Positions 1 through 64,000 of a stretch of 64,000 bases of DNA are shown here, piece after piece. The stretch lies in NCBI GenBank assembly GCA_009829735.1, contig CM020619.1:24515554-24579553 (forward strand), written 5' to 3'. Below the pieces are notes generated by a model. It did no database searches. It was given only the letters and a program-made list of their open reading frames with translations, and had not been told where the DNA came from. The position numbers and the translations under genes were made by a program. The DNA is from Pyropia yezoensis. Its lineage: Eukaryota > Rhodophyta > Bangiophyceae > Bangiales > Bangiaceae. Each line of letters opens with the position of its first letter. The first letter of the stretch is position 1.

Positions 1-840
1 CCATGCGGTGGGCAAGCCACCCTCTGGTTAGGGCAGGGACAGTGTGCACAGCCGCGGCCCGGCAAGAAGCCCCGGTCGTGTCAGCTCCCCAGCTCTCCCC
101 CCAGGCGAGGCGAGCACCCCGGCAGCGGGCCACGCCCAGGACCAGCGCCGTCTCCTTGACGAGCACGCCACCCCCTCCAAAGGGGCAGCCAAATCGATGA
201 CAGCGGCGGCGTCGTTGGCGGGAGCACCGCCGGACGCGGTGGCCGCGGCGGCGACGACGTGGACCCCCCCGCGCGGGGAGGACTGGCCGTCCCTCACGGC
301 TAGCCGATATCGATTTGGAATGTTGCAGCTGGACACAGACGTACCGTCTCTGCGGCCGCCGACGCCGCCGTCATCTATGGCGGACCCGCCGCCGACGCCG
401 CCGTTCCCTGCCGCGGCGGCCACCGCTGCCGTCCAGCAACCACCGTCCAGCCGCCACCGTCCAAGCGCCGCCGACCAGGATCAGGGGGAGGAGTCTCCAT
501 ACAGCTGCAGCCTGTGAGCCCTGGGGGTGCGCCCGGCGCCCCGCGTGGCGGCGGCCGCCTCCTCGCCGTGGACGCCGCGCGAGGTGGCGCCTGCTCCTGC
601 CTGATCCACTTGAAAGAATGAGTCCCTCTTTTTGTAGAATTGTCCGCAACAAGTCTAGCCACACTCTCAACACGTGGCATGGATCTGCGTCGGTCGCACC
701 CTGGCGCCCGCCCGCCTCCACCCCGCATTCTCCACTCTCCGGGTGCTCCTCCTCCATCCCTCGACCTTCCCCCCCACACTCCTCCCTCCCCCCAATCTTT
801 CCGGCCAACAACCCACTTACAAACCACAGGGCGCTGCATC
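1..840. other. Upstream region, no gene supported
   Basis: Very GC-rich sequence in which both strands have open frames because of base composition. The frames encode low-complexity Ala/Pro/Arg-rich peptides and none shows a recognisable domain. It probably holds the promoter and 5' leader of the gene starting at 841, but no specific element can be pointed to. Confidence 0.4.
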
Positions 841-2004
841 ATGGGGGTGTGCATCCCCGCGGCCACCAGCGCCCGGCGGCAGGCGCCGGCGTTTGCCGCG
901 CCAGCCGCCGTCGGCCGCCGGCCGGCACCTGCCAGCGACCACCGCGCCCGCGGCGGCATTGACGGCGGCGTTTCCCCCCGCCTGGCGGGCCCCTTGCGGC
1001 GGCAGCGGTGGCGGCGGGCGCTCTTCGTCGCGTCATCGTCGGCGCCCCCTCCCCCCCCCTTCACCCCACCGCAGTCTGCGGGTGCCGCCGCCCCCTCGGC
1101 CATCCCCCTCACCTCCCGGCGGGGCCTCCCCGCTGTGGCGGCGGGTGCGGCGCTCCTCCTCGCCCTCGGCATCAACCGGGTGGCCTTCACCCCGCCCCCC
1201 CCCATCTCGGCCAACCCGCGTGGCCCTACGGCGCCGTCACCGCAAGCGCGGTCTGACCTGCTGGGCGTGGCCGCGGCCGCAACGGCCATCCTCCACGGCC
1301 TTGCGTCGGCAGACGTGGTTGCCCGCGAGACGGCGGTGGAGCTAGGGGGGGTGGCCCTGCCGGCACAGGGCGTCGGGCCCGCCTTTGGACCGCCCGCCGC
1401 CGCCGGCGGGGGCGGCGGTGGTCTGGGCCTGGCCACCTGGGCCGCCACGGCCATCACCACCGCCATCCCGTCGGTGGTGTCGGTGGCGGTGGTGGTGGGC
1501 GGGCGCCTGGTCTTTCGGGCGGGGCTCTTCCCGCCTGCCGCTGCTTCCGAGGCGGCTGCGGGAGCAGCAGCAGGAGGCGACGCGAGGGCCGACGGCGGCG
1601 GCGACGACGGTGGCGGCAGTTGCGGCAGCGGCGGTGGCGGGGTCCTCGGCTCGCCGGTGGGGAGTGACATTGTCGCGCGGGCGGTCGCGTCGCGGACGCG
1701 TGCCTACCTGGCCGACACCAAGAGCGTGCCGCGGGCGGACGCGGAGTTTAGGTGGCTCCCCCGTGGCACCCCTGCTGTGGTGGTGGTGCCCTTTGGCGGC
1801 GGCTACGGCGGCGGCGGCGGCGGCGGCGCGGCGGGTGGCGGTGCCGCGGGGGGGGGTGCCGCGGCGGGCGCGCTGGTACTCGCCGCGTCACGCACGCGGC
1901 CGCTGACGGGGGTGGACTTCGGGTGGCTCCAGGCGCTCGCGGACCGGCTAGGGGAGGCCGTGGAGTCGGCGGGGGAGGGCGGGGGGGGCGGGGTGAGTGG
2001 GTAA
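841..2004 (+). CDS. Plastid cytochrome b6f haem-assembly factor, CCB2/CCB4-like
   Basis: The 387-residue protein starts at the first ATG that gives an Ala/Arg-rich, acid-poor N-terminus of the plastid transit-peptide kind. A hydrophobic segment lies at about residues 97-115 and is followed by R137-SDLLG, the RSD-LG motif that follows the first membrane helix in CCB2/CCB4 proteins. A second membrane segment lies at about 195-226. The C-terminal part has YLADTKSVPRADAEF from residue 289, a LPRGTPAVVVVPFGG-type strand and a DFGWLQALADRL helix near 360, in the order seen in that family. The family is known to help attach haem c-i (c-n) to cytochrome b6 on the stromal side of thylakoids. A Gly/Ala-rich insert (about 235-270) and a Gly run (about 320-340) are lineage oddities. 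CCB4 is favoured over CCB2 only weakly. The frame is intact and no intron is needed. Confidence 0.6.
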   Translation: MGVCIPAATSARRQAPAFAAPAAVGRRPAPASDHRARGGIDGGVSPRLAGPLRRQRWRRALFVASSSAPPPPPFTPPQSAGAAAPSAIPLTSRRGLPAVAAGAALLLALGINRVAFTPPPPISANPRGPTAPSPQARSDLLGVAAAATAILHGLASADVVARETAVELGGVALPAQGVGPAFGPPAAAGGGGGGLGLATWAATAITTAIPSVVSVAVVVGGRLVFRAGLFPPAAASEAAAGAAAGGDARADGGGDDGGGSCGSGGGGVLGSPVGSDIVARAVASRTRAYLADTKSVPRADAEFRWLPRGTPAVVVVPFGGGYGGGGGGGAAGGGAAGGGAAAGALVLAASRTRPLTGVDFGWLQALADRLGEAVESAGEGGGGGVSG

Positions 2005-2915
2005 CGAGGGGGACTTTCGTGTCGGGGTGGGTCACGGAGGGAGGGCGGGTACTGCGGAAGATGGACGCAACGCACGGGATGCGGCTGCGGGCTCTTCTTT
2101 TCTCCTGTTCCTTCCTCGTGCGGACCGGCCACGGCCAGGGGGGGGGGGCGGGGGCGGGGTGTGCCATCCCCCTCTCCCATGGTGAGGTACGCGGTATGAT
2201 GCATCGGCACACCCTCTGACGTTGGGCACTCCCTCCAAGAAGGTGCCCAACAGGTGCCAGCGGCCGCCTGCACCGGTGGGGACGGGGCAGGGAGGCGGTT
2301 GGGCCTCCCCAGCGGGCCGTCGACGCGCACCCCCACGAGGCGCCCCGCGTCGTCCCGCACCACGACGCACCAAACCGCACCCCCATCCTTGCACCCCACG
2401 AAAGGACCTCCTCCGAAGTGAGTGGTTCCACGTCTGCAGCGAGACCGTGCGGCCCGCGAGACCAGCACCACATCAACTATACACACGCCCGTGGGATTGG
2501 CCACCGCAGCACCGCAAGCGGGCCCCCAACCCCCTCCCTTTTCGACTGCTTTGGCCATCACAACGCAGCCGTCCCCATCACGCGCCACCCATCAGCCCCC
2601 GCCCCCCGTGTGCGGCGGGGGGCACGCCCGGGTGCCACCGCCTCCCCCGTGCGGGCCTCACGGCTAAAGATCGTCCGCCACCAGTCACCCCCGTCAGGAG
2701 AGGTTGTTCCGCCTGCACACGCCGCCTGGGGAGGGGAAGGGGGGCGCCACAGCGCCGTCAGCGTGAACAGGGTGCATGACATGCCGTGAGGCGCGGCGGT
2801 TCCGTAGGTCTCCCCGTCGCATCCACACCATGAGCTCGCAGCACAAGCTCGCACAGGCCACCGATCCACGACGTTGAAAGCGTCATCTGAGGTGTGCCTC
2901 CACGACTACATTCGT
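2005..2915. other. Intergenic between convergent genes
   Basis: Shared 3' region of the CCB-like gene (+) and the CDKB gene (-). Overlapping frames are compositional. I see no RNA gene or clear repeat; both polyadenylation regions should lie here, but no canonical AATAAA stands out. Confidence 0.35.
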
Positions 2916-4123
2916 TCAACGACGTGCCTGTGCCGCGGTCCGCGCCGGCATGTTGTCCGCATTCGTCCCCGCTGGGGAGGCGAGGTACGACTCGCGGATG
3001 TCGTCAAAGTAGGGGTGCCGCAGAGCCGCGACCGCCGACAAGCGCTTGGACGGGTCGAGCTGGAGAAGGCCCTGCAGGAGGTCGAGCCCGCCCTCCGCCT
3101 CGGCAACGGCCAGCCCCGGGTTGGCCGTCACGAGCGGCACGGGCTTCCACTGGGGGAACTCGTGGAAGTCGCGTAGCTGCCCAACCCCCGCCCATGTCGC
3201 CTCGGTGGGGGTGCCAAGCACCCTGAAGACGCTCATCAGCTGCTCAATTTCCGACTCACCCTGGAAGAGCGCCTTGCCCGTCAGCATCTCGGCAAATACG
3301 CAACCGACAGACCAGGTGTCGACGCCCGTCGAGTAGCAGCGGGTGCCGAGCAGGATCTCGGGCGCGCGATACCACAGCGTCACCACCTCGTGGGTGTACT
3401 TCTCGACAGGCAGCGAAAAGACGCGGCCGAGGCCAAAGTCGGCCAACTTGATGATGGCCGCCTCCTTGTCCACCAGCAAGTTCTGCGGCTTGATGTCCCG
3501 GTGCATCACCGCCGAAGCGTGGCAGTACTTGAGGCCGAGCAGGATCTGGTAGCAAAAGTTCTGTGGCGGCAACACAGAGAGCAGACGAGGAGAGCGCAGC
3601 CGAACGGATGTGGGTCCAACAGAGACACGAGTGAGACAGGTTAGTAAGTCCCATCCTCACAAGGTAGTCACAGCGCTCAATCTTCATGCAGCCAGATGGC
3701 CAAAAACAGTGATGCCCAGGGATACACGCCAACACTTGTCCAAAAGCGGCTCGTCCTCACCCACGTGCGAACCACCCTCCACCGTACCTTCGCCAGCTTG
3801 TAGTTCAGGGGCCGATGCTTGCCCACCGTGGCGGCCTGGAACTGCTTGAGATCGTGGTCAAGATACTCAAACACCAGGTACAGCAGCGGCTTGCCGTCAA
3901 CCTCCTCCGTGTGGACCACCTCCTCCAGTTTGACAACGTACGGGCTCGCGAGGGAGCGGAGGATCGACACCTCTCGCAACGTCGTCGGCGGCACGCCCTC
4001 CTCCTCATTCGTCAGCAGCGTCTTCTTCAACGCCACCACCTGGCCCGTCTCAGTGTTGGTGGCCTTGTACACCTTGCCATACGTCCCCTGGCCGAGCACC
4101 CCCGTGCGCTCATAGCCCTCCAT
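2916..4123 (-). CDS. CDKB: B-type cyclin-dependent kinase, two exons
   Basis: Exon 1 runs 4123 to 3788 (112 codons) and exon 2 runs 3560 to 2916 (214 codons plus stop). The intron 3787-3561 (227 bp) is phase 0 with GT and AG ends; the joined product is 326 residues, normal for a CDK. The glycine loop is GQGTYGKVY with the inhibitory pair T14/Y15. The catalytic lysine is K33, the cyclin-binding helix is PPTTLRE (45-51), the catalytic loop is HRDIKPQN with D134, DFG starts at D153, and the activation threonine is T168 in YTHEVVTLWYRAPE. PPTTLRE rather than PSTAIRE marks the CDKB class, which acts at G2/M in plants and algae; substrate and cyclin partner cannot be read from sequence. The ATG at 4123 places the glycine loop at the usual distance from the N-terminus; an upstream in-frame ATG would add a low-complexity leader and was not chosen. 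The gene is convergent with the CCB-like gene. Confidence 0.92.
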
Positions 4124-6337
4124 CGCAACAGGGCCGTGGGTACAAGGAAGAAGGGGAGCGCAGGGGTAGAGGGAGGAAAGGGGTGGGTGGGAGCGCGGGT
4201 AACACGGCCGAGCAGCGCCGAGGTGAGTGGACAAGGGGATGAATGCGGAGCGAGGAGAAAGGTACAGCAGGGACACCGTGAGGGGGGGCGTGTGGGAGAA
4301 CGAGGAACGACGTCGGTGGGGCAAGAGGGTGCGGGTCGGCTAGCGTTCGACGGCGCTGATGACTAGCGAGCGGGTGGTAAGGGGAACAAGCGCTCAATCG
4401 GCGTTGGAGGTGGTGTTGGGCAGGCGGCGTGCCAGATGTGCTGTGGGCATGCAAGGCAGCGCACAGGATACCCTGCAGGTGGAGCTGGTCGCACGTGTGG
4501 GGGCGCCGCGGTGGCGCGAACGCGTCGTCGGCGCACGGCCCCCGGCAGACGTGGACCACTGGGCTGACGGCTGCGCCACGGCGCGACGGCCGGCCGCGCC
4601 ACCGCCCCGCCTTGGCCACAGCAGCGGCAGCGCCCAGCCGGCTGCACGCCACACCACCTCCGCCCCCCACCCCTAACAGAAACCCGGCGGACCCACTGCG
4701 CGACCCCCCTCGCACCCTCCGACGCCCCCGTCCCGTCGGGGCAGCGTTCGCAAACCCAGCAGCACGTGCGCGACGGCCGAGAAAACAGGGAAAAAAGAAA
4801 AAACGGACAAGAGGGCGGGCGCGAGCCGTCTCTCCTTGACGAGGGCGAGACCCCCCACGACGACGCAACGGCCCTCTCTCTCCCCCACCGTCTAGGTACT
4901 GCTGTGGCGGGGGGGGTCCCCTCTTAATGTCGCGGTCCGAGGACACAGAAATCTTCCAGGCGGGGGGCGGTGGAGAAGGGTGGGCCCTGCACGGCGCCGG
5001 GAGGGGTGCCGCTGCACACGACACAAACGCTCGTATTTTCAAAAACACAACTGATCGCGGGGACCCGCACCCACGCGCCTGTCGGGGGGGTAACCCGGAG
5101 AGGTGCGTGGATTGGGCGACTGGACTGGCGGGACGGCGCCGTGCCAGTGGCCGCGACACATCGAGGCGTGGCAGCAAAGCGGCGGCAGGCGGTGGGACAC
5201 CCCATGGCCGCGTGTCCCACACCACCCTACCGGGAGTGCGCCAATACATGGGGAGTGCTCCTAAAGATCGCGAGTCGCCAGAAATCGCCGCTCACGGGCC
5301 CGCAATGGCCGATTTTAATGATAAACAAATAAAAGAAGGGAATAAAACGGGGGTAAGAAACAGGCAAAGAGAGAGAAAAGGGACGAGAAACACAGCAATC
5401 GGCAGAGGTGGAACCCACAAATTGTAGCTCATGGAGCCCTCTCCCTCTTCACGCAGATACGGCCACAGTGGGGGCCAGGAAGGCCCTTGTCAGCAGGGTC
5501 CAGTGCGGCCGCACACGAAATTGTCAGTCATGTCGCGATGGTCCCCCATCCTGGAAGAGCATGATGTGCGGCCCCATCCTGGTTGCCCCGAGGGCGCCGT
5601 CCACATCCATGTTCCCTGCGGTTACCCCGCAGGGCTGCTCAGCATTCCTCATTCCCTCCAGCTCATGATCACCTCCGCCGTTGGTCACCGCGGCGTCTCT
5701 CCCAGCTCGCGGGCTTTCCTCTTGTAGCTCACACGCCGATTACAAGCAGGACTATGGGGCGGGGGGGGGTCGCGGGAAGGAAGGGGGGAAGGCGCGAAGT
5801 GCCGCCCCCGCGCAAAGGCGGAGGTGGGGAGCAATATCAAACACAAGCGGAACGGTGGGGAGGGGGGGGGTGGGGGGCGCGGAGGAGAAGGAACAGCCGC
5901 GCCCACCAGCCGCCTGCGGTGGTCTTGTCGGTGGCCAGTCCGCTCCGTCATGGGCGTGAGGGGTTAAGGGACGGAGTGCTCCACTGTCGCGTCAGAGGAC
6001 TGCAGTGCCACACGTCCGGGCTGCACACACCCCTGAACAGAGGCCCCTGGAGGGGGCTGACAGTCCCCATCATTAGGGGCACAGAGAGGCCCTCAGCGCA
6101 CGCGTTTCGGGAGAAATACACACGGGAGCTACAAGGGTGGCCTTGCAGACACCAGAGATAATGTTGCATCAGAAAAACAAGCTCCTCTTGCTCTTTCTGA
6201 TGAGCCCACTTCTGGTCTGGTACGAGCAGTGGACGTAGCTGTAGAAAAATAAACAGGGTTAAAACTCACCATCTATTGGCGCACTCCCGGTACCCGGGAC
6301 ACGGCCCTCCATTGGTCGGCGACGTCTATCGGGCTGT
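4124..6337. other. Intergenic, upstream of CDKB
   Basis: The CDKB promoter should lie in the first few hundred bases. The rest has GC-rich low-complexity frames on both strands and one A-rich patch (about 5318-5400) containing AATAAA-like words. A short word TTGTAGCTCA occurs near 5423 and again near 5725. No frame here has a domain I recognise. Confidence 0.35.
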
Positions 6338-6346
6338 CACTTCGGG

Positions 6347-6518
6347 GGGTTCTGTGCCTAGAGTGGGGTTAGGTTGGGGTCGTTGGGGTGGGGTTAGGTT
6401 GCACTTGCACGCCATTGGTCGGAGCCCAGATTGCTTGGGGCCGCACGTTGAGCTAGATTCGCTACGCGCAATGTAGATGGCATCAAGGGGTGGGGTTAGG
6501 TTCCTGGCCGTCACAATT
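6347..6518 (+). repeat. MULE left terminal inverted repeat
   Basis: Matches the reverse complement of 10884-11055 over about 172 bp with scattered differences. The inner edge is the shared GTCACAATT at 6510-6518. It contains several TTAGGTT/GGGG words. Confidence 0.9.
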
Positions 6519-6942
6519 GTTGTAGAACCAGGCCACAACCGGAACAGAAGCTCCGCGGCCGTGGCGCCAAACCTCCGGGCGCCAGCCGCCGCTGTTCAAC
6601 CCACCTGAGAGCCCGCCTTTTTTTGCACGCCACCTAGACGACGACCGCAGGGGGATGGCGCTGGCCTACCGCCTCGCATGACTGTTGGCGTGGACGCGCC
6701 GCCGTGGGGGGGGTCCTGGCGTGTTGCACAATGAGCGCAGGGGGCGAGGAGCGCCGTCCCGCATCAGCCGACGGTATGCGGTGTACCTTACCTCGCCGAC
6801 TGGCTTCCGTTGACCCCCCCTCCCCCCCCTCATTTGTCGTGGTGACGCCTGACCCCTTCTTCGTCATCCGTGTTCGTTCATCCCGTGTCACTCCTCCCGT
6901 GACCTGCGCCCCCCCGCGAGCGGGGCGGTCGTGGGCCGGAAG

Positions 6943-9900
6943 ATGAGCGCCAGTCAGATGACTACGGACAATGCACTCGTGACCGGCGTCGATGGTGCCG
7001 TGGCCGGCAACGTTATCCCGTTTGAGAAGAACGCCGCCGGGCTGTTCAAGGTATGTTGGTTTGTTATTTATTTGAGTGGCGTATCTGTGTTTGACGCTTC
7101 ACCGAGTGTGCATTGGGCTCCAAAGATTTTCATATATCTGACTACAGTGGTATTGCATCGACATGGTCAACTCTCGCGGATGTGTTGGTGCCGTAGATCA
7201 GTGGAAAGACATATGTGAAGCAGGTTGTATTTCATGCTACCTCCTCGTCCGCGGTGTACTTGTCTTCTTCCCCTGACGGAGTAGAACACATCATGACTTT
7301 GCCACGTGACGCGTTATCCAACTTTTGGAAAGAGTCACCGTACACATGGGGAAACCCCAAGGGGGTTGACCCTCGTGTGTACGTCGCGCTGGGGGGGGCG
7401 TCGGTGCCCCACCGGGTGGAGAGCCGCGGCTGCACCCCACCCATGGTGTGCTCCCTCATGAGTTCAGACTTCAGTGGGTTCTCGCACGGCACGGTGGACT
7501 TTGAGGACCCCAACTGGGTTGCTGCCATGCAACAGGTGGAGCAGGATGAGTCTCCCGAACGTGCAGTCTACAAGTCGACCCTGGTACGTTTCTCAAGCCC
7601 TCAGACGCTTGTTTCCTGCTCTTTTGAGAGTGCGAATTTTCTTCCTTTCTTATTCTTTTTGTTCTCTTTGAGTTTGTCCTGACGAACCGTACGCTCGTGG
7701 CATCGTCCTGCGGTCCAATATCCTTCTCGTCTGTCCTCTCATGGCAGGCTTTTTTCCGCGCTCTGAACAGAAAGTATCCCACCTGCCCGTACGTGGACCC
7801 CGCAAGTGGAGGCCAGTGCGCTGGCCACTGGACGGTCGTCCACCCGCGAGACGGCAAACCGTTTGTGGGATGCTCTGGTTGGCGACCCGGCCACCTCTCT
7901 ACGAGGTGTGGTGGCCACCTGGGCGCGCAAATCAGCTCCACGGACAGCCCGGCTGTGCTTGAGGAGCTACAGGCGTCGGGGCCACGGCCGGAGGCTGGTA
8001 CGGAAAATTGCATCTACATTGCCCCGAAAGCAAGCAAGGCCAGGTTGTGCTTTCGGCATGGCGGGGTGGAGCCACGTTTGGTGAGAGCTGGAGGTGGCTC
8101 CTGTGAAGTACGGGCCAAGCTCTTTATCCCCACGTCAGCGGCTGCGGGGTCGCTCCAGGTTATTGCTGTACTTCGTGGGACGCACAGCCACGTCTTCCCT
8201 GTTCTCAAACCATCCTCTACGTTGGTCGCACGGGTTGTGCGCGAGAACACCAGCCAGCCGATGAGGACGCTCCAGGTAAGATTTGAGAATATGTTGGGAG
8301 GGTGGGGGTGGGGAAGCCAGCGAGAGGTTGCGACATCGCCGGACAAGTTGCAGAGAAGGGCGTGCGTCAGAGGCCCATACACCTAGAACACTTCCTTACC
8401 GCTGTCTCGTGTGTTATGACCATTTCTGTTGTTCCACCTACAGCGCCTGATCCAGGAAGAAAGTGGGGGTTCCCGGGCGTCCGACCAGCTGGTCCGCTCT
8501 CTCCGTCGGGCAGCGAAGTGCGAGGCACACCCTTTTGGCCAGGATCTCGGAGGCGTGATGCACGCGAGACGTCGGTACGGCGGAAATCACCCGTACATCC
8601 GCGCAGTACTCGACTGTGGGCAGTACGCGGCCGTTATCCTCCAAACAGATGAGCAGGCTGCGCTCGCCGGTACCCAACCTATTGTGATGGCTGACACAAC
8701 TTTTGACGTTGTCGCTCCCGGGAGCGCCAAATACGGGGCGTCCGCAGAGGCCATTGCCGCCGCTAGCAAACATGCGTTTGACTGGCACCACTTTTCCATA
8801 GGGTACGTGAATATCTTCTTTGTGACATGGTCGCTGACGTCTTTTTTTGAATGGATGTGGTCCGGTCGTACGGTAGTGTCAATGGCGCGAAGTCACTCAC
8901 ACCCTGCTATCATAATGGCTTCGCTTCTGTGTGTGGCGCGACGTGTGTCATGAATGTGAACCATCACAGAGCATACCTGCCATCCGAACGGCGGTCAGTT
9001 ACACTCTTCCGTGCGCTGGTGGTTGGCAAAACAACTGAGATGTACTGTGAACTATTCCAGTACTACTTCACGGCAGCTAAGGGGGCCGGCCTTCGCTCCC
9101 CTGCCGATGAGGCCTCGACCACGGTTGCTCCGGCCGCGGCACACGAGACAGCGGCCGTCACTTCTGGGCGGCCGCAACGTGGAGCCCAGTTTTCCGCGGT
9201 CCTATTGGACTTCGAGCTGGCAGAGCACAACGGGCTGTTCAAGGCCCTCGCCAACGTTTTTGGAGATATTCCCCTGCGCTATCACGGTCGCGTGGTAGGC
9301 TGTCGCGTGCACCTCCAGCGCTTCCTACTCCCCAAATGCGGGAACGACTACAACCATCCATTTTTCGTCAACCTTATGCGTCTGAGAGACGTGGACGACG
9401 TGGTGGGCGTGACGCGGGTCATGCAAAAACTACACGAAATGTACGAGCTGTACGACGGCGAGGAAAGAGGCGGCAGCAAGGCCAACTGCCTTAAGTGGAT
9501 GCTGGACAACAGGTCTATTGTAGTTGCCGCCTTCCCTTTTTGCTCCGGCCAGCTGAGCCGTGATGCTATTCGCGCTACCGGCGAGAGCACGAATGCCATC
9601 GAGTCGCTGAACAAGCAAACTCAGGATGTGGTGGCAGCTGACGGCGACCGATCGCTGCTGGGCGTCATTGGCAGTTTATGGAAATTTGACAAACAGACAC
9701 TGGCGGAGCTGAGCCAGACGAATATGTCGGGCAGGACTGCCCCGGCGGTGTCAACCTCGGCGGCCAAGGTTCGGCAGCTGACTCGACAACGTAAGCGAAA
9801 CTCTGTCCCGGACGGGGGTCAGCCACCTGGCAAGCGACGGTCGCGAGTGCAACGAAACCTCGCCACCCCCCCGTCACTACCACCCACCACCGCCTCGTCG

Positions 9901-10290
9901 ATCCTACCATCGGTCAACCCCCGGCTCTCTGAGCGCCCACCCGTGTCGGTGGAGCCATGCTCGGACCCAGCTGCTGGTGGAGAGCAGGCGACGGCGGCCA
10001 CGACGCAAAATCTCGCTGCCGAGCCCATGCAATACGGCCAAGCACCTCAACTGCTGGGCTTCGCTCACCCTCCCGCGACCACCGTTCGCGTGCACCCACC
10101 CCCGCGTTCCATGCCGCCGCCTTGGCCAGTCGCGGCTATCCCGCCGCCATGGCCCCTTGCCGGCTGGAGCCAGCCGTCACAAGTTGGTACTGGCTCTCCA
10201 GGCCCTTTGTCAACTGCCCAACACTTCTTAGGCCCTGTGGATAGAGGGGTTGGGAAGGGGGCTGGGACCAGCTGTGACAGAGGATGGTGA
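6943..10290 (+). CDS. MULE transposase, five exons
   Basis: Exons are 6943-7050, 7197-7583, 7748-8275, 8444-8802 and 8970-10290. All four introns (7051-7196, 7584-7747, 8276-8443, 8803-8969) have GT-AG ends, and joining them gives one 900-residue frame. Exon 3 begins with a Cys/His cluster (CPYVDPASGGQC...GCSGW) that resembles a topoisomerase-type zinc ribbon. The RNase H-like core has the first catalytic Asp at about 425 (ADTTFD), the second at about 541 (LDFELAEHN), the MULE Cys-x2-His pair at C572/H575 (GCRVH) and the final Glu at about 672 (TNAIESLN). The C-terminal 180 residues are Pro-rich and probably disordered. The protein would act in the nucleus on the element's own ends. Without splicing the frame is broken, so intron removal decides the model; splice sites were chosen by eye. 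No premature stop is seen. Confidence 0.85.
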
Positions 10291-10883
10291 GGAGGATCTT
10301 TACGTGGCTGCTACACTAGGTTCCTACATAGTAATACCCCCTGTATGGCTTGGTTCCACCGTGTTGAAAACAAAGGACCTCATAGATACGGCCGTGTAAG
10401 TCTATTCTGCCCCACACGTCGAAGCGCGGTCGCGTGAGCATCTCATCACAAGGACGTGGCAGCGGGAAGGAGGCGTGGACAGGACAAGGCAGAGGGGAAT
10501 AGAATAACAAAACGGGGAATCTAGCACTGTCAACCACGGCGCAGTCGGGGCGGAGGAAGTAAAACGCCCAGCGCGCCCCGGCGGCGGGGGAGCGCCTCGC
10601 TCGACGGTGGCGAACGCGCCCCGCCAATGCCCGTGACGGGCCCATAGTGATGTAGAAGCTGGGACGGGGTGTGGGCAGGACGGAACTGGGAAGTGGGGGA
10701 TGGAAGAACCAAACGGAGAACCAAACGGGGAAGCACAGCGTGGTCGGGACGAGGACGAAGAACATGAAACGCCAAGTGCGCCCCGGCGGCTGACGCAGGC
10801 ACCGCGAGTTCATATGAGATCGCGCGAGCGCGCGCGCGCGCGCGGTCCACGCGGAACCAGGAGGTGCGGATGTCTTTTCGGAG
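10291..10883. other. MULE 3' subterminal region
   Basis: Noncoding stretch between the transposase stop and the right inverted repeat. It holds two partly similar copies of a block ending in GCGCCCCGGCGGC (near 10579 and 10776) and a short (GC)n run at about 10824-10845. A minus-strand open frame here has no recognisable domain. Confidence 0.5.
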
Positions 10884-11055
10884 AATTGTGACGGCCAGGA
10901 ACCTAACATCACCCCTTGATGCCATCTACATTGCGCGTAGCGAATCTAGCTCAACGTGCGGCCCCATGCGATCTGGGCCCCGACCAATGGCGTGCGAGTG
11001 CAACCTAACCCCACCCCAGCGACCCCAACTTAACCCCAACCTAGGAACGGAACCG
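10884..11055 (-). repeat. MULE right terminal inverted repeat
   Basis: Inverted partner of 6347-6518, followed directly by the second copy of the 9-bp target duplication at 11056-11064. Confidence 0.9.
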
Positions 11056-11363
11056 CACTTCGGGTGTCACTGGACCCGCTGCTGCTTCGCAGACAATTCT
11101 TCCAGCTGTTGTTTTGTTGGGTCAGCGGGCGAATTGGGGGGGCCTCTCTAGTGTCAATTCTACTGCACATTCGCCTCTAATGCAACCAGGGAAACCACAG
11201 CTTCGCGAGCGTTCGCGAAGGAACCGCAGCCTCGCGAGGCCGAAGGCAAATTGTGTGGATCTGAACTTATGTATGGTTTTCTCCGCCCAGTACATATGTA
11301 CTTGATGCCGCGAACGGGCAGCCCAGCGCCTGGACTGTGTCCCCGCCCCTATCCGATACAACC

Positions 11364-11567
11364 TCCTGGTATCGTGGCGTCAGCCCGCGTCTGCTGGCCG
11401 GCAGGGTGAGGTCGCCGCCAATGCTTGCGTACTCCTGCCCCCCCCAGGCACCCCTCACCAGCCCCTCCTGGTATCGTGGCGACAGCCCGCGTCTGCTGGC
11501 CAGCAGGGTGAGGTCGCCCCCAATGCTCGCGTACTGCTGCTCCCCCCAGGCCCCCCTAACCAGCCCC
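11364..11567. repeat. Tandem duplication, about 102-bp unit, two copies
   Basis: Both copies start with TCCTGGTATCGTGGCG (11364 and about 11466) and run through a shared CAGGGTGAGGTCGCC block to a CCCAGGC tract. The copies differ at a few positions. No coding role is supported. Confidence 0.8.
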
Positions 11568-11615
11568 GCCCCAACTTCTCCATCCGTCATCTGCTCCGCC
11601 CCCGTCACCCTCTTT

Positions 11616-12095
11616 CCGCCTGGCTACGGTCTTCCAGGACCTTTAGGCCCGCCTGGCTACGGCGGGACCGGTGATCAGCATACAGATCATTTATTATTAA
11701 ACTGTTCCGGCGCGGCAGCGCCCATCCAGGCCGCCTGGCTACGGTCTTTCTGGAGGTCCTTTCGGCCCGCCTGGCTACGGTCTTCCAGGACCTTCAGGTC
11801 CGCCTGGCTACGGCGGGACCGGTGATCAGCTTACAAATAATTTATTATTAAACTGTTCGGGCGCGGCAGCGCCCATCCAAGCCGCCTGGCTACGGTCTTT
11901 CTGGAGGTCCTTTCAGCCCGCCTGGCTACGGTCTTCCAGGACCTTTAGGCTCGCCTGGCTACGGCGGGACCGATGAGCAGCATACAGATAATTTACCATT
12001 CAACTGTTCCGGCGCGGCAGCGCCCTTCCAGGCCGTCTGGCTACGGTCTCTATCGAAGTCCTTTTCGGCCCGCCTGGCTACAGTCTTCCATGGCC
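11616..12095. repeat. Minisatellite, about 151-bp unit, three copies
   Basis: TGGCTACGGTCTTCCAGGA recurs at about 11621, 11772 and 11923, and again in altered form at 12075, giving spacings of 151-152 bp. Each unit also holds an internal, slightly AT-rich patch (near TTTATTATTAAACTG) and a GGCGCGGCAGCGCC palindrome. No frame persists across all units. Confidence 0.85.
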
Positions 12096-12289
12096 AGCGT
12101 TCTTGGCGCCGCGCGGAGCACGGAAACAACGGCGGCGAGTGTTCAGCTGCTATGTGGAGTAAGGGGGAGGTGCATATGTAGCGCAGGGAAGCTGGAAGCG
12201 CATGCTGCAGCGCGGGGGTGGCTTGCGGGGTACTGTAAAGACTGGAATTGGCCCAGAAAAATAAACCAGCCATAAAGTGCGCCGGGCGG

Positions 12290-12392
12290 GGGGCGGAGGT
12301 CGCGGGGACGGCGGTGGCTAGGTAGCCTAGTTGGAGCACACCTGACAACCACCTTGAAGAACCGGGGTTCAATCACAGACACATCTCTTTTT
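12290..12392 (+). ncRNA. tRNA-like Pol III unit, possible SINE head
   Basis: TAGCCTAGTTGG at 12323-12334 fits the Pol III A box, and GGTTCAATC at 12366-12374 fits a B box at normal spacing. A run of five T at about 12386-12390 could terminate transcription. The flanks do not fold into a clean cloverleaf by eye, so a degenerate tRNA gene or a tRNA-derived SINE is more likely than a working tRNA. Confidence 0.4.
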
Positions 12393-12719
12393 CCAAACAC
12401 CCTCAATAGACACCTCTTGAGCACACATCTCATTGGCTGATGTACCTTCGCGAATCCGCACACTACCTTCGCGAGCTCTTACGAAGGAAGTCGGAGATCC
12501 GCGATGCTGTGGTTTCCACATCTCTCTAATGAGGCGGCCTCGAGCCTCACATGAGGCTCCCCCCGGATCCCCGGAAATCGCCGATTGTGACATGGCTGAC
12601 AAGGAAGAGGCTGTCGGTACCCTCCCCAGTCAGCTTCCGCTCCGCCTGCAGCCTCCCCTGGTCACCCCCCCCCGCTTCTCACCCACTCGACACCTTCCCT
12701 ACCCCTTCCCCTTCCCTTC

Positions 12720-12775
12720 GTGCGGCGGGGGCGGGCGGCAGCGGCGGCGGCGGCGGCGGCGGAGGCGGGTGGCAC
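12720..12775. repeat. GGC trinucleotide microsatellite
   Basis: Near-perfect GGC repeat. It interrupts the piggyBac-like relic on the minus strand just after its DESM motif, turning that frame into polyproline. Confidence 0.85.
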
Positions 12776-12776
12776 A

Positions 12777-13188
12777 TCGACTCATCGACATGAATGCACT
12801 CACTCGGAGAAACGTGGGCACTTCCATGATCGTTGACGGAATCCGCAACGCCCAGAATTAATTCGCGCCGGCGTTGCTCCCAGTTGACACCTCCGCTGCT
12901 TTTCTGCTCACTGAATGTCACGCAGGACCACAGCGCATCAACGGGCGAAAGGGGGAGGCCGGTGCGCTCCCAAAAGGCAAGTGCCACGAGGCACGTATAG
13001 TACGCGCCTTGGTAGCCCACAGGTCCTCCCGCGCACTACACTCGTACCGAGTAGCCAGGATGATCACGCCAGTAAGCATGAGCAGCCTCCCCCTGGTAGT
13101 CGACCGGAAGCCTTGAGCCTCCAGTCTGGACGAGGTCAGGCGGGCCATGCACGTGAGCTGCTGCATGGGGAGCAGTGCCAGGAAGTAG
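12777..13188 (-). pseudogene. piggyBac-like (DDE_Tnp_1_7) transposase fragment
   Basis: On the minus strand two frames joined near 13010 read like the middle of a piggyBac-type transposase. A block around RLTSSRLEAQGFRS leads to a hydrophobic segment and an REDLWATK motif. Then come a DALWSCVTFSEQ segment, a WEQRRRELILGVADSVNDH helix and finally HVDESMC. The last corresponds in placement to the DESM catalytic-Asp motif of that family. The copy is frameshifted, loses its start where LTR sequence begins at 13189 and is cut off by the GGC microsatellite. Family assignment is by motif order only. Confidence 0.45.
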
Positions 13189-13550
13189 TGTAGCAATATG
13201 GATGACCGTATTGTGACCCTAATATAGGGGGACTACTTCTATCCCTTAACTGTCAATTTGGGAGTCCGTATTGGTCACGGTATCTACGAGTTACGCATAA
13301 CCAGAGGGACTTGCATCTTGGGGTGGAGGGTAGTTAGTGGTGTCTCCGAGGGTTCATCACAAGGGGGCCGGCGGCGAATCCACCGCCGGCCATGGTTGAA
13401 CAACACACCTATATCATTTGGGCTCCCATCTGGGTCCCGTGGCTTGCGCTCCAAGGACAGCAACCTTGGCCTCCCGGTGACTTGGCTGCCGATCCCCCCT
13501 GGTGAGTGTTCTCTGAGAGTGGACGAGAAACGGATCCCTATTGTGCTACA
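13189..13550 (+). repeat. Chromovirus LTR, isolated copy
   Basis: This 362-bp copy starts TGTAGCA and ends TGCTACA and matches the two LTRs of the element at 15168-26270 along its whole length. The bases next to it (AGTAG before, CACGC after) are not a duplication, and the sequence after it is not the internal region of that element. It is either an old solo LTR whose duplication has decayed or a recombination product. Confidence 0.9.
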
Positions 13551-14600
13551 CACGCGCAGTGCTAATCCCGGATGGCGGGGGTGCCTTCAGTCGCTCAACA
13601 AGACGGGTGACTAAACGCCATTGAAGAGAGCGACCAAGCGGATACTCTTCTTCCTTGGCGACCGCTTGCAGAGCTCGAATCTCTTTGAGAGACATACGCG
13701 AGTCCTCCAGCTGCCTCGAGGCGTTGGAAACGCCCTCCTTCACAGCATCACAGCAGAATCGCACGACATCGAGCGCAGCTGTCATGGCATCAATGTCAAA
13801 TACCTTGACAGTACGCCGTTTAGACCGTGAAGGTCCAGAAGGAGCGCCAGTGGAGGGCAATGGCTGGCCGTCGTTCTAGGAGGGAGCTACAGGAAGCGTC
13901 ATGGCCACGGACAGCGGTGATAAGACGTGTCCTCGTCGAGGGTAGCAACAGCGACCGGGCGCAAGCTTGATATTTGCCGCACGGCGCCAGCAGAACCCTA
14001 ACCAGGGGGTGGCGACATTGACAGTGTTGACGCAGAGAGACAACGGAATCTGCGGCAGCGTCTAAGACCACATCGGGGTGCAATTCAGTCGTCGAGGACG
14101 GCACCGACAAGGCTACAAAGAGAAGACGGTCTTGTCGAGGAAGGAGCTTCTGGGGTGAGCCTTGATGCGCGAAGGAAGGTGTTGGGATTGAGACCTGTAC
14201 AGCGGCCTGACGGCCGTGTATGGGTAGGGTGGCTCTTCCCCGCTCGACTATGGGCAAGCGCACAGGCTGTCCAGTCGGAAAGCGAGCGGTCAGCACGGCC
14301 GGCGAGTTGGATGAGAGGATCGCTGGGGGTTAGTAGAGACGTTGTGGACGGACCAGCGGTTGTCGCTGGGTACATAGGCCCTTGGATCACCGCAGAAGAG
14401 CCGGGCCTCGTACAGAGCCTGAGCGAAGGCAGAATTGAAAAGGTTGGGAGTGAGGGGGGGGAGCTCGCGAGCTAAGCGACGTCGGATACTAAGAGAAGCT
14501 TGCTGAAAACGTCGATAGGGCGCGATCACCAACAGGTCGTGGGCAAGCAGGCGTGAATACAGACGGTTGGTCGGCCAGACAACGTGATGATGCACGACAG
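13551..14600 (-). pseudogene. Degraded minus-strand coding region, unknown
   Basis: Three minus-strand frames in turn read like protein: about 14595-14290 (with an EARLFCGDPRAYVPSDNRW stretch), 14296-13820, and 13860-13551 (with an amphipathic helix around DSRMSLKEIRALQAVAKEEE). The frame changes and internal stops indicate a decayed gene of about 350 codons. I do not recognise the family; a retroelement Gag-like protein is one possibility. The right-hand flank is the T element. Confidence 0.3.
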
Positions 14601-14883
14601 ACCTGCCTGCCGCATGGACAGCGGGCTCGTGCCAGGTGCCCTCACGACGGCGATGGCCATGGCCGCCGTGGGAATTGAATGGTCACACGTTTGTATGTGG
14701 ACATGTAGAACTCGCCTTGACGCGGCTTGGGCGAGTCCAGGCGAACAGGACGCACTGGAATATGTCGTCACCGGTGCTGTTTATTAATCTAATAGGTTCC
14801 GTACAGGTACTACTTTACTCAATTCATTGTCTGCGCGCAACGACCCCGCGCTGCACTTCGGCCAGGGCTCGAGGTGGGATATG

Positions 14884-15167
14884 CTCGTTTGAACTTGCAG
14901 TCTGCAAGTTCGCTCGCGCGAGGCCCGCAGCCTGCGGATTCGTCTCCCTCAGCCTCCAAGTTCGTCACACTGGGAAATTGACGCGTCTGGGGGGCGCAGC
15001 TATGGCCGACGATAGACCGCTACGGCCATGGGAGATGCCGGAAGTGTCGAGAGGCCACGGGGGATGACTCAGGCATGCAGGGGGCTGGTGTCTACTGCAA
15101 CACGAAGGTAGCGGGCCAGCCAAAGGGGCTGGGGCAGGCGCCAAAAAATGGGACGCGGGCGAGCGTA
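14884..15167 (+). repeat. T left terminal inverted repeat, outer part
   Basis: Matches the reverse complement of about 33872-34155 with few differences. The last five bases, GCGTA (15163-15167), are the target-site copy of the chromovirus insertion; the repeat resumes at 26271. Confidence 0.85.
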
Positions 15168-15530
15168 TGTAGCAATGTGGATGACCGTATTGTGACCCCC
15201 AATGTAGGGGGACTACTTGTTACCCTTAACTGTCAATTTGGGAGTCCGTATTGGTCACGGTATCTATAAGTTGCGTATGACCAGAGGGACTTGCATCTTG
15301 GGGTGGAGGGTAGTTAGTAGTGTCTCCGAGGGTTTAGAACGAGGGGGCCGGCGGCGAATCCACCGCCGGCCATGGTAGAACAACAAACCTATATCATTTG
15401 GGCTCCCATCTGGGTCCCGTGGCTTGCGCTCCAAGGACAGCAACCTCGGCCTCCCGGTCACGTTGGTGCTGATCCCCCTTGGTGAGTGTTCCCTGAGAGT
15501 GGACGTGCGGCGGTTCCCTATTGTGCTTCA
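15168..15530 (+). repeat. Chromovirus 5' LTR
   Basis: Starts TGTAGCA and ends TGCTTCA (a one-base change from TGCTACA in the other two copies). A perfect 9-bp stem, GGCCGGCGG/CCGCCGGCC, lies at 15346-15371. Confidence 0.95.
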
Positions 15531-15531
15531 T

Positions 15532-15549
15532 TGGTGAAGCAGCAGGGGA
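15532..15549 (+). promoter_or_regulatory. Probable primer-binding site of the chromovirus
   Basis: TGGTGAAGCAGCAGG begins one base after the 5' LTR. TGG is the complement of a tRNA CCA end; the tRNA was not identified. Confidence 0.6.
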
Positions 15550-15756
15550 CGGGTTTGCGTCACCCTTGTGGTAACGCCGTCTTCGGCCCTGGCAAACGGA
15601 TAGGGATCCGGTCCTTTTCTTGTACTCGTGGTGTTGCGATCTGGTTGATTGTGTTGAGTTGTTACGTTTGACTGCGATCTACTGTTACTTTCCCCCAACC
15701 TACCCCCTCGCTCTCTTATTCGTGGTGACCGTTACGTCCATTGACTGCTTGTGACT

Positions 15757-17970
15757 ATGTCTACCTTAGAGACGGCAAACGTTCAAGATGACGGATCGGC
15801 GTCGACGCCAACCCCGGAGCCGAACCCGGGAACCGGGATCGGTAACCCGATCGACAACATTGAGAAGCCGATGCTCTCCGGTGCCGGATCGACGTTCGGT
15901 ACGGCGCGGACGGCCGGGAACGGTGGACCGCCTCAACCGTCTTCTGCCGACCTCACTCCGCCGCCACCTTCACCAGGGGACTCCCTGATGGCATCATTGG
16001 CTCGCATCGAGGCCCGGTTCACCGGACTCGACGCCCGTCAAGAGCGTACGGAGGACGCAATGGCTGTGCTGATGTCAACACGGCACACGACGGTACCCCG
16101 TCGTGTTCCTCCCACACCGGTACGGTTCGAACCGGCCGGACTACTTTCGGAGTCCACCAGGGTCGACCCCGGCGTTGTTACTCCTGGACAACCCCCGGAC
16201 ACGGCGGTTTATGGATCCGACTCGTCAGCCGAGTTGGAACGTAGCCACACGGAGCGCTACGCTCGGAGCACCCAGAGCGGACTCCGAGGACATGGTCCGG
16301 CGGATACTGACGCCGGAAGAGAGTCGGCTATGGGGGGGGGCGGTACCCTATCGCAGTACCCCCTCGACGACGGAAGCCAAGCAACTCGGGTACCCGAGGC
16401 GCCGACGCCGGAAGCTCCAGCGTCACTGGTGCAAGCTATGACAGCGCAGGTTACTGCGAGCTTACTGAAGCGGATGGAGTTCGATGAGTTTACTCATCAA
16501 CTGGCCAAGCGACTGGATATCCAGGACGCTGACACGGAGATCGTCAACGAAGTCTTCCGGTCGGTACTGACTCCTGAACGTTATCGTTTGGAAGACCGAT
16601 CCACTGCCGTATCGGAATCGATGCGTACGACCTCGCACCGAGCGATCCGCTCTATGCAGACCCTTATGAAGGGAATCCCTATGTTCGTGGGCCCGAAAGG
16701 ACGCCCGTTGGCAGTCATTGGCTTCCTGACTAGTCTCAAGGCAGCCGCAGACAAGGCACTCGCTAACGAGGGGCTAGCCCTGGAGATCCTCCCGTTCTTT
16801 GTTGATGAACGGGTACGAGGCATCCTCCGCCAGGCATCCCCGATGCCGGGAATGAGGGTCGCAGCCACCCCCATGGATTACCGTGGTATCCTGAAGGAGC
16901 GGCTGAGCAGCTGCCTCCGTGAGGACAAGTGCGAAAACCACTACCGGGCCCTGCGCACCGCCGCCGCCCAGTGATAGGAGGATGAGGAGATGTTCGGACG
17001 CCGGATTCAAGAGCTCGACTACGAGCTGGGGAAGCTCCTCGGAGAAGGGGAGCTACGGGCCATCCTGTTCGCAGGAGTACCCAACTACGTGCGGATATCC
17101 GCACGGGGAGCCAATACGGCTCAAACGAATTTCAGTCGACTGATGCACATCTGCAAGTCCTTGGGGGACGCCTACCGGGTGCTACACCCGGAGTGTGCCT
17201 TGGCCCCGAAGCCCAAGGGTGCGGTGGGCAATCCCAATCTTACCCCGGTACCGCGGCAAGAGAAGGTGGAACGTAAGGCCGCACCAGTACTGGTGGCGAC
17301 CGAGTATGCCCCCACGGGAAAGGATGAACCTCTGGTCGACCAACAGGGCCACTTGTTGCTACCGGCGACGCCGGTGATTAATGAGCAAAGTACGGTAGCG
17401 TACATCGCCCCGGCTGGGACCAAGTTCCAGGTCAACGGGGGTGCGGGTCGTCGCGTCCCGTATGTACGGACTACGGGGTATGCCACGGTTACGGGTAACC
17501 CCCACCAACCCCTGCCGACATGGGCGGTGCGTACGGAGGCACCTCCGCACATCGCGGGTAGGACCAACCGGCTGGGGGAGTCCATGTTCCGTTTGGCACC
17601 GGGACCCAAGGCCTACCATGGGGCAGGCACTCGGGCGCCCGAGGCAGGCAACGGGACCTATGGGGCCAACCCGACGCGGACGCCCGGGACGGCCGGCACT
17701 TCCGGATGTATGTTGTACGGAGACCCCCAACACTGGGTGTCCTCATGTCTGCTCATCCCGGAGGAGTCTCGACGGGCAGCGGCGCAACGCAAGACATCCA
17801 TTGTGGGTATCCCGCGAGAGCACCGGCACCGGGTAGGCAGCAAGCTCCAGGGGGGGTGCTGGCAGTCGAGGAGGCACCTCCTCTCCCGGATATCCCGGAA
17901 GACAGTACCCGGCCAAGCGCGGGAAACGAGTAAGAGGAAGGACGACACGGGGTCGCTGGGGCAACCCTAG
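15757..17970 (+). pseudogene. Chromovirus Gag
   Basis: The ATG at 15757 follows the leader and opens a Ser/Thr/Pro-rich N-terminus. A helical capsid-like region spans about 16420-17190, with the segment around MEFDEFTHQLAKRLDIQ and a long run to LRTAAAQ. Tandem TGA and TAG codons at 16972-16977 break the frame, which then reopens in the same register (from 16990) and runs to 17970. The nucleocapsid zinc knuckle near 17702-17750 reads C-x2-Y-x4-H-x4-C, so its second cysteine codon TGT/TGC has become TAC. Gag would form the cytoplasmic particle; this copy should not make a full-length product. Confidence 0.85.
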
Positions 17971-18213
17971 CAAGCCACCTCGGACTGCCGCGGGGGAAGC
18001 CCCACAGAGAGCGCGGTTGAGCCGACGCCGCATCAATCTCCGGGTACACCTTCCGGCCCCGACGACACGGCGTCAGGGGAATGATGACCAACCTCCAAGG
18101 AAGGGATGCGAGGACGGGAAGTCCCGTCACGTTGAACCAGACGAGGCCCTGTCCAGGATGCCCGAGCTACACCGGATATCGGTGAAGGCCACGTACTGTT
18201 CACCTTGGAGAAC

Positions 18214-19017
18214 TTAAAGGTATCAGCCGCACTGGGGGTTGACCCCCAGTCGACCCGATCGTTTTACCCTGTACTGGACACAGGGGCTGGGCCGAACCTT
18301 ATCCGGAAGAATACCCTCCCGGACAAGTCGCTCCCTTGAGTCAGAGTGACTCGGGGACCCACGATCAAGGATGCGAATGGTCGTCTCATTCGTACGACCG
18401 CAGCGATGTCGCTGCGGGTCACCATCGGGGAATTCACCACGGAAGTCGACTTCCTCGTATGTGACACTCTATCTGTGCCCTGCATACTGGGGTGCACCTT
18501 CATCAACGTTCACGTGGATGCAATCCGGCCGGGCCGGAGGACCGTTGAGCTGCAAGAGGCCGACGGGAAGAAGGGAGGACAGACAGGTATCGTCAGGGAC
18601 CTGACGCTACAAGGGAGCCACGTTAACGTTGCTGAGGTATACGCAATCGTAGAGCCGGAGATACTCCGGCTGGCCAAGCGGACTCGCTTCAAGCCGTTAT
18701 CGGAGACAGTCCTCCCGGTTAACTGTGACTTAGCAGGCATCTGCAGAGTCCGGTCCAACCTACGAACCTACAAGCGCCATGGGATGACCATGGCCAACGG
18801 TATCGTAGACCTCCCAGCGGGGGGGTCATCACTGCTCGTGATGGCGAACTATCGCCTCAAGGCAGTCACCCTTCCGAAAGGGACTATCCTCGGGATCGCC
18901 GAGCTCTACGAAGGAGATATCCTTACCCCTGACGAGGAAGGTCAAGTGGAACCACTTGGAGGTACTGGCGGTCGCCGAGACCACCGAGCTGAAGGAACTC
19001 GACGCCGGGAAGCCTAA
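18214..19017 (+). pseudogene. Chromovirus aspartic protease
   Basis: The active-site motif LDTGAGPNLI is encoded near 18274-18303, and the second conserved strand PCILGCTFI near 18478-18505, as in pepsin-like retroelement proteases. A TGA at 18337-18339 separates them. The following region is the usual spacer before reverse transcriptase. Its frame changes near 18940 and again near 19190, so protease and polymerase are no longer in register. Confidence 0.85.
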
Positions 19018-19253
19018 CCAATCACCAGCTCCGGCGGACATTCCGCCGAAGGACCAAGAAGCCTTGAAGGCACTGGCCGAGGCTGACCTCGCCCACCTTC
19101 CCCCTTCGGTAGCCGAAGGGATACGACGCATGATAAGAAAGCATGACGTCATGTGGACCGGCGGGGCCCTGGGTACCATTGGGGCAACCCAACATCGTAT
19201 AGACTGTACCAGGTGCGCGACCAGCGCGGTCGCAACCGCACCGAGGGGGACTC

Positions 19254-20530
19254 ATGCAACGAGAGATCGTTGACGGAGGAAAGAAGAGGATGAGCGAAGC
19301 TAAGGTGATCCGACCTTCGATGTCGGAGTGGGGCGCCCCAGTCGTTATCGTACCGAAGAAGGATCAAACCTCTCGGTTCTGCGTCGATTATCGACGCCTC
19401 AACTTGGTAACCAAGAAAGACTCATACCCTTTACCAAGGATGGACGAGTGTATCGACTACCTGGGGGAAGCCACAGTGCTTACCACTATCGACTGCAATG
19501 CCGGGTACTAGCAGATCCCAGTTGCAAAGGAGGATATCCCCATGACGGCGTTCGTCTGTCACAGTGGAGTGTACGAGGTCCTAAGGATGCCCTTCGGATT
19601 GTCCAACGCCCCCGCCACATTCCAGCGGGCCATCGACATTATAATGTCGGGAGTGAAGTGGTGTAACTGCCTGGTGTACCTGGACGATGTCATCGTCTTC
19701 TCGCGTAACATGGATGACCATGTGGAACATGTCGACGAGGTACTCACCCTCTTGCGGAACACCGGGGTAACCCTGCGTCTCAAGAAGTGCGCCTTCTTTC
19801 AGCATACCGTCGAGTATCTGGGTCACCAGATCACACCAGGCAAACTGGAAGTGCTCGAAGCTAATACCCGGGCACTCCGGGATGCGCGATACCCTACCAC
19901 CCAGACACAGCTGAAAAGCTTCCTAGGGATGTGCAACGTATACCGACGGTTCGTCATGGACTTCGCTCGTATAGCCAAATCGTTAACGGTTCTGACGAGC
20001 AGCGCCTTCCCAAAGGTACTCCAACCTCCCTCGCCGAGCAAGGGAGAGGCCATCGAGGTGCTCAAGAAAGCCCTGCAAGCCCCACCCGTGCTTGCGTTGC
20101 CGCATAGACGCGGGACCTTCGTCATCGACGTCGATGCCTGCGATAACCAAGTGGGATGCACCCTGCTACAGGAAGAGACGATCATCGGTACCGATAATGC
20201 TATCCCGGACCTACATCCGGTGGGGTACTTCAGCCTGACACTCAACCCGGCTGAGCGTAGCTATAGTGCCACCGAGCGCAAGTGCCTCGGAGTCATATGG
20301 GCAGTGCAACTGCTCCGGCCATACCTGGAAGGATCCAGGTTCATCGTGAGGTCCGACCACGAACCTTTACGATGGCTCCTCAACCTTGGTGACAAGAATT
20401 CCAACAGCCATGGACGGCTAGCCCGGTGGAGGCTAGCCCGGTGGAGGCTGAAGATGGCCGAGCTCGACTACCGGACCATATAAGAGGCCGGCGCTACCCA
20501 TCATCTAGGAGATGCGCTGTCGCGACTCGG
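19254..20530 (+). pseudogene. Chromovirus reverse transcriptase and RNase H
   Basis: The RT fingers and palm are clear: VIRPSMSEWGAPVVIVPKKD, FCVDYRRLN, MPFGLSNAPATFQR and the catalytic YLDDVIVFS near 19675-19700. The connection to RNase H includes LGHQITPGKLEV and FLGMCNVYRRF. RNase H follows with VIDVDACDNQVGC, SATERKCLGVIWA and RSDHEPLRWL. Two stops interrupt it: TAG at 19509-19511, where relatives have GYWQI or GYHQI, and TAA at 20481-20483 just before LGDALSRL. Near 20415-20445 an 18-bp piece is tandemly duplicated, giving LARWRLARWRL. Confidence 0.95.
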
Positions 20531-20555
20531 TACACCGAGCGGGGATACCCGACAT

Positions 20556-22171
20556 GTGGACGAGGACATCCCGGTGGTACCGGTGTGCATGGTGGGTAAC
20601 GCCACCCAAGGTATGGTTGACCATACCACGGCACACCTGGCGTGCCCATTGACCCTCGCGGACTTCCGCGAGGCACAGGCCAATGACGATGACTCCAAAC
20701 GCCATCGCGCTAACCTCCTGGCCGGCACGGCTGGCATCTTCTCCGAGAATGAGGGCGGACTCATATACCGGCGGGCACCCGCCGATGGACGACATGAAGT
20801 CGTGGTTCCCGTGTCCCTACGACAAGCCGTCATGGAACGAGAGAACGAGAACCCTACAGCCGGACACCCGGGGGATTCGTGCATGTTCGCAGCAATGCGG
20901 AGGTTCTTCTACTGGCCAGCAATGGCCTTCGACGTAGTCGACCACGAGCGGGGATGCCACCCGTGTGCACGGAATCGTATGAGTCTTCATAGGCGACATC
21001 CGCTATGAAACTATTCCCGCCCGACGGGCCCAACCAGCAAGTCGCTATCGACATACTCGGGCCACTTCCTGTAACGGAAGAAGGGAGCAGGTACATCCTG
21101 GTTGTGGCAAAAACCACTCGCACACGCGACACCCAAGTTGGGGCGGAGCGCAAGGGCTGCCTCCCGTGTCGGGGGAACCGGAAGAAGTGCAAGTCGCACA
21201 CACTCTGTCCCTGTTGTGGGGCAATCCCCCCACTGACAAACAAGAAGATGGTGTGTGGGCCAACAGTTTCTTAGTCGGGACGGGGAAGCAAGGCCAAGCC
21301 CCGCTGTCCCTCCCCTTATCCCCCCAGGGTCCCCTCAGAATCTCGCCACTCAGAATCTCCCACCCCAGCACCTGCCCACCGGGCCACACGAAAATTCAAG
21401 ACGATAAATGCAGAAAACCCTCAAATCCAAGTTGGATTTACTACTAAGCTAACTATCCCAAACTTAGGGAATATGGACCCAAATGCAGGGGGAGGAACGG
21501 GTCAGGCTAGTGGCCTGCCGCACCTTGCATGGCACATGGTTCCCCCCTACCTGGGGGTCAATACTGCCACACTGGTCATGTCGGACCGCTTTACTAAGCT
21601 GTCACGAGCAGTAGCCATTCCGAATGACACGTCATATACGATCATGAACGCAGTGGTTGACCACTGGATCAGTGCTTACGGAGTAATGAAGCAACTCCTC
21701 TCCGACAACGGAGCAAACCTTACGTCAGCATTCTGCAATAAGGTCATGGGCATGTTCGGTGTCGAACCGCGTCGGGCATCCGAGAACCACCCGCAATCCA
21801 ACTGGCAGGTGGAGCGGTTCAACCGCACCATCGTCAAGATGCTCCAATGATACGTGGCGGAACACACGAACACGCGGAACACGCTCCTGTCCGTATTGAC
21901 CCTGGCCTATAATGCCAGGCCCCACCGGAGCACTAGCATTCCTCCACTGGAGTGGGTCATGCCAATGGGCGTCGGTAATCTGACGCTGCCACCGGACGGA
22001 TGCGCTCGGTATGACATACCGAAAGGCCGACCGCCCGAAAGGATCCACTTAGCTTGGTTGGCCAAGCTATCGTGGATGATACCTAAGCTCAAGGGTGCCC
22101 TTGACAGGACACAACTCGATACAAGAAGAACTTCGACGCCCGACTACGGGTACGCAACGCAACCCTGGTGA
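20556..22171 (+). pseudogene. Chromovirus integrase, split by a solo LTR
   Basis: The zinc-binding HHCC domain is recognisable (GHPGDSC...RFFYWPAM...CHPCARNR, about 20861-20975). The DDE core begins with QQVAIDILGPLP (about 21036-21072) and is interrupted at 21103-21571 by an unrelated LTR. It resumes with MSDRFTKLSRA and continues through LLSDNGAN and the Glu in QVERFNR. Removing the inserted LTR and one copy of its 5-bp duplication puts both halves back in one frame, so the insertion is the sole disruption at that point. A TGA follows shortly at 21848-21850 (MLQ-stop-YVAEH), and another frame change lies near 22170. Confidence 0.93.
21103..21571 (+). repeat. Solo LTR of the Y family inside integrase
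   Basis: This 469-bp copy starts TGTGGCA and ends TGCCACA, flanked by the 5-bp duplication CTGGT (21098-21102 and 21572-21576). It matches the reverse complement of the LTR at 53747-60500, once that copy's copia insertion is ignored. Confidence 0.95.
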
Positions 22172-22591
22172 CAAGTGACTGGGTCTATATCAGACACCAG
22201 AAGCTCCGAGGGAACAAGCTTATGCAACCGGTCAAGGGACCGTGCCAGATCCTACACCGAGATGATTACTCTGTTATCCTGCACTCCGACACGGAGATAC
22301 AACGCATCAATCTCAATGATGTGACACTTGCTTCGAAGCCGGAACAGCCTGCCGGTACCGGCTGGGTTGCTACATGAAACGCTTACTACACACCGGTCAG
22401 ATGACCCGGTGGGGCCGGATGGGATTCCATACCAAGTAGAGAGCGTGGTCGGACACACCGACCCGAACCTACCAGGACCCTGGTACGTCAAAGTGATGTG
22501 GGTCGGATACGACTTACCCACCTGGGAACAGGCCGCGAATTTACCCCGCCAACTTCTCATGCCTTACATGAGGCGACGACGCCTGCTGTAA
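22172..22591 (+). pseudogene. Chromovirus integrase C-terminus and chromodomain
   Basis: 22172-22377 encodes a small-barrel region (VTSDWVYIRHQKLRGNKLMQPVKGP...) typical of the integrase C-terminus. In a shifted frame, about 22409-22591 encodes a chromodomain: YQVESVVGHTD, then WYVKVMWVGYDLPTWE with the expected aromatic and W-x2-GY positions, then a basic tail. In this retroelement class chromodomains steer integration toward chromatin marks. Its presence places the element among chromoviruses. Confidence 0.85.
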
Positions 22592-22670
22592 CAACCCAAC
22601 CGACACCGACTTCGGCTGTTGGGGGGTGAGGCTTATACCGACTAAGTAGGATGTCACGTAGACTCGGCAA

Positions 22671-22713
22671 GACTTAGGTTCACTAAGTCGGAGCGGACTT
22701 AGGCAAACTAAGT
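22671..22713. repeat. Two tandem hairpins downstream of pol
   Basis: GACTTAGgttcaCTAAGTC (22671-22689) has a perfect 7-bp stem. A near copy, GACTTAGGCAAACTAAGTG, follows at 22696-22714. Related CTAAGT words lie just upstream. The position after the last coding domain suggests an RNA-level role, which is unproven. Confidence 0.6.
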
Positions 22714-23039
22714 GGGCTACTAACTTTAACAAGTTTTACTTGGAGAAGATGAATCACTCCGATAATTTCAAAGTAACCTGAGGCTTACACCAAGGTAAAC
22801 CTGCAGCCATGGGGCAAGTGACGAATTGAGGAAGGTTGACCTTCACGAGTATTACCCAACTAGGACGGGTTGGGGCGCGAGAAAAACCGAAGCAAGCCAC
22901 GGCTAAGGCAGACGGGGTGCTCCCCAAAGGCAGCCATCAGAGTCCGGCAAACACCGCAGCTGGGGATGAGTTTATACTCACTACTACCCGGCCACCATGA
23001 GAGTCACCGGGCCCCTCTCCCTCATTGCAATAGCACTCT

Positions 23040-25602
23040 TCAGGGGGTACCCCCGCTGCCCGAAGGAGGCCACTCACACGTAGACGCGTACACTTCCATA
23101 CTCCACCGGTCGGCAATCTCACGACGGTCAACTGCCTGAGTTACCTCAGTGCATAGCTCCACGAGAGTGCTGCGACCAGCCTCCACTTCCTTCAGGGCTA
23201 GCTGGAGGCGGTACAGCACCCCACCGAAGCAGCGCGCGGTACCAACCAGCGCAGCTCCTGGGGGGATATCCCCCCAGCTAACAGAGAGACCCTCCCGCAA
23301 CTCGCGGGTTATGAGGGTGTCAACGCCCTCATACCATAACGGGGACCCCCGTCCGGAATGACAGGGACGGGGGGAGACACTGGCGCAGCCAGAGCAGCCA
23401 AAAGAGCCGATACGGCTACCACCGGAGCCGGTACCGCCCGACACGAGGCACAGGAGGACCCCACGGAAGAGGCTCCACCGTAAGCCCGGCGGGACTCCGC
23501 CCGACGACGGGACACCTCACGCTCCCCACGCGTAGATTCCCACTCTCGGGGACGCCGGCCAACCCCCACCGGTATCGGGTTACCGAACCACGGGGCTATG
23601 ACCTGAAGAGGGTCATGGATAACCATGGGAATACCCAGGTCAGGAACAGCCTCGGTGGACGCCCACCCACGGTAACTGGGCTCACCCGGCTGAGTACGCC
23701 GGATGCGCAACGAGTGACGAGGCAAGGGGGCAGCCCCAGCCTGCGGATCCCGGTACGGGGGTAGGTTCAACACCTCCGGCCAGTTCACGGCATCGTGAAC
23801 GGCCAAGAGGGCCTCGAACGCACGGGCCAACCCCGTCTTGGCAACAATGGCGTCAACGCCCAGCTCTCCAATATGCCGACGCACACCCTTCGGAGGATGA
23901 AACAGCCGCCCCTGCCGATGGACAGACAACAGGAAGGAGAAAGCCTGCCCGAGGGTAACCTCGAGCTTGAAGGTCCCCTGCAACGGGTGGACAGGCAGAG
24001 AGGCCAACACACTACCGAAGTATCGGAGACACGAGCTGGTGTCAAACCGGAAAGCCGGGGCGGGTTCCCACCCCTCCTGTCATAGAGGCGGGCGCACTGG
24101 AGTGTACACCGGCGCGCGACCGTTACCGGTCTGCAACGCACACGTTATATCGGTGCGGAACGCATCCGCCATGACACCATGGTTGCGTCGCCAGCTCGAC
24201 GCCGACTTCAGGACCGCCATGGGCGGGTACGGCGCCGTCAACGTCAGATACGGAGATACCCCCGGGAAGTACTCAAACCTGGGATACCGGTTGGTATCGG
24301 GCACGGTCTGCCCGAACGCAACAGCGGTCACTGCGGCCGCAACCCCCCGAGCACTAGCCTGGTAATCAACGTCCCGCGGCAACGCGTGAGCAGCCAAGTC
24401 GCATACCCCGAACGCGGGGTTGAGGATTACGTCACCCCGCCCGACCCGGGTGCGCCAGAGCTGGGCATGCCGGTCGTCCGGCTGACTCAGTATCCAATGA
24501 TGCTCCACACGGACCGCATTCGGCTGGTTGACCAGCCACGCCCACTCCCGCTCCCAACTCGGGTCCAGCTTGATGCGCCGGGAGGAACCTCCACGTTAGC
24601 TCGGCGGGTGGAAATTCACCCGCATCCGGCCAGCAGAGTCCATGGGCTCTTGTACGGTGAGGCCTCGAGCCCTAGCCACCAAGTCAGACACCGACATAGA
24701 GGGGTGGCCCGCCACCAAGGCGACGCCGCCACCCAGCGGGGCAGTCCGGGCGCCCGCCCGGAGCAACTTCCTGAGTCTACCGCCATCGGGGAAGATACTT
24801 CTTGACCGACAGTCGCCCGCGGCTCCGCGGGAAGCGTGTCGTCACCACCCCGGCCCGACGAGGGCACAACGGGGACGGATGGGGTAGACCCTTCAACCGC
24901 CCCCGTGGACGAACGACCAACCGGGCGGGTACCCGCACCATCTTGACCCGCCGTCCCGGCCGGGGCGCCGCTGCGACCATCAGCAGCAGCGGCTGCGCCT
25001 TCTTGCGGCAGCGCCACGCCGGCACCGGCAACAGGAACCATGCGGGCCGCCGGAGGCGTAGGAACAGGAACCGCCACACGCGGTTGACCGCCCCCCGACG
25101 GAGCCGTCGCTTCGCTGCAGACGGACGACAGTCCGCCCGGCGGGCCCTCCGCCGACACGCGGACGGTCACCCGATCCTCGTCGTCCTCCGACGAGCTAGC
25201 CAGGAAGCACTCGGCAGCGGTAGGAGCGACGGGCGCGTCGTCCTCCATCACCTCCTCCTGCTCAAGCAGGAGGTCGTCCATGCCCCCGGGCACCTGGGGG
25301 TCCGACATGGTGGATCCGGGGTAGCAGGGGTTCCCCATGACAAGAAGCCGCAGCCGGCTCGACCCGGTACGGGGAATGCACAGGGACGAGCCAGGGAAGC
25401 GCGGGCACCCGCGCTTATAACCACACAGCCTGGCACGAGCGATACGGCAACGCGGGACGACCCGCGCCAACCGAGCTACGAGGTCGCTCCACCCAGGCAC
25501 CTGAGTCAGGGCCACGCCCCCACACGGGGTAATCAAGGGGGTCACCCCACAACCGCCCCCGCTCAACGCGGGCAGCCCCCGCCTCCACTCGCTCGTCCAC
25601 AC
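23040..25602 (-). pseudogene. Antisense reading frame in the chromovirus 3' region
   Basis: Reading the minus strand from about 25602 (or the ATG near 25307, which begins MSDPQVPGGMDDLLLEQEE) gives an acidic, Ser/Pro-rich segment to about 24640. In other frames follow a Trp-rich segment (about 24580-24080, with SWEREWAWLVNQP and VEHHWILSQPDDRHAQLW), an Ala/Leu-rich helical segment (24010-23309) and a helical end (23444-23040, with LQLALKEVEAGRSTLVELC). Three frame changes are needed and the total is about 830 codons. The pieces abut and share strand and composition, which suggests one former gene. I do not recognise a domain. Antisense ORFs between pol and the 3' LTR are known in some plant gypsy elements, so this is probably an accessory gene. 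Confidence 0.5.
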
Positions 25603-25896
25603 GAGAGGGGCCCCCCTACCACCAGACGCCTGGTGGCGGATCCGCTTGCACCACCCCCCGGAGAGGGGAGTCGTGACACGAAAACCCGCACCAGGAATTC
25701 AACGGTCCGGAAAACGGATCGTGTGTGTACCACACGAAGGGGGGCACCCCCCTCAGACAACCCCGAAAAAGGGTGTCTGCCGCGACAGGGCGCAAAGCCC
25801 CAGACGACTGGTAAACGGTCGCGCGACCCACTGACACTCGGAAAGCCGACATTCGGAAAGCCGAATGCAACTCGACCCGAGGACGGGCCGAATCTA

Positions 25897-25908
25897 AGGG
25901 GGGGGATA
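25897..25908 (+). promoter_or_regulatory. Polypurine tract of the chromovirus
   Basis: AAGGGGGGGGGA lies directly before the 3' LTR (TGTAGCA at 25909), where plus-strand synthesis would be primed. Confidence 0.8.
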
Positions 25909-26270
25909 TGTAGCAATATGGATGATCGAATTGTGACCTTAATACAGGGGGACTACTTCTAACCCTTAACTTTCAATTTGGGAGTCCGTATTGGTCACGG
26001 TACCTATAAGTTCCGTATGAACAGTGGGACTTGCATCTTGGGGTGGAGGGTAGTTAGTAGTGTCTCCGCGGGTGTATAACGAGGGGGCCGGCGGCGAATC
26101 CACCGCCGGCCATGGTAGAACAACATACCTATCCCATTTGGGCTCTCATCTTGGTCCCGTGGCTTGCGCTCCAAGGACAGCAACCTTCGCCTCCCGGTCA
26201 CGTTGGTGCCGATCCCCCTTGGTGAGTGCTCCCTGAGAGTGGACGTGCAGCGGTTCCCAATTGTGCTACA
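25909..26270 (+). repeat. Chromovirus 3' LTR
   Basis: Starts TGTAGCA and ends TGCTACA. It is followed by GCGTA (26271-26275), the second target-site copy. The stem at about 26086-26111 is identical to that of the other copies. Confidence 0.95.
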
Positions 26271-26275
26271 GCGTA

Positions 26276-26338
26276 CTCTGGCCGCCACGCGCCAGACTGC
26301 GGCCTGCCGCCGGCCGCTGCAGCCGGGGCGGCGGCCGC
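26276..26338 (+). repeat. T left terminal inverted repeat, inner part
   Basis: Continues the inverted repeat interrupted at 15167. It matches the reverse complement of about 33805-33870. Confidence 0.8.
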
Positions 26339-27780
26339 TACCAGTGGGGGGGCGGCTGGTACCAGTGAGGAGGCGTCTGCTGCGGACGGAGGGGCGGCTG
26401 CAACCAGTCGGGGGCGGCTGGTACCGGCGGGTGGGCGGCTCGTACAGGTGTGGGGCGGCTGGTACAGGCGGGAGGGCGGCTGCAACCGGTGGGGGGCAGC
26501 CGCTACCGGCGGGGGGGAGGCCGCTACGGGTGGGGTTCGGCCGCTCTCGGCGGGCGGGCGGCCGCTACCGGTGGGGAGGCGGCTACTACCGGCTTGGGTG
26601 CGGCCGCTTCTTGTGGAGAGCGGCTGCTACCGGAGGGGGGCGGCTAGTAACGGTGGTCGGGCGGCTGCTACACGTGGGGGGCGGCTGGTACAGGCGAGGG
26701 GGCGGCCGCTACAGGTGGGGGTCGGCTGCTACCGGCGGGGCGGCGGCCGCTACCAAAGAGGGGCGGCCGCGGGCGGCGGGGGGGCGGCCGCTACCGGTCA
26801 AGGCCGGCCTCGACCGGCGGGGGGGCGGCCGAAACCGGTGGGGGGGCGGCGACCACCGGTGGGGGGGGGGCCGCTACCGGGGTTGGGCGGCAGCTACCGC
26901 TGGGGGGGCGGCTACTCCCGGTAGGAAGCGGCCGCTTTCGGCGGAGGGGCGGCTGGTATTGGTGGGGGGCGGCTGGTATCGGCGGGGCGGCGGCCGCGTC
27001 CGATGGGGAGGCGGCTGCAACCGGCGGGGGAGCGGACTCTACCTGTGCGGGGCGGCTGGTGCCGGCGGGGGCGCGGTGGCTACTGTTGGGGGCGCGGCCG
27101 TTACCGGCGGAGGGTGGCTGCGGCCGGCGGGGGGGTGGCCGCTACAGGTGGGGGGCTGCCGCAAACGTTGGGGTGGCGGCTGAGACCGGTAGGGGGCGGC
27201 TACCACCGGCGGGGGGGCGGCTGCTACCGGTAGTGGGCGGCCGACACCGGCGTGGGGGCGGTGGCTTCAGTTGGGGGCGCGGCGGGGGGGCGGCTGCCTC
27301 CGGCGGGGTGCAACCGCCGGGGGGGCGGCCGCTCCCGGTGGGGGGCGGCCGCGACCGGCGGGGGGGCGGCCGACACCGGCGGAGGGGCGGTGGCTACTGT
27401 TGGGGGGGCGGCCGCTACCGGCAGGGGGGCGGCCACTACCGGTTGGGCGCTGCCGCGACCGGCGGCGGGGCGGCCGCAACCAGTGAAGGGGTGGCTTCCG
27501 CTGGCGGGGCGGCGGCTGCTACCTGCGGGGAGGCGGCTTTTACCGGTTGGGGGGCGGCTGCTACTGGCGAAGGTGCGGCTGCTACCGGTAATGGGCGGCT
27601 GCAACCGTTGCGGGGCGGCTGCTACCAGTTGCGGGGCGGCTGCTACCGGCGGGGGGGCGGCTGCTACCTGTAGGGGGCGGTTGCTCCCGGCGGAGGGGCG
27701 GCTGTTACCGGTAATGGGCCTGCGGGGGGGCGGCCGCTACCGGTAGGGGGCTGCCGCGGCCTGCGGGGGGGCGGCTGCTA
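26339..27780. repeat. G-run minisatellite array, left arm of T
   Basis: Degenerate tandem units of about 20-21 bp, of the type GGGGGGCGGCTGCTACCGGC, with the G-rich strand on plus. Open frames over it (Ala/Gly/Arg/Pro repeats) change register with unit-length changes and are not genes. Four or more G-runs per 80 bases give strong quadruplex potential. Confidence 0.9.
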
Positions 27781-27803
27781 CATCGTCGGCGACCGGAACC
27801 ACT
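27781..27803 (+). repeat. Inner 23-bp inverted pair flanking the T core, left copy
   Basis: Exact reverse complement of 31294-31316 by eye. It marks the junction between the G-run array and the core. Confidence 0.8.
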
Positions 27804-28379
27804 GTATTTCACTGCATGTTTTCCTGTATTTCAACGCCTGTTTGAAATGCAGTAGATACTGGCAGATGCTTGCAACTCAGGCACCGAAAAAGGGCAGCAA
27901 GAATGGTGTGATGCGCCATACACCACGTGTATTGCATCCCGTAACACACCTCAATGCAAGCTAGATTGCAGTGTGAATCACATAGAGTTGAATAGGCCAC
28001 TACAGTGCGTATCCGGCGCAGTCCGGATGACGCCGCATGACGGCCCCTTTTATTCCGGTCCTTGTGGAATCGCTCATCCATTTTCCTTCACTTTAGGAGT
28101 TACTCAGCACCTTCTCAAAGCATTTGGACACGTATTACAGAGGCGGGCCACCTGGAGTTGCCTGATCAGGTGATTAGACACAGGCACAGACACACACCAG
28201 AGACAGACACATTCACAGCCACTGGCCGCATCGACGTCAATACCTCGCCGCAGTGTCTGCGCCGCCCCAGACACCCGCCGTCCCTGACACAGTGGGCAGA
28301 CACACCGTTCAACGGATCCCGCCAGACACTCCGCACGCCTGCTGGTGCTCCCACGCGCCGCCGCCTGTAATCGCCGTCA

Positions 28380-29720
28380 CCCGACGCACACAACTACGCC
28401 CGCGGCCTCCTGCCCACATGTCCTCCCGTACCACAGCAGACGCATCCACCCGCCGACGCACCCACCTAAATCACCATAGCAGCTGCGTCCGGCTCATCCA
28501 TCCACATGCACCAGTCACGGCATACTCTGCGAATACCTGATGGGTACACAGAAAGACCAAGGGGAAGAGGGAGAGAGCGCCGGGGGGTGTGAAATCGCGT
28601 GGAGGGGAGGCGGGAAGCCGGGGGCGGAAGGGAAGGGAAGAGAGGACACCAGCGCGGTAAGGATCACAGTGAGAGGGAACTGCAAAAGGTATGTAGCGGG
28701 CAATAAACTCGTGAATATCAAAAACATGCAGGTAATTGCAAGCCAACGCAACGCACATGCAGGGAAATGCAAGCCAATGTAGCGCATGACATGGAACTGT
28801 GCATGTATGGCACCCCCATGTGTATCGTCTTCCTACCGCCACCAGCACGGCAGCTGCCACCCTCCCACACGCCCTCTCGTACCACCGCGTGAGCAGCCCC
28901 CCGCGCACACACCCGGGTACATCACCAGAGCAGCTCCGTCCAGCTGATCCACCCACATGCACCACCCATGGCATCCTCCGCACATACCTGAGTGATGGAC
29001 AAGAAGAGTAAGCGGAAAAGGAAGAGCGTGGGTGCGGGGAAGCGGGAGAGGCGATGGAGGGAAGCGGGGGGTGGTGCGGGGGGTGGAAAGGGAAGGGAGG
29101 ACGCCAGCTCGACAAGAAAAAGATCCAGAAGAACCTGCGAAAGGTGCGTAGCGAGTAGAACACTGGTGAATATGCAAGATAGTGCAGATAACTGCAAGCC
29201 AACACGACGCAGTTGCAGGGAAATGCAAGCCAATGTAGTGCATGACATGGAACTGTGCATGTATGGCACCCCCATACGTATCGTCTTCCTACCTCCACTA
29301 GCACGGCAACTGCCACCCTCCCACACGCCCTCTCGTACCACCGCGTGAGCAGCCCCCCGCGCACACACCCGGGTACATCACCAGAGCAGCTCCGTCCAGC
29401 CGATCCACCCACATGCACCACCCATGGCATCCTCCGCACATACATGAGTGGTGGACAAGAAGAGTAAGCGGAAAAGGAAGAGCGTGGGTGCGGGGAAGCG
29501 GGAGAGGAGATGGAGGGAAGCGGCGGGGGCGCGAGGGGTGGAGAGGGGGGGGGTGGGGGGGGCACGGGTGCGGGGAAGTGGGAGAGGAGATGGAGAGAAG
29601 GGGGGCGCGGGGGGTGGAGACGGGGGGGGTGGGGGGGGAGCAGGAAAGGAATGGGAGACGACACGGTGGGAGAAGGCGCAGTCCGGGAGAGCGCTTGCAG
29701 GGGATGGAGGGGAGTGCGAG
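28380..29720. repeat. Tandem repeat, about 456-bp unit, three copies
   Basis: The word CCACATGCACCA recurs at about 28502, 28953 and 29409, spacing 451 and 456 bp. Copies 2 and 3 are close to identical over several hundred bases, and copy 1 is more diverged. A 456-bp unit is a multiple of three, which keeps one minus-strand frame open. Confidence 0.85.
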
Positions 29721-30162
29721 CGGGGCGTGTAGGGGGGGGTGAGGTGGAGGCAAGGCGGTGGGTGGAGGGGGCAATGTGTGGGAAGCCCGGTTCGTGCTCC
29801 ACACGCATTCTATGGCGTGCGGTCTCCACCGCAGCGACGGTAGCCACCAGTTCATTCATTGGGCGCCAAGTGGTGGTGGCGGATTGCGCTGATTGGCCAA
29901 GCAAATAATCTTCATATGGAGCAAGCCCGTGCAAGGATCTGCCCACTCTGTTCAGATTCTGTGAGAGTTCAACAAAAAATCGTGTACTTGCGCACACGGA
30001 GAGTTTAAATACTGACGAAAACGTACTTGAAGCATCCCCAATTTCGGAGTGCTCGAGCATTCTAACGTAAGTCATCAAGAGAACATGCGGAAATGCAACA
30101 TTTTCAAAACATATCATCACATCGACCAACCAGAACGCGATGGTGCCCCCATGCAAATTCAC
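28471..30162 (-). CDS. Possible T core protein, unknown
   Basis: A 563-codon minus-strand frame. The first 130 residues (30162 to about 29770) lie in a more AT-rich, non-repetitive part and read like ordinary protein, with a hydrophobic stretch followed by RFFVELSQNLNRVGRSLHGLAPYED. The remainder covers the 456-bp tandem repeat and is Pro/Ser-rich with a repeated Cys-containing block around RMPWVVHVGGSAGRSC. No family is recognised. The repeat-derived part may be open only because the unit length is divisible by three, so this may be spurious. Confidence 0.25.
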   Translation of the reverse strand: MNLHGGTIAFWLVDVMICFENVAFPHVLLMTYVRMLEHSEIGDASSTFSSVFKLSVCASTRFFVELSQNLNRVGRSLHGLAPYEDYLLGQSAQSATTTWRPMNELVATVAAVETARHRMRVEHEPGFPHIAPSTHRLASTSPPPTRPARTPLHPLQALSRTAPSPTVSSPIPFLLPPHPPRLHPPRPPSLHLLSHFPAPVPPPPPPSPPLAPPPLPSISSPASPHPRSSFSAYSSCPPLMYVRRMPWVVHVGGSAGRSCSGDVPGCVRGGLLTRWYERACGRVAVAVLVEVGRRYVWGCHTCTVPCHALHWLAFPCNCVVLACSYLHYLAYSPVFYSLRTFRRFFWIFFLSSWRPPFPFHPPHHPPLPSIASPASPHPRSSFSAYSSCPSLRYVRRMPWVVHVGGSAGRSCSGDVPGCVRGGLLTRWYERACGRVAAAVLVAVGRRYTWGCHTCTVPCHALHWLAFPCMCVALACNYLHVFDIHEFIARYIPFAVPSHCDPYRAGVLSSLPFRPRLPASPPRDFTPPGALSLFPLVFLCTHQVFAEYAVTGACGWMSRTQLLW

Positions 30163-31293
30163 GATAGTGGTGTCGAATGAGACTTATCATGAACAATTAA
30201 GGTCTACTAACTTTCACGAGAAGAAATCTGAAGTGAGACCGATTTGGTAGCTTGTCAGTCCTCCATGCCCCTGCGGGATATTTTTTTACGTCGCAGTAGC
30301 TTGCCCGGGAGCGGGGGATTGCGCTGTCGAATGAGCCCAGCGTCTTGCTCCCGTCGTCATTCATCCTCCCGAGCAAGCTCCAAGAGCTGAATTGATGTAT
30401 TGAGAGCCCTTTTTGGAGGGGGGGTCAACATGAGCAACTGGGAGGGCTGGGGGGGCGCGGGGGGGCGGGGAGGCAGAGAGCTTCCGGAGCTGCGATTGAC
30501 CAGGATTTGTGGAGTCAGGTGAGAATTTTGGGAAAGAGGGGTGGGGATTGCTCAGGACGTGGCAAGGAGAGGCGATTCGGTAGAATCTTCAATCATGGAC
30601 ACTCAGACGTACAGGCTCTTGCTCTTCGCTGACTGCACCAAGTCGACAGTCCTCTGACTTGGGCGCAGAAGGCACCGTGCCCCTCCCCAATGACGATTCT
30701 CGGGAGGTGCTTCGCGTGGTGATGTGGGAGGGGTGCGAGCCGGGAACTGGATCATCACTTGTGGAGGATCTTGGTGCGATGTAAGACAAGCTGAGTCCAG
30801 AATCAGCTCACTGGCGTCGGTAGATGCGCAAATGAGCATGTTCAGGAGGGGATGCCAAAAAGTAGCCTGCGTGAATGGAGGCTCGGGCGAGGCTGTGTGG
30901 TCAATCAGATGTCCTGAAACGTCCGGACCGCGCGATCTGGTCCGGTCGGAAGAATTGGTGGACTCTTCAGCGATGTATTTTGAACGAAGACGACACTGGC
31001 GGCCGGGCGTGTAGGCGTGGAGAACGAAAGGTCGATGTGTCGTCGTCCGTGACACGACCAGCTTGTCCGATGCGACTGTCGGAGTCGCGATGGCCAGTGT
31101 GTGAGAAGCGGTGATGTGCATGAGGGATCTGTGTTGCAGGGAAATACAAGAAGATGCGGCGAAACACAAGTCATGACATGTATTGCAGTGGTGCTCTTTT
31201 TTCATCAGTGGACGGTCTTCGCGTGATGTTGCAGGACGTTGCAGTGGAAAATTGTAAAATACAACGCCATGCAGTGTGTGGGATTGAGTTGCA
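30163..31293. other. T core, right part, with one minus-strand frame
   Basis: Less GC-rich than its surroundings. A 200-codon minus-strand frame (31205-30603) has ordinary composition but no recognised motif, and could be an upstream exon of the frame ending at 28471. Words around GCAGGGAAATACAAG near 31137 resemble words in the 456-bp repeat. No RNA gene is evident. Confidence 0.3.
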
Positions 31294-31316
31294 TGTGGTT
31301 CCGGTCGCCGACGATG
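31294..31316 (-). repeat. Inner 23-bp inverted pair flanking the T core, right copy
   Basis: Reverse complement of 27781-27803. Confidence 0.8.
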
Positions 31317-32190
31317 TGGGGGCCGGCTGGTACCGCCGGGCGGCCGACTGCTACCGGTGGAGGGGGGCCGCTACCGGCGATGGGGGGGAAGCTCCCGGCG
31401 TGAGGACGGCCGCTATGGCCAGGGGGGCGGCTGCCGCCGTTGGGGGGCGGCTGGTAGCGGGCGAGGGGGCGGCTGCTACCGGTGGGTGGCGGCCGCTTCC
31501 GGCGGGGGGGAGGCCGTTTTCTGTGGGAGGCGGCTGGTACAAGCGTTGGGGCGGCTGCTACAGGTAAGGGGCGGCCGCTACCGGCGGGGGGGTGGCCGCT
31601 TTCGGCAGGGGGGCGGATGCATCCGGCGGGATGCTACCGCCGGGGGGGCGGCCGCTACCGGTGGGGGGCGGCCGCGACCGGCGGGGGCGCGGTCGCTACC
31701 GGTCGGGGGCTGCCGCCTCCTGTGGGGGGCGGCTGGTCCGGCGGGGGGGCGGCTGTTACCGGTTGGGGGCGGCCGTGGCTGGTGCAGGGGCGGCTGCTAC
31801 TGGTCGGGGGCGGCCGCTACTGCCGGGGGGGCGGCTGCTACCGGTGGGGTGCGGCCGCGACCGGCGGGGGGGCGGCTGCTACCGGCGGCTGTTACGGGCG
31901 GGGGGGGCGGATGCTACCGGTGCAGGGGTGGCTGCTTCTGGGGGGCGGGCGGATGGCACCGGCGGGGGGAGCGGCTGATGCTGCCGGGGCGGGGGGGCCC
32001 GCTGCAGCCGCTTAGGCAGATGCTACTGGGGTGGGGGTGCGGCTGCTGCTGCGCGGGGGCGGCCGCTATCGGTCAGGGGTTGCCTTCTATCGGCAGGGGG
32101 GCAGCTCCTACGTGTGGGGGGACGCGTGCTTATGCCAGGGGGAAGGCTGATGCCGGTGGGGGGGCAGCTGCTATTGGCGGTCACAACTAA
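31317..32190. repeat. G-run minisatellite array, plus-strand G-rich
   Basis: Same unit type and same orientation as 26339-27780, although it lies on the opposite side of the core, where a simple inverted structure would predict the C-rich orientation. Confidence 0.9.
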
Positions 32191-32399
32191 CGGCTGCCCT
32201 CGACGAGCCAGCAGCTCTTCAAGACAAGCCGCCCTCGCCAGCCGCCCGTCCACTCGGTACTAGCCGCCCTCCGCCACCGCGACCAGCAGCACCCCGCCAG
32301 CCAGCGACGGCAGCTGCCCTGGCACCAGTCACAGCCGCACCAGTCGCAGAAACATCAGCACCGGTGGGAGACACACCAGCCCAGGCAGCATCCTAGCAC
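32191..32399. other. Spacer at the array switch point
   Basis: About 200 bp of less regular sequence separating the G-rich array from the C-rich array. No gene is seen. Confidence 0.6.
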
Positions 32400-33802
32400 T
32401 CCGCACTCAGCACCCGCCCGCCCGCCCCCCAAGAGGCAGCCGCGCGCTCCCCGGTAGCAGCCCCCCCCCCAACCGGTAGCAGCCGCCCCCCCCGCCCGTA
32501 CCGGCCGCGCCCCCACCGGTCGCGGCCGCCCTCCCGCCGGTACCTGCCGCCGTCCCGCAGGGACCAGCCACCCCCCAAACGGTAGCGGCCGCCCCCTACA
32601 GGTAGCGGCCGCCCTTCTGCCGGTAGCGGCAGCCCTGCGGCCGGCACCAGCCGCCCCCCACCGGTAGCAGCCGCCCCCCCGACGGTATCCGACGCCCCCC
32701 CGCCGGGACTAGCCGCCCTCCCTCTAAGAGCGGCCGACACCGCACCGGTAGCGGCCGCCCCCCTGCCGGGACCTGCCGCCCCCCCGCCGGCACCAGCCTC
32801 CCCCCCGCCTGTAGCGCCCGCCCCCCACCTGTAGCGGCCGCCGCCCCGCCGGAACAAGCAGCCCACCCGTCAGTAGCAGCCGCCCCCCCCCCGATAGCAG
32901 CCGCCCCCACGGCCGCAGCAGCCGCCCCCCACCGGAAGCGGTTGCCCACACGGCCGCAGCAGCAACCCTTCACCGGTAGCAGCCGCCCCCTCAGCCACTG
33001 GAGCCGCCCCCCTGCCCGAACCAGCAGCCCTCCCGCCGGTACGAGCCGCCTCCCACCAGAAGCAATCGCCCCCTCGGCCGTACCAGCCGTCCCCAACCTG
33101 TAGCAGCCGCCCCCACGCAGGTACTACCGGGAGCCCCCCCGCCAGTAGCAGCAGCGCCATCGCCGAGGCCTGCCCCCCCCCCACCGGTAGCGGCCGCCCC
33201 CCTCCGGTAGCACCCGCCCCCCCGCCGGTATGAGCCGCCCCCCACGGGTAGCAGCCGCCCCCCGGGTACTAACAGACCCCTCCGCCGGTATCAGCCGCCC
33301 CCGCACAGGTAGTGGCCGCCCCCCACCGGTACCAGCCTCACCCCTGCCGGTACCTGCCGCCCCAACGGCCGCGGCAGCAGCCCCACAGCCGGTACCAGCA
33401 GCCCCCCCGCCGGGAGCAGAAGCACCCCACCGGTACCAGCCGCACCCCCGCCGTTACCTGCCGCCCCAACGGCCGCAGCAGCAGCCCCACTGCCGGTACC
33501 AGCCGCCCCCCCACCGGTACCAGCCGCCCCTTCGCCGGCCGCGGCCGCCCCCCACCAGTTACAGCCGCCCCCCCGCTGGTACCAGCCGCCCCCCCGCTGG
33601 TACCAGCCGCCCCCCCCAGGTAGCGGCGGCCCTCCCGCCAGTAGCGGCCGCCCCCCACCGGTAGCGGCCGCCCTCACGCCTGTACCACCCGCCCCACACC
33701 TGTACCAGCCACCCACCCGCCGGTACCAGCCGCCCCCGACCGGTAGCAGCCGCCCCCCCGTCCGCAGCAGCCGCTCCCTCGCTGGTATCAGCCGCCCCCC
33801 CA
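32400..33802. repeat. G-run minisatellite array, minus-strand G-rich, right arm of T
   Basis: Same unit family in inverted orientation (C-rich on plus). Together with 31317-32190 it forms a large imperfect palindrome around 32190-32400. Confidence 0.9.
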
Positions 33803-34155
33803 CGGGTAGCGGCCACCGACCCGGCTGCAGCGGCCGGCAGCAGGCCGCAGTCTGGCGCGTGGCGGCCAGGGTACGCTCGCCCGCGTCCCATTTTTCGGCG
33901 CTCGTCCCAGCCCCTTTGGCTGGCCCGCTACCTCCGTGCTGCACCAGACACCATCCCCCTGCATGCCTGAGTCATCCCCCGTGGCCTCTCGCCACTTCCG
34001 GCATCTCCCATGGCCGTAGCGGTCTATCGTCGGCCATAGCTGCACCCCCCAGACGCGTCAATTTCCCAGTGTGACGAACTTGCAGGCTGATGGAGACGAA
34101 TCCGCAGGCTGCGGGCCTCGCGCGAGCGAACTTGCAGTGTGCAAGTTCAAACGAG
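33803..34155 (-). repeat. T right terminal inverted repeat
   Basis: Reverse complement of 14884-15167 plus 26276-26338. It carries the unoccupied chromovirus target site: one copy of GCGTA (minus strand, 33876-33872) where the left end has two copies and 11.1 kb of retrotransposon. Confidence 0.85.
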
Positions 34156-35355
34156 TATTAACTTCGTGAGGGCTCCGCGCTATGCTTCGATCGCACCCTG
34201 GCTGCCACCAGGTGTCGCCTTGGGGACTGCCGCCTTCAATGCTCTTCGCGGCTGCGCAGGGAACGCATGGGTGGGGCGACGCGCGGGCTGTCCTCTGAGC
34301 TGCCGCTGTCCGTCTTCCGCCTGCTTCGCACGCTGACGCGGTGCACGACTGAGGACGAGGGCGCTCAGGTACGGTGTGACGAGTATTCTGCTACCTGAAC
34401 GTTGCAGAGGGGGATCCGGTGGGGAAGGGAGACGCAAGCGACTCGGGAATTGGGGGCGATAACATAGGCTTCTGTCGATCGGCACGTTGGTGAGTGACCG
34501 TGCCCTGACAATAAATGTTATGTCTTGGTGCGCCATGTTTGTTGTGTGCGCTGCAGTGCGTGTGTGTGATGACGATGGTGAATGCAAGCACCGCCATGGA
34601 GCATCTTTATGTGTACGCTCTTCTGTGTCTTCTCTTGCGTAGCTGGCTTGATCGTAGGGATGGTTTTGGGCGTATGGTGTGGCCGAGTGGACACGAGTCA
34701 TTACCCGTGCTTCAGACGAGGCGAGGGTGCGCCTGCTCCGCTGGGGCGCTTTCTGACCGACGTTTCCTCGCCTGCTTTGCTTGTCCTCAGCCGCGCTTTC
34801 CTATTCGCAATGACTGACCCGGTGTGTGTGAGCAGCTGGGTGGGGTTCTTGTGTTTTTTAAGCGTGTCTGCATGCTGGCGAGGGCGGGAACGCGGTTGCT
34901 GAGGGGGGTGCGGTGGTGGCGTGGAGTGCATAGGTAGAGACTGGCCGGCAGAACGTGCGCCACCATGTGGATAAAGCACGTCTAGGAATGCGAGATTGTT
35001 CAATCGTCGTCGCCCCGCTGTGAGGTTTACGATGTTCTCGACATCGAGAGCCGCAGGCATTGCCACGCAGAGAGCCGCATAAAATGCCAGGCGCTCTTTC
35101 CTCATGGTTGGCGCACACGAGTGTGGGATCGATCTCGGGGAGAGTCTCTCCATTGAACGCGCACAATAGATAGGTGCAAATCAAATCATCGCAGCTCTTC
35201 CAACGCAGTCGTGAGCGAGAGAGCATTGCGAACATGCTCCACTGACGGCTGAGAGAATGTGCCCGCGTACGCTGGCGATTCCGTGACCACGTAGACGAGC
35301 GCAATATCTTGAAAGCCTTCTCGCTGGAGATTGGAATGGAACAGGCGGCGAAGAT
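34156..35355. other. Intergenic, possible decayed minus-strand coding pieces
   Basis: Moderate GC. On the minus strand two short pieces read like protein: about 35390-35200, with GFQDIALVYVVTES and SVEHVRNALSLTTALEEL, and about 35105-34960, with KERLAFYAALCVAMPAALDVE and RRRLNNLAFLDVLY. They are in different frames and bounded by stops. No family is recognised, and no intact gene can be supported. The promoter of the gene at 35356 should overlap the right part. Confidence 0.3.
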
Positions 35356-38300
35356 ATGGAAACGGATAATTTCAACGAATCTGTTGGGTGCTGTGAGCCC
35401 CATGACGCATGCAGCCTTCCCCTTGTGTGCCCATTCTGGAGGCGAACAGCGAAGCAGGCGACTCTCCAGTTTTTCCCCCGCCTGTGCACGTCAGCCCACA
35501 TGTCGCGTACGCGCGTCTCCGGGACGACACGGGCTACCTCATCGGGCTTCGTCGGCGGGGTTTCGCCACTGCGTCTGCACGCGGGCAGCTGCGTCAGCTT
35601 CGGTGTTGCTCTGCCCAATGCTGACTACATGACCGTGTGCCCTCGTCTGGCACGTGTGAGGCATGGCATGGTCCAGTTTGGCGTCCGGGGCCCGCGCGTC
35701 CTGCTCTTCCCTGGGCGGCGGCTTGAAGCAGCGGCAACGAGGTGTCTTCAAATGCAGGCAGATCCTAGAGTGGGAGGCGGTGGACGTCCAGACGGAGAAC
35801 AAGGTGGAGTGGATCCGTCCGTGCCTCCGTCTTCCTCTCCGTCCACTCCTGCACCTGCGCCTGCGCCCCCGTCTACACCTTCGCCTACGCCTGCTCCCCC
35901 GACTGCGGCTACACCCGCGCACCCGACTGCGGCTACACCCGCGCCCCCGACTGTGGCTACCCCCGCGCACCCGACTGAGGCTACACCTGCGCCCCCGTCT
36001 GCGGCTACACCCGCGCCCCCGTCTGCGGCTACACCCGCGCACCCGACTGCGGCTACACCCGCGCACCCGACTGTGGCTACCCCCGCGCACCCGACTGAGG
36101 CTACACCTGCGCCCCCGACTGCGGCTACCCCCGCGCCCCCGTCTGCAGCTACACCTGCGCCCCCGTCTGCGGCTACACCCGCGCCCCCGTCTGGGACTAC
36201 ACCCGCGCCCCCGTCTACCGCTACACCGACGCCCCTGTCTACGTCTGGACCTGTGCTTTTGTCTACACCTGCGTCCGCGCCCCCGTCTACGCCTACACCC
36301 GCGCCCCCGTCTGCTGCTGCACCCGCGCCCTCGTCCCAGCCTCCAGCTGTACTGCAAGACGCGGCGGCGCTTCAGCTGCAAGCTGACTCGCACTGGCGGG
36401 TTGCCGCGACGTACCTGGAGATGGCTCAGGCGGCTTCAGACCCAGATGCGAGCAAGGCCTTTGCCCGCGCATCCGTCAAGCAGACGGACCAGGCCGCGCG
36501 CCTGCAAGAGCGATCTGAGCGCCTGCGGGAGCAGTTATTTGTGGATCAGGCAAGGGGACCTGTTTGTCGCACGCTGCGCAAGCTGAAGTTGCTGCGGGAC
36601 CCTGACCTGCAGCAAAATCGATCACCACCTGACTTTCGCCGCATCTTCCGGCCGCACCCGTGGCGGCCCCGTGTGGATCTTGGAGACGCACTTTCCCTTT
36701 TTTGGGATGATGTGGTAATGCGTGTGATCGGCAGCCTACCTGTCCCTGACCCGGATGGTGGGATTGACTCGGATGATGGCGAGGACGAGGTGACGCCTGG
36801 GCGCCTGCCGCTTCTGTACCTGATGTCGTCCTTTGGTCGCGGCAAGACGCTCTTCCTCCGTGAAGCTGCTCAGTACCTACACACTGCGGGTGATCATGAC
36901 AAGACTACCAGGGCGAGCCGCATTGTGCACGGCCGTCACGTGGTCGTCCTGTGTGTCAACTTCAATGGCGACTTTCGCGTCCAGACCCAGGAGAAGGCGG
37001 GGCTGGAGAGCCGCTCTGACGAGTTCAGGTCCAACTTCTACCTGCTGCTGCATGTGCGCATCCTTTTTAACGAGCTGGCGAAGATGAACGACCCGGCCGA
37101 GAACTTTACCCTCTTCCTGCAGCATTTCTACGCTGACTATAAGCTCGGGCGCTTCAGCTTCAGCGACGTCTATGCAGAGACTCGGAGGCTGATGGTAGCC
37201 CGCGCGAACCGCGGCACAAGGAGAGATGTTGTTGTGCTGCTGGTGGACGAGATTGCCAAGCTGCGTACCGGTGTCGCCGGCGACCTGTCTGAGGTGCTGG
37301 GCTTAGACATCAGCAGCTGCATCCGGTCCGAGTGCTGCGCTTTGTCGGACGCGGGCTCGGGGCTCGGCATCACTTGCTGCACAGCCATGGAGTCCTCCCT
37401 CATGCTTGCGGAGCGCTTGGCATCTGGACGGCCAGCTGAGGCCCTGAATCGTATCCCCCCTGGCTCCCTACTGGCGCAGACGCTCCGTTTGCGGGACGCC
37501 ATGCGCCTCAGTGCTGGCGGGGACTCTGGGTTCAACTGGCAGCAGACTGGGGCGAGGCGTGATGCCGTGCGCCCTGAGTCAGATCATATGGCCGTTGCCT
37601 TGGCCTTGACGGGCGGCGTCGTTTGGCGCTGCGCGGAGCTCCTGGCGATTGAGCTGCGGCGGAATACACGCGCGCCGGTGCAGGATATGCTTGACCGCGT
37701 GGAGCGCCAGCTCGTGGTGGACTCGACTGGCAAAGACCTGGGCTTTACGTCCCTGTGGGCCAAGGAGAACGCTGCCGTTCGAGACCAAGTGCTTGCTGCC
37801 ACGTTTTTGGCGGAGGACGTGTCTGAGGGCTCCCTTGTGGTCGATGTGGAGGACCGTGATGAGCTCCCTGTCAAGGAGAAGGACAATGCTGATCCGTCGG
37901 ACCCGGGCCAGAGCGAGCTGATGAGGAAGGAGGTGCTTGTTCGACGCGCGGAGGTGGCGACTGAGGTCTGGAAGCAGTTCAAGAACCCCGGACTGGACAG
38001 GCTCACGTGGGGCAATGCTGTCTCCCTTGGCATCCTTTCGTGTGGTCGTGCGTTGAAGTTTACTCCGGCCATGATCCCTCTGGTTCTTCTCCACGCGCTG
38101 CACGACAATGTCGAGTCTTCACCTTCCGGTCTATGGAGTGCCCTCCGGGCCCTCACCCGCTCAGCATCTGTGTCGGCAGAGGGCGAGAAGGACGGCGAGG
38201 GCAACAAGCTCCGGGCGGCCGTCAAGTACGATTGGTGTGGATGGGAGCTGTTTCTTCTCCGCTGGGAGCACCTGATATCTTGCGCGCGGGCTTTGCGGCC

Positions 38301-39015
38301 TGCAGGGTGGCGCTCCATCACCATAGGGGCGCTGTACGGGCGCCCGCCTCAGTCCCCTTGCTTCCAGGGGCCGAGCCCACTGCTGCACAAGGTGTTGGTG
38401 GACGCCACTGTGGCGCGCTCTGGCGTGGTGTTCCTGGCTGGAGCTGGTGAGCAGGAACAAGACGCGTCGGCGATCACCCTTAATGATCTTCTTGCCGGGC
38501 ACGTGAAAGAGGACGAGATGCTGCGGACTGTCTACAAGCTGCGCAATGGCGCGGCATCGGTGGACGGCGTGTGCTTCTACCGGGCATTGAACTACGTGCC
38601 AGGTGTTGCAACGCGCGGCGAGTTGGTCGCTGTCTTCATCCAGGGCAAGCACTCCATTCCCACTGCTGCAACCTCTTTTGGGAAGAAGGACGTGGAGGAT
38701 TCCTTGAGCGTGCTATCCCTTTTATACGGGGATGCTGACCAACAAGCGACGACCCTGTTTGGCAACCAGACGATTTTGGCCAAGTGGCAGCGGCGGTCGG
38801 TGTTTCTCTTCGCCTGCACGCGCAAGGTCTCGCCCACGACGAGGGAGTTGGCTGGCCCTTGGGCTGCCCAGACTCTTGTCCTCGGCGAAAGGGATCTGGA
38901 GAGGCTGCTGGGGGCGACGCTCTTCTACCTCGCCCGGGCTCTCTACCTCTTGCACCCGCAAGGGCCGACTCGCTCGTCCAGACCTCAACCTCCTGGGACG
39001 GCGGCAGGTGCCTGA
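35356..39015 (+). CDS. P-loop NTPase-nuclease protein, Crinkler/RHS-like
   Basis: The open frame holds 1219 codons with no intron or stop. The true start may be a later ATG; residue 133 (MQADPRVGGGG, 35752) opens the part that looks organised. Residues about 157-330 are a Pro/Thr/Ala repeat. About 337-395 is a charged helix that may form a coiled coil. The NTPase region has a Walker A-like SSFGRGKT (K497, T498), a strand VVVLCVNFNGDFR as in Crinkler/RHS ATPases, a Walker B VVVLLVDEIAKL (D631, E632) and a sensor-like strand GLGITCCTAMESSLM. The C-terminal domain has D1070, E1089 and the strand LVAVFIQGKHS (Q1096, K1098), an arrangement compatible with a PD-(D/E)xK nuclease fold in which the usual acid is Gln. 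Such NTPase-nuclease proteins occur as expanded, often transposon-linked families and as secreted effectors in protists and fungi. I see no signal peptide or LxLFLAK header, so a nuclear or intracellular role is as likely. Family call is from motif order. Confidence 0.6.
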   Translation: METDNFNESVGCCEPHDACSLPLVCPFWRRTAKQATLQFFPRLCTSAHMSRTRVSGTTRATSSGFVGGVSPLRLHAGSCVSFGVALPNADYMTVCPRLARVRHGMVQFGVRGPRVLLFPGRRLEAAATRCLQMQADPRVGGGGRPDGEQGGVDPSVPPSSSPSTPAPAPAPPSTPSPTPAPPTAATPAHPTAATPAPPTVATPAHPTEATPAPPSAATPAPPSAATPAHPTAATPAHPTVATPAHPTEATPAPPTAATPAPPSAATPAPPSAATPAPPSGTTPAPPSTATPTPLSTSGPVLLSTPASAPPSTPTPAPPSAAAPAPSSQPPAVLQDAAALQLQADSHWRVAATYLEMAQAASDPDASKAFARASVKQTDQAARLQERSERLREQLFVDQARGPVCRTLRKLKLLRDPDLQQNRSPPDFRRIFRPHPWRPRVDLGDALSLFWDDVVMRVIGSLPVPDPDGGIDSDDGEDEVTPGRLPLLYLMSSFGRGKTLFLREAAQYLHTAGDHDKTTRASRIVHGRHVVVLCVNFNGDFRVQTQEKAGLESRSDEFRSNFYLLLHVRILFNELAKMNDPAENFTLFLQHFYADYKLGRFSFSDVYAETRRLMVARANRGTRRDVVVLLVDEIAKLRTGVAGDLSEVLGLDISSCIRSECCALSDAGSGLGITCCTAMESSLMLAERLASGRPAEALNRIPPGSLLAQTLRLRDAMRLSAGGDSGFNWQQTGARRDAVRPESDHMAVALALTGGVVWRCAELLAIELRRNTRAPVQDMLDRVERQLVVDSTGKDLGFTSLWAKENAAVRDQVLAATFLAEDVSEGSLVVDVEDRDELPVKEKDNADPSDPGQSELMRKEVLVRRAEVATEVWKQFKNPGLDRLTWGNAVSLGILSCGRALKFTPAMIPLVLLHALHDNVESSPSGLWSALRALTRSASVSAEGEKDGEGNKLRAAVKYDWCGWELFLLRWEHLISCARALRPAGWRSITIGALYGRPPQSPCFQGPSPLLHKVLVDATVARSGVVFLAGAGEQEQDASAITLNDLLAGHVKEDEMLRTVYKLRNGAASVDGVCFYRALNYVPGVATRGELVAVFIQGKHSIPTAATSFGKKDVEDSLSVLSLLYGDADQQATTLFGNQTILAKWQRRSVFLFACTRKVSPTTRELAGPWAAQTLVLGERDLERLLGATLFYLARALYLLHPQGPTRSSRPQPPGTAAGA
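35886..36225 (+). repeat. Coding minisatellite, 24-bp unit, about 14 copies
   Basis: Units such as CCGACTGCGGCTACACCCGC plus four bases encode the eight-residue repeat PTAATPAH/PSAATPAP. Degenerate units continue to about 36320. The unit length preserves frame, so copy number can vary without breaking the protein. Confidence 0.95.
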
Positions 39016-40145
39016 AGTGATCTTTTGAGGCCTGTAGGACCTGATCGAGGCGGGCACGGGGGCGCATGTGACGGTCAGACTCGCGGTGGGGCCGCTTGTG
39101 TTTGGGGGGGTGTCTGGGCTAGATCTAGTTAAGGCGGCGAGGCCGGGGCCCTGAGGCGCGGGTACCTCGCGGGCGCGGCCGCCTTGCTTCGCCCGCCTGG
39201 CCGCGGAGGGTCCGGTGGGGGCGGCGGTCGGCGATGCCGGGCCCGCAGGTGGCGGGGCGGGGAGTGGGTGCGGCACCCTCCCCCCCCACTTGGCCTTCAC
39301 CCGGCCTTACACCTGAACTTGCATGTGTCGACCAAATGGTTCCCCCTCCCGCCTGTGCCAGTGACGCTCCTGTCCGGTCTCCCTCCCGGCTCGTTTATCG
39401 TCGCGGCAAACAAGGTGGGGGGCGTGCCGACAATGCCGTCGGTGAGCAACGGGGTGGACATTGTGCAGTCCACGACGCAAATGCTGTTGTCCCCAGCCAC
39501 ATCCACCACCACCGCCGCCGCCGATGCCGCCGCGGCGTCGGCGCCGGCGCCGGTGCCGCCCGGTAGCGGTGCTGGCGGCGGCGATGGCGGCGAAGGCATC
39601 GCCGACGCTTGTGGGGAGAGGGGGGTACGGCCGCCGGCGGCGGCGGCCTGACAGGCTGTGGGGGCGGTAAAGGATCGTTGACGCCGAGGGGTTTTGTGAC
39701 GGGCGCCCGCCGCCCGCGGCGCCCGTCACTGATGGTGAGCGACGTGACCAACACGGTGGTGCCGAAGTCAGGAGGGGGGCGGAGGAATCCGAAGGGGGGC
39801 AAAGGGGGGACGGGGGGCACCTCACGCGAGGTCGGATTCGGTGGGGGCGCGGGGGGGGGGGCGAACGTCAGGGGGGGGGGGGAGACAGGCACGGCGCCGC
39901 GCCCAGCGCGTCGCCCCGGTGTGCGGTGGGGAAGTCGCCGCCTGCGCTCTGGGTAGCGCCGCCGACAGGGGGAGGCGACGGCTGCGCACACGGAGAACAA
40001 GAATTGCCGCCGACGCTGCCGTCGCCGTCGTGACTACCGCTGTCACTTCCCCCGGTTGACCGCTGCCTGTGACGTTGGACCGACGCCGCGGCGCGGGTCA
40101 ACTGAGCGTTGCGGCGATGAGTGCGCGGAGTGGTGGTGCCATGAT
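39016..40145. other. Intergenic, low-confidence ORFs only
   Basis: GC-rich, with competing open frames on both strands around 39184-39651 (+) and 39297-39599 (-). The plus-strand peptide has a plain non-repetitive stretch (FPLPPVPVTLLSGLPPGSFIVAANKVGG); the minus-strand one has CVVDCTMSTPLLTDGIVGTPPTL. I cannot decide between them and recognise neither. The Gly- and Pro-rich remainder is compositional. Confidence 0.3.
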
Positions 40146-40146
40146 G

Positions 40147-42973
40147 GCAGCCTACATTCTCAAGTGAGATTGGGAATGTAGGCTGCGCATTGAGAATGTA
40201 GGCTGCTGGTACCCATATCGGGGGATCAACAGGACCTGCCAGGCTGACAGTATCTTGTGCTTATGACCAGGCCCTTCGAGAGGGGGGCGTACGAACGCGC
40301 GGGACGTAGGCCTACCCTCCTGCTGTGACGAGCTCGTTGGTGCCCCCCCCCTCGGCCGGCTGCGACCGGAGGGACCCTGTTCCCCCACTGTTGGTCGACG
40401 GGACACCCACATCGCTGCGCCTCCCCACTCTCGCCGTCGCCCCCACTCGGCAGCTCCCCCGGGATTTGACTTTCCCCCCTCACCACTTCGTTGTACTACC
40501 GCTTCCGTGATCGCCGCCCATGCCTGTTTGCCAGCTTGTCGCCCCACCCCCATCTGCTACCGCCCGGTGCCACAGCTGTGAGCCAGCGGCCGCTCCCCCG
40601 TCACCGCGGCCGGCTAGCAGCCCCGTGCCTCCGCTGCCGCGGAATTCCGATACGGTCCCCACCCCCAGCTGCTCCTCCGTCGAGTATCGTCGCCACCGGC
40701 CGGCCACTACCCCCCCGTCCCCATCACCCGCTGGTCTCTCCGCCCCCGCCGCCGGCACGGCCTGAACGCACCCCCCGGCACTGCCAGCATCGGCGAGGTG
40801 ACCACGTGGTTATGGTCGTCAAGTGAGAGAAGTCCTTCTGATGTGGAGCTTGCGAAGCACAGTACCCGATCGTTCTAATGTACAGGGCCATGAGGCACGA
40901 TGTCACTGAGAAAAGCAACGTACGCACAGCCAAATGGAGTTTACAGCCCCGTTTGTGACCAACACTGGGGCCATCCTCGCAGAGAAGCGAAACATGGTGT
41001 GAGTGGGCACGGTTTTTACATCGGGAACAAAGTGTATTGTCACTTAATGACAACAAGCAATACGTAGTTTATTGCAATCGGCGGCCTGGTCATCGACTGC
41101 AGAAGCTGCCGCAGAACAGGTCCTCAAAGACGTACTTCTACTCGTCTGCTCGTGGTTCTGACGCTACGAGCGTTCTCAGAGACCTGTTTTGGTCTGTCGA
41201 GACTCAGTTAACAAAGAGGTCCCGACCTTTGTTCTTCGGGGAGTGCGTGGTGATGGCTTGTGGCGGCCAGCCGGCGGCAGCGGCGGCCGGGGGAGCGGCA
41301 GTAGCGGCCGGGGGGCAACGGCCAGCCGGCGGTGGCGGGGGTGGCGGCCGGCCGGCACAGGTGGGTGGGAAGCGGCCAGCCGGCGGCAGCGACGGCGGCG
41401 GCGGCCAGCCTGCAACGGCGGCGGCCGCGGCGGGGGGGCAGAGGCCAACCGGCGGCGGCGAGGGGGGGCGCCAGCGGGCGACGACGCAGCGGCCGCGGCG
41501 GCACCGGGGGGGGGGGCGGCGATCAGACAGCGGCGGCGGGGGCGGCCAGCCGGCGGCGGCGGGGGCAGCGGCCGTCCGGCGGCGGCGAGGGCAGAGGCCG
41601 GCAGGCGGGGCCTGTGGCCGCCGCAGGGGGGCGATGGGCTGCCGGCGGCGGCGGCGGCGGGAGCGGCGGTGGGGCAGCGGCCAGCGGGCGGCGGCGGTGG
41701 TGGCAGGCAGACGGAGGCAGCGGCATCGGCAGAGGCGGAAGCGGGGTCGAGGCGGCGACCAGCCGGTGGCGGCGGCGGAGGCGGCCAGCAGGCCGTGGCG
41801 GTTGCAGCGGCCGGGAAGCAGCGGCCAGCCTGCGGGAGCGGCGGTGGGACAGCGACCAGCGGGCGGCGGCGGTGGTGGCGGCCAGTGGGCGGCAGCAGCG
41901 ACACCAGCCGCAGCGGCGAGGCGGAGGAAGCGACCAGCAGCGATGGCAGGGGTGACAGGCAGGCAGCGGCAGCGGTAGCGGCGGCGACGGCGGCGGCAGC
42001 GGGAAGGGGGCGGCGAGCAAACGGGGGCGGCGGGGCCAGGGGCCAGCCGGCGGTGGCGGCGGCGGCGGCCAGCCGGCAGCTGCGGCAGCGGTGGCAGCCA
42101 GCCGGCGGCGGCCGCGGCAGCGGCAGTGGGGCAGCGGCCAGCGGGCGGCAGCGGCGGTGGCCGCGGCAGGGGACCGATGGGCGGGCGGCAACGGAAGCGG
42201 GAGTGGCGGCGGCATGGGGGGGGGGGACGACCTGTCGGCAGCGGTGGGGGCGGCGGCCAGCCGGCGGTGGCGGGGGCGTTCGCCAGCCGGCAGCGGCGGG
42301 GGCGGCCGCCAGCCGACGGTAGCGGCAGGCACGGCCAGCTGGCGGTGGCTGCGGCCGAGGTCAGCCGGCGGCGGCAACGGCAGAGGCGAGGGGGCAGCGG
42401 CCAGCGGGCGGCGGCGGCACAGCCGGGGGGGCAGCGGCCAGCCGACGGTGGCGGCGGCGGCAGCGCCGGGGGGGCAGCGGCCAGCCGACAGTGGCGGCGG
42501 CGGCGGCAGCGGCAGCGGCAGCGGCCAGGGGCCACCGTCCAGCGGGCGGCGGGGGGGGCACCAGCGAGCAGGCGGCCGCGCTGGCCGGGGAGGGGGGGCG
42601 ATGGGCAGCCCGCGGAGGCGCCGGCTGCCGCGGAGGGGGGGCGGCCGCCGCCCGGCGGCGGCGGGTGCGACGGCCAGAGGGCGGCAGCGGCGGCAGAAGC
42701 GCCGGGCGGGCAGCGGCCAGCCGGCGGCGGCGGAGGCGGCAGCACCGGGGGGGCAGCGGCCAGCCGGTGGCGGCGAGGGTGGTGGCCAGCCGGGGGCGGC
42801 GGTGGCGGCCGCGGTGGGTGGCCGGTTGGGCGTGGCGTTGGCCACGTAGCGTTCTGAGAGACACGTTACGCGCTAGGAGACGGCTCCCCAACGCTGGTGT
42901 CAGCTGTGTTTTGACCAATCACAGGCGTCCGCGCAGCCTTCAATGTAGGGTACCGCCTTCAATGTAGGCGGCC
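40147..42973. repeat. GC-array block with ATGTAGG-type ends
   Basis: The left edge has GCAGCCTACATTCTCAA (40147-40163), whose exact reverse complement lies at 40190-40206, with another AATGTAGGCTGC between. The right edge has CAATGTAGG twice (about 42943 and 42961), the second within CAATGTAGGCGGCC. The shared end motif is GGCnGCCTACATT read inward from both sides. Between them lie about 0.9 kb of unique sequence and the 41260-42840 array. It may be a non-autonomous transposon, but no target duplication is visible. Confidence 0.4.
41260..42840. repeat. GGC-rich minisatellite array
   Basis: Degenerate units of the type GGCAGCGGCCAGCCGGCGGC, about 1.6 kb. All six frames are nearly free of stops because of composition. 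The unique edges share an imperfect direct repeat (GAGCGTTCTCAGAGACCTGTT near 41168 and GTAGCGTTCTGAGAGACACGTT near 42845). Confidence 0.9.
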
Positions 42974-43870
42974 ATTACCTCTATTGGTGCGCACCCCCAA
43001 TTAAGGGCGGACAATAGGGTTCAGAGCGAGTATTGCATTACATCCCACACGCGCAACGTTCGCGCGACTTTGTCGTTGATATGACTTACTGGTTGGACGA
43101 GAGAAAGTATAAACGACTGCTCATAACAAGAGCAAGTGAGTGAGAGCACAAAGGAAATAACAAGAAAAAACAATGACATGGCACCGTACCTCTCATAGCA
43201 CCGTAGAAAGCCGCATAAGAAGCGCCTTTTTTTGAACCGAAGATATGTCTTCGGTTCGCAATGCTTCGGCAATTAGTCCGCGCGCGAATGCAGCTTTCAG
43301 AGGCTCATTTCACTTCAATATGCTGGTGCTGTGGTGATGCACGTGAAGCACTGTGCCCTGCTCCCATGAGGGAAAATGTGCGGATTCCGTGTTGAGTTTC
43401 AACCACGAAGGTCCACCGCAGGTGCCCCAGGCAGCTGTGCTCCATTTCTATACAGACACGTTTATGAACCCTCGAATATCCTAAGAGTTTGCAATATATG
43501 CCAAATTTGCTACCGACAGCATGCTCTGAGCCAATGGCTGATCCGGAATCGCTCTGAACCCTAGTGTCCGCTCTCGGTGGGTCTTAACTGGGGGTGTGCG
43601 AGACGAGAAGAAGAGAGTCACACAGGGGTCATCAAATCGGCCTCAAAAGCAGACAGGTCCTATACAGCACGCGCACCCCGCGGCCTTTCGTAATTGTTGT
43701 TGTGACCCTTCCGGCGGCGGGCTTTCGGCACGCCCCCCCCTCAGCATCTGGGCCAGCGGCCGCGCCGAGCAACACAGGACCTCGCAATGTTGTCCATAGA
43801 GCTTCAAAACCCATGCAAATCGGTGGAGGGCATTTGAGAGCTCTGGAGGTGGTTGTTCAATGGTGCTCAA
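42974..43870. other. AT-richer intergenic region
   Basis: Lower GC than its surroundings. It contains an 83-codon minus-strand frame (43272-43021) with a hydrophobic stretch (AMSLFFLVISFVLSLTCSC) that could be a membrane segment but has no other support. A GAACCGAAGATATGTCTTCGGTTC hairpin lies near 43234-43258. Confidence 0.35.
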
Positions 43871-44035
43871 GCTATTAGAGCATGTCTATCGGTGTGACCC
43901 AAAACCCACACTATATGGGTTCTTAGCTCAGAGCATTTCTATCGGTGCACCTAAAACCCATATTGAATAGCTCTTGAGCTATCCGCTGAGACAAATGTAG
44001 CTCAGAGGATAGCTCAAAGCTATCCTGCGTCGGGG
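43870..44035. repeat. Short direct and inverted repeats, MITE-like
   Basis: The phrase AGAGCATnTCTATCGGTG with a following AAACCCA is repeated at about 43877 and 43931. AGCTC/GAGCT words recur through to TAGCTCAAAGCTATCC near 44025. The pattern suggests a small non-autonomous element, but its ends were not resolved. Confidence 0.35.
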
Positions 44036-44305
44036 AGTAGCCAAGCCAATCACGTGCCTCCATTGGAGTATGTAGAGGACCTCCCAGCTGAGAGAGTCCG
44101 GGCATACTGCGCCCGAAACAGTACCAACCCGGACTGTCCTCCCTCAACGTGAGGGAAGGTCAAGTGGCTGTGCCAAAAGTGAGCTTCAAGTCGAACTGGT
44201 AAGCAAAGTGGCTTTAACTAGAGCCCGAACCCTCTCGCTCTCACAACAAACGCAGCTGCCAACTAGGCATGCATGCTAGACTCCCCACCCCAACAACCCT
44301 CATCC

Positions 44306-45288
44306 TCATGTGGAGGGGAACGGTGAGACCCACGTCGGTGGGGTGGTCGGTTCCAAGTCGGAACCGTCGTGACCAACATGGTCGAGAGTTTGACGACGAC
44401 TACGGCTTCCAGCCTGCTTGGTCTTGCGCGCAAGGTGGCGACGTAGACGCCGGACCGACTCAGACTCGGGCGGTGTGGACGAATCCGACGCGGAGTAAGG
44501 CAACTCGTCTTCCGAAACGGAGGGAGTACGCCGCGAGTGGCGGCGACTACGGCAAGGAGGTGTGTATGCCTGGCTCGCCCGATGCTTGCCGCGCCCAAGT
44601 GGGGCCGACAAAGGCATGATCGAGCCGATACGAGCCAATTCGGCCGTCATGAACCCCGCTACCGACTCGCAGCTCGCGGTTGAGATGACTGTCCGAGAGC
44701 GCTCCTCATGTTGAGTAGCCTCAGACGCTCGGAGGGTGGCAGCCGACGCGGCCACCCACGATATCGTACGCACCGACGTGAAGATCATCATCTCCGACGT
44801 CAAAGGTGCCATCGGCAACACCAACTTAGGGTATACCGTAAGTAGAGTGCGCCCCAAGTTGGGGGACACAGGCGTAGACTACTCGACTGCCACGCCGATC
44901 GGGATGACCTCGTGCCGCTGGAGCGGAACGAAAGGAACAGAAGGCAGGCGCCGAGTCGGCGGAGCCCGAGGGTAGCCGCGACCTCGAGTTGGGGCCGCGG
45001 CCACGCGTTGCGCCAGGTACTCTTGGTGCGCCACCACGCCAGCGACGGTCTTCTTGTCCATAAGCGGCGCAGTGCGGCGTTCCACCTCCGGGACATACGG
45101 GTAGTCCCCGATACGCAACCCCTCCTTGACTACCACGCAAGCGTCATGAAGTTCAGGGCCGACCCAGACGAAATGGCGAAGTGTTCCTTCGTCCTTGGAC
45201 CCACGGGATGGTCGGCGCAACTTGTGCGCGATGCTCACTCACTCGATGAGCTTGTGAAGCCTCAACATCTGCTCATGTAGAGTGAGCT
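44306..45288 (-). pseudogene. Y element coding region, part beyond the hAT insertion
   Basis: Minus-strand frames run 45288 to 44879 and 44869 to 44306. They are separated by a stop, with a further TGA near 45240 that may derive from a CGA codon. The first reads LTLHEQMLRLHKLIE, then AHKLRRPSRGSKDEGTLRHFVWVGPELHDACVVVKEG; the second is Ser/Arg-rich with an acidic middle. With the piece at 53428-52600 they form one interrupted minus-strand coding region, probably Gag-like because it follows an LTR. No zinc knuckle, protease or polymerase is found, so the 3' part of Y is missing. Confidence 0.5.
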
Positions 45289-45296
45289 GCCCCGAT
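45289..45296 (+). repeat. hAT target-site duplication, left copy
   Basis: GCCCCGAT, identical to 52532-52539. Confidence 0.97.
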
Positions 45297-46020
45297 CAGG
45301 CCCTGTCATAAGTAGATGATGGGTGAGTACTTTCTACAGTATGAGTGCCAGTATACCCGTACTGGCGGCTTTTTGCAGACGCTGATACTGCACTCTGTCC
45401 CGTGAGAAGGCACGCACTCATACTCGTGCCGGTCGCTCAGTAGGTATTTCACGAGTATTAGTTGCGCACAAGGCAGTGCCTCATACGACCCACAAGAGCG
45501 GTCTGTCGGGTGCAGCCAGTACGGTGAAAGCGCAGTTTCTGTGCGCTTCTGTTAATAAACAGGTCCGTTTATGCCTTCGAAATGGACCCACACGGTTACC
45601 GCCCGTCCCGCCGGTCTCCTGTGCGTCGCTGGCGACGGATGCGTGCGCGCACTGTTGGCGATGGAAGCAGACACCACCGACCAAAACAGAGCAGTTGCCC
45701 GCCTCCAGGTTCAGAGGAAGGGACAGAGGTGCCGCGCTCGGTGACCGACCCCGCGTGGCAATGTAGCGGCAAGACATTGGTTCCTTGTTGCCAGACTCGG
45801 GGTTCCTTGGGTGCCTCCCACCGCTCAGTTGGCCCACACGCGCCTGCCTACCGTCCCGTCGAGGCCTCCCTGTACTTTTCCTGTCAAACCGGTGCCTGTC
45901 GCCTTATCCACGGCAAAGGGAGGCACGGGCCCTTCCCCCCCCCCCGCTCTCTCTTTCGTCCCGCTCACGCACTCCCCTTCCCTGCCCCCCCCATTGCCCA
46001 CGCTCCGCTGAACGGGCGGC

Positions 46021-48672
46021 ATGTCGACCACGAGCACTGAGGACGATGGTATCGCCCCAGTTGGACGGGAGCTCGTAGCACTCGCCCCCACGGCTGCGGA
46101 CCGCGGAGGGGGTTCCGACGAGGAGGAAGAAGGAGCGGAACCGCCCCGAGTGCGGAAGCGGCCGCTGAGCTCTGGTGCGTCGCCTGCCCCAAGTGAATTA
46201 TGGAAGGCGTCGGTACTGCGCGATGAAGTCGGCATCCAGCGTGCTGTGGTGGTCAAGAGCCCACCGATATCCGTTGACCAGGGCAACCACAGCTGGACGC
46301 TGGCTGCGGACTACCGCTCAAAAAGCGTGCGTTCAAAGGTTTGGGGCCTCGTGGACGTGTACACCAGGGCTGGCACCGACGACGTTTACGTCCTCTGCCG
46401 GGTTTGCGGGCTTGAGAATGTCACAACTTTTCTCTTCCTTAAGGACGGGGTCTCGAGCAACGCGTCAAAGCACTTTGAATCGGCGGGCAAGGGCAGGGGC
46501 TCGGAAACCCGGCGGGGCGACCATCTGCTGGCAGCTCTCTACCTATCTAAAAATATCAAGGGCGGTCCGAGAACTCGAGAGGTGGCCAACGACGGGTCGC
46601 TCACCCAGTTCCTGCGCCCGGCTGCCCGACGGGATCACCACGTCCGGTTCGTCATGATGCTGGTAACGAGCGCGTCACCTCACGCGTTTGCCCGCCAAGA
46701 GCGCCTGCGGACCTTCCTCGCGGGGCTGCGCGTAACGTACACGCCACCAGCGCAAGCGACGGTGCGGCACCACCTCACGGAGCTGGCGTCGGTTGTTCAC
46801 GGCGCCTTGACGGGTATGCTTGCCAAGGTGAAGGAAGGCTCCTCCGGTGTGCCCTGGGGCCACATCTCCCTCGACCTGTGGACGGCGCGGCACTCCAAGG
46901 AGAGCTATGGGTCGCTCGTCATTCGCTTTACTGAGACGAGCACGTTTGCGGGCGGTGAACGTTCTCTTGGGGTATGGAAGTGCGGCGGGAAGCACGACTT
47001 TGCAAGCATTCGAGCTTGGACCAAGAACCGGCTGGCGTACTTTGGGCTTACGATGGAAGACATTGCGAGCTCGACTACCGATTCCGGCGCCAACGTTCGC
47101 AAGGCCATGATCGGGTTCACTGACGCGTGGGTCCCGTGTGCCGCCCATTCCTTGCACAACGCTGTCAGGAAGGCTCTCGGGGGCCCGGGCGAGTCGGCCA
47201 CCCAGCGCTCGGCACGCATGGCCAAGGGTGGCGAGGCCGCCCGTCGCCAGCTCAAGCCCTGCCCCAATGATGGGGCGCGAGAGGCACTTGCTCGCTTGCG
47301 CACCACGGTCCGGTTTTTCGAGCACTCCCCGGGCGAGGCGAAGCGCATGCGCGGAGTCGACGCGGCGGGGGATCCCAGCTCCCGCGGGCTGGTGCAGGAC
47401 GTGGCAACGCGCTGGGGCTCGACGTACGAGTCGCACTGTCGCCTGTTCACCATGTGGGAGCCGTTGACGGCGTACTTTCGATCTGCGTCGTTGACGGCGG
47501 AGCAGCGGCAGCGGCGTATCACGCGCAGTGACTGGGACAAGCTAAGGCACTTCATCGGCGTATTGACGCCGTGCTACGAGGTCACCAAGGCCGCTGAGAG
47601 CGGAACGGCCACCCTCGCGGACCTGCTCCCCCTGCTCGTCGCTTTGCGCAAGACCATGCACTGCGACACGATGGTCGTCCCCAAGTACCCCGAGCCGCCG
47701 CTGGCGGTCGGCGCGGCCGCCATTGAGCAGTACTTGGCCGACAACCGGGACGTGGACGTGATGGAGTTGGACGACCGCCTGTTCCCGAGCGAAGATGTGT
47801 ACGTGGACACCACGCCGGGGTTTGAATGTCTGTGCCCGGAAGCTCGGACGGCCGTTCATCTTCTCCGGTCGGAGTTGGATCGGCTTTTTTTTAGCCGAAA
47901 GGACGCCACCAAGAACTGGTTGCAGAATGATGCCGTGCTAAGGGCAATGACGCTGACGCCCGGGGGATCCAGAATGCTGCGGGAGGTGGCCACGTGGCTG
48001 GGCGACCCGGACCCATCGCCGGTGGCCGAGGCTGCCGTTTTGACCACCGCCACCAGGTGGAAAGCCCCAACCTCGACAGGTGACAACCGTCGCGCGCCCA
48101 GTGCACCGCCCACCCCTGTCACTGCGTCGCGGCACTCCGAGCAGCGAGCCGCGGCACGGTCTTCCTTGGTGCTTTGGGGTGCTGCTGTCCCTGGGCGTCA
48201 GCAAGGTGGCCGCCCTATGCACGCTGGGGATGCTGGGGACGTCCACGCGGAGCTGACGCGCTATCGCACTCTTTCCAAGAACATGTCAGCTGATGAGACC
48301 TCCACATTTTGGCGCCGGCACCGTGAACAGCTCCCCACCTTGTATTTGGTGGCCGCCTCTGCGTTTGGTGCCGTTGGATCTTCTGCCTCGTGCGAGCGCG
48401 ACTTTTCGTTTGCGGGTCGGCTGGTGCGGCCTGACCGTGCGTCGCTTTCCATTTCAAGTGTGGAGATGCATTCGCTCGTGTCAGCCAACGCTGACCTGGT
48501 GTCCGAGGACACGGCTTCCGTGCCCATCCTTTCGCACGCGGCGGCGGATGAGTACAGGTGCGCAATGAACACGTTTGAGCCAACGGTAGATGATGTGGGG
48601 GACGAGGGAGGGTACTGGGAGTCGTCTGCTGATTTTGAGGAGGGCGAGGACGAGTCCTCGGTGGAAGGGTAG
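46021..48672 (+). CDS. hAT transposase
   Basis: Intact 883-residue frame starting at the first ATG after the subterminal region. The N-terminus is acidic and is followed by a BED-like zinc finger with C126-x2-C129. The RNase H-like core has its first Asp at D285 (SLDLWTARHS), the second at D354 (TTDSGANVRKA) and the hAT signature C373-x2-H376 (CAAHSLHN). VATRWGSTYESH follows the helical insertion start. The C-terminal dimerisation domain has FWRRHREQLPTLYLVA and SSASCERDFSFAGRLV, with the catalytic Glu at about 792. Every hallmark of the family is present and no stop or frameshift is seen. The protein should bind the 18-bp ends and excise by a hairpin route. The acidic tail after residue 850 is unassigned. 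Confidence 0.95.
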   Translation: MSTTSTEDDGIAPVGRELVALAPTAADRGGGSDEEEEGAEPPRVRKRPLSSGASPAPSELWKASVLRDEVGIQRAVVVKSPPISVDQGNHSWTLAADYRSKSVRSKVWGLVDVYTRAGTDDVYVLCRVCGLENVTTFLFLKDGVSSNASKHFESAGKGRGSETRRGDHLLAALYLSKNIKGGPRTREVANDGSLTQFLRPAARRDHHVRFVMMLVTSASPHAFARQERLRTFLAGLRVTYTPPAQATVRHHLTELASVVHGALTGMLAKVKEGSSGVPWGHISLDLWTARHSKESYGSLVIRFTETSTFAGGERSLGVWKCGGKHDFASIRAWTKNRLAYFGLTMEDIASSTTDSGANVRKAMIGFTDAWVPCAAHSLHNAVRKALGGPGESATQRSARMAKGGEAARRQLKPCPNDGAREALARLRTTVRFFEHSPGEAKRMRGVDAAGDPSSRGLVQDVATRWGSTYESHCRLFTMWEPLTAYFRSASLTAEQRQRRITRSDWDKLRHFIGVLTPCYEVTKAAESGTATLADLLPLLVALRKTMHCDTMVVPKYPEPPLAVGAAAIEQYLADNRDVDVMELDDRLFPSEDVYVDTTPGFECLCPEARTAVHLLRSELDRLFFSRKDATKNWLQNDAVLRAMTLTPGGSRMLREVATWLGDPDPSPVAEAAVLTTATRWKAPTSTGDNRRAPSAPPTPVTASRHSEQRAAARSSLVLWGAAVPGRQQGGRPMHAGDAGDVHAELTRYRTLSKNMSADETSTFWRRHREQLPTLYLVAASAFGAVGSSASCERDFSFAGRLVRPDRASLSISSVEMHSLVSANADLVSEDTASVPILSHAAADEYRCAMNTFEPTVDDVGDEGGYWESSADFEEGEDESSVEG

Positions 48673-51600
48673 AGCAGATAGGAACCCCTCTTTTTTGTAC
48701 CCGCTCTTCTATACATGCCCCTGATGCACCTCGGTGCACCTTAGTACTACGGTAAGGGCTGGTCGAAACGGGTGCGGGACACGACAATAAGTGTGTTAGA
48801 CGAGCGGCCCGAGAAGAGGAGCGGCAGGTGGGATTAGGTAGGTCGGCAGACGTGCGTCAAAGGCAGTGCACCGCGCACCCCCGCAGCAGCAAGAGCGCGC
48901 CTGAGTGGTTGTCAGTGACTGGGGGTATCATGCCGGCCAGAGCTCATGCCCCCCTTCTTTTCTGCCCATCGGCCGAGCCCGTTAGCATACACACAGCCGC
49001 CGCGCCCGGCGGTCAGTGAAGAGAACATCCACACAAACGTATGGGCTACGCTCTCTGCTTGTGCGTGCCTGCCGGCCGTCTACTTTGCACCCCTAGAAAA
49101 CGGAAACTGAGACGGTCGGAAAAGCGAGTCACTTCCCCATCTACTATAAGCTTGTAGTGGTCTGGGCAGCGCAGGCATGGCATGGTTCAAAACTTCCCCC
49201 TCTCGCAGTCATATAAACACAGCATGGGAGCGCCCACCCCGACTGGCGCGTCCGCGGGCTCAAACTCACACTCGCCCACACGCACCGTCTCGCCTTCGAC
49301 ACCCGTGCGAGCCGAGACCCCGACCAGGGCCGCGCCGCACGACGCCACGTCCGTGGCGTAAACAGGTAGAAAGAAAGACCCCGTTGCTCATTGGGTGGCC
49401 GGCGGGCGAGCATATACACTCCCCGCAAACAGAGATACCCCCACGCAGGAGCAGGCGTACGCCACCAGAAAGCGGAACATCAAACTCCCGCACGACGACC
49501 GCGCGAGGCCGTCGCGACGGCGAGTGGGGAGGTAGACGCGGCCCAGGTGGCCCCGGGGAGCGCACAGCGGAAGGTCAACACTCCCTCATCATGCCCCCCC
49601 CCCCAACCGTCCAGGGCAGGCAGGCGGCCGGCCACCCAAAAAAAGCACACCAACCCCAACGGCAGCGACATGCCGCCGTCCAGGAAAGAGGGGGGGGGTG
49701 GCCGCGCCTGTAGCGGGGCCGCGCCAATGGCAGCGACATACCGCCGTCGACGGGGGAGGGGGGGCGCCACCTGCGGGGCGGCGCCGCCAACGGCGGCAAC
49801 ATCATGTTGCCGCCGATGGGGGGGGGCCGCCGCCGCCGCAGGGAGCGCCGCGCCAACGCGAGCAGGGATGCCGCCGATGGGGGGGGGTCGCCGCCACCGC
49901 CGCGCAGGCGGCCCCACCAGGAAGACAGGAAGACAGGAAGAACCACCAACGCCGCCAGCAGCAGCAACGCCGCCGCCGTCAGAGGAGGGGGGGGGGGCGC
50001 CGCCGCCAGCGGGGATGCGGCCGCCCCCAAAAAAGAACCACCAACGCCGCCAACAGCACCAACGTCGGCGCCGTCCGGGGGGGGGTGGCGCCGCCTGCGG
50101 CAAGACGGCGGCGCCAACGGCTGAGGCGAGATGTTGCCAATAGGGGGGGGGACGCCACACGCTTTACCAGGGGCCCCCCCCGCCCAGCTGAGCAGCGAAA
50201 GGCGAACACGCCGCGCCCCGACGACGACGCGGTGCTGGTCTGTTTGGCAGTCGAGGGTGGGGCAGGCGCCCGGCAGCGCCGCGGCGGGCTGGGCACCATG
50301 GGGAAGTGCGGGCGGTGAGGAGGGGGGGCAGGGCACCACGATAGGGGAGGGGAGGGGAGTGACTGGTGGCATGGGGCCGCCGGTGAGAGCGCCTAACGAC
50401 GATGGGGCGGCGGTCGGTAGCAGCGCTAGTGCATGCCGCGCCGACCCCCCCAAGAGACGGGCAACTGGTTGCATCGGTGGCCCAACGTTGGGACGCGGGG
50501 CTTGCAGCGGCACCCCCCCCGCACTGGCGGTGGCTGCTAGCCACCTGCCGACCCCGCACGGTCAGCTGAGCGCGAGCTGGTTCTCACGAGCTTGCAAGTA
50601 AGTAACGTTGGATGGATGTCAAATCAGTTGCATTTACACCAGCGGAGGGTTCTTGCTTCCTCCTTTTTTTTTTTTTTTTTTTTTCCTAGTTTCTCGCCGC
50701 CTGCACCGCACTCGCCGTCACCACACCTCCTGCTGTCGCCCCCGTCTCCAACCCCCCGTTGCTGCCCACCTTCCCACCGGCCACCCTCCCCCCCTGTCGT
50801 GCCACCGCTGCTCTGTCCCAGTGACTGCACGACAGGCCGCCCCCCCATCGCAATGACCGGGTGCATCCGTCTACCCGCCCTCTCGTCGTGGCAGCCAGAG
50901 CCGCCGGGTAGCGGAGCCGCCACATGAGCAGCACCGCCGGCACAGGGAGGTGCCACCGCCAGTGAGGAGTTGAGCAGCAAAGGAAAAAGGGCGCCACGGC
51001 AGGGGGCGACGCCAGGAAAGCCGTCCTTTGGGGAAGGCGCCGCCAGAGAGCAGGGCGCAGTCCGCCAGGAGGGGGGGGGATCCGCAGGAAAGGGCGCCAA
51101 GAGCAACACAGACCACCAGCGGCAGGCGAGGGTGCCGCCACGACAGACGCCACCGGACCGAGGCGGCCGCCGCCGCGCGGCGAGTCGCCATAAAAGGGGG
51201 GGGCGGCGAGGAGGGGAGCAGCACGACAGGGCGGGCGGACGGCGCCAACGCGCGGAAGGCCGAGGCGAGAGCCACGCCGCCGCCGCCAGCGAGAGCGCGG
51301 CCGCCATGGCGACACGGCCGCCGCCAGTGGGCGGTGGCCGCGGGAAGGGGGAGGTGGGGGTCAAAAGAGGGCGGTCGCTCCTACCATGGGGAGGTCGCTA
51401 TCGGCGAAAGGGTGGCCCTGCAGGTGAGGGCGTAGGGAAAAAAAGCGACCGCCGCACGGGAAGCCAGCGTCGTCCTGTGGGGAGCGCCGCCGACCGAGGG
51501 GGCATACAGTGCGGCGGCACAGACAAAGTGGGGTGGCTTTGGTGCGGGAAGGGCCACGGATGGCCGGTGCGTGCGACGGATGGCTGGCGCGGGCGCCCTC

Positions 51601-52513
51601 GTGGCTGCGGGACGGACAGTCGCAGGCACTGAGGGGGACGCCAGTGGGGGGGGCGCAACTGGGTGGGGACTCTCACAATGAGGCGGCAGCCTGGACGAGG
51701 CGGTGCCACCTGCTTCCAGCCCTTCTACACCCCCTCGCGGCACGCCGACCCCTCAAATTGACCAGCTCCAGGGGCCCGTCAGACGGACCCGCGTCAGCGG
51801 CCCCACTGCAGTCGCCGCCTACCGGTGGGCACCCTCCAGCGAGGCCCCCTGGGCCTGGCCAAAATACGGTGTGAGGCCACTGAGCAGGGCGCGGCGGCCG
51901 GTGCCGGTTTGCGCTCGCGCAAGGGGGTAGGTACTGTCTGGTCGGGTGTGGCCCTGAAGGGGGGGGCACGCAGCGCGGGGGCGGGGGGGCAATGACGGCG
52001 GGGGGGGGGGGGCGCGCAGGGCGGGGGGGGGGGGGAAATCAAGGCGGGGGGGGGGGGGCGCGCAGGGCGGGGGGGGGGGGGCGCGCAGGGCGGGGGGGCG
52101 GGGAGTGAAGACTCGCGGGGATCGGGTCGCGGGGGGGGGCCTGCTCGCGGGGGCCCGTGGAGGGTGGCGCGCGGGGGGCGGCCCGCGCGCGGCGTGTCGG
52201 GTGGGAGCGCGGCCCGCGTGTGGGGCGGGCGAGCACCGAAGTGGAGGGCCAATCCTTCTTCAGCATACAGTCGCGTGTCCACGTGCGCTGTGACGGCCGG
52301 CGCGCGCGGCTGACAGCAGGCCGCGCGTAATGGCCAGTCGTCAGGCGCGAGCTATAAGCAGCGATTCTATATACTCAATTTGAGAGTATATACGCGATAA
52401 TCGTACCCACCCTGGTCGACGAGTACTCAATACTACGAATCAAAAATCTATTTCACCGTACCCATAGTCGGAAATTTCAGTGCCCGTCATACTTTACGCC
52501 AGGCCGAAAACAG
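48673..52513. other. hAT 3' noncoding region with arrays and homopolymer runs
   Basis: About 3.8 kb with no supportable gene. It holds a GCC/GGC array with ATGCCGCCGATGGGGG-type units (about 49690-50140), a run of 21 T (50664-50684) and a G-run block of roughly 160 bp (about 51955-52110) with repeated CGCGCAGGGCGGGGGG. An AT-rich subterminal stretch follows (52365-52513). Open frames on both strands are compositional. The size is unusual for an autonomous hAT, where 2.5-5 kb in total is common. Confidence 0.6.
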
Positions 52514-52531
52514 TACTTATGACAGGGCCTG

Positions 52532-52539
52532 GCCCCGAT
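52532..52539 (+). repeat. hAT target-site duplication, right copy
   Basis: GCCCCGAT, identical to 45289-45296. Confidence 0.97.
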
Positions 52540-52599
52540 GGGCATTCCTCAGCAACTAGCCGAGGGGTGAGCTGCTCCAAACCTTGGATCAGGCGGGCA

Positions 52600-53428
52600 A
52601 CAAGTGCCAAACCATCCCGCGTCGCTGTACGCATGCTACCCGGGTCTACATGACCTCGAGGAGCCACAGTGTTGCCAACATGGCGAGCACTAAGTGGTCC
52701 GGTCTAGGCGTCAACATGACGGAGCCAAAGTGGTCAACCAACCGCGGCGACAATGCCGGGAACCCATTAAGGACCTCAACTTGAGGCCACCACGCAGGCT
52801 TCTTGGGGCAGAGTTGCTCCTTTTTCGCTGGTGCTTGTTGCGCACAATCATGTTAAGCTGAAGTCACCATGTAGGGACCTCGCCGAATGGCTCTCTTCAT
52901 CCGTGCATCAAATTGATGCAGGTGGGGGTCCGTCGTACGTAGGTACGCGGGGCGAGTCGCCACCGCGTCACAGGTGAAGGTCGGCATGTTGCCAGGGCCC
53001 TCCGTAGTACTCCCGCGGTTCAACAAGTTCTTGATCCGCTACACGTCTTCGACCATCTCCTCGTCGAGGAAGGCGAACTGGTCCATCTTGAAGTCATGAC
53101 GGACACTGACCCTACGAGAGAACTTCTCCCGTGGGCGCCCCCAGATGTGTTCCATCGTTGGACCAACCCGGCCGCAGCGGATGACCGTCAAGCAGCCCTC
53201 ATACAGACGCCAGGGCGGGTAAAACCACATTCCCAGGCCCCCCCGTGGAGTTACGGGGCCTGCCTCCGGGGGAGAGCCCGTCGGCAACCCAGAGTCGGGT
53301 GGCGCAGGCATGCCATCCCCCGGGGCGACCGCGGAGCTCTCGCCGGAAGTTCCGACGGGTGCTACGACGCGGGACGTATCCTCCATACGCTCGCCCAGGG
53401 AGTCAGAGTCCAACCCCGGACTCACCAT
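52600..53428 (-). pseudogene. Y element coding region, N-terminal part
   Basis: The minus-strand frame begins at the ATG at 53428, 318 bases after the LTR end, and reads a Ser/Pro/Gly-rich segment. It then reads WFYPPWRLYEGCLTVIRCGR and a basic-to-acidic stretch ending FLDEEMVEDV. A TAG at 53041-53039 interrupts it, and the frame then continues (RIKNLLNRG...HQFDARMKRAIRRG) to another stop. The position after an LTR suggests Gag. The hAT element separates it from 45288-44306. Confidence 0.45.
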
Positions 53429-53773
53429 GGCTCGCCCTCAGTTGGGGAGAGACAACTCGGTCACAGCTTCCCGAGGTCCACCTCGAGTTGAGGGGGACCT
53501 GGGTCGAGAATAGACAAGGGGCCTCCCCAACGAGGAATGGCCCCGGGTAAGGTGAAGGGGATGTGTTGATGCGGAAGAGGTAAGTGCAAACTGCCAAGTG
53601 GGCAAGCTTGAGGAGAGGGGCGGTCGACGAGACCGCCTCCACGTGAAGTACCGGGGGATAGCGAGTCGCGTCCCCGAGGAGCGCAACACGCGCTCTTATA
53701 CCCCTCCCATGGCCGACCGGGTCGGTTGGAACTGAGAAGAGGGGAGTGTGGCAGTATTGACCCCAGGTAGGGG

Positions 53774-53778
53774 GCAGG
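53774..53778 (+). repeat. Copia target-site duplication, left copy
   Basis: GCAGG, identical to 60064-60068. Confidence 0.95.
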
Positions 53779-54127
53779 TGTGAATAATCAAGCGGCGGTT
53801 CGGGCGCGGGCCATGCTGGCACGCGCCCGTTCCCGCCGGTAATGCCCCGGGCCGCCACGTGACCGCGACCGTTCCCTAATGGGCGGTGTGACCACGGGCG
53901 GCCACGAGGCACAAGGGAGGAGAGGCGGTGCACGGGCACCGCGGGAGGACCGGAACGGGCGCCACTGGAGAGTGGGGCAGCAACGCGGGGCGCACGCGCG
54001 CGACGCGCGCGCGCAAGGGTCGACGCTTCCCCGTTTCTGGGGGAGCCTCTGGGTATATGGGCAGTGAGGGAGAGACGGGGGGTAGCGGTGGGAGGAGAGC
54101 AATAAGAAGACGAGTCTTTTCCTCACA
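53779..54127 (+). repeat. Copia 5' LTR
   Basis: Begins TGTGAATAATC and ends CCTCACA, so the terminal TGTG/CACA are inverted. The body matches the 3' LTR without a difference that I can find. Confidence 0.93.
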
Positions 54128-54142
54128 TGGTAGCTCTCCTCG
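54128..54142 (+). promoter_or_regulatory. Probable copia primer-binding site
   Basis: TGGTAGCTCTCCTCG starts on the base after the 5' LTR. It differs from TGGTATCAGAGC, the initiator-Met site common in copia elements, so a different tRNA is implied. Confidence 0.55.
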
Positions 54143-54607
54143 CCTTCTTGTTCAGACCCACGCACCGCCACTCGCGCACGTGGGCTTCCCTGCACACACC
54201 GCGGGACGAGCACGAACGGCGCACGCGGGGAGGAACACAACCGCGGCCCGTGACGACACCCAGGCCCAGGGGTCTGACGACGCGCTTGGCAAGTAGCCGA
54301 GGCGCAGCGGCGCTGTGCCGCCCGACCCGTGGTCGTTCAATCGGCCGGCACGACGGCGTCGAGCAGCCCTCCGCGGACGCGCTCTCGCTCGGCAGCCACC
54401 AGCGCGGCCTGCGGCGCGCCTAGTGGCACGGTGGGCGGCGCGACAAGCGAGACGACCGGTGAGGTGGCCAGTGACACGGCCAGCACCGCGGCACAAGGTG
54501 CCGCACCCCAAGACCAAGCCAGCCCGGCCGCCTCGGCGCGCCCTTCGGCGCCGGCAAGCTCGGCGGCGTCGCCAACCCCGCCCACTCCTCCACCGGCGCC
54601 ACCAGCG

Positions 54608-57600
54608 ATGGCCGACGACGCCGCGGCCGCCGCAGCGGCGGCAACCGCGGCCGTGGCTGCGGCCATGTCAGCGGCCGGTGTCAACTCCGATGGGTCCACC
54701 GGCAAGGCGCAGCACGTCAAGGCGCCCGAGTGGGCGGGCCCGGACGGGTTCATCCAGTACGAGGAGGAGATGTCGCTGTGGCTCTTCATGACAACGCTGG
54801 CAGACAACAAGAAGGGCGGCGCCATGCGCGTGGCCCTGACGGGGGCGGCATACGACACGGCCCGTACGGTGCCGGTCGAAACGCTCATCACCGACCAGGG
54901 ACACGTCGAGCCGATGAAAGTGCTCCGCCTCGCGTTCGGCGGCAGCGACTCCAAGCGCGGGCACTCCGCGTACCGCAAACTCAAGAAGACGTACCGCGGC
55001 AACTCATCCATGGAGACGTACCTGTCCGCCATGACCCTGGTCCTGGCGGAGTGCAACAATAACGGCTACGCCATCTCGGACAAGACAGCCGTCTCCATCA
55101 TCCTTGACCAGAGTGGACTGGACACCAATCAGCAGGCAGCGACGATGTCGACGGCAGCCATGCACGTCGTCAAGGGCCTCGACGAGGTGGCGGCCTTGAA
55201 CACGGCCATGAGCGACCTGTGGGGCGGTGACTCGACGCTCGCGCCCTCCGCCAGCGCCGTCATGATGTGCGTCACTTACGGTGAGCACGCGGCGTACATG
55301 GCGGCGCGGCGCACAAAGCCGGCGGCACCCGGCTCGGCCGGGGGCTCCAGCGTGCACAGTGCGCCCAAGGCCGACCCGGCGGGCTGCTGGCACTGTGGTA
55401 AGACCGGCCACGTCCGCCGGGACTGCCGCAAGCTCGCCCGGGAGAAGGAACAGGCGGCCAAGACCGGTGACGGGGACAAGCGCAAAGACACGCACGCCGA
55501 CGAGACCGGGTACGTCTCCCACGAGACTGCCCACATTGTGCTCGTGGCAAACGAGGAGGAGGGCAAGCAGCTCGCCGCCAAGGCGGGTGACGTCATCCTG
55601 GACATTGGCGCCACGGCCACCATCGCGGGCGCGGCTTGGATCGCCGACTACGTCGCGCAACTGACGCCAACGGAGCGCGCCTCCATCCGCTCGGCCGAGG
55701 CGGCCGCCGTCTTCACCTTCGGCGGGGGGCACACGCAGCGCGCCTACGAGCGCGTGATCCTCCCCATGCTGGTGGGCGGGCGCAGCTGCATGGTACAGAC
55801 CTGGGTGGTGGCCGGCCACCTCCCCATGCTGCTCAGCCGCAAAACAATGGCGTCCTTGGGCGTCATCCTCGATGTGGCGGCTCGAAGCATGCTTGTGCAG
55901 GACCTCAACGTGGAGGTCGGCCTGGCCATGTCGCCCGCCGGGCACCTGACCTTCAACGCCCTCGACCGCGGCCACGACAAGACGACCGCTTCGGTGGAGC
56001 CGCCCGTGGAGGCGGTCCGCGGGTTCACCCTCATGGCCGTACTCACCAAGGAAACGCCCGACCTCGCCAGGTCGGCCACAAAGCTACACAAGCAGTACGG
56101 CCACTGCTCGGCCGCCCGCCTCATCGAGCTGCTACAGCAGCAGGGCGTCACCGACAAGGAAGTCTTCGCCGCGGTGACGACCGCCGTGGCTGTATGCGAG
56201 GCGTGCAAGCAAACTGCGCCACGACCCACGCGACCGGTCGTCAGCGTGCCACGTGCGCTGACATTCAAGGACACAGCGGCGGTCGATCTGGCTGAAGTGA
56301 CCCCCCCGGGTACTTTCTTGCACATTGTGGACCTAGGCACCCGCTTCGCCAAGGCCGTCGCCATTCCCAACAAGACGACAGCCACGGTGACTAGCGCGTT
56401 TCTGTCGGGCTGGCTGGTTCACCACGGGGCGCCACGAGCTCTGCTGTCCGACCAGGGGAGTGAGTTCGACAGTCACCTGTGGCGCGCCATGGGGGAGCGC
56501 TTCAACATCGACGTCTGCACTACGGCTGCGCAGGCCCACTTCTCAAACGGGGTGGTGGAGCGGCACAACCTGACCATCAAGACAATGGTCTCCCGGCTTC
56601 GCCGCGACCACCCCGGGGCGAACGCGCAAGAGCTGCTGGATTTGGCGTGCCTGGCCAAGAACTCCATGAGCGCCCATAACGGGGCGTCGCCCTTCCAGCT
56701 GGTCTGCGGCAGCACTCCCCGCCTGCCAGCCGTCCTCACCGACGGCCTGCCTGCTTTGGGAAACGGGGCTGTGGCGGGTGACGAGGCGCTGCGCCTACAT
56801 CTAGAGCTACTCCACGATGCCCGCGCGGCGCACACGCAGGCAGAGGCCGACGCTTCTCTGCGGCGGGCTCTTGCCCGGAATGCAACCAATGTACCCCACC
56901 GCACCTGGGCGGTCGGCGACACGGTATACTACTGGACGGAGGGACTGTCATCGAGCCGCGGCGCGTGGCACGGCCCGGCACACGTTACAGACGTAGCCGC
57001 TGACAAGCAGTCCGCCCGCATCCAACACGGCCACGCTTGGACGACACGGCACGTGTCCCAGCTCCGCCCGGCCGGGGAGGACGACCCCAAGCCGACGGCT
57101 GACCCCGGCTCTCCATCGACCTCGCACAGCTCCACCGCAACGCCAACCACCGAGGCGGGGACGGTCTCGCCCGTGACCGCTGGTGGGGATGACGTGCCCG
57201 CGGGTGCTGACCAGGGGCCGGACAAGGCAGACGCCGCGTCGGACACCCAGTCGCCGGGCAACGACACGACGGCGGACGAGCGGGATGCCACTGCGTCTAT
57301 GTTTGCTGGCGCACGAGCCGCCATGGAGCAGGCTGACGCGGCGTCGGCGCCGTCGCCTGACGTAGCTCCCGCACCAGGGCGGGGACCCTGGAGTGGACGG
57401 ACGCGCAGCCGGCAGGCGCACTTCTTCTCTGGAGCGCCACCTGGCGCGGCGGCGCACCACAAGGGCTACCGGCACTCCATTGAGATGGCACAGCCCGCGG
57501 ACGCAGCATGGGCTCAGGAGCTGTACGCCTGTCGCGTCAAGCGCATCAAGGAGCTGGGCGGGCCGCGGCAGGCGGAAAAGCTCCGCGTAGCCAAGGCCGC

Positions 57601-57679
57601 CCTCGACGCTACCATCAAGGGGCTGGCAGAGGAGGACCAGGCACTCTACCTCTTTGAGGGACGACGGGAGGCCATCTAA
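54608..57679 (+). CDS. Copia Gag-protease-integrase
   Basis: The first in-frame ATG is at 54608; the frame is open upstream to about 54329 but without an ATG. Gag ends in a canonical CCHC knuckle CWHCGKTGHVRRDC (about residues 260-273). The protease active site reads LDIGAT (Asp about 332), with Ile where Ser or Thr is normal. The pre-integrase zinc site is LHKQYGHCSAARL...CEAC. The integrase core has D560 (VDLAEV), D615 (LSDQGSEF) and E651 (NGVVERHN), the D-D-35-E spacing. A TAA at 57677-57679 closes the frame after DEEGRREAI-like sequence. The same frame continues immediately with reverse transcriptase, so the stop is either a mutation or a recoding point. The product would form the particle and integrate the cDNA. 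Confidence 0.92.
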   Translation: MADDAAAAAAAATAAVAAAMSAAGVNSDGSTGKAQHVKAPEWAGPDGFIQYEEEMSLWLFMTTLADNKKGGAMRVALTGAAYDTARTVPVETLITDQGHVEPMKVLRLAFGGSDSKRGHSAYRKLKKTYRGNSSMETYLSAMTLVLAECNNNGYAISDKTAVSIILDQSGLDTNQQAATMSTAAMHVVKGLDEVAALNTAMSDLWGGDSTLAPSASAVMMCVTYGEHAAYMAARRTKPAAPGSAGGSSVHSAPKADPAGCWHCGKTGHVRRDCRKLAREKEQAAKTGDGDKRKDTHADETGYVSHETAHIVLVANEEEGKQLAAKAGDVILDIGATATIAGAAWIADYVAQLTPTERASIRSAEAAAVFTFGGGHTQRAYERVILPMLVGGRSCMVQTWVVAGHLPMLLSRKTMASLGVILDVAARSMLVQDLNVEVGLAMSPAGHLTFNALDRGHDKTTASVEPPVEAVRGFTLMAVLTKETPDLARSATKLHKQYGHCSAARLIELLQQQGVTDKEVFAAVTTAVAVCEACKQTAPRPTRPVVSVPRALTFKDTAAVDLAEVTPPGTFLHIVDLGTRFAKAVAIPNKTTATVTSAFLSGWLVHHGAPRALLSDQGSEFDSHLWRAMGERFNIDVCTTAAQAHFSNGVVERHNLTIKTMVSRLRRDHPGANAQELLDLACLAKNSMSAHNGASPFQLVCGSTPRLPAVLTDGLPALGNGAVAGDEALRLHLELLHDARAAHTQAEADASLRRALARNATNVPHRTWAVGDTVYYWTEGLSSSRGAWHGPAHVTDVAADKQSARIQHGHAWTTRHVSQLRPAGEDDPKPTADPGSPSTSHSSTATPTTEAGTVSPVTAGGDDVPAGADQGPDKADAASDTQSPGNDTTADERDATASMFAGARAAMEQADAASAPSPDVAPAPGRGPWSGRTRSRQAHFFSGAPPGAAAHHKGYRHSIEMAQPADAAWAQELYACRVKRIKELGGPRQAEKLRVAKAALDATIKGLAEEDQALYLFEGRREAI

Positions 57680-59707
57680 CTCACCATCGCCGACCCCGCC
57701 ATCCGCCGCGCGCGCCTAGAGAAGGCGGAGAGCGCCATGCTTGCTCGCTTCACGGGCCCCGATACGCTCCAAGCCGCGTGGAAGCGCACGGCTATGACCC
57801 GCCTGCTTGCGGCGGACGACCGGCGCGCGGCGCGGCGACAAATGGGCGCAACAACGCTCGCGACCAACACGATGTGTGCCGCTGACACACTAGACACGGC
57901 TCTGCAGCGCGGCAGGACCAAGCAACACCAGGCGCTGATTACGCGCCGAGAAATGCGGCGGCGTTCCGAGGTTCCTGTCAGCCAAGCCGGTACGGCGTTT
58001 GATGAGGCTATGTACCGCGAGCTCGAAGCCTGGTACAACCTCGCCGTCTACAACGAGGTTCCGTACACGGGGCAGGTGGTCATCTCCACCCGCTGGGTCT
58101 TGACGCTGAAGCAACCCGATACTCCGACGGGGGCCCCTCGACGCAAGGCACGCCTTGTTGTGCGCGGCTTTGAGGACCCCGACCGGGACAACGTAGACAG
58201 CACGTCACCCACGGCATCACGGGCCACACTGCGCGTAGTGCTCTCGGCCTTAGCAACACACGGCTTCATCCCGCGCACCGTCGATGTGTGCACGGCCTTC
58301 CTCCAAGGCATGCCACTTGACCGGCCGACCGCCGTCTTTGTGCAGCCACCTCCACAAGCTCGGGTGCCAAGTGGCCTGGTCTGGCAGCTGCGGAAGTGTG
58401 CATATGGGCTCACCGACGCCCCGCGTCGCTGGTACGAGAGCGTCCTACGTCTGATGCAGGACCTAGAGCTGACTCGTTCGTCGGTCGACCACGGTCTGTT
58501 CACGCAGCACGACGCGGGCCGCCTCGTTCTGGTGGTGGCCGTCCATGTCGACGACTTTCTGTTTGGTGGAACGGCCGCCGCGGTGGACCGCTTTGAGCGC
58601 GCTCTGCGCCGTGCCTTTGAGGCTGGCGCCACCAAGTCAGGCGACATGACATTCACTGGCCTCCGCGTCAACACCACCATGGACGACGACACGGGCTCTC
58701 TCACCATCCGCACTGACCAAGACCAGTACCTGGACTCCATCGATGTCATCGACGTGCGACCTGAGCGCAAGGCCCACCCTGAGGCGTGCCTGACGCCTCT
58801 GGAGCTGACCGCCTACCGCCGGGCGACTGGGGCGCTACTGTGGGGAACTGGCCTGACCCTGCCGTACCTGGCATGCGCCACGACTACTCTGGCACGCCGT
58901 TTCACGTGCGCAGTCGTGCACGACCTTACTGTGGCCAACCGAGTCATTGCGGCGGCTAAGGCCGCCCGACCGATGCCGCTATCCTACGTACCCCTGCAAG
59001 GTCAGCAGCGGCTTCGCCTGTTTGTCGACGCCTCCAGCGTCAAGGCCGGGGTGCCAACGGCCCACACGGGCTTCGCTATCTTCACGACGCCTGGGTCGGT
59101 TCCCAGCGGCAGGATGCCGGCTGACGCACCCATGGTGCTGCTGCAATACGGCTCCCACCGTCAGCGCAAAGTCACGCACTCCTCCTTCGCGGCGGAGGTG
59201 TACGCTATGCTGGAGGGAGTGCGGGCGGCAAAGGAGCTCGCGGTCATCCACGCGCTGATCAACTACGGCAACGAGTACAAGCAGGCGCCCGTGGACGTGT
59301 ACACGGACAACCTCTCTCTCTACAACACGCTCGACGCTGACGGGGTGGTGCAGCCCAAGGAGGTTGGCGCCGCCGTCCAGGAGCTCCGTGAGCTGTATCA
59401 CGGCGGCACCATGTCAACAGTAACCTGGCTCCGCGCACACGGTCAGCTGGCGGACGCCCTCACCAAGCCTGGACGTGACACGGCGCTGCAGCGGACCATC
59501 CGCACCGGAGCCTACGCGGTGCGGCTGGCGGCCACGGATTACCTGACCAAGCGGTCGCCTGCGGCGCCTGCCCAAGATGGTGTTATTGAGCACGGCGGCA
59601 ACATCGCCGGCGACACGGCAACACAAGGGGACAACAACGTCCACGAACAAGACGACGCAAGCACCGACGACGACACTGGCGGGCCGGATACGGGCGAATA
59701 CGAATAA
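57680..59707 (+). CDS. Copia reverse transcriptase-RNase H
   Basis: Same frame as the upstream gene, directly after its TAA; the first ATG is at 57737. RT motifs are W-VLTLKQPDT, KARLVVRGFEDPD, the copia-specific VDVCTAFLQG, WQLRKCAYGLTDAPRRWYE and the catalytic VHVDDFLFGG (about 58547-58570). RNase H follows with RLFVDASSVKAG, SSFAAEVYAMLEGV and VYTDNLSLYNTL, then WLRAHGQLADALTKPG, the usual end of copia polyproteins. It ends about 3 bases before the 3' LTR. There is no stop or frameshift within it. Translation needs readthrough of the TAA or internal initiation. Confidence 0.93.
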   Translation, partial: LTIADPAIRRARLEKAESAMLARFTGPDTLQAAWKRTAMTRLLAADDRRAARRQMGATTLATNTMCAADTLDTALQRGRTKQHQALITRREMRRRSEVPVSQAGTAFDEAMYRELEAWYNLAVYNEVPYTGQVVISTRWVLTLKQPDTPTGAPRRKARLVVRGFEDPDRDNVDSTSPTASRATLRVVLSALATHGFIPRTVDVCTAFLQGMPLDRPTAVFVQPPPQARVPSGLVWQLRKCAYGLTDAPRRWYESVLRLMQDLELTRSSVDHGLFTQHDAGRLVLVVAVHVDDFLFGGTAAAVDRFERALRRAFEAGATKSGDMTFTGLRVNTTMDDDTGSLTIRTDQDQYLDSIDVIDVRPERKAHPEACLTPLELTAYRRATGALLWGTGLTLPYLACATTTLARRFTCAVVHDLTVANRVIAAAKAARPMPLSYVPLQGQQRLRLFVDASSVKAGVPTAHTGFAIFTTPGSVPSGRMPADAPMVLLQYGSHRQRKVTHSSFAAEVYAMLEGVRAAKELAVIHALINYGNEYKQAPVDVYTDNLSLYNTLDADGVVQPKEVGAAVQELRELYHGGTMSTVTWLRAHGQLADALTKPGRDTALQRTIRTGAYAVRLAATDYLTKRSPAAPAQDGVIEHGGNIAGDTATQGDNNVHEQDDASTDDDTGGPDTGEYE

Positions 59708-59710
59708 GGG

Positions 59711-60063
59711 TGTATGGGATTAATCAAGCGGCGGTTCGGGCGCGGGCCATGCTGGCACGCGCCCGTTCCCGCCGGTAATGCCCCGGGCCGCCACGTGACC
59801 GCGACCGTTCCCTAATGGGCGGTGTGACCACGGGCGGCCACGAGGCACAAGGGAGGAGAGGCGGTGCACGGGCACCGCGGGAGGACCGGAACGGGCGCCA
59901 CTGGAGAGTGGGGCAGCAACGCGGGGCGCACGCGCGCGACGCGCGCGCGCAAGGGTCGACGCTTCCCCGTTTCTGGGGGAGCCTCTGGGTATATGGGCAG
60001 TGAGGGAGAGACGGGGGGTAGCGGTGGGAGGAGAGCAATAAGAAGACGAGTCTTTTCCTCACA
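59711..60063 (+). repeat. Copia 3' LTR
   Basis: Begins TGTATGGGATTAATC and then is identical to the 5' LTR. It is followed by the second GCAGG (60064-60068). Confidence 0.93.
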
Positions 60064-60500
60064 GCAGGACGTGCCATACGAGGGGCGGCAGACAGCCAGT
60101 CTGACCCATTTCTCCCCATGCATTTGGGTCCGTATTCCATAAGAAAAGGATTGTTAGTTTAGTAGCAAGTCCAACTTGGATTTGAAGGTTTTCTGCATTT
60201 TATCGTCTTGAATTTTCGTGTCGCCCGAGCAGGTGCTGGGGTGAGAGATTCTGAGTGGCGAAATTCTAAGGGACCCTGGAGGGATAAGCGGAGGGACAGC
60301 GGGGCTTGGCCTCGCTTCCCCGTCCCGACCAAGAAACTGTTGGCCCACACACCATCCTCTTGTTTCGTAGTGGGGGGTTTGCCCCACAGCAGGGACAGCA
60401 TGGGTGCGGCTTGCACTTCATCCGGTCCTCAACGTTACGAGAGGCACCCTCACCGTTGCCACCAACTTGGTGGAGGCTACTGTGAGCGGGTCTTGCCACA

Positions 60501-62326
60501 ATGAGCATCGAGGTCACGGGGAGAGTGTCCCAGTGGGAGCTGCGGTCGAGATATCCAGTGGGGAGGGCGGCATGGTGGCATGAAGGGTGGAGGGGCTGCC
60601 GAGGGAAAAACGAGCGTCATTAGTAGGGAGAAGAGGCATCGTCGTCACGATGTGACCCACGAACTCACACGCCCAGTTCGCGACCGGCGAGCTTCACGAT
60701 GTTGTACGGGTGCACCTCCTCTTTTTGCCTTTCCCCTCCTCTTTTGGTTTCCTTCTGCCAAACCCCATATGCCCAGTGATTGTCGAGCGTGGGACGGAGA
60801 GCACCAAGGTCGGGGGCAGTGGTGTGGCGGAAAGCTGCCGAGGGGAGACCCAGCGTGCATGGGGAGGGTGAGGCGTGGTTGCTTCTCATGGGAGCTTTGG
60901 TTGAGCAGCTGGCGAGGGGAGAGCAAGTGTCATGGGGGGGGGCGGTGGCACCGCACTCACGCTACGTCTCATTTGCTCACACACACGGTGCAGAGGACTT
61001 TGCTATGTGGTAGGAGTGACTGACTGGACTGGAGCGGAGGAGATGGGAGGGTGCGAGTGGAGAGGCAAGCAGTGAGGAGGTGGGGGGGCGGAGAAGAGGG
61101 AGGGAGTACAGTAGGAACACAAGTGTACGACCTGCTCACGGACGATGAACCGGGCCAAAAGGAGCCGTGGCATGCAAGCTATACCCGGCCGGTGGCGACA
61201 GGCTTTGGCGAGCTTTTTCCCAGGGGTGTTCATGATCGTCGCAGCCAGATCCGACAGCGCAGTCGGCCACGAACTGGTTCGGGGAGGAAAAATCAGCCGG
61301 ATCCTCTGAGATTTTTCGAGGTCAACTCACACTGTCCTGTGACACGTGGTGGAAGTGTTGTTGCGATGTGCGCCCTCGTCAAGAAGCAGGAGGGAGTGAA
61401 ATTAAGCGACGGGCACATACGAACCACAAAGTAGCCTCCATGAGGGCGGACTGAGTTGACAAGAAGTCCAGGGTGTCTTCGCGAATTCGCTTTCAGTGAA
61501 AAGGGGGTCAATATCTTATAGTAGCTTCTCTATTCATCATTAAAACGGAAATATAATGTAGTTAGAACCGTACTGGCGCAGCGCTTCCGCCGCCACTCCC
61601 GCCACACCGTGTGACACTCGGGTGGGCCCCCGCCACCCCCCCCCCAAACACCCCCTAACGAGACCCCACCCGCCCAAGAGGCGAGCGAGCCCTCCCAGCG
61701 TCGACTGTCGGCTCCCCCGCCGGTGGGGCCTTCCACAAGGCTGTCTGGCCGGCTCGCGGAGGTGGGTGCCGTCGACCAGCCCCCGCGCTCGCGACACGAG
61801 CCGTTTCCGCCCCGCACCGCCCGCCTCCCCCCCCGTTCCCACCCCCGCGCGGCGGCCGCCGCGAGCCGTCAAGCGGCGCCCAGCGCTTGGTCGCTCCCCC
61901 GCGCGGGGCAACGTGCGGTGCCGTTGCGAGTAGCGGTGGGGGCGAGCGCGCTGTCGCCGCCGCGGGCGGTCGGTTCCCGCCGCGGAGGCTTCCGACGGCC
62001 GCAAGCGCGCCAGCCGCCGCGAACGCCTGCCTCCGGGTGACCACCCCCCACCTCCCACTCCCCCACCCCCCCGCCGACCTGTGGGTGACTGCCCCCCCGC
62101 CGCCGCCTGTGGCGGCGTTACCCTGTAGGTCTGGTCCCTTCCCCCGCTGCGCTCGTGTCGATAGCGAGGAGCGACCGCTCCCCGGCACCGCTGCTGGTGT
62201 CGCCTCTTCTGCTCCCCGCCTTGTGGCCGGTTGACCGCCCCCCCTCCCTTGTTGGTTCTCCCGCCCCTCTTCCCCGCTCTTTTTTCCGCCGGCCTTCTTC
62301 TTCCCCCCCCCTTGCCGGTCGCATCC
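60501..62326. other. Intergenic, no gene supported
   Basis: Mixed composition. A 127-codon plus-strand frame (61051-61434) has a plausible stretch (TQVYDLLTDDEPGQKEPWHASYTRP) but no recognised domain. 61600-62320 is C-rich and pyrimidine-biased and probably holds the promoter and 5' leader of the next gene. A short AT-rich patch lies at about 61500-61560. Confidence 0.35.
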
Positions 62327-62842
62327 ATGGATTCGGGCGGCGCTAAGACGGATGATTTCCTTGGCCCCCCCCCCGTGACGGGCTCCCTGTCGCCGGCCGG
62401 CCAGAAAATCATGTTCCTCGCCACCACCTGCCTCGCCGCGGTCGTCACGTGGGGGTCGGCGGCCAACTACGGGTCGGCGCGGAAGCAGTGCCAGTCGGCG
62501 TGCGTGTCGACCATCATTTTCGGAGTGGCCGTGTGGGTGCTGTCGCTGCTGCCGCTGCTGGGCAACTTGGCCCTCGCGCGGGGATCGTTCACCCGGTCCG
62601 GGGCGTTTACGTATGGCCGCGAGTGGTTCCTGATTGTGTTGGTGGTGGTGCTGTGGGTGATCACCGTCGGGACGGTGGCCTCTCCGGCAACGCCGGGGCG
62701 GTCGCTGACGCAGTGGGCGGCGTGGATTGGGCTGTTTACCGCGGTGGGGGCGCTCATCAAGGCCATTCACACGCGGAAGGAGGAAGACCAGCCGTCAGCG
62801 GTGCCGGCTGACTTTGATGAGGAGGACCTGGTGTATGGATGA
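62327..62842 (+). CDS. Four-helix membrane protein, unknown
   Basis: A 171-residue protein. The ATG at 62327 is chosen because upstream in-frame codons encode a Pro-rich stretch typical of noncoding sequence here and the hydrophobic segments start soon after. Predicted membrane helices are at about residues 27-46, 59-84, 98-118 and 128-146. The first loop has a Cys pair (RKQCQSAC, 52-59), and the C-terminus is acidic (ADFDEEDLVYG) and probably cytosolic. The layout resembles small tetraspan (MARVEL-like) proteins of algae, but no family motif decides it. The ends look intact and there is no intron. This is one of the few likely host genes in the window. Confidence 0.6.
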   Translation: MDSGGAKTDDFLGPPPVTGSLSPAGQKIMFLATTCLAAVVTWGSAANYGSARKQCQSACVSTIIFGVAVWVLSLLPLLGNLALARGSFTRSGAFTYGREWFLIVLVVVLWVITVGTVASPATPGRSLTQWAAWIGLFTAVGALIKAIHTRKEEDQPSAVPADFDEEDLVYG

Positions 62843-64000
62843 GGGGGGGGGAGGTCGCAGCGGCAGTGGTGTGCCGTGCGATGCGGTGCGGTGCGACGCT
62901 GGGTGGTGGTGGGGGGGGGCGTGGCTGGGTTGCAAGGGTGAGGGAGGGGGCTGACGGATGCATGGAGACCGGCGCACATGGACGGTGGGGCGCAGCTGGA
63001 CCGGCCGTGGCACGCCACATCTGTTTGTACGTTCAAACGGGTGGGGTGGTGGTGTGCACACGCTGGGAGAGCCCGCTGTCCCGGCGTTGGGTGGCTGGCT
63101 TCGCATGTTTCGCGGGGGGTGAGGCCGCCTACTCGCCCTCCGTTGTGGGGTGCGTGCGGCCGGGTGTTTTTTTTTCGTCGCGCTCGCTGCTGAGAGCACG
63201 GATGGCGTGCGGAGCGAGTGGGCGGCGCGGCCCCAGCGGGGTGCCGCAGGCGCTGTCGAGCGCGTGCCAGAGGTCTGGTGACGGGCGAGCTGTGGTATTG
63301 CGGGGAGAGAGCTGTCGTTGGCTTGGGGGTGGGCGAGGTGGTGAGGTGGTACTTGCTGCCGCTGGCCAAGGACGACCTCGCTGGCGACTTTTGTTTCTTC
63401 CATGTCATTGCGTCCTTTTTTTTTGGTGGTGGTCGCTTGCCGCGGGGATGAGCCGGTGGCTCTTGTGGGAGAGGAATCACGCCGCACGCACAGACGCCGT
63501 GTATGGACCCACCTTCGCGCACAGGTGGTACACGCGGCGCGCGCACAGCTGGTACACGCGGCGCGCGCAGAGCTGGCGCTGCGCGATCCACTCCTATGCA
63601 CCCGCTCGACCACGTCGTAGGAGTGCGCGCGCACAGCTGGCGCCGTACTTGCCACCCTCACTCACCGCCCCTTTCGACCGCGTCACAGAGGGGTGGTAGC
63701 TGTGGCGGCGGGGGCCACGCCGTCACACCGGCGGCCGCCCATCCGTCGGGCTTGTCCCATCAGCACCCGCCGGGTGGGGCCGCGAGGCCGCCACGGCGGG
63801 CGTCGCAATCGCGTCAATGGCCGGTGGCAGTTGCGCCGCCCTCGCTGCGGGGCTTGCGGGTCCATGGCCTGTATCGGGTGGGCGCACCGCCCGCTGTCCA
63901 GAACGGTCGCCGCGGCCACCCGTGGGCGGCGCCCCAGCCGCTGCGGGGGGGAGTTGTGCTGCCCTCGGTTCCGCTCTACCGGCGGCAGCGGCAGCGGCGG
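62843..64000. other. Right edge, no gene supported
   Basis: A 286-codon plus-strand frame (62839-63699) and overlapping minus-strand frames are compositional. A 24-bp direct repeat with TGGTACACGCGGCGCGCGCA occurs two and a half times at about 63527-63575. From about 63700 to the end the sequence is GC-rich and open in more than one frame; a gene running off the window cannot be excluded. Confidence 0.35.

Follow-up and report, generated by a model that had tools for sequence, protein, structure and literature searches.

Does the longest open frame in this part of the Pyropia yezoensis genome encode a working protein, and if so, of what kind and for which compartment? The frame runs on the forward strand from an ATG at 35356 to a stop at 39015 and specifies an intact coding product, P0001 (Table 1). 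Its stop-to-stop span (35287-39015, 1242 codons) is the longest in the window, the whole 64-kb stretch of DNA analysed here; the runner-up (1133 codons) gave matches to integrase and zinc knuckle. When 64-kb sequences with the dinucleotide statistics of the window were simulated 100 times, their longest stop-to-stop frames reached at most 556 codons, with a median of 360. Within the NTPase region the GC content by codon position is 0.65/0.45/0.72, and differs in the same frame just outside. The initial annotation had described a 1219-codon frame in a repeat-rich region, and both points hold: the coordinates are exact, and repeats and elements abound around the frame, with hAT and copia elements near the gene. 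The motifs it had listed (SSFGRGKT, LLVDEIAKL, VNFN and a C-terminal D...FIQGK) are all present in P0001. It had also suggested an algal protein fused to a proline-rich repeat. P0001 is algal, and its proline-rich stretch is encoded by a 24-base tandem array (TRF, 35885-36335, 18.8 copies); the stretch is shorter in the related protein P0007.

Table 1. Features of P0001 in window coordinates.
Feature	Position	Strand	Basis
Whole open frame, 1219 aa, P0001	35356..39015	+	Longest simulated chance frame 556 codons
Plastid-transit-peptide-like leader, residues 49-132	35500..35751	+	Composition, F motif, comparison with P0007
Probable start of mature protein, M133 QADPRV...	35752..35829	+	Also recognisable in paralogue L013
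Proline-rich repeat from 24-base tandem array	35830..36340	+	TRF 35885-36335
Charged linker preceding NTPase region, probably helical	36341..36552	+	Secondary structure by inference
P-loop NTPase region	36553..37500	+	Motifs, family profile, Pfam matches in paralogues
SSFGRGKT, residues 491-498	36826-36849	+	Walker A-like
VNFN, residues 534-537	36955-36966	+	Motif read in P0001
LLVDEIAKL, residues 628-636	37237-37263	+	Walker B
SGR, residues 690-692	within 36553..37500	+	Motif read in P0001
Middle region, mostly helical, without known family	37501..38220	+	Low-confidence model
Nuclease-like C-terminal region	38221..38952	+	Conserved motif; predicted from sequence
W-E helix with E964	within 38221..38952	+	Conserved E upstream of D1070
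D1070	38563-38565	+	Family-conserved
Q1096-x-K1098	38641-38649	+	Family-conserved, in FIQGK

P0001 belongs to a dispersed paralogue family

A search for paralogues in the same genome, which the initial annotation had suggested, returned 69 tblastn matches, which collapse into no fewer than 44 loci once those less than 10 kb apart are merged. The copies lie singly, in both orientations, on all three large contigs, and a single uninterrupted frame spans both domains in 18 of the 30 loci read. Family members diverge to 22-31% identity, and no prokaryotic or viral relative appeared. Values of dN/dS between paralogues range from 0.33 to 0.61 over whole pairs or pieces, by which measure the paralogues are under purifying selection. 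When six pairs were split, the core gave 0.25-0.57. The leaders evolve fast, with 0.41-0.95 in the first 60 codons.

Eleven duplicate pairs were compared, with ends printed for nine, one of these at one end only. The homology ends differ between duplicates, and inspection by eye of the nine pairs revealed neither terminal repeats in common nor target duplications nor poly-A. Four element proteins from the window, searched by tblastn against 23 long paralogue loci, returned one 45-aa gypsy piece.

The central region is a P-loop NTPase

A Pfam search with P0001 alone matched no family. The family profile, searched against the PDB, retrieved ORC1, matching Walker A and then Walker B (E 7.7e-5 overall, the pieces taken singly reaching only 1.6 and 0.36), and AAA_22 matched 9 of 18 members, P0001 not among them (best E 3.4e-6; Pfam, threshold 0.5). 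These two results bear out the earlier assignment to the P-loop NTPases. The ASCE P-loop signature, GxxGxGK[ST] followed by hhhhDE, is found in the family, with S for the first G of Walker A in P0001. Walker A followed by Walker B is an arrangement shared with ORC1/Cdc6 and STAND-type ASCE ATPases (AAA_22, AAA_16, nSTAND_NTPase5); the match to these is confined to the two motifs, however, and the remainder has no recognised family.

The C-terminal region is a predicted nuclease

A D-x(16-25)-[Q/S]-x-K motif is present in 16 of 17 members, the exception having QxR, with R in place of K; S stands in place of Q in two of the 17. The D, [Q/S] and K are retained while most other C-terminal positions vary. 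Where the initial annotation had read D...E...FIQGK, D1070, [Q/S]1096 and K1098 proved conserved, the E between D and QGK did not, and the conserved glutamate is E964, upstream. The motif is compatible with a PD-(D/E)xK nuclease having a Q-x-K site, and the region is probably a nuclease, as predicted from sequence.

The TnsA-like PD-(D/E)xK nucleases, which have a D...QxK active site, resemble the family C-terminus: D is followed 16-25 residues on by Q-x-K, and a conserved Glu lies further upstream. Neither a sequence nor a fold match to them was obtained for the family, however. The C-terminal region found no match in the PDB, and no Pfam nuclease family matched any of the 19 sequences aligned over this region. 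Both AlphaFold models are poor (pLDDT 37 in one); in two low-confidence models the strands follow an order that would suit the alpha-beta-beta-beta-alpha-beta core of PD-(D/E)xK nucleases. The NTPase-nuclease architecture proposed at the outset is plausible as to the P-loop NTPase and the PD-(D/E)xK-compatible motif, while the fold is unconfirmed.

A P-loop NTPase followed by an REase C-terminus is described as a common architecture of CR (Crinkler-RHS type) proteins, which form large and diverse eukaryotic families (PMC5289972, section 11). The present family is likewise large and diverse and has the same predicted domain order. Its P-loop NTPase does not imply the CR subtype, and the place of the REase-type nuclease is taken by the poorly modelled region with the D-x-[Q/S]-x-K motif. 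It appears to differ from CR proteins in having no Crinkler or RHSP Pfam match and in carrying a plastid-type leader in place of the described headers. The Pfam Crinkler and RHSP models matched none of 18 members, in sequences that included hardly any leader. The Crinkler Ubl/LFLAK header, PF20147, was found neither in the genome at E 10 nor in 14 control genomes, in line with the earlier remark that P0001 lacks a recognised header. Trypanosome RHSP, PF07999, gave no match, with none of the 14 control genomes positive.

Many paralogues carry a plastid-type leader

Plastid precursors of Porphyra yezoensis are said to bear an N-terminal Phe motif (PMC2222254, in part). Among 16 fetched plastid-protein stretches the start was readable in six, all of them MA(A)F; because most control starts are unreadable, plastid and mitochondrial import are not separated by the comparison. 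Of the 19 paralogue leaders, 5 show the strict MA(A)F pattern where 0.25 would be expected (0/20000 shuffles); of the 14 subfamily representatives, 3 show it where 0.20 would be expected (16/20000 shuffles). A looser pattern, M..F[VIAG][AGST] within 20 residues, widened after the family had been seen, occurs in 10 of the 14 representatives against 2.0 expected (0/10000 shuffles). P0001 is one of the 10, without the strict pattern. Six of 19 leaders lack the looser pattern: two have lost the Met, and L029, L030, L033 and L035 have neither.

On this sequence comparison the paralogue N-termini resemble P. yezoensis plastid transit peptides (MAAF, MAF, FVG) much more frequently than their shuffled versions, which is new here. 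The feature expected of red-algal plastid targeting, a Phe motif in an acid-poor leader, is found in the family, and in P0001 by the looser pattern only. Like Pyropia light-harvesting proteins and phycobilisome linkers, members have an M-A(A)-F start or FVA/FVG and a basic, acid-poor leader, often with a Met at the apparent junction; unlike in those precursors, the P0001 motif lies further in, and the mature parts are unrelated. With a plastid-like leader on many paralogues, the likely site of action therefore shifts to the plastid. The initial annotation had missed this leader.

The leader of P0001 itself is weaker evidence than those of its paralogues. Residues 49-132 contain 2.4% D+E, compared with 10.6% in the rest of the protein, and 14% K+R. 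The F of SGFVGG is at position 17 counted from M49, which was our choice of leader start; M1 opens an acidic stretch, and P0007 does not preserve M104 (MVQF). Between P0001 and P0007 the identity is 74% over residues 39-132 (70/94, with a seven-codon indel) and 66% over residues 400-800 (262/400). Codon-position GC in the leader is not diagnostic.

Proposed function

We tentatively favour, at somewhat below even confidence, the reading that P0001 is the product of a nuclear gene from a large host family of NTP-dependent nucleases, scattered through the genome and diversifying fast, many of them plastid-imported and perhaps acting on invading DNA. The leader would direct import of P0001 into the plastid and would be cleaved off close to M133. 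The NTPase, of the ORC1/STAND kind, may sense or load onto nucleic acid, and nucleotide binding would license the C-terminal domain to cut DNA. Since many members have a plastid-type leader, the plastid may be where they police or cut DNA, the likeliest role being the policing of foreign or surplus organelle DNA such as plasmids entering red algal plastid genomes. Plasmids are described as parasitic elements that spread into red algal plastid DNA, with P. haitanensis, P. tenera and Porphyra pulchra, and not P. yezoensis, among the carriers named in the part of PMC4814812 concerned. So large and divergent a family is consistent with an arms race. If the proposal is true, these nuclear proteins would be direct candidate guards against plasmid DNA, and a Crinkler-like design would have been readdressed to an organelle by a header swap, earlier headers being of other kinds (PMC5289972, in part). 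A wider version is unlikely: that bangiophytes keep an arms-race-like repertoire of dozens of imported nuclear NTPase-nucleases that destroy plasmid, foreign or paternal DNA in the plastid, a nucleus-run organelle immunity in which a Crinkler-like chassis has a transit peptide as its header.

A Crinkler/RHS-type NTPase-nuclease of the nucleus or cytosol, directed for example against transposons and with a leader that is incidental or 5' untranslated, is somewhat unlikely. The domain order, the repeat-rich surroundings, the undiagnostic leader codons and the depth of the P0001 motif would all suit it; the excess of the leader motif over shuffles in subfamily representatives and the lack of Crinkler/RHSP matches in 18 members speak against it. 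The same leaders serve equally well for housekeeping nucleases of plastid or mitochondrion, engaged in organelle DNA turnover or in uniparental inheritance (organelles are described as maternally inherited; PMC4814812, in part), but a housekeeping role would not usually go with dozens of diverging copies, and we regard this as quite unlikely.

That a mobile element encodes P0001 and carries the gene around the genome, an option the initial annotation had left standing, is highly improbable. Single copies in both orientations on three contigs and the neighbouring hAT and copia elements could be read in its favour, but the duplicates' homology ends vary and the paralogue loci yielded just the one gypsy piece. 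Because the duplicate pairs compared lack common termini and the paralogues are under purifying selection, such an origin is unsupported. Very unlikely, too, is a STAND/AAA-type switch or regulator with a C-terminal domain that lacks, or has lost, nuclease function. It would accord with a domain known by its motif, the poor models, the absence of Pfam nuclease matches and the substitutions at Q and K. Against it, D, [Q/S] and K persist amid otherwise changing positions, and the C-terminal part gives a dN/dS of 0.33 between P0001 and L013.

A 1219-codon frame with many paralogues

The initial annotation had described an open frame of 1219 codons, and its coordinates proved exact, the frame running to 1242 codons from stop to stop. 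Across 100 simulated windows the longest frame reached 556 codons, which rules out a chance origin. All motifs named by that annotation were found in the encoded protein; a Pfam search with it returned zero families. Paralogues were sought in the same genome (107.5 Mb, 11 contigs), and a protein search gave at least 69 matches, a lower bound as 52 of 146 candidates were scored. Joining matches less than 10 kb apart left at least 44 loci, at least 18 on the large contig C1, at least 11 on C2 and at least 15 on C3.

We read 30 loci, namely the copy in the window plus 29 further ones (L009-L037), and found a single open frame spanning both domains in 18 of them. At one of these, L023, the ATG is absent at the conserved start; L036 and L037 are incomplete as read, the fetched stretch having ended inside both. 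Pyropia yezoensis is a bangiophyte red alga, and its protein P0009 is 100% identical to the C1 locus L012 over 848 of 884 residues. The far subfamilies are down to 22-31% identity with the window protein, and within the limits of the searches made no relatives were found beyond red algae.

An altered P-loop and a putative nuclease domain

The far paralogues carry Walker A sequences closer to the canonical form, GSPGRGKT (L033), GQAGSGKT (L030) and ASPGVGKT (L031), indicating that SSFGRGKT of the window protein is a true, though altered, P-loop. Among the 18 members searched against Pfam, nine matched AAA_22 (best E 3.4e-6, threshold 0.5) and the window member matched no family. An 18-member profile matched ORC1 in the PDB at a sequence E of 7.7e-5, the Walker A and Walker B motifs aligning in the same order; the match is split in two pieces, with E of only 1.6 and 0.36 each.

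At the C-terminus, D-x(16-25)-Q-x-K is present in 14 of the 17 members compared; serine replaces the glutamine in L009 and L031, and L022 has QxR. Upstream lies a W-E segment with an invariant glutamate, helical in low-confidence models. Judged by its residues, D...Q-x-K is the pattern of PD-(D/E)xK enzymes having a Q-x-K site, a site we take to be like that of TnsA. No fold match was obtained from two structure models, both poor, and no Pfam nuclease family matched. The C-terminal domain is likely a nuclease.

Leaders resembling plastid transit peptides

Leaders were counted in the loci read whose frame extends upstream of the core (19, window included), leaving out the L024-L028 group, in which the leader is seemingly on a separate exon. 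The strict pattern MA(1-2)F, derived from plastid proteins of the same genome, occurs in 5/19 leaders against 0.25 expected by shuffling (0/20000 shuffles as high) and in 3/14 subfamily representatives against 0.20 (16/20000), with a background of 2 in 789 open ATGs of the window. M-x(1-3)-F, for which the window was scored via M104 and not M49, is found in 11/19 (3.9 expected, 1/20000) and 8/14 (3.2, 53/20000). FV[AG] at any place is weaker, at 6/19 (1.2, 5/10000) and 3/14 (0.95, 585/10000). A looser pattern, M..F[VIAG][AGST] within 20 residues, broadened post hoc with the family already seen, is matched by 13/19 leaders (2.4 expected) and 10/14 representatives (2.0), and by 0/10000 shuffles as often in both. 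It is absent from six leaders: in L017 and L023 the motif persists and the Met is lost, and L029, L030, L033 and L035 have neither. Acidic residues make up 0-6% of the leaders versus 10.6-15.2% elsewhere in the 11 members measured. By composition and motif, the paralogue N-termini looked like plastid transit peptides. In L024, L025, L027 and L028 an apparent upstream exon with MTPHHPTAF, likewise transit-peptide-like, is joined to the main frame by a probable intron.

From its putative start M49 (MSRTRVSGTTRATSSGFVGG...) the window leader is acid-poor, and with F at position 17 it fits the looser pattern alone. Residues 39-132 are 74% identical (70/94) to the relative P0007, compared with 66% (262/400) for residues 400-800, and a seven-codon indel in the leader preserves the frame.

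Porphyra yezoensis plastid precursors are described as strikingly like glaucophyte ones in their N-terminal phenylalanine motif (PMC2222254). As controls we took stretches for 7/14 light-harvesting and 9/12 phycobilisome-linker matches of the same genome (n=16). A MAF or MAAF start was readable in six (L040, L042, L051, L055, L058, L059), the start Met being our choice and an earlier in-frame Met existing in L055. The remaining ten have a frame opening after a probable intron, or other in-frame Mets only; those of L043, L053 and L054 resemble Mets at the leader junction, and that of L057 is a possible start without the motif. MA(A)F was found in 0/10 stretches for other proteins (6/23 proteasome and 4/4 ATP-synthase-type matches), though few of their starts were readable.

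Host-like evolution of the copies

The ratio of nonsynonymous to synonymous change (dN/dS) was 0.33-0.61 across 12 comparisons and 0.25-0.57 in the core of six split pairs; for the window gene and L013, three pieces gave 0.33, 0.48 and 0.44. Homology between duplicates stops at differing points, with no common termini seen by eye in nine pairs with printed ends (one pair with one end only). Comparing four transposon proteins of the window with the 23 long paralogue loci returned a single 45-aa gypsy piece. Given these differing ends, the lack of shared termini in the pairs viewed, the lone gypsy piece and dN/dS in the purifying range, the earlier suggestion of a mobile-element protein is not supported; the copies behave as host genes.

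Proposed working

We infer a plastid localisation, a nuclease activity and a target for the family. The NTPase would be a nucleotide-driven switch or loader, the C-terminal domain the cutter, and the leader would carry the protein to the plastid, where plasmids parasitising red algal plastid DNA could explain the large, diverging set. For NTPase-REase Crinkler proteins, a review puts forward such a pairing of a switch or loader NTPase with an REase cutter (PMC5289972). Plasmids are described as parasitic elements spreading into red algal plastid DNA; carriers named in the relevant passages of that report include Porphyra pulchra, Pyropia tenera and P. haitanensis, and not P. yezoensis (PMC4814812).

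By design the protein resembles Crinkler/RHS-type NTPase-nucleases, pairing a P-loop NTPase with a putative nuclease domain; membership was not established. Crinkler header and RHSP tests gave no match, and the control genomes were equally without any.

Neighbouring repeats and elements

The GC-rich degenerate arrays of the window keep many overlapping frames open on both strands, so that long frames there are no evidence of genes. Other elements are listed below.

Features of the window and of the paralogue loci
Feature	Position	Strand	Description
Window gene	35356-39015	+	1219 codons
Gypsy-type fragment	19512-20483	+	RVT_1 reverse transcriptase and RNase H
GC-rich arrays	26325-27712, 31316-31885, 32436-33814, 41263-42810		Units mostly 20-21 bases
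hAT-type frame	46012-48672	+	886 codons, hAT-family C-terminal dimerisation domain; possibly an intact hAT transposase, lying 7 kb downstream of window gene
Copia-type element	54278-59707	+	First frame with zinc knuckle and a weak match to integrase; RVT_2 reverse transcriptase in next frame, stop between the two
One frame over both domains	Window, L009-L012, L020-L023, L025, L027-L033, L035		
Interrupted or partial	L013-L016, L018, L019, L024, L026, L034		
Middle part missing	L017		
Downstream flank of L027	6779-7399		620-base element, probably a small non-autonomous transposon; about 10 further genomic copies at 78-84% identity
Paralogue end in L022	5814-7093		320-base stretch in 4 tandem copies; single copy in L023; flank resumes after
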